A DNA stretch of 38,259 nucleotides from a virus, in the IMG/VR virus record IMGVR_UViG_3300044678_003046, positions 1 to 38,259 of that record; one strand, written 5' to 3'. Made by a program: the position numbers and the translations under genes. Below are positions 1-38,259 of this stretch, one piece after another; position 1 is the stretch's first letter; the number at the start of each line of letters is the position of its first letter. Below the pieces are notes generated by a model that saw only the letters and a list, made by a program, of their open reading frames with translations, did not search any database and had not been told where the DNA came from.

Positions 1-2580
1 AGGCCCGACATAGTATCCTCCGCGCCTCCTTCCGCCTTTTCTGCTAGACCAAGGTATTTTGACCGCGCTGGCTCTATTCAGGGAGCGAAGACAAACACAG
101 TATCCATCGGCAATGGAAGCACTACGTTTGGTGACTTTAACGGCACCACGGAGGCTGCGTTCATAGCTGCAATTAACGCATTGCCTGCTGGTGGAGGTAC
201 CGTATTTGTCAAAGGCGGTACATACACATTCGCATCCACTGTAGTTGTTGGTAAGCAAGTCACCTTTGTAGGTGAGGGCTACAACGTAGTAAACATAACT
301 AACAACGCAGCAGCGGGTCCTGCGTTCAGTGTCACCGTTTCCTGTGCTTTCAGGAATATGACAATCTCCAAGGCAGCTGGGGGACTGGCTGCCGCAATTG
401 ACGTAGCAGGTAGCGTCACAACTACGATTGAATACTGTGTGATTACTACTTCAGTGAGAATAAACGGAGCAGTCACAGGCGCTATACGTGCGTCCCGGAC
501 ATCTTTTTCTCCTTCTACGGCAGTTGCCTGCGTGTCTTCTCTTGGAGGAGGGACGCTGTCGCTTTCTTCATTCAACGATTGTTCGTTCGTATCCTCTTTG
601 GTAGCTTTCTCTTGCCCGATGAATGGAGTAGCGCTCAACGACTGCTTCATCTTCTCAGGGATAGGGTTCTTAGCTGGGGGTGTATCGGACGTAGTTCAAA
701 GCCTGAATGTTTCTCGGTGTAACATCACTGTGGCTTCGTCTGTGTTTGCTAGTACGTCTACCCAAGTAATCACAGAAGTGTGCTTCTCGCGTTGCTACAT
801 AACAGCCACATCGTTGGCTGTAAATGGCGCCGTATTTTTGTTCTCTAGCACTGGAAACCTTTCTAACTTTGCTGTAGCCGATAGCTACATCCAGGTTACT
901 GGAGTTGGTGCGCTTACTGAGGCAAATCCTGGTTCCATAGTATCCGCTAACGCCGCTGGCACAGTGTCTAACCTCCGCGTCGAGCGAAACGACATTGAAG
1001 TTCCAACTGGTGCTTACGTAATCGGTTTGTCGTCAGACGGCTTATCAACTCCTAAGCCTATTCGCTTCACGGGCAATAACTGCTTCCGTTTGGCTGAGAT
1101 GGTGCGCATTGGATCGTCCGCTAACAACATGATTAGCGGCGATTATATGATCACTGACAACTTTGGCAACAATGGTGGCTCTAGCGTAGTAGCGTACGGT
1201 TTGCGCCTGTTTTCTACGCCCACAGCCAGTCATATTCAGCTAACCAGGAATTACTTTACCAACTTTAACAACGTTGGAGCAGGTGTTCGTGTGGGCGTTG
1301 ACGCTACCTGGGACACACTTCAGTGTGTAGACATTACCATAGAGAACAACATATTTTGGTTGTTTACAGGAACACAAGCATCCGGCGTCTTATTCAGCTC
1401 AGTAGCTACTGCTCCATCGGCAGGTAGTGTCAGGGTAAAGAACAATAAATTCCGAGACATTCAAGGCACAGGAACGTATTCAGCTGGTGTATACTTCAAC
1501 CCATCGGCTGCTACAGGCATTGAGTTCGAGGTAGTAGGCAACTCGATTGTTGGTACTGGTTTGGCTGGAGCATCTACAAGTGCTTACGGTGTTTACTTCA
1601 GCGGAGTATCGCGCGGATCCGTGTCTTCTAATCAGATTGTACAAACTGCTACAAATAATGCTTCCGGAGAAGGAGTGAGCATATTGCTCAATGGATGCCA
1701 GAACGTGGTAGTTGGGCACAATCGGCTATTCAGAGCAGCGTCTGCGTCTGGAGCAGCCGTAAACCTCTACGGTGCGCTAATCAAGCTGCGCGGACAGCAG
1801 TCATCTATCCTGGTTAACAACAACATCTGTTCTCAGGCTGGAGAAACGGGTGCACTGGCGTCTGGCCACATTGTGCTAATCTCCGACTCCTGTGCAGGTA
1901 TACAGCTCATCGGTAATCGAATTGTTAGCTCCTCCACAGGGGGCATACACGGCATTATCATTACAAGGGACACTACAACGGCTGCATCCATCGCAGGTGT
2001 ACAGGTACAGAACAACAGCATAGAAATGAATGCCAGCATTGCCTGGGCTGGTATTTCTGCTTATCTGGGTGGTAACTCTTCTGGTCTTAGCATTTCAGAC
2101 AATTTAATACGCGAAACTACGTTGGCTGCGGGCCATAGTGGTATCTTAGTTGAGGGACACAACAACCCAGTACAGACTCGTGGTGTAGTTGTGTGCTCTA
2201 ACACTCTGGTTGGCGCAAAAACTGGATCTGTTTCAGCGGGAAGACCTGCAATATTGATACGTGATTGTAGAGTAGTCTCCGTACTCAATAATCTCGTTGA
2301 CTGGATGGAGCCTTCTCTCGCTACCGGGAGTTCTATCGAGCTTCTCAGCACGCTCGCTGGAACCTGGCGTCAGTTTAACGTGGTAGGCAATATAGTTCGT
2401 CCTAGTGGTGGTGCGTCTAACTACGAGTTAAATATACTGACCGCTAACATACAAGACGGACAAGCACATTCTAACTCCTTTGGAGACTCTGTTACGGCTG
2501 GCGCGATTAACCCTGCTGTAGCTGCTGGTGGCTGGACGTACGGAGCAGCTGCGTTGACCAACTTCAACAAGCTTACATGA
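1..2580 (+). CDS. tail spike-like beta-helix protein, 5' partial
   Basis: The frame is open from the first base of the window, so the N-terminus is missing; the visible part is about 859 residues. The opening resembles the pectate-lyase-like entry to a right-handed parallel beta-helix: a run of the 'FGDFNGTTEAAFIAAINA' type, then 'GGGTVFVKGGTY' and a 'VTFVGEG' turn. Many short repeats rich in V, I, N, S and G follow (for example 'VQNNSI', 'VVGNSIVG', 'ISDNLI'), as expected for stacked beta-helix coils. Such proteins are usually phage tail spikes or appendages that bind or cut surface polysaccharide. I see no clear catalytic residues, so enzymatic activity is open. It is followed after 6 bases by a small membrane protein gene, which fits the end of a tail module next to lysis genes. 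Confidence 0.75.
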   Translation, partial: RPDIVSSAPPSAFSARPRYFDRAGSIQGAKTNTVSIGNGSTTFGDFNGTTEAAFIAAINALPAGGGTVFVKGGTYTFASTVVVGKQVTFVGEGYNVVNITNNAAAGPAFSVTVSCAFRNMTISKAAGGLAAAIDVAGSVTTTIEYCVITTSVRINGAVTGAIRASRTSFSPSTAVACVSSLGGGTLSLSSFNDCSFVSSLVAFSCPMNGVALNDCFIFSGIGFLAGGVSDVVQSLNVSRCNITVASSVFASTSTQVITEVCFSRCYITATSLAVNGAVFLFSSTGNLSNFAVADSYIQVTGVGALTEANPGSIVSANAAGTVSNLRVERNDIEVPTGAYVIGLSSDGLSTPKPIRFTGNNCFRLAEMVRIGSSANNMISGDYMITDNFGNNGGSSVVAYGLRLFSTPTASHIQLTRNYFTNFNNVGAGVRVGVDATWDTLQCVDITIENNIFWLFTGTQASGVLFSSVATAPSAGSVRVKNNKFRDIQGTGTYSAGVYFNPSAATGIEFEVVGNSIVGTGLAGASTSAYGVYFSGVSRGSVSSNQIVQTATNNASGEGVSILLNGCQNVVVGHNRLFRAASASGAAVNLYGALIKLRGQQSSILVNNNICSQAGETGALASGHIVLISDSCAGIQLIGNRIVSSSTGGIHGIIITRDTTTAASIAGVQVQNNSIEMNASIAWAGISAYLGGNSSGLSISDNLIRETTLAAGHSGILVEGHNNPVQTRGVVVCSNTLVGAKTGSVSAGRPAILIRDCRVVSVLNNLVDWMEPSLATGSSIELLSTLAGTWRQFNVVGNIVRPSGGASNYELNILTANIQDGQAHSNSFGDSVTAGAINPAVAAGGWTYGAAALTNFNKLT

Positions 2581-2586
2581 GGATTT

Positions 2587-2943
2587 ATGACTGCAGAAGA
2601 GCTGATACAGTGGTGGTCCTTCGTTTTTCTTGGCGTATTAGTCTATACGTTAGGCCAACAGGTCAAACTTATTTTTCCAAAGTTAGTTGCTAAGGCTTGG
2701 TACCAGCGCACTATCGTGTTTCACGCGCCGATTGTCGCCACTGCAATAGCTTCTCTTCCGATATTTCCAATGCCTGAGTCGATCGGTGCGGAAATAGGAA
2801 CTCGCTTACTATTCGGTGCCGTAGCAGGTATTTGTTCTTCGTGGTCGTACAAAGCTTTGATGCGCTTGCTAGGACGCGACAGCAAATCCGGTTCTCGATC
2901 TGCTGCACCAAAAGAAGACTTGGATGAGGATGACGAACCATGA
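2587..2943 (+). CDS. small membrane protein, holin candidate
   Basis: 118 residues. Three hydrophobic stretches can be seen: about residues 10-31 (around 'FVFLGVLVYTLG'), 42-60 ('FHAPIVATAIASLPIF') and 69-87 ('LLFGAVAGICSSW'). The C-terminal tail is highly charged and ends in a D/E cluster. Small size, two or three membrane segments and a charged tail fit a holin or a holin-like phage membrane protein. The start follows a GAGGA ribosome site. The gene stops inside the next gene's start (ATGA-type overlap at 2940-2943). Its position between a tail spike gene and a spanin-like pair supports a lysis role, but this is inferred from context only. Confidence 0.5.
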   Translation: MTAEELIQWWSFVFLGVLVYTLGQQVKLIFPKLVAKAWYQRTIVFHAPIVATAIASLPIFPMPESIGAEIGTRLLFGAVAGICSSWSYKALMRLLGRDSKSGSRSAAPKEDLDEDDEP

Positions 2944-3518
2944 CTATTACGTCCATACCTACTAAGACTGCCGGTGACCTAGGCACGGTTCTTACGAACA
3001 TTCGCGCCCCGGTCGCTAACGAGTTCTCTGCAGTTAACCTAGAAAAGATAAAAGACCGAATAATCGAACTATTTCAAGAAGTCGGGCTAACTGACGGGTC
3101 AACAGCAGGTTCTTTGTGGGAAGCTGTCATAGCAGTGGCTACCACAGCCACTAACATTTCCCTACCTATAGAGTCCGGTGAGACTATCTCTCCAGGACAG
3201 GCAGTAGCCGTAAGTGCCGTCTCAGGTTGTTGTAGGCGCGCAAACGCAGTAGCAAACGCTGCTCCGGGATTCCTAGGTGTTTGCGTTACGGGTGGCACCG
3301 GAAACGGCGGAGGCACAGTTAGTGCGTCTATCCGAGTAGCCGGTCTAGTCACGGGACTTTCTGTAACTGCTAATACTCCTGTATACTTAAGCACTACAAC
3401 AGCAGGGGTAATAACGAGCACAGTACCAAGCGGCACAGGCAATCTCTCGCTTAAAATAGGTTGGGCCGTATCTGCCACTTCAGCCATACTTCAACCTGAA
3501 GTGTCTATAATCCTGTGA
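2940..3518 (+). CDS. virion-associated protein of decoration type
   Basis: 192 residues. The N-terminal third looks helical ('IKDRIIELFQEVGL'). From about residue 75 it turns into a small-residue beta domain with the pattern 'GQAVAVSAV', 'GFLGVCV', 'IRVAGLVTGL', 'NTPVYLSTTTAGVIT' and 'KIGWAVSAT'. This layout of capped, Gly/Thr-rich strands is common in phage capsid-decoration or fibre-base domains, in which a parameter-like series 'vylst.aG.it.t.P...g......iG.a.s' recurs. I assign it as a structural protein by this pattern and by its neighbours. It starts with a 4-base overlap with the membrane protein gene and ends three bases before the next start. Confidence 0.45.
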   Translation: MTITSIPTKTAGDLGTVLTNIRAPVANEFSAVNLEKIKDRIIELFQEVGLTDGSTAGSLWEAVIAVATTATNISLPIESGETISPGQAVAVSAVSGCCRRANAVANAAPGFLGVCVTGGTGNGGGTVSASIRVAGLVTGLSVTANTPVYLSTTTAGVITSTVPSGTGNLSLKIGWAVSATSAILQPEVSIIL

Positions 3519-3521
3519 TTT

Positions 3522-4037
3522 ATGCCTATCTTACCCAATCCGTTACCGTGGTACCTTCCCATGTTTCTCCCCGGTCCTGCCGTGGGATCTGCGACCTTTA
3601 TTGCTGAAGATTTGATTAGACTAGATTTGTCGGCTCAGGCACGAGTCGATTCTGAATACTTAGACGTAAATAACTACTCTATAGCTTTACGCTCTGATAC
3701 GCCAAAGCCAGGAGACGAAGTACGTGTGCTAGAGGTTTTGCCTCCGACAGACGCTAACGTTGTGACTACACAATATGTGTACCTTCTGACTACGCGTCAT
3801 ACGTTAGGAGCTTACTATGCTGTTACCCTTAGTGGTGCTTTGGTGGATTCAGCGGGGACACAAGTGTACTTGCCACCCGCATCCTACGCTGCTAGAGTCA
3901 CAAAAACAATGCAAGTACTGAAATCTATCCCTTCTCACTTTGACACAAGGAATACATCAATACTTCGCAATCTTCTGACCGCTATATCTCTGCAGGATGA
4001 TCAGATTGGTGGTTCCAGGAAAGATGAGTTTTTGTGA
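3522..4037 (+). CDS. hypothetical phage protein, probably structural
   Basis: 171 residues, no family recognised. A proline-rich start ('PILPNPLPWYLPMFLPGP') is followed by a beta-rich domain that reads like an Ig-like or SbsA-like fold ('FIAEDLIRLDLSAQARVDSEYL' split over several strands, 'YAVTLSGALVDSAGT'), and then a helical tail. It lies between a decoration-like gene and a spanin-like gene and is transcribed with them, so a virion or tail role is the simplest reading. The start ATG follows three bases after the previous stop without a strong ribosome site, which suggests translational coupling. Confidence 0.4.
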   Translation: MPILPNPLPWYLPMFLPGPAVGSATFIAEDLIRLDLSAQARVDSEYLDVNNYSIALRSDTPKPGDEVRVLEVLPPTDANVVTTQYVYLLTTRHTLGAYYAVTLSGALVDSAGTQVYLPPASYAARVTKTMQVLKSIPSHFDTRNTSILRNLLTAISLQDDQIGGSRKDEFL

Positions 4038-4038
4038 T

Positions 4039-4428
4039 ATGGACAAACTTCTAACGTTCATTGAAGACTACCGCACGTCTAATCCTACTGGTTGGCGAAA
4101 GCTTTTATTTGGTGCGCTGGCAGTAGTCGCTGTAGTAATAGCTTTGGTTGCTATCTATCTTAGGGAAGTATCTAGGCAGCGCCGAATTGCTAGCTTGCGT
4201 CACGAACGTGACCTTCTTAAGGAAGAGGCGAACAAGCACGAAGTGGACGCAGACCTAGAAAAGCTAGAGGCGAAAAAAGAAGAGCACATCGCCGCAGCGA
4301 ATGAAGCTACAAGACGTGCAACCGAGCTAGACCGCAGAGTGGATATACTCGAAGCGGAAGGCTTAAAAAACTCAGAAATAATTGACTCTTTGAAGTCATG
4401 GGATGACGTCGATGCGCGCGTTCGTTAG
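4039..4428 (+). CDS. inner-membrane coiled-coil protein, i-spanin-like
   Basis: 129 residues with one N-terminal membrane anchor (about 22-41, 'LLFGALAVVAVVIALVAIYL') and then a long charged, heptad-like helix rich in E, K and A running to about residue 118. This N-in anchored, periplasmic coiled-coil layout is that of Rz-type inner-membrane spanins. The next gene overlaps it and encodes a secreted protein, as is usual for spanin pairs. I chose ATG 4039, just after the upstream stop, rather than 3997, which would lie inside the preceding gene; ATG 4024 is also possible. The gene could instead encode another tail or membrane accessory protein. Confidence 0.45.
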   Translation: MDKLLTFIEDYRTSNPTGWRKLLFGALAVVAVVIALVAIYLREVSRQRRIASLRHERDLLKEEANKHEVDADLEKLEAKKEEHIAAANEATRRATELDRRVDILEAEGLKNSEIIDSLKSWDDVDARVR

Positions 4429-4864
4429 TTTATTGGTTGTAGTCTTGTGGTTTATGCCTTCTTTGGCTTGGGGACAAGACTACGTCCGTTACCGCCTTCC
4501 TCCAGGTAGGCGCTTAACAGTCTCGGGCGAAACTTTTCAAGGTTTCAATCTTGGGGAGTACCGAGAACTACTGCACATGGATAACGACCTCAGGGAACTC
4601 ACAGCCACTCACGACCTGGACCTGGCCAGGATCAGCGCACTGACTGTGACAGCAGTAGAACTTAGATCCGCGTTAAGCGTCTGTAACGCACAAGTACACC
4701 TGCTGGACGCAGATCGCTCACGCATCACAGCTCTTTGGGAAGAAGAAAACAGGCTAAGAATAGCGACAGAGGAAGCTAATGATTGGGTGTGGGTGCCCTG
4801 GACTTTGGCGGGTGGGTTCGCCATTGCAACTGTTGTACTCGGAATTATAGTAGGTATTCAATGA
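4412..4864 (+). CDS. secreted protein with C-terminal membrane helix
   Basis: 150 residues. It begins with a clear signal peptide (Arg at position 2, hydrophobic core 'FVSLLVVVLWFMPSLAWG', likely type I cleavage near AWG/QD; no lipobox Cys). A helical middle follows, rich in L, E, R and A, and the C-terminus is one membrane segment ('WTLAGGFAIATVVLGIIVG'). The combination is unusual: o-spanins are lipoproteins and u-spanins have a lipobox plus a C-terminal helix, whereas this one has a cleavable signal and a C-terminal anchor. It overlaps the spanin-like gene by 17 bases. ATG 4412 is preferred to 4403 because GGGA lies about 8 bases upstream of it. Confidence 0.45.
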   Translation: MRAFVSLLVVVLWFMPSLAWGQDYVRYRLPPGRRLTVSGETFQGFNLGEYRELLHMDNDLRELTATHDLDLARISALTVTAVELRSALSVCNAQVHLLDADRSRITALWEEENRLRIATEEANDWVWVPWTLAGGFAIATVVLGIIVGIQ

Positions 4865-5259
4865 CTGGAACAAGAGAAGAACTGTTGGCCTCGGTAGAAG
4901 ACGAAGAATTTGTGCGTCTATTTAAGGAGCGCACAAACGGCTTGGCAATCACCCCTGATTTATCAGAGAAGGTTTCCTTGCTACCTATAAATGAAGAAGA
5001 AGCAAAGGGAATCAGAGCACAGCTGACTTCGTTGCAGAAGTCTGTGTTTAGGTCGGAAAGCGCAGCCGCCAACGCTCACAATGCCGCACTTGCAGCTTCA
5101 GAGGTGGCTACTATCGCTAAGCGCGCAGCTGAGGGAACACAGGTATTCTCTGACCGCATTATTCAGCTTGAGTTCAAGCTGGCGCGCGTGTTAGAAGCTC
5201 TAGCAGCCAACAACATAACCGTAAACTTGTCTTCGCAAGCTAACGAGGAGGAGCCATGA
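4861..5259 (+). CDS. hypothetical helical protein
   Basis: 132 residues, no family recognised. It starts at an ATG overlapping the preceding stop (ATGA). The sequence is mostly helix-forming, with an acidic N-terminal part and an Ala-rich middle ('SAAANAHNAALAASEVATIA') that could form a coiled coil, then 'IIQLEFKLARVLEALAANNI'. There is no signal peptide or membrane segment. It overlaps the glycosidase-like gene by 4 bases, so it belongs to the same transcription unit and may be a tail or lysis accessory. The function is unknown. Confidence 0.4.
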   Translation: MTGTREELLASVEDEEFVRLFKERTNGLAITPDLSEKVSLLPINEEEAKGIRAQLTSLQKSVFRSESAAANAHNAALAASEVATIAKRAAEGTQVFSDRIIQLEFKLARVLEALAANNITVNLSSQANEEEP

Positions 5260-6092
5260 TTTTGCCTGTTGGCTTGGCTTTGTACTTGCGTAAGTACTCT
5301 AAAGCGGACCATGGCACGCCTGCGCAGCTAATGAAGAAGCACAGGCAACATGGAGCTAAATGGATTGCTATCGCAGGACCTTGGGACGATAATCCAGAAG
5401 GCTTGAGATATATAAACAAGCCAGACGTGTGCAAATCTTTAGTAGAAGCTGCATCCAAGGAAGGATTGCAACCCTACGTCTGGGGTTACCCTTGGCTCGG
5501 CAGAGAAGAAGCGTTTGCTGACGCCATGCGCGATTGCGCAGGAACCTTAGGCAATGCGCTCTTAGACCCTGAGCTTGGTGCAAACCCTACTAGGGAATCA
5601 ACTGGCGTGGGTAAGCGCAAAGCAGATTTAGGGGCAGATAAGCTAGTCAAATTAATGAGCGAACGGTTTAAGTACAGGGTTTGCGGATTCAGTACTTTTG
5701 GCTCTGGTGTTCGCCTAAAGTGGTTCCCCACTAACGCGTACGCGAAGGCGCTCGCTACTTATTTCCCTGGTATGTCATTCATGGGAGGACAGACCTACAC
5801 TGACGACAAAAATGTCGCGCCCTCTATCGCTGATTTTCACAAGCTCATAGAGAAGCATGGAGGACTGGACGTAATAGACCTAGTCCCTAACTTTGGAGCT
5901 TATGCACGGGTAAACGGTAAAGTTAGGGCGAAAACTCCTACAGAGCTGGATTCTCACTTCTTAGAGTTCATTGACGAAGAAATCTCTATACCAGCACTAA
6001 TTGGCTGGGCAGAGAACTTCATGACACCAGGCCTGTGGACCTCTTTCTCAAAGATGGCTGACAGGATGGAACGCGGCGCAACGTGTCTATGA
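5256..6092 (+). CDS. TIM-barrel glycosidase-like protein
   Basis: 278 residues. Eight short hydrophobic strands alternate with helices in the order of a beta/alpha barrel: 'VGLALYL', 'WIAIAG', 'PYVWGYP', 'ALLDPELG', 'VCGFSTFG', 'SFMGGQTY', 'IDLVPNFGAY', 'ALIGWAENF'. The fourth strand ends in D-x-E, the sixth in Q-x-Y and the eighth in W-x-E, which are typical carbohydrate-active positions. Phage proteins of this shape are often glycoside hydrolase-like endolysins or virion glycosidases. The location after a holin-like gene and a spanin-like pair supports an endolysin, but there is no signal peptide and I cannot name a GH family. The fold call is firmer than the activity. Confidence 0.45.
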   Translation: MILPVGLALYLRKYSKADHGTPAQLMKKHRQHGAKWIAIAGPWDDNPEGLRYINKPDVCKSLVEAASKEGLQPYVWGYPWLGREEAFADAMRDCAGTLGNALLDPELGANPTRESTGVGKRKADLGADKLVKLMSERFKYRVCGFSTFGSGVRLKWFPTNAYAKALATYFPGMSFMGGQTYTDDKNVAPSIADFHKLIEKHGGLDVIDLVPNFGAYARVNGKVRAKTPTELDSHFLEFIDEEISIPALIGWAENFMTPGLWTSFSKMADRMERGATCL

Positions 6093-6538
6093 CCCAGCCG
6101 TTGGCGTTTTTCGTCTTTCAAAAGCACAGCGTATTTATGCCGCTTAAATACGTGTACGGTGAGTGCTTTACCCTAATAGAGAAATACGACAAGGTAGCGC
6201 CGTTGCATTGCCTCAAGGCAGATATTTGTCCTGCAAATGTCGGTTGTATGGATATTTTGGCTAAGAGAATTAACTACCTCTTCACCTACGTAGTACCGGA
6301 AGCGCAATTACTGGTTGCTTACTTTAAGTACAGAGACAAGCCAAATTCAATTAGAGCAGGTGTGTTCGACAGAAATCTAAGCGAACCTAAAGTGATGACA
6401 CTAAACCAGTCTGCGTTCAAAAAGTTTCAGCGAGAAGGCTTGACGTTCACTTGGGTTCCTACGATGGAATACCTGACGTTAAGTCGTTCGACGACCTTGA
6501 TTCCCGTACAGAGCCTGCTACTAAAACCACATGAGTGA
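6089..6538 (+). CDS. hypothetical protein
   Basis: 149 residues, not recognised. ATG 6089 forms an ATGA overlap with the preceding stop; a GTG two codons upstream is also in frame. The protein has three cysteines close together ('LHCLKADICPANVGC', about residues 43-57), which could bind metal, and a beta-rich middle. It ends inside the start of the UvsW gene (8-base overlap), so it is cotranscribed with it. It may mark the border between the lysis block and the replication block. Confidence 0.35.
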   Translation: MTQPLAFFVFQKHSVFMPLKYVYGECFTLIEKYDKVAPLHCLKADICPANVGCMDILAKRINYLFTYVVPEAQLLVAYFKYRDKPNSIRAGVFDRNLSEPKVMTLNQSAFKKFQREGLTFTWVPTMEYLTLSRSTTLIPVQSLLLKPHE

Positions 6539-9500
6539 GGAGTCGTCAGTGACCGCAGACGTACACATCGACGTGTATGGCCCCACTTCCAAGATCAGCG
6601 GACCCTACCCAAAGTCTGCTGTACGTATGGTCACTTCGTATCCAGTAGAGGGTGCGCAGTTTTCCCAGTCATATCGTAAGGGCGTGTGGGATGGACGTAA
6701 GCACCTGTTCCGTCTTACGTCTGAGACGTTTCCCACAGGTCTGCTAAGCTTGGTGAAAGAAGCGTGCGAGCTAGCTGGAGCCAATGTAATCGTTACCGAT
6801 CATCGCACTTCTCCACAGCCCAGGAGTGGATCCTTTGATCTTGTGGGCGTGCGAATGGATGGCAAGTACGCGTACCAACTGGAGGCCGCAAAGAAGGCAG
6901 TTGAAGCCAAGCGTGGTGTCCTTCGCATGGCTACAAACGCAGGTAAGTGTTTGCATCCTGACACTCCAGTGATGCTGTTCGACGGGAGTGTAGCCGCCGC
7001 GAAGAACATTCGCGTGGGCAATCTGTTGATGGGTCCAGATTCGCTTCCGCGCGCCGTTCAGAGTACCTGTACGGGCACCGGGCCTATGTACAGGATTGTA
7101 CCTAATCTAGGTGACCCCTGGATTTGCAACGATGTTCACGTTCTCACACTGCGTGACTCTAGACGTACCGGTAAGCACGCCAACGAAGTTGTAGATATTG
7201 AGCTTCCCGAGTACTTTAAGTTGTCTACGAATCGTCGCAGACTGTTGAAACAGTTCAGCACGGGCGTTAACTATCCGGCTATTCCGGATCCTTCGATTGA
7301 CCCGTATTTCTTGGGTGTGTGGTTTGGAGACGGGCGCAAGGACCTTAAGCAGGGCGTGCAAGTTACCATGATGGATTCAGAGATCGTGGACCTGCTTTCC
7401 GACACCTGCAAGTCTTGGTCGTTGAATCTCATCAAGTATGCATCCGAGTCTTCAGGACGAGCAGATACCTATGCTCTTGTTACTCCTCGTGGGGAGACGA
7501 ATCCTCTACTCACGGAAATGCGTAGGGTGTGCGGAGATGCTTCCACTCTGCCACTGTCTTGTCTTCGCGGAAGTGAGCGTGTGCGCCTACTGTTTCTTGC
7601 AGGCTTGTTGGATACTGACGGCCACTTGGAGGTGAACTCTAAGTGGTTTGAGATCACGCAAGTACGAGCTACTTACGCTGAGGGTATTCGGGATCTTGCT
7701 CGTTCGCTAGGCTTTCGAGTGAATGTGAAGCCGAAGGTCGTGAACGGTGTCACTTACCACAGGCTTCACATTTACGGCGACCTACACAAGATCCCTACGC
7801 GTCTTCCTCGAAAGCAAGCTAAGAAGCGCAAACAACCTTATCGCCTGAACACTGGTTTTCGCGTTGAGCCGCTTGGTGTAGGTGACTACGCGGGGTTCAC
7901 TCTAGATGGAGACGGTAGATTCCTGTTGGGTGATTTCACAGTAACACACAACACCGAGGTGGCGTGCGCAATTACACGCTATCTTGAAATGCCTACTATT
8001 TTCATGGTCACCACCAGGGAACTCCTGCATCAGTCCCGTGCACGCTTCATGAAGCGCTTGGGAGCAACGGAAGAGGAAATTGGAATCGTCGGAGATGGAG
8101 TTTGGAATCCAGGAACCTGGGTTACAATCGCCACCGTTGACACGCTTGAGTCTCGTTTTGAACAACAGTCGTGCCAGGACCTTCTCAAGGGTTGCGAAGT
8201 TCTTTTCGTGGACGAATGTGTGGACGAATACTCTGTGATTTCCACGGAATCTGGGTATTCCTACGCCAAGGATATCAAGGTAGGAGATGTAGTTGTAACT
8301 CATTCCGGAATGAAGCCGGTCACGCGAGTTACCACCCACACAAGAGAGGGCGTCAAACTGCACGCAAGTGATGGGCTCTCTTTGTTGTGCTCTGTGGAGC
8401 ACCCAATAGCCGTTGTTCGTAACGGCAAGCTTACCTATATCTACGCAGATAGCGTTAGTGTTGACGATGTTCTGCTAGAACGCATGTCTCCCTCTAGGCC
8501 CTTGGCTGATTTCAGCCTTTCCGCATATTTGGCAGGCTTGTTTGCTGGTGGTGGACATTGGCACAGCACGAACAAGGTCCGCTTTTCCTACAGGAAAGAC
8601 TTCGAGTTCTGGGAAACAGTAGTGCCCTCTTTGCTTACTAAGGCATATCCAGATTCCTCAACGTGCGTGTCCACAAATGCCCGAGGTGGTCACACACTTA
8701 CCGTTTCCTCAGATGCTTTCCTGTTGGACTTGGCTGCTTTGGGCTTTAGCGTTCGGCAGAACAAGTATAAGCATTTGCCTCTGCATCCTAACATGCGGTC
8801 TTATATTTCTGGGTTGTTCGACGCTAAGGGCTTTGTTGACCTTAAGAGCAATCGTTGTGGTATACAAACCACTTGCTATGCGTTGATGGTTGCCCTACAG
8901 CGATTTTTGCGGGACAATAATATTGCCGCTAGACTGCAAGTCTGCCCTAAGAAGTCACAACAGAATCCTGGATACAGAGTGGTAGTCCCCAGTGTGTCCA
9001 CAACTGAGTTTTCCAGTTTGTGCCCTGGCTTCTTGCCAAGAAAGCAGTTGGCTTCTAAGAGACACGGCAGACTTCCGTCTGTGTTCGATTCAGAGGTGAC
9101 CGCTATCGCCAGTAGTGTAAACGCTCGTCCCGTACTAGTTACGAAAGTTGACACAGGACTGTCCTTGAACACCGTAGAGTTCGAAGTAGAGGAAGACCAT
9201 ACGTTTGTTGCGAATGGACTGCTCACGCATAACTGCCATCATGCAGGTAGTGAAACCTGGTATGATGTTTGTACTGCATGTCCTGCTAACTACAGGTACG
9301 GCCTTAGTGGCACTCCTATGGACCGTACCGATGGCGCTAACTTACGCCTTCTTGCGACAATTGGTCCTGTCATTGTGGACATCCCTAACAAGTTCTTGGT
9401 TGAGAACGGTATCAGCGCTAAAACGTATGTTATCTTCTCGAAGATAACCGCGCCTGTTCTACCCAAGAAACTGGCGTATGCGTCTGCCTACAAACAAGGG

Positions 9501-10049
9501 GTAGTGGACAATCCTAATGCACTCAATCTCATCGTTGAATGGACAAAGGTTTTTCAAGAGGTTGGGTTGAGTACGCTGATTCTGTGTGAGCAGATTGAGC
9601 ATGGCAAAGCAATCGACCAGGCTTTGTGGACAGCTACTGGAGATGTATTCATCCCGCACTTGTTTATCCATGGTGAAGAAGCTACGGAAGTTCGTGCCAA
9701 TGCGCTAAAAGACTTCGGTGAGCGAAAGTTGCCAGTACTAGTGGCAAGTACAATCCTTGATGAAGGCGTGGACGTGCCTACAATTGATGCTCTCATTTTA
9801 GCCGGATCCCGTAAGAGCCGGATCAAGACCATGCAGCGCCTGGGTAGAGGCTTGCGAGGCAGCAAACTAATTGCAGTAGAGTTTGCCAACTTCACCAATG
9901 ATTACCTGCTCAAGCATAGTTTGGAGCGTTGGGAAGACTACAAGAAGGAAGAGTGTTTTCCTCTGATTCAGAGTGGGCCTGATGTAGCACTAGTAAGAAA
10001 GATTTGGACGCAAGATGCTGAAAGTAACGGACCTCCGCCCAGGAGATGA
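6531..10049 (+). CDS. uvsW: UvsW-like SF2 DNA helicase containing two inteins
   Basis: The 1172-residue frame encodes a helicase of about 498 residues once two inteins (140-474 and 563-901) are removed; T4 UvsW is 503. The N-terminus has the UvsW DNA-binding domain with 'WDGR' at 53-56. Spliced motifs are Walker A 'ATNAGK/TEVA', motif Ia 'IATVDTL', motif II 'FVDE/CHHAGS', motif III 'LSGTPMDRTDG' and motif VI 'QRLGRGLRG' with arginine fingers. UvsW unwinds branched DNA and R-loops, and in T4 it moves replication from origin-dependent to recombination-dependent mode. Both inteins interrupt the ATP-binding motifs, so the helicase should be inactive until both splice. RecA, gp46/47, SSB and UvsY-like genes downstream fit the same pathway. 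It overlaps the next gene by 35 bases. Confidence 0.9.
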   Translation: MSEESSVTADVHIDVYGPTSKISGPYPKSAVRMVTSYPVEGAQFSQSYRKGVWDGRKHLFRLTSETFPTGLLSLVKEACELAGANVIVTDHRTSPQPRSGSFDLVGVRMDGKYAYQLEAAKKAVEAKRGVLRMATNAGKCLHPDTPVMLFDGSVAAAKNIRVGNLLMGPDSLPRAVQSTCTGTGPMYRIVPNLGDPWICNDVHVLTLRDSRRTGKHANEVVDIELPEYFKLSTNRRRLLKQFSTGVNYPAIPDPSIDPYFLGVWFGDGRKDLKQGVQVTMMDSEIVDLLSDTCKSWSLNLIKYASESSGRADTYALVTPRGETNPLLTEMRRVCGDASTLPLSCLRGSERVRLLFLAGLLDTDGHLEVNSKWFEITQVRATYAEGIRDLARSLGFRVNVKPKVVNGVTYHRLHIYGDLHKIPTRLPRKQAKKRKQPYRLNTGFRVEPLGVGDYAGFTLDGDGRFLLGDFTVTHNTEVACAITRYLEMPTIFMVTTRELLHQSRARFMKRLGATEEEIGIVGDGVWNPGTWVTIATVDTLESRFEQQSCQDLLKGCEVLFVDECVDEYSVISTESGYSYAKDIKVGDVVVTHSGMKPVTRVTTHTREGVKLHASDGLSLLCSVEHPIAVVRNGKLTYIYADSVSVDDVLLERMSPSRPLADFSLSAYLAGLFAGGGHWHSTNKVRFSYRKDFEFWETVVPSLLTKAYPDSSTCVSTNARGGHTLTVSSDAFLLDLAALGFSVRQNKYKHLPLHPNMRSYISGLFDAKGFVDLKSNRCGIQTTCYALMVALQRFLRDNNIAARLQVCPKKSQQNPGYRVVVPSVSTTEFSSLCPGFLPRKQLASKRHGRLPSVFDSEVTAIASSVNARPVLVTKVDTGLSLNTVEFEVEEDHTFVANGLLTHNCHHAGSETWYDVCTACPANYRYGLSGTPMDRTDGANLRLLATIGPVIVDIPNKFLVENGISAKTYVIFSKITAPVLPKKLAYASAYKQGVVDNPNALNLIVEWTKVFQEVGLSTLILCEQIEHGKAIDQALWTATGDVFIPHLFIHGEEATEVRANALKDFGERKLPVLVASTILDEGVDVPTIDALILAGSRKSRIKTMQRLGRGLRGSKLIAVEFANFTNDYLLKHSLERWEDYKKEECFPLIQSGPDVALVRKIWTQDAESNGPPPRR
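6948..7952 (+). other. intein 1 of UvsW, in Walker A, with LAGLIDADG endonuclease
   Basis: 335 residues, from Cys140 to Asn474 of the helicase frame. It starts 'CLHPDTPVML', a standard N-splicing block, and ends 'FTVTHN' before Thr, giving Cys1, His-Asn at the end and Thr at +1. The extein junction is AGK/TEV, exactly between the Lys and Thr of the P-loop. Two LAGLIDADG-type helices are visible: 'FLGVWFGDG' and 'FLAGLLDTDG'. Each keeps the acidic residue before the final Gly, so the homing endonuclease may be active. An N-D-V-H run near residue 195 may be the splicing block B histidine. Confidence 0.93.
8217..9233 (+). other. intein 2 of UvsW, in the DECH box, with decayed LAGLIDADG domain
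   Basis: 339 residues, from Cys563 to Asn901. It starts 'CVDEYSVIST', carries a block B 'CSVEHP', and ends 'VANGLLTHN' before Cys, so Cys1, His-Asn and a Cys +1 nucleophile are all present. The junction is VDE/CHH, inside motif II, and removing it restores a DECHH box. The two endonuclease helices read 'LAGLFAGGG' and 'ISGLFDAKG': the catalytic acid before the final Gly is Gly in the first and Lys in the second. Splicing looks intact but the homing activity is probably lost, unlike in intein 1. Confidence 0.93.
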
Positions 10050-10431
10050 ACTTCTCGGCTGGATGAAGTTGGGGTTTGCGTTGCGAAAAGACCGAAACGC
10101 AGCTACAGGCATGCCTTTTCGTTATGTACCTAGTACACCAGCTAGATATAGCCTGGACGACCTAAGCAAGTTCACTGGTCTTCTTATTCACAACGACGTT
10201 ACACAAGGCATTCTGAGTGTGGAGGTTCAAGAAATGAACCGCTACGCCATGGCAGTGTCGTCTCCCCTGCCGGTGGACATTCCGTATTTGGCGTTGTCTA
10301 GACTCCGCAGGCTGTCTAAAGTAAACTTTCCTGGAAAGCCTCAGAATCCGTACAGACCTACGCAAATAGCGATCGGTAGCCACAACAGAAATTATCGCAC
10401 TACCGAAGAGGTATCGCTGCGATGGACTTGA
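10015..10431 (+). CDS. hypothetical protein with N-terminal GD-x-x-GW motif
   Basis: 138 residues, not recognised. The start ATG lies 35 bases inside the end of the helicase gene. The N-terminus 'LRPGDELLGWMKLGFALRK' resembles 'IQSGDWIGWWRVSHPTKL' at the start of the next protein, which suggests a shared small domain. The rest is basic, with 'RLRRLSKVNFPGKPQNPYRP' and a basic C-terminus that could contact nucleic acid. It sits between UvsW and the J-domain gene in the replication operon. Confidence 0.4.
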   Translation: MLKVTDLRPGDELLGWMKLGFALRKDRNAATGMPFRYVPSTPARYSLDDLSKFTGLLIHNDVTQGILSVEVQEMNRYAMAVSSPLPVDIPYLALSRLRRLSKVNFPGKPQNPYRPTQIAIGSHNRNYRTTEEVSLRWT

Positions 10432-10790
10432 CGCCAATACAATCCGGAGACTGGATTGGTTGGTGGAGAGTATCACACCCCACCAAGCTAGTACTCCGCT
10501 ACATAAAGTACTCCATACCCAATGCATACCGTAATATGGTGAACGGGGTATGGTATGTGCACGAAAAGTATGTAGACAGTATTAGGCAGATAGATGCCTC
10601 AGCCGCAGCTAGTACTGAACAGCCTTCCGACCCCTACGCGGTTCTTCACTTGCTACCCACTGCCCCACCGGCTATTATAAAGGCCGCTTGGCGGGAACTC
10701 GCAAAGATACTGCATCCGGACCACGGGGGGGACTCCGAAGCGTTCATGCGAGCAAAAACAGCGTACGAAACTCTCATGACCAAGAGGTGA
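10422..10790 (+). CDS. J-domain (DnaJ-like) co-chaperone
   Basis: 122 residues in two parts. Residues 1-58 form a small domain with 'GDWIGWW' and 'NGVWYVHEKYVDSI'. Residues 70-121 are a J domain: 'DPYAVLHLLPTAPPAIIKAAW', then the HPD signature at 98-100 within 'LHPDHGGD', then a helix with 'FMRAKTAYETL'. J domains stimulate the ATPase of host DnaK (HSP70). There is no Gly/Phe or zinc region, so this is a minimal type III form. Its place just before the helicase genes recalls phage lambda, where DnaJ/DnaK free the helicase at the origin. A role in helicase loading or replisome assembly is inferred from position only. Confidence 0.85.
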   Translation: MDLTPIQSGDWIGWWRVSHPTKLVLRYIKYSIPNAYRNMVNGVWYVHEKYVDSIRQIDASAAASTEQPSDPYAVLHLLPTAPPAIIKAAWRELAKILHPDHGGDSEAFMRAKTAYETLMTKR

Positions 10791-10792
10791 CT

Positions 10793-11428
10793 GTGGGTGT
10801 AGATATAATCGCCATGGTTCAGGCGCAGCGCCTTGCAACCTTGAACCGCAGCATTGCAGCTACTGAAAACCATGAGCGCAGGGTGGCAAATATCGCCACG
10901 AAAACTAGCGCATTGCTTAATGGAGAGACGGAACTCCACACTGAACACCTGGAAGAGTATTGTGCCCGTTCGGCGTATTACCGTTTATTGGAAGAGTACA
11001 CACGCAAGCCATACCACGGTATGACTGGACAAGCTTTCACTCCAAAGGGCTTGTCGCTTTGGAAGCGTGTTACTTCAGCTCTGAAAGCCTCAGGAGTTGA
11101 CTTGGAGACTTTCTTACGTGCACAGTTTACTTGGTTTCACGAGAAGTTTCGTACAGCACCAAAGCCAGTGCAGTTGACTACTGATGCAGCAGTTGTTCGC
11201 GCTGCATCAGTAAAACCTGTACAGGTGCGAACTTCCAATATAGAGGCGAACATACCTATTGGTGATTTGTTTCGTAGGTGTGAAAAGCAAATGACTGATT
11301 TGATGCGGGCACAAAAGATGTCTAGAGAAGAAGTGTACCGTAATTTAGTTCTTCCCGGTCTAGCTGTATTTCCAGATAAGTTCTTGAACGCAGACCCCTT
11401 GTGGAAGAAAGTCAAGTCTAATGGCTGA
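10793..11428 (+). CDS. hypothetical protein, possible helicase loader
   Basis: 211 residues. GTG 10793 was chosen because AGAGG lies 5 bases upstream; the longer open frame would run deep inside the J-domain gene. The protein is helical and basic, with 'YHGMTGQAFTPKGLSLWKRV', a helix with 'FLRAQFTWFHEKF', and a C-terminal domain 'DLFRRCEKQMTDLMRAQKMS'. No family is recognised. It overlaps the replicative helicase gene by 8 bases and lies directly upstream of it, the usual place for a helicase loader or primosome partner (compare T4 gp59 next to gp32/gp41). That role is a guess from context. Confidence 0.4.
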   Translation: MGVDIIAMVQAQRLATLNRSIAATENHERRVANIATKTSALLNGETELHTEHLEEYCARSAYYRLLEEYTRKPYHGMTGQAFTPKGLSLWKRVTSALKASGVDLETFLRAQFTWFHEKFRTAPKPVQLTTDAAVVRAASVKPVQVRTSNIEANIPIGDLFRRCEKQMTDLMRAQKMSREEVYRNLVLPGLAVFPDKFLNADPLWKKVKSNG

Positions 11429-12824
11429 AAATCCCCTGATGTATACGGAAGAGTACCAAACACGGGTACTCTCCTACATGTTGGCTAACTCTTCTTTTCG
11501 AGAGATAGCTGGAGAAACTGTAGATGCTTCCCATTTTGCAAACAGAGCATTGCAGTGGTACTTTGTACAAATAAAGACAGCCCATATTCCGCTTACTCCG
11601 ATTACGCTTCGTGAAGAGCTAATCAAAGCAGCGAAGACCAAAGTCATCAAAGAGTCCGAGGTTGACAAGGTCGCGAGTTATTACGCTCACATCGTAAAGC
11701 CTCCGTTACCGTTCGAAGAACAGCACATACAAGATACGTTTGCTAAGTTCATTCGCACGCAGTCCATGAAGCAGGCTATCCTTGACTCATTGGACTTGAT
11801 AAAGGAAGAACGCTGGGATGAGGTAGTTCAGGTTGTAGAAAAGGCACGTAACACAGGAATGGACGTGCTTACTGTAGGTACGAACTACTTCAAAGAGTTT
11901 GAAGAACGCCTAAACAACCGACTAGTTCGGGAGGAAGAAAGAAAGCTGTCAACCGGTATTGCCGAGCTTGACGAGCTTACTTTTGGTGGTCTTAAGACCA
12001 AGCAGATGGGCTTGATTATCGGCGGCTCAGGTCGTGGTAAGTCCATCTTCCTTGAATGGTTAGGTCGTGTGGCTATCCTTCTTGGCCAACAGGTCGTTTA
12101 CTATACACTGGAGCTGTCTGCAGAAGACATCGCTGACCGATTTGACTCCTTGTTTTGTCACATCAAGCCTAACGATTTGAAATCCATGAACGACGCTGCG
12201 TACAAGCAGCTTCATGGGTATCACCAACGCTTCGGTAACAACCTCATAATCAAGGAGTATCCAGAAGATGAGGCCACCATCCACACTATTAAAGCGCACT
12301 ACAAGCAACTAGCGTCTATTGGTGTTACGCCTGGATTGGTCATCATTGACTACCTAGATTTGATGAAGCCTCATCGCACTTACGGTGACGTGAACCAAGA
12401 GCAAGCGGCCGTGGCTAAGGCTACGCGAGGTATGGCAAAGGAGTTTAACACGCGCATATGGTCCGCTCTGCAGCTTAACCGCTCTGGTATGGCAATGGAG
12501 ACAGCAGACGAGACGGGAATTGGAGGGTCTATCTCCCGCCTATACACTGCTGACATGTCAATTATCTTGGCACAGACCAAGGATGAGAAGGAAGACGGGG
12601 TCATGCGCCTGTTCATAAACAAGAACCGAAATGGTCCTGCGCTTCGCACTGTGAAAATTGCCACAGATTTCGGGCACATGCAGTTCTACGCTGGTCCTGT
12701 TAAAGACTCCGCTTTGCAGAGCGGAAAGGCGAGTGCTACTGTGGAGGAGATCGAAGCAGGCGAACGTCACGAAGAGCTTGCTCAAATTCCTGATTTTGCA
12801 ACTGGTGATGTAGTCCTTGACTGA
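11421..12824 (+). CDS. replicative DNA helicase, DnaB/gp41 family
   Basis: 467 residues. An N-terminal helical domain (about 1-150) precedes a RecA-fold motor. Walker A is 'GGSGRGKS' at 201-208, a DnaB-type 'YYTLELSAEDIADRF' follows, Walker B is 'LVIIDYLDLM', and a 'QLNRSG' sensor with an 'INKNRNGP' segment is present. The family forms a hexameric ring that unwinds the lagging-strand template 5' to 3' and recruits primase. The acidic end 'EELAQIPDFATGDVVLD' could dock a partner. It is flanked by a possible loader upstream and the primase two genes downstream, so these form a primosome cluster. Confidence 0.92.
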   Translation: MAENPLMYTEEYQTRVLSYMLANSSFREIAGETVDASHFANRALQWYFVQIKTAHIPLTPITLREELIKAAKTKVIKESEVDKVASYYAHIVKPPLPFEEQHIQDTFAKFIRTQSMKQAILDSLDLIKEERWDEVVQVVEKARNTGMDVLTVGTNYFKEFEERLNNRLVREEERKLSTGIAELDELTFGGLKTKQMGLIIGGSGRGKSIFLEWLGRVAILLGQQVVYYTLELSAEDIADRFDSLFCHIKPNDLKSMNDAAYKQLHGYHQRFGNNLIIKEYPEDEATIHTIKAHYKQLASIGVTPGLVIIDYLDLMKPHRTYGDVNQEQAAVAKATRGMAKEFNTRIWSALQLNRSGMAMETADETGIGGSISRLYTADMSIILAQTKDEKEDGVMRLFINKNRNGPALRTVKIATDFGHMQFYAGPVKDSALQSGKASATVEEIEAGERHEELAQIPDFATGDVVLD

Positions 12825-13278
12825 CTTTCTAACCTGGGCGCATAAACAAATGTTAACTGCCGTCAACGAAGAACACGAGTGCAGCTTTTGTGGAACTAAA
12901 GTAGAAAAGCTAGCGGTGAAGTCAGATAACAGTGACAAAGTGATTTGTCACAATTGTGTGTACGACCTACAAGTGGTGCTTGGTAAACTTCCCGCTGGTG
13001 CGCTACAGTGTGCGCGTTGCGGATTCTACCAGTTCGTAGTTGCACATTACGCGAACAATTTGAAAGTGGCGTTCGCTTACCTTTCACAAGACGACAAGGG
13101 AACAGCTGTGTACGGAGCCGTGCAATCTAGTGCTGCGTGGGATCGTAGGTCTTCTAAGTTCTTGCACGCGGATTGTGGACAATGTGCAAAGAAGATTCCT
13201 TTTAAGCGAATATGGGAGAGTCCTTACATCCTGCCTCACGAACAGAGAGTATCTCCGATGCCTCCAGAACCTCTTTGA
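12817..13278 (+). CDS. zinc-ribbon protein of unknown function
   Basis: 153 residues with four CxxC pairs: CSFC (about 22-25), CHNC (about 44-47), CARC (about 65-68) and CGQC, enough for two zinc ribbons. The start may be TTG 12817, which overlaps the helicase stop by 8 bases, or ATG 12850; neither has a strong ribosome site, so the N-terminus is uncertain. The gene sits between helicase and primase in one operon, so a role in replication or transcription is likely but unproved. Confidence 0.5.
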   Translation: MTDFLTWAHKQMLTAVNEEHECSFCGTKVEKLAVKSDNSDKVICHNCVYDLQVVLGKLPAGALQCARCGFYQFVVAHYANNLKVAFAYLSQDDKGTAVYGAVQSSAAWDRRSSKFLHADCGQCAKKIPFKRIWESPYILPHEQRVSPMPPEPL

Positions 13279-13294
13279 GCCACTAGGAGTTTTC

Positions 13295-14374
13295 ATGCTG
13301 TTTCGCAGAGTTCAAGAAGACTTTGACTGGGACGGATACCTCCACGCTACATTGGACGTGAAGCACACACCGAGCGAGGAGCTTCGTGTTTGCTGCTTTG
13401 CTTGTGGCGACAATGACTTCAAGCTGTACGTCAATCCGACCAAGCGAAAGTTTAATTGCTTCAAATGTGGTTTCTCTTCGGGTAAGTACGACACTTTTGA
13501 TTTTGTAGCAAAGGCAGAGAACACGCCTAAGCACTTAGCCATCAAACGTTTGGTGCAAGAGTACGCACGTACCACACCTGACGACCCGATGTGCTTAATC
13601 CAGCAACTGGACGAGACAAAGATATCCGAGCCGGTAGTAATCACTCCCATCAAAACTATTCGCAGTCTTCCAAGTGCGTGCAAGCCTCTCACTTCTAGAG
13701 ACGAACAAAACGCTCCATTCTGGGATTACTTGATCTCTCGTGGCATTACTGAAAAAGAAATAAAGGCAGTACGGTTTCATTACGTACCAGAACATTCGTG
13801 TGCTGTATATGATTCAAAACGAAAACGAAGAGGCAATATTGGTCGTCGTGTGGTTGTTCCTATTTATGGTGGCGACAATTCCCTCGTGTCATGGCAGGCT
13901 AGAGTCATTGATCCAGCCTACGCAGGCAGCGATAAGTACCTCTCAGCGCCGGAATCAGAGCTAGCAAAAACTTTTTGGCCGTATGTACGTCCGTATGGAA
14001 ATCATGCTATACTTGTTGAAGGAGTTCTTGACGCGCTTGCGGTTCGTAGAATTCCAGAAACATCATCATACGCCACTTTTTCAAAAAAGATTTCACTAGA
14101 ACAGATCTTGCTCCTAAAGTCATGGGGAGTTGAAGAGGTCACAGTGTTCTGGGATAGGCGAGATGCACGCAAAGAGATAATGCGTGCAGTGCCAGACTTG
14201 CACATGCACTTCCGAAAAGTGTATGTTAGTCGCATGACCGGCTGGCCTGCACACATGGATGCAGGTAACACACTTGCAGAAATTAACGGTGCTGATATGC
14301 TTAAGCTGGCACTAGAGGATTGTGTGGATACATACAATACTTTGGAGTACAGCAAATGGCAGATCACGTTTTAA
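13295..14374 (+). CDS. DNA primase with zinc-binding and Toprim domains
   Basis: 359 residues. ATG 13295 follows AGGAG by 5 bases, so the longer open frame upstream is not used. The N-terminus has a zinc-binding domain with C-x2-C pairs at about 34/37 and 55/58 ('CFACG', 'CFKCGF'), as in CHC2-type primases. A Toprim domain has 'LVEGVLDAL' with the metal-binding Glu at 242 and a later 'VFWDRRDA'. It makes RNA primers for lagging-strand synthesis with the helicase upstream. It is close in length to T4 gp61 (342). It overlaps the next gene by 19 bases. Confidence 0.88.
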   Translation: MLFRRVQEDFDWDGYLHATLDVKHTPSEELRVCCFACGDNDFKLYVNPTKRKFNCFKCGFSSGKYDTFDFVAKAENTPKHLAIKRLVQEYARTTPDDPMCLIQQLDETKISEPVVITPIKTIRSLPSACKPLTSRDEQNAPFWDYLISRGITEKEIKAVRFHYVPEHSCAVYDSKRKRRGNIGRRVVVPIYGGDNSLVSWQARVIDPAYAGSDKYLSAPESELAKTFWPYVRPYGNHAILVEGVLDALAVRRIPETSSYATFSKKISLEQILLLKSWGVEEVTVFWDRRDARKEIMRAVPDLHMHFRKVYVSRMTGWPAHMDAGNTLAEINGADMLKLALEDCVDTYNTLEYSKWQITF

Positions 14375-14799
14375 ACCGCATCGTGTTTGTCAAGGACCCA
14401 ACCGTACTTCCTGAGAATGAAAAGCATCACGAAGTAGTAGATTCCCTGGCAAAGGCAAACAAGTTGGTTGTACTACTGTCTCACGGTAACAAGTACAACT
14501 TTCCTGCTGGTTGGATACTGCCTTCGAACGTTAAACTCCTGGAGTACGACTTAGAGATGCCCAGCATAAAAGCTGCAGTTAGTCGTATTCGCACGCTGTT
14601 GCGTGAACATAATGTGGAGGTGCACTCTCGCCACCTTGACGAGCGTGACACTTTACCTATAGTCTTGTCAGGTGCACTCGTAGCTGTGCCTACAGGTACC
14701 GAGCTGTCTTTCCTCAACGGACAAACCCAATACGTACGAACTCGCAAGACCCTAGAGACCCCGACGATAGTTGAACAAACGGAGTGGGACATACTATAA
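14356..14799 (+). CDS. hypothetical protein ending in EWDIL
   Basis: 147 residues. ATG 14356 has TTGGAG 8 bases upstream. No family recognised. The first two thirds look alpha/beta ('NKLVVLLSHGNKYNFPAG', 'SIKAAVSRIRTLLREH'). The C-terminus is a linker rich in T and P followed by '...EQTEWDIL'. The same last five residues end the WGR protein at 36569-36907, so this may be a short docking peptide for a shared phage or host partner. The stop overlaps the start of the AAA+ gene (TAATG). Confidence 0.4.
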   Translation: MADHVLNRIVFVKDPTVLPENEKHHEVVDSLAKANKLVVLLSHGNKYNFPAGWILPSNVKLLEYDLEMPSIKAAVSRIRTLLREHNVEVHSRHLDERDTLPIVLSGALVAVPTGTELSFLNGQTQYVRTRKTLETPTIVEQTEWDIL

Positions 14800-15869
14800 T
14801 GGACATCCACACACAGCTCTCTCATGCTGCTATTTCTGTTGTTCCACACAGAGCTAATAGAGAGACTAAGTCATTCTCCGTAAGAGATACGTTTAAGATT
14901 GATACTGGCGTAAAGATGAGCCAGGGAGAGTCTGTAAAAGACTCGAAGGGAAATACAGTTTACTTAGATATCGCGGTTACTGGCTTTGCAACTCCTGGAG
15001 TTCTGACTCCTAGTTTGAATCCAAACTATGTCTTTCCAAAAGAAGAGCTAGTACAGCTACTTCAGGCAATAACGTCAAGAGACACTACGTATCTAGTTGG
15101 TCAATCAGGAACTGGTAAAACAGCCCTGGTAAACCAAGTAGCAGCTCGCCTGAATTACAACGTAGTTCAAATCAATTTCGACGGCCATCTGTCCCGTAGT
15201 GACTTGCTTGGTGACTGGAAAATAGCAAACGGCAACATGCTGTTCCGTTATGGTTTAGTGCCCCTGGCGTTTACAGAGCCCGGAACCATAGTGCTGTTCG
15301 ACGAGATAGACGCGTGCCCGCCAGAAACTGCTTTCGTTTTACAGAGAGCTGTTAGCGAAGACTTGCGTTTCCTCATGCATGAAACAAACCAGATTTTTGA
15401 ACTTCATCCACAGAATTGCATAGTGGGAACCGCAAACACAACAGGTATGGGAGATGATTCAGGTCTCTACGTAGCGGGTACTAACGTACAGAATTTTTCT
15501 TTCTTGAATAGATGGAAGACAGTAATAGCCATTGACTATATTTCCCCTGCAAGCGAAGTAAAGGTGCTGGAGAGCATGTTCCCCGCTGTACATGTGCAGC
15601 CTTTTATTTCTCCCGTAGTCAAGGTTCTATCTGCTGTGCGAGAAGCGTTCAAGGCAGGCACTGTTTCTGTGCCCCTTACTACTCGCGATGGAATTAATTG
15701 GCTTGAAAAACTTACTCGCGTACCTTTCCCGATGAAGTCGGCTAGGTACAGCTTCCTAGACAAGCTTCCGCCTAGCGACGCTTTGGCTGTCGCCAACCTA
15801 ATTCAGCGCCACTTTAAGCTTCCTGAGAAAGACGACAAGAAGTACTTACTAGGGAGCAAGCGTACATGA
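14799..15869 (+). CDS. MoxR/CobS-type AAA+ ATPase
   Basis: 356 residues. Walker A is 'GQSGTGKT' at 101-108, Walker B is 'VLFDEID' with D168/E169, sensor 1 is 'IVGTANTT', and an arginine-bearing 'FLNRWKTVI' follows. This order, with the GxxGxGKT loop and a pre-sensor 'GLVPLAFTEPGTI', is that of MoxR/CobS ATPases. Such proteins act with a VWA-domain partner to load metals or remodel complexes, and the CobT-like VWA gene lies 835 bases downstream. The ATG overlaps the previous stop by one base. Phage copies are often labelled cobaltochelatase subunits, but there is no cobalamin pathway here, so the target is unknown. Confidence 0.88.
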   Translation: MDIHTQLSHAAISVVPHRANRETKSFSVRDTFKIDTGVKMSQGESVKDSKGNTVYLDIAVTGFATPGVLTPSLNPNYVFPKEELVQLLQAITSRDTTYLVGQSGTGKTALVNQVAARLNYNVVQINFDGHLSRSDLLGDWKIANGNMLFRYGLVPLAFTEPGTIVLFDEIDACPPETAFVLQRAVSEDLRFLMHETNQIFELHPQNCIVGTANTTGMGDDSGLYVAGTNVQNFSFLNRWKTVIAIDYISPASEVKVLESMFPAVHVQPFISPVVKVLSAVREAFKAGTVSVPLTTRDGINWLEKLTRVPFPMKSARYSFLDKLPPSDALAVANLIQRHFKLPEKDDKKYLLGSKRT

Positions 15870-16054
15870 CTGCTCCCTACAGACTACGGCTATTCGGCCA
15901 CACACTTTACCTAGAGAAGGCCGGTGTAATTAGCCAAAATTCATGTTGGGTGTGCTTCTACAGTAGCTATATGCACGCAGATGAAAGCCTAGCCAGGCTC
16001 TTGTGGAGCTTGCTTACCGAATACGAGAGTGACAAACACTTGGTTGGTTGGTAA
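15866..16054 (+). CDS. small hypothetical protein
   Basis: 62 residues, starting with an ATGA overlap with the AAA+ gene. It contains 'WVCFYSSYMHADESLARLLWSLL', with two Cys and many aromatic residues, and no signal or membrane helix. A terminator follows 10 bases after the stop, so this is the last gene of the operon that begins upstream. Function unknown. Confidence 0.45.
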   Translation: MTAPYRLRLFGHTLYLEKAGVISQNSCWVCFYSSYMHADESLARLLWSLLTEYESDKHLVGW

Positions 16055-16063
16055 CCTTCGCAC

Positions 16064-16088
16064 ACGCCTCCTTCTTGGGGGCGTTTTT
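16064..16088 (+). terminator. rho-independent terminator after the AAA+ operon
   Basis: An 8-base-pair stem (ACGCCTCC with GGGGGCGT, one G-T pair), a 5-base loop and a run of T follow the small gene's stop codon. It closes the + strand operon. The T run also touches the last codon of the reverse-strand metalloprotease gene; on that strand the hairpin has no T tract, so it works mainly for the + strand. Confidence 0.75.
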
Positions 16089-16668
16089 ATTTCTGGTTAA
16101 GTATACCTACCCTCTGCCATCGCACAAACTCTAAGTCATCCTGCAATATCTGTCTTCCAGACTCCGCAGCGTGCGGAAACATCACAGATCCTGGCCATGA
16201 GTCGTGCGTTAAGCCCAAGCAGTGACCAAGCTCGTGCACCAACACTACGGTAGCGTCTTCCACACTTGTGGCCACGTCTAGGCGTATGCGGCAGTTTATG
16301 ACTTCTCCATCGAATTCCTGCAGGCTGGCAAGACCTTGTAGCTGTACTTCTTCGTTTACGTCCGGTAAGTCTGTCTTTTCGAAGTATATGTCTGCTGGAC
16401 GTTCGGCGTCAAAAACAAAGACATCCGCCCCTACTTGCGTGTTCCAATGCTCCATAGCAATATTCATGTGTAGAAAATCTACAAAGCTTATGGAGCTGTC
16501 TAATGCGATCACTAACGGAAACCTGTTACGATTCCAGTGTACTAATTTTCCGCTGGAATTGTACCATACTCCGTTTGCACGCGGTAACCACACCGTTCTG
16601 GGCGCGCAGCTAACTATGCCTATCAAGACTGTAGCTGCTACCACCACTAACAAGCGTATACTACGCAT
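16087..16668 (-). CDS. metzincin-type zinc metalloprotease, lipoprotein
   Basis: 193 residues on the minus strand. Starting at the ATG at 16668, the N-terminus is a lipoprotein signal with hydrophobic core 'LLVVVAATVLIGIVSC', Cys at 21. The zinc site 'HELGHCLGLTHD' lies at 145-156 (HExxHxxGxxH), and 'SVMFP' at 161-165 is a Met-turn, so the fold is a matrixin-like metzincin. It should be exported, lipid-anchored and able to cut a periplasmic or surface protein. It stands alone between the AAA+ and VWA genes, against the direction of its neighbours, like a moron carried for its own effect on the host. The upstream start at 16734 is less likely because it would put a long leader before the signal peptide. 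Confidence 0.82.
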   Translation of the reverse strand: MRSIRLLVVVAATVLIGIVSCAPRTVWLPRANGVWYNSSGKLVHWNRNRFPLVIALDSSISFVDFLHMNIAMEHWNTQVGADVFVFDAERPADIYFEKTDLPDVNEEVQLQGLASLQEFDGEVINCRIRLDVATSVEDATVVLVHELGHCLGLTHDSWPGSVMFPHAAESGRQILQDDLEFVRWQRVGILNQK

Positions 16669-16674
16669 GCAATA

Positions 16675-16683
16675 AGTATAGCA
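16675..16683 (-). promoter_or_regulatory. candidate extended -10 promoter for the metalloprotease
   Basis: On the minus strand the sequence reads TGC-TATACT six bases before the ATG, an extended -10 element. Transcription would start at or next to the ATG at 16668, so the mRNA may be leaderless; no ribosome site is visible. The matching -35 is weak. A second TATACT on the plus strand at 16657-16662 faces it as an inverted repeat and could serve the VWA gene. Confidence 0.4.
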
Positions 16684-16703
16684 GTTTATTTTAGGAAGAA
16701 AAT

Positions 16704-18392
16704 ATGAGAAGTAATGTTCGGTTAGCCGAATCATCTATCGAGCGCACTGCGCGCCTTCTCTCCCTGCAATTCGGTATCCGCGTTGTGTGGAAATCGGGAG
16801 AGTGCAAGACTGACGGCAATACCATCTACTTGCCTACGCTCCCTAGTGACGCTCCTAGCGAGCTTCTGGCTGCCGTGCACGGGTTCTTGGACCATGAAAC
16901 CGCCCACGTATTATTCACTGATTTCAAGGCAATAAAAGAGCGCACACCAACTCCCACTGCAACACAATTTCATTGCATCAATGTAATAGAAGACAATCGG
17001 GTGGAGGCTGCGGTGTGTCGCTTGTTTCCCGGCTCCGTCACAAACCTAGCGGCTAGCAACGACTGGATGGTGCCAAAAATACGCCAAAATTGGCAAAACA
17101 TTAATCAATTTATGCGGGCTTGTACTGCTTACGGGAATTTTGTTGCCTATGGCAAATACACAGATTTCTGGATGCACACAGTAGACGAGCAGACAAAGCT
17201 GTTGGTTGATAAATGCGTAGATGCAGTAGGCCCTGTAGCTAACATAGTATCTACCGATTTAGCAATTGAGGCAGGGTTTCGCATGTTCGAAGTGCTAAAA
17301 GAGTACGCAGAAGAGGAAGAGGAAGACAGAAAAAAGAGAGAGAAGCAGAAATCCAAACAAACAGCAACCATAGAAGCGGGAGGTACGCCTTCTTCTTCGC
17401 AACCAGTATCCCAAGACCAGTTAGGTGAACTACTAGGACAGGAAGCAGCTGCTCTTGTATCCAAGAGCGGAAAAAACGCAACAGGATATAAGCACGATGC
17501 AGACAGTGACAAAACGTACATAGTGTTCTCTACAGCAGATGACACTGTAAAACCTTTTCCTGACGTTGCAGTTGCTTTGAATGGACAAAAACTTCAACGG
17601 ATAAGAGACACGCATAAAGCCGTAACAAATGTACTGCGAACTAGGTTAGTTAACTCTTTGCGTGCACAAGCAAGACGGCGTTGGGTAGGCAGCAAAGAAG
17701 AAGGCAAAGTTGATTCTAGAAAACTATACAGGTCTGTATTAGGTACCGACAACGCAGTGTACAAGCAGCTAGCTAACAGGCTACACATAGACACAGCTGT
17801 GTGCCTGGCTATCGACCATTCCGGGTCCATGGTTGGCAGGAAGCTGGACTTAGCCGGAACCGCAGCTATAGTGCTGGGCGATGTGTTGGACTCTTTGCGT
17901 ATTCCATTCGCTGCGTACGCATACTCCACAGACCAACCTACCAGCATTCCAGCTGACTGTGTGCCCTACGCACGTTGGAATAGTCTGTGGATTAGATACT
18001 ACAGAGATTTTAATGAGCCCTGGGAAAAAGGAGCCTTGCGTCTATCGGAGGCGTCTACTAACATCAGAAGTAACACTCTAGACGCAGAATCTGTGAAGCA
18101 CGGTATTCGTCGATTGTTGTTACGCAAAGAGAAACGCAAGATACTTTTTGTGTTCAATGATGGTATGCCCTATCCTGGGCACGGACATGTGGGCCGATGT
18201 CAGCAACACTTGCTGGACGTAGTAAGCGCTGCTTCTGAGTACGGCATTGAGATCGTCGCTTTTGGTATACAGAGTACCGACGTTAGACAGTACTATCCTA
18301 ACAGCGTAGTAATCCAACGATTGGAAGACTTTACCGAAGAACCGTTAAAAGTGCTTGACCGCTTACTTAGAAAAGGAATAAGACTTAAGTGA
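16704..18392 (+). CDS. CobT-like VWA protein with N-terminal HExxH domain
   Basis: 562 residues with AGGAAG 5 bases upstream of the ATG. The N-terminal domain has 'LDHETAHVLFTD' (HExxH at 64-68) and then 'NVIEDNRVE', as in putative metallopeptidase-like domains attached to VWA proteins. A charged E/K/Q linker spans about 205-250. The VWA domain begins near 365 with a full MIDAS 'DHSGSM' (D371, S373, S375). This partner type works with MoxR/CobS ATPases, one of which lies upstream. The two genes are separated by a terminator and the reversed protease gene, so this one needs its own promoter. The molecular target is not known. Confidence 0.85.
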   Translation: MRSNVRLAESSIERTARLLSLQFGIRVVWKSGECKTDGNTIYLPTLPSDAPSELLAAVHGFLDHETAHVLFTDFKAIKERTPTPTATQFHCINVIEDNRVEAAVCRLFPGSVTNLAASNDWMVPKIRQNWQNINQFMRACTAYGNFVAYGKYTDFWMHTVDEQTKLLVDKCVDAVGPVANIVSTDLAIEAGFRMFEVLKEYAEEEEEDRKKREKQKSKQTATIEAGGTPSSSQPVSQDQLGELLGQEAAALVSKSGKNATGYKHDADSDKTYIVFSTADDTVKPFPDVAVALNGQKLQRIRDTHKAVTNVLRTRLVNSLRAQARRRWVGSKEEGKVDSRKLYRSVLGTDNAVYKQLANRLHIDTAVCLAIDHSGSMVGRKLDLAGTAAIVLGDVLDSLRIPFAAYAYSTDQPTSIPADCVPYARWNSLWIRYYRDFNEPWEKGALRLSEASTNIRSNTLDAESVKHGIRRLLLRKEKRKILFVFNDGMPYPGHGHVGRCQQHLLDVVSAASEYGIEIVAFGIQSTDVRQYYPNSVVIQRLEDFTEEPLKVLDRLLRKGIRLK

Positions 18393-18853
18393 CCGTACTT
18401 AATCCTTGCGCGCACATTGCCGTTACTGGGCGTGAACTAGGCAATAGTTACGGTGCCGGTAACGGTGACGGTTACGGTAACGGTAACCGTTACGGTTACG
18501 GTAACGGTTACGGTTACGGTAACGGTCACGGCAAAGGTGAAGGTTACGGTAACGGTCACGGTGACGGTAACGGTGACGGTGACGGTGACGGTAACGGTTA
18601 CGGTTACGGTACCGGTAACGGTGACGGTGACGGTGACGGTTACGGTGACGGTTACGGTAACGGTGACGGTGACGGTAACGGTGAAGCAATATTGGAGGAG
18701 ATGGGAATCCCCAATACTTTACATCACTTGTTTCTCCCACTCTCCAACGAAAGCTTAGAGCTAGCTAACATACTACTCAACTGTAATACCTCTCTTGAGT
18801 ATGAGAGTATCCTAGGTATCCTGGAACTTAGGAGAGATGTATGTCTACGCTAG
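18389..18853 (+). CDS. glycine-dipeptide repeat protein, copy 1
   Basis: 154 residues, starting at GTG 18389 with a GTGA overlap with the VWA gene. Residues 22-99 are a near-perfect Gly-X array in which X is N, D, Y or H, coded by GGTNAC. A 55-residue helical C-terminal domain follows ('AILEEMGIPNTLHHLF', 'LELANILLNCNT', 'ESILGILELR'). No known family is recognised. The paralogue starts 12 bases before its stop and shares the C-terminal domain almost unchanged, so the pair arose by a recent tandem duplication. There is no signal peptide. Gly/Asn/Asp/Tyr-rich strings of this kind are expected to be disordered and might bind Ca2+ or self-associate; this is a guess. Confidence 0.7.
   Translation: MTVLNPCAHIAVTGRELGNSYGAGNGDGYGNGNRYGYGNGYGYGNGHGKGEGYGNGHGDGNGDGDGDGNGYGYGTGNGDGDGDGYGDGYGNGDGDGNGEAILEEMGIPNTLHHLFLPLSNESLELANILLNCNTSLEYESILGILELRRDVCLR
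18452..18685 (+). repeat. GGTNAC hexanucleotide array, copy 1 (39 units)
   Basis: 39 units of 6 bases in frame with the gene. By hand count, 34 end in NAC: AAC 11, GAC 11, TAC 10, CAC 2. The exceptions are GCC, AAA, ACC and two GAA. One Gly codon is CGT and one is GGC; all others are GGT. Every NAC unit carries the palindromic core GTNAC (apart from the CGT unit, which still has it), so the array reads the same core on both strands. Confidence 0.95.
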
Positions 18854-19281
18854 AAGGTAACGGTGACGGTAACGGTTACGGTAACGGTAACGGTCACGGT
18901 GACGGTAACGGTAACGGTGACGGTGGTAACGGTTACGGTGACGGTAACGGTCACGGTGACGGTGAAGGTGACGGTGACGGTAACGGTCACGGTGACGGTG
19001 ACGGTGACGGTGACGGTGACGGTGACGGTAACGGTCACGGTGACGGTGACGGTAAAGGTGACGGTGACGTTAACGGTTACGGTAACGGTAACGGTCACGG
19101 TGACGGTGACGGTGAAGCAATATTGGAGGAGATGGGAATCCCCAATGCTCTAAAGCACTTGTTTCTCCCACTCTCCAACGAAACCTTAGAGTTAGCTAAC
19201 ATACTACTCAACTGTAATACTGCTCTTGAGTATGAGAGTATCCTAGGTATCTTAGAGCTTAGAAACGACATTTATACGTAA
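18841..19281 (+). CDS. glycine-dipeptide repeat protein, copy 2
   Basis: 146 residues, start ATG 18841 with AGGAG six bases upstream, overlapping copy 1 by 13 bases. A 5-residue start ('MSTLE') leads straight into the Gly-X array (residues 6-92), then a C-terminal domain that matches copy 1 at almost every residue apart from short changes such as T to A and H to K. Copy 2 lacks the 21-residue leader of copy 1. Array order and composition differ between copies (more Asp and His here, fewer Tyr) while the domain stays the same, so the arrays have changed faster than the domains. It ends 13 bases before the MazG-like gene. Confidence 0.7.
   Translation: MSTLEGNGDGNGYGNGNGHGDGNGNGDGGNGYGDGNGHGDGEGDGDGNGHGDGDGDGDGDGDGNGHGDGDGKGDGDVNGYGNGNGHGDGDGEAILEEMGIPNALKHLFLPLSNETLELANILLNCNTALEYESILGILELRNDIYT
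18856..19116 (+). repeat. GGTNAC hexanucleotide array, copy 2 (43 units)
   Basis: 43 units plus one extra GGT triplet, which makes a Gly-Gly step near 18927. By hand count: GAC 19, AAC 13, CAC 5, TAC 3, GAA 2, AAA 1. One GGT is changed to GTT (Val). A six-unit run of GGTGAC lies at 18991-19026. The unit order N-Y-N-N-H-D occurs near both ends of the array, a sign of internal copying. Confidence 0.95.
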
Positions 19282-19294
19282 GGGAGACTAATAT

Positions 19295-19624
19295 ATGGAC
19301 TTCACAGACTATCAAGACGCCGTTAGTACGACAGCAGTTTATCCCAACGTAGGATCAAACTTCGTGTATCCTGCACTTGGGCTTTGTGGTGAAGCGGGAG
19401 AAGTCGCAGAGAAAATCAAAAAGGTGTTGCGTGACAAAGCCGGAGTATTAGACGAAGAAACGAGAGCGGCGCTCAAAAAGGAGCTAGGCGACTGCTTATG
19501 GTACGTTGCCCGTCTTAGCTCAGAACTAGGATTTTCTATGGCTGAGGTTGCTGAAGGAAATATAGAAAAGTTGCGCTCTCGCAAGGCTCGTGGCACACTG
19601 CAGGGCAGTGGCGACAACCGTTGA
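19295..19624 (+). CDS. MazG-like NTP pyrophosphohydrolase
   Basis: 109 residues, start ATG after GGGAG. The all-alpha MazG fold is shown by 'GLCGEAGEVAEKIKK' (E-x-x-E-x3-K) at about 29-43 and 'KKELGDCLWYVARL' (E-x-x-D) at about 64-77, the metal-binding residues of the family. Single-domain MazG-like proteins hydrolyse NTPs or dNTPs to NMPs, and in phages they are thought to tune the nucleotide pool or ppGpp signalling. Its partner enzymes for dNTP supply (dNMP kinase, ThyX) lie in the last 5 kb. Confidence 0.85.
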   Translation: MDFTDYQDAVSTTAVYPNVGSNFVYPALGLCGEAGEVAEKIKKVLRDKAGVLDEETRAALKKELGDCLWYVARLSSELGFSMAEVAEGNIEKLRSRKARGTLQGSGDNR

Positions 19625-20111
19625 TCTAGAGATATCTGAAGAGTATAAATATGCCCGCACCGGTTATGTTAACCAGGGTCGAAGATCGGATCATGTCCTT
19701 TCTACTATCCTTGAGCAACTGCCCGGTGACGGGCGACTTCCTTTACGCTGGCACCATCGTGATGTCGCTTCTTTTCAAAAACGTTATGGCAGCTATGGTA
19801 CCGTATTGTGGGCAGCCGCTAGCAATTCCCACTTGCTGCTAATAAACGGTCACAAGGTGTTGCGTGTCTGGTTAGACGCAGCACAGCATTGTCAAGTAGA
19901 CTTGAACGAACCCCTGGCGGTGTACTTGTCCTCTGCTGTGTCGTTTTCTAAGATAGTGGATATACCAGCAGGTAACGTACGTAAATGTAAACCAATGACT
20001 AAGCGCATCCGTATATGGCAGAAATTTCACGCTATTGCTTTAATGGATGCAGTAAAGAGGGTGTATGGGTTGGATAAGCCGCGAGTACTTGTGCGACAGC
20101 TGTGGACATGA
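19590..20111 (+). CDS. hypothetical protein
   Basis: Up to 173 residues, not recognised. It overlaps the MazG-like gene; possible starts are GTG 19590 and GTG 19608, neither with a strong ribosome site, so the N-terminus is uncertain. A compact middle has 'RWHHRDVASFQKRYGSYGTV' and 'NGHKVLRVWLDAAQ', and a basic end 'KPMTKRIRIWQKFHAIALMDAV'. Next to it is a zinc-ribbon gene whose start lies inside it. Confidence 0.4.
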   Translation: MAHCRAVATTVDLEISEEYKYARTGYVNQGRRSDHVLSTILEQLPGDGRLPLRWHHRDVASFQKRYGSYGTVLWAAASNSHLLLINGHKVLRVWLDAAQHCQVDLNEPLAVYLSSAVSFSKIVDIPAGNVRKCKPMTKRIRIWQKFHAIALMDAVKRVYGLDKPRVLVRQLWT

Positions 20112-20340
20112 GTGGGCAGACATTGTTAGGCGTGGTGAAGAAGCGCAAAAATGCCCTGAGTGCGGTACGCTGAGTAACTACGTAATGTCAGCGACTAATG
20201 TCGCTTCTTACTCTCTGATGAGTAAGGATGACCAAGCAAAGCATTTGCGCAAAAGGTCTAGAGACCACACTAAAGCGATGCTTAAAAAAGACCCAACTTC
20301 CATGAAAATGAGTCGGCATGTCATGGGAAAGAAAAAGTAA
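20065..20340 (+). CDS. FmdB-like zinc-ribbon protein
   Basis: 91 residues. An N-terminal zinc ribbon of FmdB type: 'YLCDSCGHEW' (about 9-18) and 'KCPECGT' (about 29-35), followed by a basic, Lys-rich tail. AGAGGG precedes the ATG. Such short zinc-ribbon proteins act as regulators or adaptors; the partner is not visible. The stop overlaps the next start (TAATG). Confidence 0.7.
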   Translation: MGWISREYLCDSCGHEWADIVRRGEEAQKCPECGTLSNYVMSATNVASYSLMSKDDQAKHLRKRSRDHTKAMLKKDPTSMKMSRHVMGKKK

Positions 20341-21014
20341 TGAGCGAGGACATACTAAAAAAGCCAGTGCACCTGGCTATACTAAAGCCTACTCATATTC
20401 AAAAGCTAGCCAATGAAGGAAAGCTGCGTGATGCCCCATTTTCTGTCCCGGCAAATGTGCAGCAAGTGCAATTACCTGAGCCTGTAAAAGAGAAAACAAG
20501 CACTCTTGGCTTGGAAAAGCTAGAACGTCCAAAAGTCATACAAAGTGACCTTTTCAAGAAGAACAAAAAGCAGTTGAATCTGCGAGTGCTGCACGACCGC
20601 GTACCGCCTTTACCTGATCACCTGAAGCCTCCTTGTTCGTCGTGTAAAACAGCTGCGTGCTGCTCTGCTTTCGCTGTAAACATCAGCAAAGAGGAATATG
20701 AAAGCGGCCTTTACGGTGATGCAGCAGTTCAGCTAACTCCTGAGATGTATAAGCAGCTTAGGAGTAACTTCTTGTTACCCGTAATGGCAGGCTTGCCGTT
20801 CAAACCTGACTATTTCTTAGAAGGAAAAATTGGAGATCCTTGCCCGTTCTTGACCCCTGAGAATTCCTGTGGAATCTATGACATTCGACCGACTACATGC
20901 AGGACGTACACTTGCGTAGGCGACCCTAGAATTACAGAGGGTATGCGACAAGGCACAGAGGGTTTGCATACACAAATTAACTCACTCGTAAATAAACACA
21001 ACCATGATAAATAA
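20340..21014 (+). CDS. YkgJ-type cysteine cluster protein
   Basis: 224 residues. The N-terminal 95 residues are polar. From about 99 comes the YkgJ-family pattern 'CSSCKTAACC', then 'CPFL', 'CGIYDIRPTTCRTYTC'. The family, CxxCxxxxCC with a later C-x-I/Y-x5-R-P-x2-C-R, is thought to bind a zinc or iron-sulfur centre; its activity is not established. It overlaps the polymerase gene by 11 bases, so it may be linked to replication. Confidence 0.75.
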   Translation: MSEDILKKPVHLAILKPTHIQKLANEGKLRDAPFSVPANVQQVQLPEPVKEKTSTLGLEKLERPKVIQSDLFKKNKKQLNLRVLHDRVPPLPDHLKPPCSSCKTAACCSAFAVNISKEEYESGLYGDAAVQLTPEMYKQLRSNFLLPVMAGLPFKPDYFLEGKIGDPCPFLTPENSCGIYDIRPTTCRTYTCVGDPRITEGMRQGTEGLHTQINSLVNKHNHDK

Positions 21015-23205
21015 TGAAGCTCTTCCAACCCGACAACTCAATGGAGTCACATTCAATTGCTGGACTGGTGTTGGCGACTCAAAACTTTTTCTTGTTAACA
21101 CCAAAGTAGAATGGGACGTCTTCTACAAGCTGCTTGAATCCCAAGATTTAGTAGCTTGTGATACTGAGACGACCGGATTTAACTGGCATTCCGGTGACCG
21201 CATAGTCGGTTTGTCCTTTGGTTGGAGAGACATGCACTTCTACGTGCCGGTCAGGCACGAGAAGTCTATTCAAGAGACACAGGCACCGGAGCAGCTTACT
21301 ATTGAAGAAATCCGGGATGACCTAATCTGCTTCTTTAGTAAGACCAGCCGCACTACGTTGTGGCACAACTGTAAATTCGATTATCATTTCTACACCAGAG
21401 AAGGCATAAAGATTGCTTGCAAGATTCACGACACGCGAACATTATGGCATTTCTATGATGAAAACGCTCCAGGAGCACTAAAGACTATTGCATCTGGGTG
21501 GAAAGACGACTTAGGTCGATGGCATAAAGGCATCGTTGCAGGTAACGCCAATGCCAAAGAAAAGGAAATATCTGACTGGCGCACGAAAGAGTCCAGACTG
21601 CGGCGCGATGCATTCCGTAAGCTTGTAATGGCGGAAGCTGACAAACTCTGCAAAGACCTCGCGTATCAGCATCTGAACCGCGCATCTCTGAAAAAGCACA
21701 TTGCTTCGGAGATACTACACAACCATCCGTACGCTAAAGCAAACAAAGAAGACATTCACTACGGCATGGTGCCTATTAGCCTCATGACCGAGTACGCCGC
21801 GTTAGACACGTTCTTGACGTACAAGGTATACGAGTACTGCGTCAAGCACATAAATTGGACTCCAGGACTAACTGCGCTGTACAAGAATGAGCAGCAGTTG
21901 ATGCTAGCGCTATATGAGGCCGAAGAGCATGGCGTACGCATTAACAGAGAGCACTTAATGCACGCGGGAGTGGAGTTCGATAAGCAGATGGCTGAACTTG
22001 ACCTAAAGATCAAGTCTGTCATAGGCGACATCAACTTAAAGTCTGTTCAGCAATTGGTTGGCGCACTTCAAGATCACGGAGTAGAGCTGACTAAGTTCAC
22101 TGAAGCTACAGAGCACTTAGAGAACGAAGAGGAGCGACGCTACGCCCTGGATAAAAAAGTGCTTGAGAAGCTAAAGGGCAAATACGATATAGTAAAAGAT
22201 ATTCTTAAGTTGAGAGAGTACGCAAAGGTCAAAGGAACCTACATAGATGGTATCTTGGAGAAGTTGACGCCAGACAACGTTTTACACTGCTCGTTCAATC
22301 AGAACGTAAGCACCGGACGCATGTCCAGTCAAAACCCGAACCTACAGAACATTCCGGCCAGGGATAAGACTATTCGTAAAGCATTTATCCCTTGGGATGA
22401 CGACCATATTTATGTGTTTGCCGACTACTCACAGGTAGAAGTACGGCTTACTGCACACTACTCTCAGGACCCCCTGCTGCTGGATGCCTACGCGAAGGGG
22501 CACGACATTCATACTCGCACTTTTTGCGAGATGTTTAGTCTTGACATAGCTGAGGTGTCTCAAATCCTAAAAGATGAGAATCATCCGAAGAACGCAGAGT
22601 ATTCCTTGCTTCGTGGCGTAGCTAAGAGAATAAACTTCGGGACAATCTACGGTGTAGGTGCTCCAGGACTGTCTGAGCAAGTGGAAAGGCCAGCGAAATA
22701 CAAGAACGCGACAGACGAAGAATGGGTGAACGCTTGTCAAGAATTCATAGACAAGTACTTCGCTAAGTATGTAGGCGTTAAGCGTTTCATCAACCAGGGA
22801 AATCGTTTAGTCAAAGACAACGCTGAGCTTACTAACTACTTCGGAAGAGTGCGACACTTGCCTTATGCTCATGCTCGCAAGATACTGAAGGACGATTCTT
22901 TGTTCTGGATGGAAGCACGAGCGCAACGACAGGGCGTAAACTTTCTCATCCAGTCTACGTGCGCAGACATGTTTAAAATTGCCGTAGTACGAATCCGTAA
23001 CATCTTGAACGGCAAGAAAAGTAAACTCGTGAACTTCGTACACGACGAAGTGCAGCTATACATGCACAAAGACGAGCTATACCTACTGCCTGCTATCAAA
23101 CAGGCTATGGAAGCCTGGAAGTTCACTGTGCCTATTGTGGCTGAATTCTCGTCTTCTACGGAATCTTGGGGAGCTAAGAAGGCGCTGCACGTAGAAAACC
23201 CGTAG
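21004..23205 (+). CDS. family A DNA polymerase with 3'-5' exonuclease
   Basis: 733 residues. The exonuclease has 'DTETTG' at 53-58, 'HNCKFDYHF' and the 'YAALDTF' Exo III motif. The polymerase has motif A 'ADYSQVEVRL' with D474, motif B R537-x3-K541-x3-F545-G-x3-Y ('RGVAKRINFGTIYG'), and motif C 'HDE' at 680-682. There is no N-terminal 5' nuclease domain, as is usual for phage versions. It also carries a 'YALDKKVLEKL' thumb region. This is the phage replicative polymerase. It occurs together with T4-type gp41, gp32 and UvsW, which in T4 work with a family B polymerase. A terminator lies just downstream. Confidence 0.95.
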   Translation: MINNEALPTRQLNGVTFNCWTGVGDSKLFLVNTKVEWDVFYKLLESQDLVACDTETTGFNWHSGDRIVGLSFGWRDMHFYVPVRHEKSIQETQAPEQLTIEEIRDDLICFFSKTSRTTLWHNCKFDYHFYTREGIKIACKIHDTRTLWHFYDENAPGALKTIASGWKDDLGRWHKGIVAGNANAKEKEISDWRTKESRLRRDAFRKLVMAEADKLCKDLAYQHLNRASLKKHIASEILHNHPYAKANKEDIHYGMVPISLMTEYAALDTFLTYKVYEYCVKHINWTPGLTALYKNEQQLMLALYEAEEHGVRINREHLMHAGVEFDKQMAELDLKIKSVIGDINLKSVQQLVGALQDHGVELTKFTEATEHLENEEERRYALDKKVLEKLKGKYDIVKDILKLREYAKVKGTYIDGILEKLTPDNVLHCSFNQNVSTGRMSSQNPNLQNIPARDKTIRKAFIPWDDDHIYVFADYSQVEVRLTAHYSQDPLLLDAYAKGHDIHTRTFCEMFSLDIAEVSQILKDENHPKNAEYSLLRGVAKRINFGTIYGVGAPGLSEQVERPAKYKNATDEEWVNACQEFIDKYFAKYVGVKRFINQGNRLVKDNAELTNYFGRVRHLPYAHARKILKDDSLFWMEARAQRQGVNFLIQSTCADMFKIAVVRIRNILNGKKSKLVNFVHDEVQLYMHKDELYLLPAIKQAMEAWKFTVPIVAEFSSSTESWGAKKALHVENP

Positions 23206-23221
23206 GGCACCTTAACAATGG

Positions 23222-23249
23222 TTGACACCAAGGCACTGCTTGCTAGAGT
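23222..23249 (+). promoter_or_regulatory. candidate sigma70-type promoter for the UvsY-like gene
   Basis: A perfect TTGACA (23222-23227), a 16-base spacer and TAGAGT (23244-23249) precede the start at 23271. The -10 lies in the terminator stem at 23230-23254, so the end of one operon and the start of the next share the same bases. GGAG lies 6 bases before the ATG. Confidence 0.4.
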
Positions 23250-23256
23250 GCCTTTT
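23230..23256 (+). terminator. rho-independent terminator after the polymerase
   Basis: A perfect 8-base-pair stem (AAGGCACT with AGTGCCTT) and a 9-base loop, followed by a short T run. It closes the operon that ends with the polymerase gene. Confidence 0.7.
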
Positions 23257-23270
23257 CCTCGGAGCTAAAA

Positions 23271-23759
23271 ATGTCGGATAACACCAAGCTTAGTGACCTA
23301 GTACCTGTGCATACTGTGGGCGTTGTGGATTACGACTCACATTTAGACGAGCACCTGTACATCAATAGGTCAGACCTTTCTTCTGAATTTGCATCTCACG
23401 CCGAGCGGTTTGCCTACTACGCCACCTGCTTTGAACTAGCTGCTGACAAAGTTAGGCGTCTAGACATAGACTTGAAGCGCATGTACGCTGTTCTTGACGC
23501 TGAGAAGCGGGGCGAGATGATGAACAGTGGGGTTAAGACTACAGAAAAAATGATAGAAAACATGGTCATCACAGATGACAGATACGTCGCTGTTCAGTCT
23601 GAACTCATGGACGCAGAAAAGCAGCATGGACTATTGAAGGCGGCTAGGGATTCAATGGCTGCCAGAAAAGAAATGCTTGTTTCTTTGGGGGCTAATCAGC
23701 GTACGGAGTTCCGGGCCGATGCAGTTGTGCTAGGTCGGGAGCTTCGAGATAGAGGTTGA
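23271..23759 (+). CDS. UvsY-like recombination mediator candidate
   Basis: 162 residues, all-helical and charged. After an N-terminal part with 'DEHLYINRSDLSSEFASHAERF', long helices carry 'LDIDLKRMYAVLDAEKRG', 'ITDDRYVAVQSELMDAEKQ' and 'LLKAARDSMAARKEMLVSLGAN'. The pattern of helices, the late Ala/Arg-rich helix and a neighbouring gp32-like gene suit the phage UvsY-like group, which loads recombinase onto SSB-coated DNA. I do not see an exact family motif, so another helical phage protein is possible. RecA and SSB are within 3 kb. Confidence 0.45.
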   Translation: MSDNTKLSDLVPVHTVGVVDYDSHLDEHLYINRSDLSSEFASHAERFAYYATCFELAADKVRRLDIDLKRMYAVLDAEKRGEMMNSGVKTTEKMIENMVITDDRYVAVQSELMDAEKQHGLLKAARDSMAARKEMLVSLGANQRTEFRADAVVLGRELRDRG

Positions 23760-23760
23760 C

Positions 23761-23809
23761 ACTAACCTACACTGTGGTAGGTTAGTGATTCAATTCTACC
23801 AAACGGTAG
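23761..23809 (+). promoter_or_regulatory. structured leader upstream of the SSB gene
   Basis: Two hairpins lie between the UvsY-like stop and the SSB start. The first is a perfect 10-base-pair stem, ACTAACCTAC with GTAGGTTAGT, loop ACTGTG. The second is CTACC/GGTAG with loop AAAC. GGTAG of the first hairpin's 3' arm can also pair with CTACC of the second, so the leader could switch between folds. A TTGACA at 23756 with TAGGTT 16 bases later is a weak promoter candidate overlapping the first stem. T4 gp32 controls its own mRNA through a leader structure, so a similar role is plausible but unproven. Confidence 0.45.
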
Positions 23810-23831
23810 TAACTAACTAAACGGAGAAAAC

Positions 23832-24689
23832 ATGGCACTAGATATCTCAAAGTTGAAGAAGGCTCAGGCAGAGGTTCAGGCGCGAATGACCCGTGGTGGC
23901 GGTCCCAGTATGAAGTTCTGGAAGCCACAAGAAGGTGTAAATCGCATCCGAATCCTGCCTCCCTGGACGGATGAGGGTACTTTCGCTGGCGTTTTTTGGC
24001 GAGAGGTGTGGCAGCATTGGAACGTAGCAGAAGAGGCAGGTCCTGTTCTTTGCCCCAAGAAGACTCCTGGAAGTGAAGACCCTGATTGCCCGATTTGTGA
24101 CTTCGTAGAGCAGTTGCGTACGCAGAAGTCTAATGTGCAGGCGCAGGAACTGGCGAAGGATTTGCGAGCAAAGGTGGCGTACCTAATGTCCGTGGTGGAC
24201 TTGGCGGACGCTGTGTACACTGCAAAGGACATTGCGGATTGGAAGAAGGAGCGTCCAGACGCGGAGCCTCCGTTTGCCGTGGGCGATGCAAAGGTTCAGG
24301 TCTACGCTTCCACTTCCACTATCTACGAGCAGATCGCTTCTATCGTGCTTGCGAACGAGCTGGACATCACGGATCGTGAGGAAGGCCACAACATCATCCT
24401 TACCAAGATCGGTAACAAGGACAAGATGAAGACCCGCTACACGGTGCAGCCAGACCTCAAGAAGACCAAGGCTCCAGTTCCCCCGGATTTTGAACTTCCC
24501 GACCTTGGAAAGATTGGCCGATTCCAGTCGTTCGATGACATGAGCAAGCTACTGTCTGAGGGTGCGGGCGGTTCTTTCAAGGCGCTGCTTCCTTCTTCCA
24601 CGAACAACGTGAAGAACGCAGCGCCAGCAGAGTGGGCTAATGAAGATGGGGACGACCTAGCATCAGAGATGCGTGCTTCTCTGGGATGA
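23832..24689 (+). CDS. gp32-like single-stranded DNA-binding protein
   Basis: 285 residues (T4 gp32 is 301). A basic N-terminal arm 'KLKKAQAEVQARMTRGG' is followed by an OB-fold core starting 'MKFWKPQEGVNRIRILPPW'. The zinc site has H62, C74, C86 and C89 ('CPICDF'), like the His-Cys-Cys-Cys set of gp32. The C-terminus is acidic ('WANEDGDDLASEM'), as needed to bind partner proteins. It coats single-stranded DNA in replication, recombination and repair. CGGAG precedes the start, and a hairpin leader lies upstream. Confidence 0.9.
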   Translation: MALDISKLKKAQAEVQARMTRGGGPSMKFWKPQEGVNRIRILPPWTDEGTFAGVFWREVWQHWNVAEEAGPVLCPKKTPGSEDPDCPICDFVEQLRTQKSNVQAQELAKDLRAKVAYLMSVVDLADAVYTAKDIADWKKERPDAEPPFAVGDAKVQVYASTSTIYEQIASIVLANELDITDREEGHNIILTKIGNKDKMKTRYTVQPDLKKTKAPVPPDFELPDLGKIGRFQSFDDMSKLLSEGAGGSFKALLPSSTNNVKNAAPAEWANEDGDDLASEMRASLG

Positions 24690-24720
24690 CTTAGAGTCTC
24701 AATAACCCTGTAAACTCAAT

Positions 24721-24757
24721 AAAGGGCACATGACTACGTTGTGTGCCCTTTATTCTT
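24721..24757 (+). terminator. rho-independent terminator after SSB
   Basis: A perfect 10-base-pair stem (AAAGGGCACA with TGTGCCCTTT), an 11-base loop and then TTATTCTT on the 3' side. This strong hairpin, together with the upstream leader, makes SSB a nearly separate transcription unit, which fits high expression. Confidence 0.8.
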
Positions 24758-24775
24758 ATGTATTTGGAGGGCATC

Positions 24776-25162
24776 ATGACCAAGCGGAAGGCGATTATTA
24801 GCACAGGTAATTACGAAGACAAAGAGTCCGGCGTGCCTAACTGTGCGTACTTACACCGGGATGCAACTGGGGAAGTTAAGCTCACTGAAGCAGCAGTCCT
24901 AGTGGAGGCTTTCACAAACGAATTACGCACGGCACTCATGGACCTGATTACACCACAAGCAGAAATACACATAAGCGTAAACAGCAGGTCTATCAGGTGT
25001 ACTTACGACATTGAGGGGTACCGAAATCTTACGGAAAAAGAAAGAGAAGAAATAAGAGTCAAAAACGAAAAGAACAGGCTTGCGAACGATAGACAGATTT
25101 TGAACAGATTGAAGAAGAGAAGTCCAGAACTGTTCGCTAAACCTGTGAAGCGTGTTTCTTGA
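24776..25162 (+). CDS. hypothetical protein
   Basis: 128 residues, not recognised. ATG 24776 has GGAGGG 5 bases upstream; the longer frame from 24743 would begin inside the terminator. The protein has an N-terminal beta part ('AAVLVEAFTNELRTAL', 'AEIHISVNSRSIRCTYDI') and a charged C-terminal helix rich in E, K, R and N. It is placed between SSB and RecA. Confidence 0.45.
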   Translation: MTKRKAIISTGNYEDKESGVPNCAYLHRDATGEVKLTEAAVLVEAFTNELRTALMDLITPQAEIHISVNSRSIRCTYDIEGYRNLTEKEREEIRVKNEKNRLANDRQILNRLKKRSPELFAKPVKRVS

Positions 25163-25183
25163 CACGAGTAGGGAATAAACGCC

Positions 25184-25384
25184 ATGGACAGCAGCCAGGA
25201 ACAAGAATACCTTTTTGTGTTTCTTACTGCGCCAGATTGCCCTGTTCTCGTAGAAGCTGTTTTTCGCGTTGACCAAAAAGCCGAAGCTTTAGGTTTTTGC
25301 GCTGAAGGTTGCTTCTTCACCTTGAGGAAAGCAAAATGGAAGATGGGAAAGCTTCCTTTTTACTCAGAAACCGAAAAGTTTTGA
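25184..25384 (+). CDS. small hypothetical protein
   Basis: 66 residues, not recognised. It is aromatic-rich ('EYLFVFLTAPDCPVLVEAVF') with three cysteines and a Lys-rich C-terminus. A GGGAA ribosome site lies 10 bases before the ATG. It could be a small regulator or inhibitor, but nothing further is seen. It lies 20 bases before recA. Confidence 0.4.
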   Translation: MDSSQEQEYLFVFLTAPDCPVLVEAVFRVDQKAEALGFCAEGCFFTLRKAKWKMGKLPFYSETEKF

Positions 25385-25404
25385 ATTAATGAAAGGATAA
25401 CTGT

Positions 25405-26442
25405 ATGACACGGGAAAAGAAAGAAGAAAAGAAGCTAAACAGGGAAAACTTCACGTCAAAAGAAGATGCACGCAAAGCGGCGATCGCTGCTGTAGTTAAG
25501 AACCACGGAGAAGGAGCAGCGTTCGAGTTTGCCGCCAATCCACTACCTGATGTGGAGGCGATCTCTACTGGCTCCTTAGGCTTAGATGTTGCTTTGGGAG
25601 TAGGCGGATATCCTCGTGGGCGCATCATCGAGATTTACGGACCCGAATCTAGCGGAAAGACTACCTTGACTCTTCACGCTATCGCACAGGTACAGAAAGC
25701 CGGAGGCGCTGCTGCATTCATAGACGCAGAACACGCGCTAGACCCTTCATACGCTAGGGCGCTTGGCGTGAACATGGATAGCGTAACTCTAGCGCAGCCT
25801 GATAACGGAGAACAAGCTCTTGACATTGCGGAAACTTTCGTGTCTTCAGGTGGCTACGACATAGTGATCGTTGACTCAGTCGCGGCACTAGTTCCCAAGG
25901 CCGAGATTGAGGGCGAAATGGGAGACTCGCATATGGGTCTGCAAGCAAGGCTAATGAGCCAAGCGTTGCGTAAGCTTACAGCTATCACTGCACGGAGTAA
26001 TACGATTCTTGTATTCATCAACCAAACGCGAATGAAAATCGGTGTTATGTTTGGTAATCCAGAAACAACCACAGGTGGTAACGCTCTCAAGTTCTACTCC
26101 AGCCTTCGCCTAGAGATTAGAAGAGTTGGAACGATCAAGAGTGGAGAGCAATCAGTAGGTAATCGCACGCGTGTAAAGATTGTGAAGAACAAGGTTGCTC
26201 CTCCATTCAGAGAAGTTGAGTTTGATATCCTATTCGGAAAAGGAATCAACTACTATGGTGACTTGATTGAGCTTGGCACCACTCTTGGGTTGATAGAAAA
26301 GTCTGGGGCGTGGTACTCCTACCTTGGTGAGCGTATCGGTCAAGGAGCAGAAAAAGCAGCCGCCTACATTGCTGCACATCCAGATGTTGCTACAACACTA
26401 GACCAGGCGATCCGGACTCACTACCGAGTTAAGTTGCCCTGA
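25405..26442 (+). CDS. recA: RecA recombinase, bacterial type
   Basis: 345 residues, close to bacterial RecA. P-loop 'GPESSGKTT' at 79-87, 'EHALDPSYA', Walker B '[10 protein letters not shown]', the '[16 protein letters not shown]' segment, and the L2-flanking '[20 protein letters not shown]'. All are canonical for bacterial RecA rather than the T4-type UvsX. AAGGA lies 7 bases before the ATG. It makes strand-exchange filaments for recombination-dependent replication with gp46/47, UvsW and SSB in this window. The C-terminal domain is shortened and lacks the usual acidic tail. Confidence 0.95.
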
Positions 26443-26458
26443 GTAAAAAGAGGCTAAA

Positions 26459-26677
26459 ATGCAAGGCGACCAAGTGCTGGTAGCGCTGTTCTTTATGTTC
26501 GTCCTGTTCGTGTACTTTCTGCCGTTCATCACGGCGAGCGCGCGGTACCACAGGAATACCGGGCCGATCTTGCTCACGAACCTGTTCTTCGGTTGGTCGA
26601 TCCTCGGCTGGCTGATCGCTTTGATCTGGTCGTTCTCGGACAACGTGCGACCGAGCAACAAGAGCCTGAAGCCATGA
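26459..26677 (+). CDS. Imm-type superinfection immunity protein
   Basis: 72 residues with two membrane helices: 'VLVALFFMFVLFVYFLPF' and 'LFFGWSILGWLIALIW'. Between them is 'ASARYHRNTGPI' and the signature 'N-x-x-F-G-W-S-x-x-G-W', the pattern of the superinfection immunity family to which T4 Imm belongs. Such proteins sit in the inner membrane and block DNA entry of related phages. GC is high (63 % over 26521-26580 by hand count) against about 48 % around it, so it seems to be acquired. It overlaps the next gene by 4 bases. Confidence 0.85.
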   Translation: MQGDQVLVALFFMFVLFVYFLPFITASARYHRNTGPILLTNLFFGWSILGWLIALIWSFSDNVRPSNKSLKP

Positions 26678-27141
26678 TCACTTACCACGATTGCCCGCAG
26701 TGCGGGGCGCGCAAGATCCGCAGCACTGTGCGGCTCTGCGAGGTGTGTGAGACGTGCGAGGAGTACGAGTCGAAGATCGCTGAACTAGAGCGCGAGCGCG
26801 ACGAGGCGGTGCGCGAGCGCGACGAGCTTCGGCTCGCGTGCGATGGGTGCGCGGACTCAGAGCACAAGACCGGACGTGCTCACTATGACGACTGCCCCGT
26901 GGGCGTCGCGGTGCGCGAGCGCGACGAGGCGCGGGCCGAGGTCGAGATGCTCCGAGGCGTCGGATGCCGCGAGACAAAAGCGGATGAACCCGAGAGTGGC
27001 CCGTGCGGCGTGTGCCTCAAGTGCGCCGAGGAACGCGGTGCGGAATGGGCGCTCGATAGCGTCGGATGGAGCCGCAAGGACGACCGTCGTTCTATCGCAC
27101 GGCGCGTCTGTGCCGATGTGAGGAAGGGACGAAAGCGATGA
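26674..27141 (+). CDS. zinc-finger coiled-coil protein in GC-rich insert
   Basis: 155 residues, ATG 26674 overlapping the Imm stop (ATGA). It contains several Cys pairs: 'CPQCGARK' (7-10 region), 'CEVCETCEE', 'CDGCADSE', 'CGVCLKC', with coiled-coil runs of E and R between them ('ERERDEAVRERDELRLAC', repeated as 'VRERDEARAEVEML'). GC is about 67 % in 26821-26880 and 77 % in 26881-26940, so it came from a high-GC source. Some zinc-ribbon plus coiled-coil proteins bind nucleic acid; no function is known here. Confidence 0.6.
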   Translation: MITYHDCPQCGARKIRSTVRLCEVCETCEEYESKIAELERERDEAVRERDELRLACDGCADSEHKTGRAHYDDCPVGVAVRERDEARAEVEMLRGVGCRETKADEPESGPCGVCLKCAEERGAEWALDSVGWSRKDDRRSIARRVCADVRKGRKR

Positions 27142-27182
27142 TCCAACGACCTTGCGAAGGACACGCTGGAGGAGGTGCCTGA

Positions 27183-27482
27183 ATGAAGAAGTCTAAGAGT
27201 ACACAAAAGCGGTCTATGTATAAAGAAGAAAAACTTTTTGTAGCTCGCGTCAACCTAAGTGGACTATACCATAGCAAGCCCATCGCAGTCTTCTATCAAG
27301 AAGATAACTGGTATGCTTCTAAAGACGGAAACGTCGTAGTCGATTTAAATGCCCCCAATAACAAACCTAGTTGCACAGACTTTGTCTCCGCCGTAAAAAC
27401 TGAGGTGGAAAACTGGATCGCAGGGGCTTCAGCAGCAATGCGTTGCGTTCATGAGTGGTCTAGGATGGTGGACGACCGCTAG
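27183..27482 (+). CDS. hypothetical protein
   Basis: 99 residues. ATG follows GGAGGAGG by 7 bases, a strong ribosome site. Basic N-terminus ('KKSKSTQKRS'), then 'ARVNLSGLYHSKPIAVFYQ' and 'NWYASKDGNVVVDLNAPNN'. Its base composition is back to normal (48 % over 27241-27300), so it marks the right end of the GC-rich insert. No family recognised. Confidence 0.45.
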   Translation: MKKSKSTQKRSMYKEEKLFVARVNLSGLYHSKPIAVFYQEDNWYASKDGNVVVDLNAPNNKPSCTDFVSAVKTEVENWIAGASAAMRCVHEWSRMVDDR

Positions 27483-27531
27483 AAATACGCTACGCTAGCC
27501 TTAATAAGCGAGTTAACCTATGGTGGATGTA

Positions 27532-28674
27532 ATGATTGATGAATTCGTTGTGTTCTCTGACCATCATGCGCATACTTTTCCCTTTGGGGCTAAGGAAGAA
27601 GCCTACGAAAACTATTTTGTTAACTCACGTCTAAAAGCTTCGTATGATGTAGTAGCAGAGATACAGAAGTACGTAGCATCCAATAACATCAAGAAAGTAT
27701 TCTTCTGTGGCGACCTGTTTCACACACGAGAAGCAGTCCCAACTGTCGCACTAAACTTAATGCACAGGGCCATTTCTTCTTTGGCCTCTGTAGCGCGAGT
27801 TTGGATGATGCCAGGGAACCACGACTACGCAGACAGAGACGGCAAAATTCACAGTCTAGAAGTGTTTAAACGAATTGACGGGTGCAGAGTAATAGACTGG
27901 AATACTCCATCAGACACTCCTGGCTTGGCTCCTCGTACCTTGCGTATGTACGGATTACGCAAGGACACAGTAACCTACTCTTTTGTACCGTACACCGACG
28001 ACAGACAGCAAGCTGCAGAGTGCATCGCCACTGCAGCAAATTCTACCCTTCCAAATGAGCCCCATATCCTATTCGCGCATTTAGGCATTCAAGGCGCAAA
28101 GGTTGGCTCAGATTACGTACTCGTCAGTGACAACGACGTCAGTGTCAGTGACATCCCTTGGCAGAAGTTTGCTGGTTGCTTTTTTGGGCACTATCACGAA
28201 CATCAGCAGCTATTTAAGAATGGTTGGTACGTTGGCGCTACTCACCAGCATAACTGGGGAGACGCCAACACCAAGCGCGGATTTCTTCATGTGAAGGTCT
28301 ATCTAGACCATGTTGATTTCGATTTTGTCGAAACTAAAAGTGCTCCTAAGTTCATCCTGTCAAAGGAAGGGTCACAGACTAAGCCAAGGCCAATGGATTT
28401 CGTGAGGATCTTAACTAGCAAGAAGCACACTCCTGCGGAAATAGACTCTCTGCGCCAATCGTCCGGGGCTGAAAACTGTGAAGTAATATACATGCCTCCT
28501 GAGGTGCAGGCTGCTACACTTGAACTTTCCGAGGAGAATCTGTCTCCAGTTGCAATGGTTCCTGCTTGGGTTAAGGCAAACGAAGCTTGGGTTAAATCCC
28601 ATCTTCCTGGAATTGAGAAATCTGACCTTGTAACATATGGCAAGACTCTTTTAGTCGTTGCAAATGCAGAATGA
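27532..28674 (+). CDS. SbcD/Mre11-type nuclease (gp47-like)
   Basis: 380 residues from ATG 27532, which has GGTGGA 5 bases upstream; ATG 27520 is also possible. Metallophosphoesterase motifs in order: 'SDHHAH', 'CGDLFH', 'PGNHDY', 'FAHLG', 'FGHYHEH'. This is the nuclease half of the SbcCD (T4 gp46/47) complex, which resects double-strand ends for recombination and origin-independent replication. The ATPase half is 300 bases downstream, with two small genes between. Confidence 0.92.
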   Translation: MIDEFVVFSDHHAHTFPFGAKEEAYENYFVNSRLKASYDVVAEIQKYVASNNIKKVFFCGDLFHTREAVPTVALNLMHRAISSLASVARVWMMPGNHDYADRDGKIHSLEVFKRIDGCRVIDWNTPSDTPGLAPRTLRMYGLRKDTVTYSFVPYTDDRQQAAECIATAANSTLPNEPHILFAHLGIQGAKVGSDYVLVSDNDVSVSDIPWQKFAGCFFGHYHEHQQLFKNGWYVGATHQHNWGDANTKRGFLHVKVYLDHVDFDFVETKSAPKFILSKEGSQTKPRPMDFVRILTSKKHTPAEIDSLRQSSGAENCEVIYMPPEVQAATLELSEENLSPVAMVPAWVKANEAWVKSHLPGIEKSDLVTYGKTLLVVANAE

Positions 28675-28753
28675 GCTAGACGTATTACTACTGCTTGTAT
28701 TAGCTTTACTAGTAATTCAGCTAGGTATGTGCTGCGGTGCGGCCTACCTGTGA
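28664..28753 (+). CDS. very small membrane peptide (29 residues)
   Basis: ATG 28664 overlaps the end of the nuclease gene by 11 bases and is followed by 29 codons. The peptide is nearly all hydrophobic, with core 'LLLLVLALLVIQLGMCCG'. It would form one membrane helix with two adjacent Cys at the end. No ribosome site is clear, so translation by coupling is the most likely case. It could also be a chance open frame. Confidence 0.35.
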   Translation: MQNELDVLLLLVLALLVIQLGMCCGAAYL

Positions 28754-28766
28754 TACTGATGTTGAC

Positions 28767-29003
28767 GTGAAAAACTCAATAAAAGTTGTTGTTGACCGCA
28801 ATGTTGGGCACGTAGTTACACTTACTGCCACTGTTGAGATTTCCGTGGCAAATGGAAAAGCAGACTTAGCGGATCTGCTCAGTAAGACGATTGTTGAGCA
28901 AGTACGAAACAAAGTCGCAAACTACACAGATGGTACTTACGTAGTACGTATGCAATGTGTTATTTTGGAGCAAGCAAATGCAACTGACAAACCTGAAGAT
29001 TGA
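28767..29003 (+). CDS. small hypothetical protein
   Basis: 78 residues from GTG 28767; the frame is open further up to GTG 28737. It is beta/alpha, with 'SIKVVVDRNVGHVVTLTATV' and 'ADLLSKTIVEQVRNKVANYT', and no family recognised. The last 26 bases overlap the SbcC gene. Its place between SbcD and SbcC suggests it is cotranslated with them. Confidence 0.4.
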   Translation: MKNSIKVVVDRNVGHVVTLTATVEISVANGKADLADLLSKTIVEQVRNKVANYTDGTYVVRMQCVILEQANATDKPED

Positions 29004-30897
29004 GAACTTTGGGTCTATCGGCAAGATATCTTTGCCGCTCAATAAACCAGGGCTGATCTTAGTCACAGGAGTCAACAAGGACGCACCAAACGCAGACTCA
29101 AACGGCTCAGGTAAAAGCCTACTGTTTGAGTCTCTTTGTTGGTGCTTGTGGGGCGAAACTGTCAGAGGCTTGTCTTCCGATGAAGTGGTTAATACCGCCA
29201 CAGGCAAAGACTGCTGTGTTTCCTTGACCATAGAGGAGCACGGTAGTACTTACGTAGTATCAAGGCACAGGCTGGATACTAGGGCCAAGAAACCAAATGA
29301 TTTAGTTGTAAGCAAAGACGGAATGCTGCTGAGCACCTCTGGCAAGGTTAAGACTATGCAAGAGGTGGTTAATCAGCTTGTTGGTTTCGACTTTGATACC
29401 TTCCGGGCTATGATGCCCGGAGCTGGCATAAAGGTTGCTAGCTTGACAGACAAAGCGATCAAGGAATTGCTTGAATCGCTACTTCAGACCGACCAACTTG
29501 CTCAGGCGTACGAAACTGCGCGAGGTAAACTAAAGACTTTGGAAGGGGATATCCTAAAGCACACAACTCAGCTACTAGCCTTGAATGCTAAGTTGACTGG
29601 AGACAGTGCTGACGTAGGAAATCTGCGTACCGTCAAGCTTCAGCTTGAAGAGTCACTGCGCCAGCGTAGAGCGGCGCACACAGCCAGAATTTCTTCTTTA
29701 CAAGCAGAAATCTCTGAAGCGGATATTCAGCTGGCACAAGAGCAAGAGCTGACAAACGCGCATTTTGATTACCGCACTAAAGCAAATCGCATAGAACAAG
29801 ATATCCTGCTTGAGAGTCTAGAACCGCTGAAGACTGCACTTGCCGCAAAAGATGCGCTAATTCAGCAAGCGTCTTGGGACGAAGCTTTTGCTCGCAAACA
29901 AATTGGCATGACAAACGCTGCTATAGAGCAGGCGAACAACCTAGGTGCTACTTGTGACTCCTGCCACCAACAAGTTCCAGTAGCTCATACGCAGGCGGTA
30001 ATAGGTAAACTGCAGGCTGATTTGGATTCTCATAAGAAAAACCTGATATCCGCAACTAACCTTATTTCTTCGTTAAAAGCACAAAAACGTGACTTAGAGC
30101 GCGAAGAGATGACAGTAGTTGAGGAAAAGCGCCGAGCGGTAAAGCAGCTGCGCGAGGCAGAAGAAGCAGTCAAAGCAAAGATCGATGCTCTAAAAAGTGT
30201 AAAGATGTTACGTGAGCGCGCAATAGCTGACTTGGTAAGAGAGAAAGCCAGCCTGGATAGCATACGCACAGATTCACGGGATTTCGATTCTCTAATCGCT
30301 GAGAAAGAAGCAGCGATACAGACTACGAAAGAAAACATTGCTAAACAAGAAGGTGTGATCGCAACTTTGGAAGCGGAAGTGAAGCTTTGCTCTTTCTGGG
30401 TTGAAGGGTTCAGCCCTGCAGGATTGCGTAGCTTCATGCTAGACTACGTTACGCCAATTCTCAACGACAGAGCAAAGTACTACGCTGACTTGCTCACGCA
30501 CGGTGAAATGTCTGTTTCTTTCTCTACAAAGACTGCTTTGAAGAGTGGACAGGAGAAAGACAAATTCACTATCACCTGCCAACAAGCACACGGAGCTACT
30601 TCCTACCGTGGAGCAAGCGCAGGAGAGCGTGCCAGAGCGGATTTAGTGATTGCCATGGCACTGGGAGACCTGGCTCAGTTCCGCACGGCTAAGCAGCTTC
30701 CGTGGAGATTCTTGGACGAGCCATTCGAGTCTATTGACCGCTCCGGCACAGAGGCCATAGTACGCCTATTGAACGACCAAAAAGCCAGGTATAATACTGT
30801 GTTCGTAGTTACCCACAAACCTGACTTCAAAGAGTTGTTCTCTCAGCAAGTGACTGTTGTTAAGGAGAACGGAGTTAGTTCTCTTCTTGAGGAGTAA
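28978..30897 (+). CDS. SbcC/Rad50-type ATPase (gp46-like)
   Basis: 639 residues. ATG 28978 has GGAG 8 bases upstream. An N-terminal P-loop 'SNGSGKSLLF' (41-50), long coiled coils, a zinc hook 'CDSC' at 326-329, an ABC signature 'SAGERARADLVIA' and Walker B 'RFLDEPFESID'. This matches T4 gp46 (560) with somewhat longer coils. It forms the resection complex with the SbcD-type nuclease upstream and feeds RecA. Confidence 0.93.
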   Translation: MQLTNLKIENFGSIGKISLPLNKPGLILVTGVNKDAPNADSNGSGKSLLFESLCWCLWGETVRGLSSDEVVNTATGKDCCVSLTIEEHGSTYVVSRHRLDTRAKKPNDLVVSKDGMLLSTSGKVKTMQEVVNQLVGFDFDTFRAMMPGAGIKVASLTDKAIKELLESLLQTDQLAQAYETARGKLKTLEGDILKHTTQLLALNAKLTGDSADVGNLRTVKLQLEESLRQRRAAHTARISSLQAEISEADIQLAQEQELTNAHFDYRTKANRIEQDILLESLEPLKTALAAKDALIQQASWDEAFARKQIGMTNAAIEQANNLGATCDSCHQQVPVAHTQAVIGKLQADLDSHKKNLISATNLISSLKAQKRDLEREEMTVVEEKRRAVKQLREAEEAVKAKIDALKSVKMLRERAIADLVREKASLDSIRTDSRDFDSLIAEKEAAIQTTKENIAKQEGVIATLEAEVKLCSFWVEGFSPAGLRSFMLDYVTPILNDRAKYYADLLTHGEMSVSFSTKTALKSGQEKDKFTITCQQAHGATSYRGASAGERARADLVIAMALGDLAQFRTAKQLPWRFLDEPFESIDRSGTEAIVRLLNDQKARYNTVFVVTHKPDFKELFSQQVTVVKENGVSSLLEE

Positions 30898-30904
30898 TAC
30901 AAAG

Positions 30905-31252
30905 ATGAAAGTTGAACTGATTGACGCTAGAGGAGGAGACTACATCACTGCGCAAGGACAAGTCTTGCGTAAGTTGATAAAACAGCGTATACAAGATTTA
31001 GAGACCGCGTACAAGCGGCTAGTAGACCGAATGAACAACGAGATACCTGATAAGTCAGACGCTGTTACTTTGATGATTGCGCTTTCCGACAATGTTGCAC
31101 TGAACGAACGTGCCTTGTTTTTTAAAGCTTGTGTAGAGCGCGCGGCCTATTTTGACCGAGAAATCCGAGAGCTTAATACTCTGGGACAGTCCTTCAGGGA
31201 GGATGCTGTCTACCAAATTACACTAAAAGACGCTATCAGGTACGGTCTTTAA
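30905..31252 (+). CDS. hypothetical helical protein
   Basis: 115 residues from ATG 30905; the longer frame would lie inside the SbcC gene. AGGAG sits 11 bases upstream. The protein is helical ('LIKQRIQDLETAYKRLVDRM', 'ERALFFKACVERAAYFDREI') and charged. No family is known. It closes the SbcDC gene group. Confidence 0.4.
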   Translation: MKVELIDARGGDYITAQGQVLRKLIKQRIQDLETAYKRLVDRMNNEIPDKSDAVTLMIALSDNVALNERALFFKACVERAAYFDREIRELNTLGQSFREDAVYQITLKDAIRYGL

Positions 31253-31279
31253 ACCAGAGTAATATATGAGGCCATGAAT

Positions 31280-32542
31280 ATGCGACATCACATACTGTTC
31301 TTGCTTTCCTTGCTGTCATTCGGTTGCACTGTTCCTCCGCGTGTACCTGGACTGCCTGATGCGTATGTGCTGCCCCCGCCTACATTAGACGGCTATGTTC
31401 CTCGGCCTGTATGCATACCTGGTATGGATAGCGGCATAGCGAATGACTTTTATCATTGCGGAAGCTGCGACAATGCTTGTCCAGCAGCGACTACGGATAG
31501 GTGTGACATAGACCGCTGCATGTGCGGAACGTCTGACCCCTGTGAATCTGCTACAGAGGAGTGCAGATTTGGCCTATGCAGAGCCGTTGATACTTCTGGG
31601 CAAAACTGTGAATTTGATAGGGAGTGTGGTGCGCCTGAGAGCGGGTTCGGTTGTATCTTAGGGCACTGTTCTAGGATCGAGTGCACCTTCGAGATTTGTG
31701 ATGCACTAGACAACGACTGCGATGGAAACATTGATGGCGATGAGCGTGGCCCAGTAGCGCGGTACTGTTACGATGACGATACTGTGGCCACAGGCACTGT
31801 GCTCTCACCCTGCAGGCGAGGAGTACAAGTTTGCTCTTACGGAGAATGGCAAGCCTGTGAAGGTGCTATTTCACCAGCTGACGAGGTAGGGCTATTTGCC
31901 TGCGACGGGTACGACAACAACTGCGACGGATGTGTAGACGGTACGCTAGTATCTAGTGCGTGTTCACCTGCGGTTAATACTACGTTCGATATTGTATTTG
32001 TTCTTGATACGTCGGGAAGCATGTCAGATGAGATTGGTACGATAGTGAGCGTAGTTAGCACGTTCTCTGGCATGTTCTCTGGAAACCCAAACTTTAAGTT
32101 TGCGATTGTACAGGCTCCAGAACCTGGCTACCTTCCTAGTTTACGAGAGTCTTCTTCTAACGTACTTCTGCCCCTATCCTCTTACGAAGATTTTATAGCA
32201 GCTTTTGTCATTGACAGATTGCGAGGCTCGGTTGCTCCAGAGCCTACGTTGGACGTTATATGGGAGATTGGGAATGATACTCTGGACGTTGGGTGGAGAG
32301 ACTCGTCTGCGAGAGTGATAATTCTCTTCACAGATGAGGAAGGCCAGAGTTACCGTCCCGTCACCGTTACTGAGTCTGAAATGTGCGCACAGCTAACGAA
32401 CGGCGAAGTATTCTACTACTTCACGGCACCGGAATACCGCGATGACTGGGACCTTTGCGGCACTTACTTTCGGTTAAGAACTGATGAAGCCCAGGTATTA
32501 GCTGACCTTACAACAGTGGTTTCAGACCCCTGCAGAAGGTAG
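31280..32542 (+). CDS. lipoprotein with MopE motifs and VWA domain
   Basis: 420 residues. ATG 31280 is preferred to 31274 because GAGG lies 8 bases upstream. It begins with a signal 'HHILFLLSLLSFGC' and a Cys at 16 as lipidation site. A Pro-rich stretch and many cysteines follow (for example 'FYHCGSCDNACP'), then two MopE-type repeats, 'CDALDNDCDGNIDGDE' and 'CDGYDNNCDGCVDGT'. The C-terminal VWA domain has the MIDAS 'DTSGSMSDE'. The layout is typical of Myxococcota surface lipoproteins, so it was probably captured from such a host. It may change the host surface, for example to hinder other phages, but this is inferred. It ends against the convergent fibre gene with no gap. Confidence 0.75.
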   Translation: MRHHILFLLSLLSFGCTVPPRVPGLPDAYVLPPPTLDGYVPRPVCIPGMDSGIANDFYHCGSCDNACPAATTDRCDIDRCMCGTSDPCESATEECRFGLCRAVDTSGQNCEFDRECGAPESGFGCILGHCSRIECTFEICDALDNDCDGNIDGDERGPVARYCYDDDTVATGTVLSPCRRGVQVCSYGEWQACEGAISPADEVGLFACDGYDNNCDGCVDGTLVSSACSPAVNTTFDIVFVLDTSGSMSDEIGTIVSVVSTFSGMFSGNPNFKFAIVQAPEPGYLPSLRESSSNVLLPLSSYEDFIAAFVIDRLRGSVAPEPTLDVIWEIGNDTLDVGWRDSSARVIILFTDEEGQSYRPVTVTESEMCAQLTNGEVFYYFTAPEYRDDWDLCGTYFRLRTDEAQVLADLTTVVSDPCRR

Positions 32543-33739
32543 TCAGCCCCAAATTGAATACTTATTAGCAAACCCAGCTGCGCTTCCCACTCTTGTCAGC
32601 GCGCCTGTACCAAATGACGCAGTCCAAGACGTGCCGGGTTCAGCCGAGCCAACGCGCCAAGCTCCTGTCCATCCTCCGCCAGTGGGTATGTTAACAAACT
32701 GATTCGCTTGAAACACAGCGTCTGTAAGCTCTGCTACTTGCTCGTAGGGTAGTGCGCGCGTAGCATAGCCCATGCCGTTGAACCAGCCTTCGTTAGCTCC
32801 GTCCGCGCCCGCAATTACTCCTGCCGCGCTGGTACCCAGGCACAAGCTTCCTCCTACAGCGACTGATGAGCCGAACACAGCGCCTTCGTATACTGGAGTT
32901 CCGTTAATATAGAACCTAGTAGTGATGTCTCCCGCCGAGTGATTCCAAGTAAGGACCATGAGTGTCCATTTGCCGACCATGGAGCGATCTAGCCACATTG
33001 CTTGCCTACGGTTTCCTGTGTCCGTGATAAGCTCGAATCCTCTAGCGATAGGATTAAACGCGTTTTCAGTGTAAAAACACACACCACCACCAGCTGCTGC
33101 AGTATTGTTCCTAGTTCCACAAAAGTAGCGGTTGTCATATTGTTCCGCTCCCAGGGTTGGGTTACATAAAAGTGCGAGTGTGCCGCTAGGAATGGCTAGA
33201 GGGTCGGATCCAAGGGTCCAGTATCTAGAGTCGTCTAGATAAGTAGCAGGTGCAAGACCACCAATAGAAGGTATCGTGTTAACTGCTGCGCCGCCGCCCC
33301 CTGCTCCGTTAGTTGCGAGAATGAACCAATCGTTACCATCAGGAGCAAGCAGCACTGATTGCAGTGGGGACGACAAAGTTAGTATGCTAGCACCTTCAAT
33401 CGTGTCTGACCCTGTGGCTAGTATGCGTACAAGGTTGCTTGATACATCAGCCTTTTTTACGTAGAATATCTTAGAGGTACCGTAGGTTATGTCTATTAGG
33501 GAAGAAGCTACTGGTAATGTAATGTTTACGTTGCCTCCAGTCGCGTCCGCGATTATCAAACTATTAGAGCTGCTAGCTACGTAACTTGTGGTAACTTCAA
33601 CAATGTCCACAGCAGGGGCAAAGCCCCGGTACACGCTTTCTAGCAAGTAAGTAAGATTGCCGGTGGCTTTACCCAAGTTATGAGTAATGTCACCTTGTAT
33701 CAACTTACGAAGTTCTTCAAACAACTCAGATGTTGTCAC
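32543..33739 (-). CDS. tail fibre-like protein with lectin domain
   Basis: 398 residues from GTG 33739, with GAGG 6 bases upstream on the minus strand. The N-terminal half is coil and beta ('ADATGGNVNITLPVASSL', 'GTSKIFYVKKADVSSNLVRI') as in phage fibres. Residues about 175-335 look like a concanavalin/LamG domain ('GKWTLMVLTWNHSAG', 'FYINGTPVYEGAVF'). Such domains bind sugars or surface proteins. It is the only other gene on the minus strand and has its own promoter, so it may be timed apart from the + strand genes and may mediate host binding. Confidence 0.6.
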   Translation of the reverse strand: MTTSELFEELRKLIQGDITHNLGKATGNLTYLLESVYRGFAPAVDIVEVTTSYVASSSNSLIIADATGGNVNITLPVASSLIDITYGTSKIFYVKKADVSSNLVRILATGSDTIEGASILTLSSPLQSVLLAPDGNDWFILATNGAGGGGAAVNTIPSIGGLAPATYLDDSRYWTLGSDPLAIPSGTLALLCNPTLGAEQYDNRYFCGTRNNTAAAGGGVCFYTENAFNPIARGFELITDTGNRRQAMWLDRSMVGKWTLMVLTWNHSAGDITTRFYINGTPVYEGAVFGSSVAVGGSLCLGTSAAGVIAGADGANEGWFNGMGYATRALPYEQVAELTDAVFQANQFVNIPTGGGWTGAWRVGSAEPGTSWTASFGTGALTRVGSAAGFANKYSIWG

Positions 33740-33800
33740 GCGCTACCTCGTAGCTGAACTTGTAATACCGCAGCATTTACATTGTCAGCTGGTAATAGGT

Positions 33801-33829
33801 AATGTAACTTACTCACGCTTATTTGTCAA
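33801..33829 (-). promoter_or_regulatory. sigma70-type promoter for the fibre-like gene
   Basis: Read on the minus strand, TTGACA (33829-33824), a 17-base spacer and TACATT (33806-33801) make a strong consensus promoter, with a start near 33794 and a 54-base leader to the GTG at 33739. Spacing and -35 match the consensus exactly, and the -10 matches at four of six positions. Confidence 0.65.
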
Positions 33830-33877
33830 CGTAGGCATACGTCCTTGTGGTCTACACAAAAACTGCTAAGAAATGGA

Positions 33878-34687
33878 ATGACGATGCACAGGACTAGGAT
33901 AATTGGCGTATCTGGACAACTAGGGTCAGGCAAAGACACTGTGGCTGAGCATTTGATCCACGAACACGGCTTCGCTAGGATGGCACTGGCGGACCCAATA
34001 AAACGTTTTGGCTATCATGTCTTTCTTTTCACAGAGCAGCAACTCTGGGGTGCTTCGCAGTATCGCAACTTTGAGGATCCCAGATACCGGGAAGGAAGTA
34101 AGGCGTGGGGCGCAGCTGAGGGCCGCGTAGTTCTTCTTGGTCTAGACTTTTGTAGGTCTTTGCTTGGTACGGACGAAGTAGAAGATGCGTACAAAGCCTT
34201 AATTCACTGGTTCTTTTGGCTGCGAACTGAGCATCCTAATTTGTCTCCAAGAGTGATGCTGCAGGCGCTAGGCACAGAGTGGGGACGAGAAGCGGTCCAT
34301 GAAGACATATGGATAAACGCGCTGATTGCACAAGCCAGAACACTTCTACACGAGGATGGAAATACTAAGGAATGGGAGTACGACCCGCTAAAAGGCTTGA
34401 CACGACAAGACAAGCTACGAAAAGCAGCACGAGGAGTCGTAGTTTCGGATGTTAGGTTCTCAAACGAACTTGCCGCTATTCGCGCTGAGGGGGGAAGTAT
34501 TATTCGTGTAGTTAGACCTGCGACGGATTCTCAAGCACAAGAAACTGGTATCGCAGGTCATGCATCAGAAGCACAGGAATTTACTATGGACAAGTTTGAT
34601 TTCTTGGTGCAGAACGAACATTCGCTGAAAGAGTTGTACCAAGGTGTGGACACCTTCATGTCAATATTTGATGTTACCCATCATTGA
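33878..34687 (+). CDS. deoxynucleoside monophosphate kinase
   Basis: 269 residues. ATG 33878 is used; ATG 33884 is close by. The P-loop is 'GVSGQLGSGKDTVAEHL' (about 10-26). A 'VVVSDVRFSNELAAIRAEG' segment and 'IRVVRP' follow as in phage dNMP kinases (T4 gp1 family). It phosphorylates dNMPs for DNA synthesis, next to ThyX, which makes dTMP. The upstream 138-base gap also holds the minus promoter. It ends next to the ThyX start. Confidence 0.85.
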   Translation: MTMHRTRIIGVSGQLGSGKDTVAEHLIHEHGFARMALADPIKRFGYHVFLFTEQQLWGASQYRNFEDPRYREGSKAWGAAEGRVVLLGLDFCRSLLGTDEVEDAYKALIHWFFWLRTEHPNLSPRVMLQALGTEWGREAVHEDIWINALIAQARTLLHEDGNTKEWEYDPLKGLTRQDKLRKAARGVVVSDVRFSNELAAIRAEGGSIIRVVRPATDSQAQETGIAGHASEAQEFTMDKFDFLVQNEHSLKELYQGVDTFMSIFDVTHH

Positions 34688-34695
34688 GGCACAAA

Positions 34696-35556
34696 ATGTA
34701 TAGTGCAGAAGTAATCTGTGATTCCATTGCTCCTGGAAATGTAAGATTAACTACCATGGTAGTTACTTTTCCAAGAATTGTGTTGGCAGAGCAAAATACT
34801 CACCGAGTATTCAGCAGGAATACAGCATCCAGTAGAGCTATTCCGGTAGAAACGAGGTGCGCCGCCATCGAACAAAATCCCTTCGTGCCTGAAGCTTTTG
34901 GTAAAAACCAAAAGGGAATGCAGGCGGACACCTTCTTAGCCGAGGAAGAGAACAAAGCCGCTGAGGCAATTTGGCGTGAGGCGCTTGCTGATTCTTTGCG
35001 CCATGCCAGAGCGCTGGCAAAGCTGGGTGTGCACAAGCAGTACGCTAACAGGCTTACTGAGCCTTTCTCGTGGGTAACGCAGATTGTTACTGCCACGGAG
35101 TGGGACAACTATATGAACTTACGCTGCCACAAAGCAGCGCAACCGGAAATAAAGAAGGCAGCAGAGCTTATGCGAGACGCTCTAATAGCTTCTGAGCCGA
35201 AGCAACTGTGTCGCGTAGGAGAATACCACTTGCCGTTAGTGTCTGAAGAAGACAAGGAAGCAGTTGGTGGCCATCACGAAGCTACAGGCTTGCTACTGAA
35301 GCTGTCGGTAGCTAGGTGCGCCGCAGTCTCGTACGAGAAACACAATGTGAAGAAGTCTATAGCAGATGAAGTTAGCCGACATGACATGCTATTGAGCATG
35401 GGACACATGTCGCCATTTGAGCACCAGGCTAGGGTTGCTTCTTTGGACGAGATGGCCTACAACACGTTCTCAGGTAACTTCAGAGCGCCGTGGATTCAGT
35501 ACAGAAAAACCCTACCGAATGAAGATTGTTTCATAGACAAGGAAAACCATGGATGA
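34696..35556 (+). CDS. thyX: FAD-dependent thymidylate synthase ThyX
   Basis: 286 residues. ATG 34696 has GAGG 6 bases upstream. The ThyX motif is 'THRVFSRNTASSRAIP' at 35-50, and 'GHMSPFEHQA' lies near residue 238. ThyX methylates dUMP to dTMP using FAD and tetrahydrofolate without the DHFR step of ThyA. The size is somewhat above the usual 220-260. It sits between the dNMP kinase gene and a small hypothetical gene and supports thymidine supply for phage DNA. Confidence 0.93.
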   Translation: MYSAEVICDSIAPGNVRLTTMVVTFPRIVLAEQNTHRVFSRNTASSRAIPVETRCAAIEQNPFVPEAFGKNQKGMQADTFLAEEENKAAEAIWREALADSLRHARALAKLGVHKQYANRLTEPFSWVTQIVTATEWDNYMNLRCHKAAQPEIKKAAELMRDALIASEPKQLCRVGEYHLPLVSEEDKEAVGGHHEATGLLLKLSVARCAAVSYEKHNVKKSIADEVSRHDMLLSMGHMSPFEHQARVASLDEMAYNTFSGNFRAPWIQYRKTLPNEDCFIDKENHG

Positions 35557-35893
35557 TAAACAGACAGGGGCCGGTGGACTTACAAAGCAGGAAGAGACAA
35601 CACTTCTTGCGTATGGCACCATATTTAACCAGCTACTACTGTCGGATAAATTCCGCATGTTTATGGATACCTACTACACGGTACAGCGTATAGTAGACGA
35701 AGAACAAAAAGAAATTACTTTGCAAGTAATTGAGAATCCGCCTGAGGTTGTGGTTAAGAAGATTGCAGAGTTCGCAGGTGAAGCTGCAAAAGAAGAGGCT
35801 AGTAAGATTCAGCTGGTCGAAGGAGGTACTATGGGTAAGAAGGTACTAGACCAGGCTATAGCTAGTGCGAAGAAGGCAAAGCAGCTTCGGTAA
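35549..35893 (+). CDS. hypothetical helical protein
   Basis: 114 residues, start ATG 35549 overlapping ThyX by 8 bases after AAGGAAAA. Helical, with 'YGTIFNQLLLSDKFRMFMD' and 'EFAGEAAKEEASKIQLVEGG', and a basic C-terminus. No family recognised. Confidence 0.45.
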   Translation: MDDKQTGAGGLTKQEETTLLAYGTIFNQLLLSDKFRMFMDTYYTVQRIVDEEQKEITLQVIENPPEVVVKKIAEFAGEAAKEEASKIQLVEGGTMGKKVLDQAIASAKKAKQLR

Positions 35894-35899
35894 GCTGGC

Positions 35900-35927
35900 T
35901 TGCAGGGAACAAGTTCAGTGCTATAGA
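35900..35927 (+). promoter_or_regulatory. weak candidate promoter before the HNH gene
   Basis: An extended -10 of the form TGC-TATAGA (35919-35927) with TTGCAG 16 bases upstream lies just before the HNH endonuclease gene. The -35 matches at only three bases. A free-standing homing endonuclease may carry its own promoter, but this site is a suggestion. Confidence 0.25.
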
Positions 35928-35937
35928 TATTTCTACC

Positions 35938-36567
35938 ATGTCTGGGATAGAAATAGGAAAGAAGTATGGAGCTTGGACAGTTATAGGACCTGAAGCTCAT
36001 GGTAAGGTCGTATGCCAGTGCGCTTGTGGGCGAACAGAGCACCCTGTAAGAAAGTACGACCTACTAAATTCAAAATCTCTGATGTGCAAAAGATGCTCCG
36101 TAGGGTTGTCCAAAACAACTCACGGAGCATCGCCTTATGGAAAAGCAAGTCCTGAGTACGTTACTTGGGTGCATATGATTCAGCGCTGCCACAACCCTAC
36201 TAACAAGGACTACAAAAACTATGGTGGACGCGGAATCACTGTGTGCGACATGTGGAGAGACAGCTTCGAAGCTTTTTTGTTCATGGTAGGAAAGCGCCCA
36301 AACATCAAGGACACCATAGAACGCATAGACACTAATAAAGGGTATGAACCAGGTAATGTGCGTTGGGCTTCTCGTGCCGAGCAGAATGTGAACACGAGGA
36401 GCAATGTAAAGCTAACCATAGACGGGGAAACCAAAACTGTGTCCGAATGGTCTAGGGATGAGCGATGTGTAGTTTCTATGTTCAACATCTACAAACGGCT
36501 TGAGCGTGGATGGAACGCGAAGGACGCAGTTTTTCTGCCTTCTAGAGCTAAGTCAGAAAGTAAATGA
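35938..36567 (+). CDS. HNH-type homing endonuclease
   Basis: 209 residues. It has paired zinc sites ('CQCACG', 'CKRC') and the catalytic region with 'YKNYGGRGITVCDMW', 'TIERIDTNKGYEPGNVRWA' and 'EQNVNTRSN', typical of phage HNH endonucleases with an AP2/NUMOD-like end. Such genes cut DNA at specific sites and spread by homing. It lies between a small gene and the WGR gene with no strong ribosome site, as if inserted there. Confidence 0.82.
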   Translation: MSGIEIGKKYGAWTVIGPEAHGKVVCQCACGRTEHPVRKYDLLNSKSLMCKRCSVGLSKTTHGASPYGKASPEYVTWVHMIQRCHNPTNKDYKNYGGRGITVCDMWRDSFEAFLFMVGKRPNIKDTIERIDTNKGYEPGNVRWASRAEQNVNTRSNVKLTIDGETKTVSEWSRDERCVVSMFNIYKRLERGWNAKDAVFLPSRAKSESK

Positions 36568-36568
36568 T

Positions 36569-36907
36569 ATGCTGGATGTCCTGGATACGAAGCACTTAGA
36601 GTGCACTAACGAAGGGCACAACAAGTTCTGGAAAGCTGTGCTAGGTAGAGAAACCACTGCACCCGTCATTGACGGGTCGAAACCTTGGGTAGTGTCGGTA
36701 ACCTGGGGTAAGATAGGCACGCAAGGAGAAAACAAGGTTGTAAAGAGGTTTACAACCTTGAGCGCCGCGCACTCTTACTTGCGTGGCAGGGTTAAAGACA
36801 AGCTCCAAAAAGGCTATGTATACATACACAAGAAAGAGCCATCAACGGCTACAGAGAAGCCCTCGGTAACGTACGCGGAGAACACATATGAGTGGGACAT
36901 CCTCTAA
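36569..36907 (+). CDS. WGR-domain protein ending in EWDIL
   Basis: 112 residues, ATG 36569 just after the HNH stop. Residues about 38-85 form a WGR domain: 'WVVSVTWGKIGTQGENKVV' and 'FTTLSAAHSYLRGRVKDKLQ'. WGR domains are thought to bind nucleic acid, as in PARPs and the bacterial MolR group. The last five residues, EWDIL, match those of the protein at 14356-14799, so both may bind the same partner by their tail. It overlaps the nuclease gene by 20 bases. Confidence 0.8.
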   Translation: MLDVLDTKHLECTNEGHNKFWKAVLGRETTAPVIDGSKPWVVSVTWGKIGTQGENKVVKRFTTLSAAHSYLRGRVKDKLQKGYVYIHKKEPSTATEKPSVTYAENTYEWDIL

Positions 36908-37403
36908 GCGACTGAACAGCAGGCGGAAGGGACAGTCTGCTGAACGTAGACTCGTGAAATTGTTTGAAGTCTGGTGGGATGCGAAGTTCTTTCGTACGCC
37001 AGGCTCTGGTGCGTTCGCTACCCGTGGTTTTGCTGGCGTAGACACTAGTTCAATGGCAGGTGACATTGTTACCCCCGACCAAACTTTTCCGTTCTGTGTA
37101 GAGAGCAAAAAAGTTGAGGGGTGGACACTTGAACAGATGCTCACCTCAGACAAAACACACATGCATAAGTGGTGGGATCAGGCAGTAGAAGAAACACCAC
37201 AAGGAAAAATACCTTTGTTGGTGTTCACAAAGAATCACGCACCGCTGTATGCGATGATGCGAGTAGAGGATATGTCCGGTGCACTGGATCTCGTAACATA
37301 CAAAAATGGTTTTCAGTGCATGCTGCGAGAGCAGCATGTGCGTGTCTTTGCTCTCTCTTATCTACTAACGTCTCCAAAAACGAGTTGGATTTATGCCCGG
37401 TAA
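36888..37403 (+). CDS. Hjc-like PD-(D/E)xK nuclease
   Basis: 171 residues. The N-terminus 'RRKGQSAERRLVKLFEVWW' with Glu19 starts the fold. The catalytic set is D59 ('AGDIV') and E72-S-K74 ('VESKK'), in the order E...D...ExK of archaeal/phage Holliday junction resolvases of the Hjc type. It probably resolves recombination junctions in branched phage DNA. Its C-terminal part ('LLVFTKNHAPLYAMMRVEDM') has no key motif. It overlaps the WGR gene by 20 bases and a 34-residue zinc gene by 11. Confidence 0.72.
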   Translation: MSGTSSKRLNSRRKGQSAERRLVKLFEVWWDAKFFRTPGSGAFATRGFAGVDTSSMAGDIVTPDQTFPFCVESKKVEGWTLEQMLTSDKTHMHKWWDQAVEETPQGKIPLLVFTKNHAPLYAMMRVEDMSGALDLVTYKNGFQCMLREQHVRVFALSYLLTSPKTSWIYAR

Positions 37404-37497
37404 TACTAAGTCTGCGCCCATAGTACTTCCTAAGTGCACTAAGTGCGGTAAGATACCTCTACACTGTGCTTGTCCAGAGACTGAGCTGAAGAAGTAG
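37393..37497 (+). CDS. tiny zinc-knuckle protein (34 residues)
   Basis: An ATG at 37393 overlaps the nuclease stop and opens a 34-codon frame. The peptide has 'KCTKCGK' and 'CACPE', a likely zinc site. It ends 7 bases before the last gene. The overlap and the metal pattern support a real gene, and similar small zinc proteins are common in phages. Confidence 0.55.
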   Translation: MPGNTKSAPIVLPKCTKCGKIPLHCACPETELKK

Positions 37498-37504
37498 GAT
37501 ATAC

Positions 37505-38259
37505 GTGCGAAGAGTTCAATTTGTGGTTGCAGGATCTCACCCTCTACTTTTGTCCGTACGTGACCATCTAATCATGTCCGGATACGAGCTAGTCCAGAGG
37601 GTAGACCCCGATCGTCCTGTGTTTGTGGTGTTTGGTGCAGAGGTGTACGACATATGCGACGCTCACAGACTCCATGGCGCGCTAGCCACTCTTCCTCTCG
37701 CAGCTCCCGTACTTCTTCTATCCTCTTCTAGCGTGTACGGAGATAGAGAGTTTGATTTGGGTTTGCGCGCTCCTGTCGCTTCAGATGAAGCACACGGCCA
37801 TGTCATAACTTCACCGCTAGACCCAGGAGCCATCAGGCCTTTGACTGCTCTTACATTTGAGCACATATTTGTGCAACGAGAACAAGGAAAAACTGTAATA
37901 CTACGCCCGTTTAACGTCTATGGACCTACTGTACTTCATGGTGTGGTAAACAAGTTTGTGCTTGCAGCTAAGGCCGGGTCACCCTTGCCTGTGCACACCC
38001 CCGGAAGACAGCTTCGTACGTTCCTGTTCATTGAAGATTTTCTAGCTGCTGTAGACGCTTGTGTTTCCAAACTGTTGCGAGGAGGCAGAGGCATCTTTAA
38101 CGTAGGCTCGGACGAGCAGGTAGACCTTTTGTCCCTAGCAAAGAGCACTTGTCATGCTTTTGCTATTACTCCCAATATTGAATTTGTTGAAACAGACGAG
38201 CGTCATGTGTGGTGGAAGCTACCGTCACTAGATAGACTACGTGCTGTAGGCAGGTGGAA
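37505..38259 (+). CDS. epimerase-like SDR protein, catalytic residues missing, 3' partial
   Basis: GTG 37505 after AGGA (spacing 5); the frame is open to the window end with 251 codons. Hallmarks of NAD-dependent epimerase/dehydratases are present: 'SSSSVYGD', 'LRPFNVYGP' and 'RTFLFIEDFLAAVDAC'. But the Rossmann glycines are reduced ('VAGSHPLLL', where GxxGxxG would be) and the catalytic Tyr-x3-Lys is replaced, with Arg and Ala at the matching places in 'IRPLTALTFEH'. It may be a pseudoenzyme or bind nucleotide sugars without catalysis. The 3' end is not in the window. Confidence 0.75.
   Translation, partial: MRRVQFVVAGSHPLLLSVRDHLIMSGYELVQRVDPDRPVFVVFGAEVYDICDAHRLHGALATLPLAAPVLLLSSSSVYGDREFDLGLRAPVASDEAHGHVITSPLDPGAIRPLTALTFEHIFVQREQGKTVILRPFNVYGPTVLHGVVNKFVLAAKAGSPLPVHTPGRQLRTFLFIEDFLAAVDACVSKLLRGGRGIFNVGSDEQVDLLSLAKSTCHAFAITPNIEFVETDERHVWWKLPSLDRLRAVGRW

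Follow-up and report, generated by a model that had tools for sequence, protein, structure and literature searches.

Two overlapping genes encode Gly-X repeat proteins

The window, i.e., the whole stretch of DNA analysed here (38,259 nucleotides; IMG/VR record IMGVR_UViG_3300044678_003046), comes from a virus of bacteria, and the locus under study consists of two adjoining plus-strand genes for Gly-X repeat proteins. Gene 1 (18389..18853), recognized from its ORF and codon list, encodes 154 amino acids, has homologues in five other virus records, and begins with a GTG that overlaps the stop codon of its CobT-like upstream neighbour. Gene 2 (18841..19281) encodes 146 amino acids, and an AGGAG can be seen by eye upstream of its ATG; the stop of gene 1 and the start of gene 2 overlap by 13 nt (18841..18853, plus strand). 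Array 1 (18452..18685, plus strand) contains 39 hexamers, of which 33 are strictly GGTNAC, and array 2 (18856..19116, plus strand) contains 43, of which 39 are strict; both were listed codon by codon and detected by Tandem Repeats Finder (scores up to 295 and 325, respectively). An extra GGT codon in array 2 (18922..18924, plus strand) shifts the hexamer phase by 3 nt and leaves the frame intact. Behind each array lies a version of the same C-terminal domain (18680..18850 in gene 1, beginning GEAILEEMGIP; 19111..19278 in gene 2; both plus strand).

An earlier sequence-only reading of this DNA had reported two adjacent genes with a shared C-terminal domain and 39 + 43 = 82 units, all of which the full codon listing bears out, with the addition that the genes overlap. 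Its hand count of NAC in 74 of 82 units (N = G 30, A 24, T 13, C 7) was matched exactly; this total includes CGTTAC and GTTAAC, and strict GGTNAC units number 33 + 39 = 72. The interval it gave, 18389-19281, does contain the arrays but is not filled by them: it also holds the leaders (21 residues in gene 1, 5 in gene 2), the 13-nt gene overlap, and in each gene a C-terminal domain some 55 residues long. The units lie in frame within predicted genes and vary by indels of 3 and 6 nt, as in a coding minisatellite. Reading the arrays as Val-Thr would make N silent, and such frames are also open (both arrays on the plus strand, array 2 on the minus strand); we rejected them as the coding frame because the shared domain uses the Gly-X frame, with a pN/pS of 0.22.

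The upstream neighbour is a CobT/VWA-like protein (16704..18392, plus strand; PF11775, 2.2e-18; phrog_1576, 1.4e-64) and the downstream neighbour a MazG-like pyrophosphatase (19295..19624, plus strand; phrog_229, 1.3e-42). Farther downstream, a phage RecA (25405..26442, plus strand; PF00154, 3.9e-130) might drive recombination of the arrays. Scanning the window for Rfam families and tRNAs returned no hits.

A conserved domain behind a predicted disordered chain

AF2 predicted four helices for the gene 2 domain (pLDDT 87.7, pTM 0.66), and the array is predicted to be disordered (pLDDT about 35-40 in a single-sequence model). The low pN/pS across 9 paralogues shows that the domain is under purifying selection. 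Searches of the two proteins against Pfam, PHROGs, NCBIfam, and PADLOC returned low-complexity matches or none; a PDB sequence search and Foldseek against PDB and BFVD returned nothing at E 0.001, and the domain had no match among INPHARED phages. A search with synthetic array DNA also returned nothing, probably owing to the low-complexity filter of BLAST. The Pfam family TrAA12 (PF22807) was considered and rejected: gene 2 (34.7 bits) passes the cut-off of 30.9 and gene 1 (29.4 bits) does not, and the best stretches lie only at profile positions 384-437 of 463, on the repeat, with the main domain unmatched. Within the open-access literature surveyed, mostly the openings of abstracts, we found no description of this class of Gly-X array proteins.

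Silent uniformity and the GTNAC motif

Within the arrays, replacement diversity far exceeds silent diversity (pN 0.216 versus pS 0.041 in array 1; 0.178 versus 0 in array 2). As the sequence-only reading had stated, synonymous codons are in use elsewhere: 15 other ORFs of the window contain GGA 154, GGC 140, GGG 52, and GGT 154 times, with NAC:NAT ratios of 200:120 for Asn, 240:156 for Asp, 148:67 for Tyr, and 106:80 for His, and array codon uniformity is thus not a phage-wide habit. Nor did a homologue search uncover arrays of mixed synonymous codons beside this phage's domain, the pattern which that reading had named as evidence that only the peptide is conserved; across nine paralogues, 339 of 352 Gly codons were GGT and 308 of 315 codons were NAC. 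This uniformity agrees with the low silent divergence of the paralogues' domain. Fourfold-degenerate sites of the nine domains differ at 9.4%. In the arrays, pooled diversity reaches 68% at the X first base but only 7.1% at the third base of Gly codons and 4.3% at that of X codons. Since silent sites of the arrays are about as variable as those of the domain, they lend no support to a conserved GTNAC.

That motif is nevertheless present in nearly every unit, and five of the six hexamer bases are almost invariant, which would suit a DNA element in which more than 70 palindromes bind or titrate a restriction enzyme, a methylase, or a partition or replication protein. The window holds 210 GTNAC sites, compared with 164.5 +/- 11.6 when it is shuffled as a whole. 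Outside the arrays, however, there are 136 sites, where base and dinucleotide frequencies predict 146-157; the excess is therefore the arrays themselves, with no enrichment beyond them. In other viral contigs the same Gly-X peptide is encoded mostly by GGCNAC, GGCNAT, GGANAC, GGANAT, or GGGNAC, none of which contains GTNAC, and this contradicts DNA-level selection on the palindrome. All 80 uniform, N-variable arrays in an unbiased sample are of such GTNAC-less types, and C is rare at N among them (His in 30 of 2561 units); in array 2 itself, the 3-nt insertion breaks the phase of the sites. An origin-like, centromere-like, or decoy site fares no better, as silent sites show no extra conservation and homologous genes of another domain family use other hexamers. 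Taken together, we consider a GTNAC DNA element extremely improbable.

Gly-X arrays in other viral contigs

Coding repeats usually change at silent sites while the peptide stays constant. Among sampled runs at least 16 units long, the viral ones were silent-uniform and N-variable in 97 of 119 cases, compared with 7 of 123 from prokaryote genomes; 95 of these 123 varied the ordinary way round. In the 80 uniform viral arrays, the replacement base was 48% minor versus 0.8% and 0.3% at the silent sites, and X was mainly Tyr (1042), Asp (694), Asn (436), and Ser (246). The rarity of His, even though Tyr to His is a transition, points to amino-acid choice at X. Another domain family has 19 members; the 17 that were tabulated show five silent types, each uniform at 97-100% throughout its array, and X is mostly Y/D/S or Y/D/N; homologous genes thus differ in the silent bases that run through their entire arrays. 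Judged by the longest repeat, unit order exceeded shuffled expectation in 20 of 59 arrays, and judged by 4-unit words in 28 of 59; array 1 was not among them. Many stand-alone ORFs consist of an array plus short ends only.

The Gly codon was the commonest of its contig in 41 of 61 arrays, and the X third base was the majority base in 47 of 61. Codon bias as the only cause of the uniform codons was rejected, given the mixed codons of other ORFs and the use of GGC in 53 of 61 arrays versus 23.5 expected from the codon usage of their own contigs. This GGC excess is not accounted for by youth of the arrays alone.

Variation concentrated at amino-acid-changing bases is also a feature of diversity-generating retroelement targets. 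A rival explanation is a targeted mutator that alters the first base of X alone, with comparable effect. The contrast between replacement and silent bases in the 80 arrays, and the recurrence of the X-base pattern on different hexamers within one domain family, would fit such a mutator. Its base spectrum should then follow mutation type, but the observed one tracks amino acids (His rare, Ser common); moreover, reverse transcriptase was found in 1 of 53 records and in neither the window record nor two relatives (G000, G001, and G003, possibly fragments), and the two substitutions between near-identical arrays described below fall outside N. The phage arrays also differ from retroelement targets in that variation within a unit falls mainly on one codon's first base, and with the cognate reverse transcriptase not found, we rejected that assignment. 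Biased repair, a second cause proposed by the sequence-only reading, is unsupported, given the missing reverse transcriptase in the window record and two relatives and the two substitutions outside N, and we regard a targeted mutator as very unlikely.

Array differences among relatives and proposed turnover

The gene 1 domain differs at 10-11 of 171 bases from near-identical phages, and near-identical phages differ by one unit in array 1 and in gene copy number (2 versus 3). Between relatives whose flanks are 99.9-100% identical, the arrays differ by no more than a single 6-nt indel and 2 substitutions, both off N, a very small sample. An all-pairs array comparison was dominated by neighbouring arrays in the flanks; its pooled counts were left unused, and of it the pair L197/L374 alone is cited. 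In the relative L004, gene 1 combines an array like that of the first gene of L003 (1 difference in 288) with a domain identical to that of L003's second gene (0 in 171). Gene 1 of L004 is thus a chimera of two neighbouring copies, showing that gene copies recombine. Repeat assemblies may contain errors.

These arrays are probably best explained as young coding minisatellites for disordered Gly-X proteins with selection acting on X, i.e., the third cause offered by the sequence-only reading (peptide selection at X combined with recent expansion), which fits best of the three. The tandem pair belongs to a wider family of phage genes for small proteins in which a (Gly-X)n stretch, rich in Asp and predicted to be disordered, precedes a small helical domain. 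Single units, longer blocks, and whole gene copies may be gained, lost, and recombined, through recombination or slippage, faster than point mutations accumulate, leaving silent positions still those of the founder hexamer. The selected peptide would be Gly alternating with a mix of few residues (here D, N, Y, and H), such that turnover retains a set of unit types distinguished solely by the base that opens the X codon. In a toy model whose outcome depends on settings, one setting with fast turnover and selection for a mix gave a minor fraction of 0.54 at N and 0.003/0.001 at silent sites; the same turnover without selection lowered N to 0.06, selection with tenfold mutation raised silent sites to 0.19/0.05, and neutral low turnover left N at 0.52 from the starting state. 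A counterpoint to fast turnover, which we infer, is that arrays of near-identical relatives differ by little; the unit-order result above, with array 1 outside it, also counts against the explanation.

The same loss of N diversity in the model argues against slippage-prone hexamers drifting as a neutral satellite in dispensable small genes with X unselected. Low complexity, variable length, and the many ORFs that are little more than array would be expected of such a satellite, but the frame survives indels of 3 and 6 nt, X is confined to few residues in many arrays, and bacterial arrays show the opposite pattern, and we consider this explanation unlikely.

A possible link to annealing genes

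ERF was found in 14 of 50 array contigs versus 3 of 48 controls (p 0.0065), and 11 of 18 annealase genes lay within 5 kb of an array (4.2 expected), whereas RecT over the cut-off showed no enrichment (4 of 50 versus 4 of 48). Neither ERF nor RecT had a match in the window or in four related records, and a role in recombination is therefore only a hint. Arrays might serve as shared short homologies for gene exchange at module borders in annealase-carrying phages, their uniformity being kept to match other phages. The ERF excess, the clustering of annealase genes, and the use of GGC above codon-usage prediction are in line with this proposal, but five or more hexamer types coexist, even inside one domain family, RecT is not enriched, and this phage and its four relatives carry neither gene, making it improbable.

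More tentatively than the minisatellite explanation itself, we suggest that many phages may carry an undescribed class of disordered proteins built from Gly-X chains, frequently encoded close to genes for ssDNA annealing and replication. In these, X would be under lasting diversifying selection, each array would be founded anew, time after time, from one hexamer, and the chain would serve phage DNA replication and recombination as a tunable sticker-spacer scaffold or decoy. The missing annealing protein in this phage lowers the weight of the scaffold or decoy reading, as it does for shared homology. For the protein encoded here, we propose only with low confidence that it works in replication or recombination of the phage as a disordered chain of the sticker-and-spacer kind.

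Comparison with known repeat systems and implications

Fibroin-like or FUS-like low-complexity chains also mix Gly with polar residues, Tyr, and Ser; their likeness to the phage chains is one of composition. Bacterial poly-(Gly-Asp) repeats in our prokaryote-genome sample are likewise Gly-X dipeptide arrays of similar length, but with mostly fixed X and mixed silent sites, the reverse of the phage pattern. Borg extrachromosomal elements are described as carrying recent, fast-changing coding tandem repeats that are rare in the host and commonly disordered, with perfect or nearly perfect units rarely common to arrays or genomes (PMC9879509). The phage arrays resemble them as probably young coding tandem repeats with predicted disordered segments in a mobile element, but differ in varying at one replacement base over fixed silent bases and in sharing a Gly-X grammar across many viral contigs. 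A Borg-type perfect repeat was accordingly rejected, as the units are not identical in nucleotides and all four bases occur at N.

Overall, our analysis takes a misleading GTNAC-site reading out of the annotation of such loci. The viral arrays reverse the usual pattern of coding repeats in many contigs and with several silent-base choices, and they offer a clean natural system in which array turnover, selection on the peptide, and mutational bias can be told apart. Should the link to annealing hold, they would also point to a disordered part of certain phage recombination modules that has gone unstudied.

The two array genes and their setting

Two adjacent genes encode Gly-X repeat proteins (X being the variable residue after Gly), each an in-frame array of GGTNAC hexamers followed by a common C-terminal domain. 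Gene 1 (18389-18853) carries 39 hexamers, 33 of them strictly GGTNAC, and gene 2 (18841-19281) carries 43, of which 39 are strict. A codon listing of both genes confirmed these unit numbers from the sequence-only reading, and also its count of NAC in 74 of 82 units (CGTTAC and GTTAAC included), with G 30, A 24, T 13 and C 7 at N, the first base of the X codon. An extra GGT in array 2 (18922-18924) shifts the six-base phase while keeping the reading frame. The window's other genes lack this uniform codon habit, as that reading had held (15 other ORFs compared).

The GTG start of gene 1 overlaps the TGA of a CobT-like gene, and gene 2 starts 13 nt ahead of the gene 1 end. The neighbours are this CobT-like gene (16704-18392, CobT/VWA-like) upstream and a MazG-like gene, with RecA 6 kb off; a CobS-like ATPase (phrog_249; 14784-15869) also lies upstream. 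Besides RecA, the window, a 38,259-base IMG/VR virus record, encodes SbcC/SbcD-like proteins, DNA polymerase A, a DnaB-like helicase and an intein-bearing helicase, and the helicase ORF at 6531-10049 has Hint and LAGLIDADG homing-endonuclease domains inserted in it, apparently as two inteins. The protein at 31274-32542 matches VWA and a MopE motif below threshold, and the one at 16087-16734 is a matrixin-like protease; the style of the VWA/MopE-motif protein recalls Myxococcota, which we take to be a possible host of this phage. The C-terminal domain was predicted as four helices (pLDDT 87.7, pTM 0.66, with only 9 close sequences) and had no PDB or BFVD match at E 0.001, while the array was predicted to be disordered (pLDDT ~35-40).

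A viral class not tied to GTNAC

The sequence-only reading had offered selection at the DNA level on the palindrome GTNAC as one cause of the one-base variation, to be checked by counting the motif across the phage genome. The whole window holds 210 sites (164.5 +/- 11.6 expected), but no excess extends beyond the arrays, outside which 136 were observed against 146-157 expected. Among viral contigs, six consecutive GGTNAC units occur in at least 119 stretches, and an open scan for GGNNAY x8, with both silent bases (the Gly and X third bases) free, returned at least 120 viral stretches, yielding 125 distinct arrays among the matches listed. Of these listed arrays, 87 were silent-uniform (neither silent site with more than 10% minor base) and 38 silent-mixed; 80 of the 87 were also N-variable (X first-base minor share at least 25%). 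These 80 listed arrays fall into five hexamer types (GGCNAC 61, GGCNAT 10, GGGNAC 3, GGANAT 3, GGANAC 3), have mean minor shares of 0.8% at the Gly third base, 0.3% at the X third base and 48% at the X first base, and carry X residues Y (1042), D (694), N (436) and S (246), with H only 30. GTNAC is absent from all five types and is not enriched beyond the window arrays, and the DNA-site interpretation therefore fails.

Homologous domains of another C-terminal family also span array types. That family has 19 members by BLAST, of which 17 were tabulated (L164 and L072 left out) and the GGTNAC members came from the GGTNAC scan. By third bases it includes five types (GGTNAC, GGCNAC, GGCNAT, GGANAT and GGTNAT), each 97-100% uniform among counted units of the tabulated members, with domain identity across types of up to 55% (82/150, L217 vs L105). 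GGC served as the Gly codon in 53 of 61 arrays, where 23.5 would be expected; the other 19 of the 80 had too few Gly codons and were dropped. The arrays of L136 and L140 are written with GGC, which makes up just 12-14% of Gly codons there. Four viral contigs (L208, L242, L184, L206) start or end within an array, perhaps reflecting assembly breaks at sequence common to phages. The Gly-X array class is widespread in viruses and not tied to GTNAC, and our searches of an open-access library turned up no description of it.

When the same 16-unit pattern was scanned in both sets, 97 of 119 viral runs (119 of 120 listed stretches entered) were silent-uniform and N-variable and 3 were ordinary (X fixed, silent sites mixed), whereas the listed prokaryote-genome runs were 7 of 123 and 95 of 123, respectively (Fisher 1e-36 among the matches listed). 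Much of the prokaryote sample came from a handful of Polyangia and Myxococcales assemblies, which supplied many arrays whose X is fixed and whose silent codons are mixed (L259-L373); a hand-grouped tally of the 65 genomes listed gave 43 ordinary, 15 other and 7 reversed (silent-uniform, N-variable). Three reversed cases have residue mixes as in viral arrays (Y/D/N in L263 and L287, Y/D in L300), and the remaining four are His- and Tyr-rich. L300 may be a prophage, since its leader resembles by eye those of some viral arrays; some IMG/VR contigs may be misassigned.

Multi-copy genes in related records

The 57-residue domain, used to scan viral contigs, was found at 6 loci, which lie on 5 contigs. 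Two related records, G001 (L443, L444) and G002 (L445), align with the window at 98.9-99.8% across 6-12 kb pieces, and the array locus holds 3 copies in G001 and 2 in the window and G002. A third, G003 (L447:1-11296, L442), is identical to window 26964-38259 across 11,296 bases and extends ~20 kb beyond the window's right end, where 7 further array genes lie in two clusters, one of the genes being truncated by the contig end. Judging from these copy counts, the array genes of this phage type seem to form a dispersed multi-copy family, variable in number. L442 also encodes (10615-11403, minus strand) a protein in which a zinc-finger-like motif is recognisable by eye; the C-terminus of this protein, SILAILELRKE, is weakly similar to the array-gene domain (E 0.05). 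A second multi-copy group (L045, L060, L109, L122) has tandem sets of 3-7 Gly-X genes, the arrays ending in short TISTRTRRRS-like tails.

Compared with L003/L004 (the G001/G002 loci), the window has 1 flank difference in 1000 bases and 0 in 1019; a single 6-nt unit separates the versions of array 1 (plus one substitution in L003) and one substitution those of array 2, and the domains differ at 10-11 sites in gene 1 and 2 in gene 2. No L003/L004 domain is identical to that of window gene 1. The L004 gene 1 array differs from that of the L003 first gene at 1 of 288 bases, and its domain shows 0/171 differences from the L003 second gene against 5 from the first. L004 gene 1 is a chimera of neighbouring copies, the outcome expected from recombination with copy loss.

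Silent and replacement variation

Nine distinct genes were compared (window 2, L003 1, G003 6), near-identical orthologues and partial copies being excluded. Domain 4-fold sites differed at 63 of 667 compared (9.4%), and upstream of the domain pooled diversity was 7.1% at the Gly third base (GGT 339, GGC 11, GGG 2), 4.3% at the X third base (NAC 308, NAT 7) and 68% at the X first base. Domain diversity is pairwise between genes and array diversity is over pooled units, so the measures are not identical; set against each other, they give no sign of special freezing of array silent sites in the nine genes. Domain pN/pS was 0.22, and within arrays pN exceeded pS (0.216 vs 0.041; 0.178 vs 0).

Annealing genes near arrays

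At 200 loci, 340 ORFs reach 150 aa or more and lie no farther than 3.5 kb from an array; 140 of these were scanned, and they matched 183 PHROG families. Among the 25 listed, the largest were Erf-, RecT- and Bet-like annealing proteins, followed by helicases/helicase loaders, DNA methyltransferases and RecE. No family exceeds 5 of the 140 members, and a single member can match several families. ERF occurred in 14 of 50 array contigs against 3 of 48 controls (uncorrected p 0.0065), two of the control records with ERF perhaps being near-identical isolates; RecT by itself was not enriched above the cut-off (4/50 vs 4/48). ERF or RecT was found in 18 array contigs vs 7 controls (uncorrected p 0.02), the controls being somewhat shorter (at least 15 kb vs at least 20 kb). 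The annealing gene lay within 5 kb of the array in 11 of 18 cases (14 if contigs are circular) against 4.2 expected. The window phage does not fit this association, because neither ERF nor RecT had a match in the window or G001-G004.

Origin of the array variation

Internal repetition was tested in 59 arrays (the two window arrays plus uniform arrays 25 units or longer) and exceeded shuffles in 20 by longest repeat and in 28 by 4-unit words; array 1 looked random, and array 2 showed only a word deficit. Between L197 and L374, whose flanks are identical for ~700 bases to either side, the arrays are 27 units apart in length, a gap that may also stem from misassembly. A toy model reproduced the pattern in one of three settings when blocks turned over fast under selection for the X mix (N 0.54, silent sites 0.003/0.001), while selection with tenfold mutation gave silent sites of 0.19/0.05, neutral fast turnover lost N diversity (0.06-0.10), and neutral slow turnover kept N at 0.52, inherited from the starting state. 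The model shows turnover plus selection to be sufficient and is not proof of it. Retroelement mutagenesis was also considered as the cause of the N variation and is unlikely.

Any function of the Gly-X array proteins is one that we infer. Overall, the pattern is real and unusual, and among the options raised from sequence, peptide selection combined with recent expansion is the best reading: the arrays would be a young, recombining coding minisatellite, whose variation is shaped by selection on the peptide.
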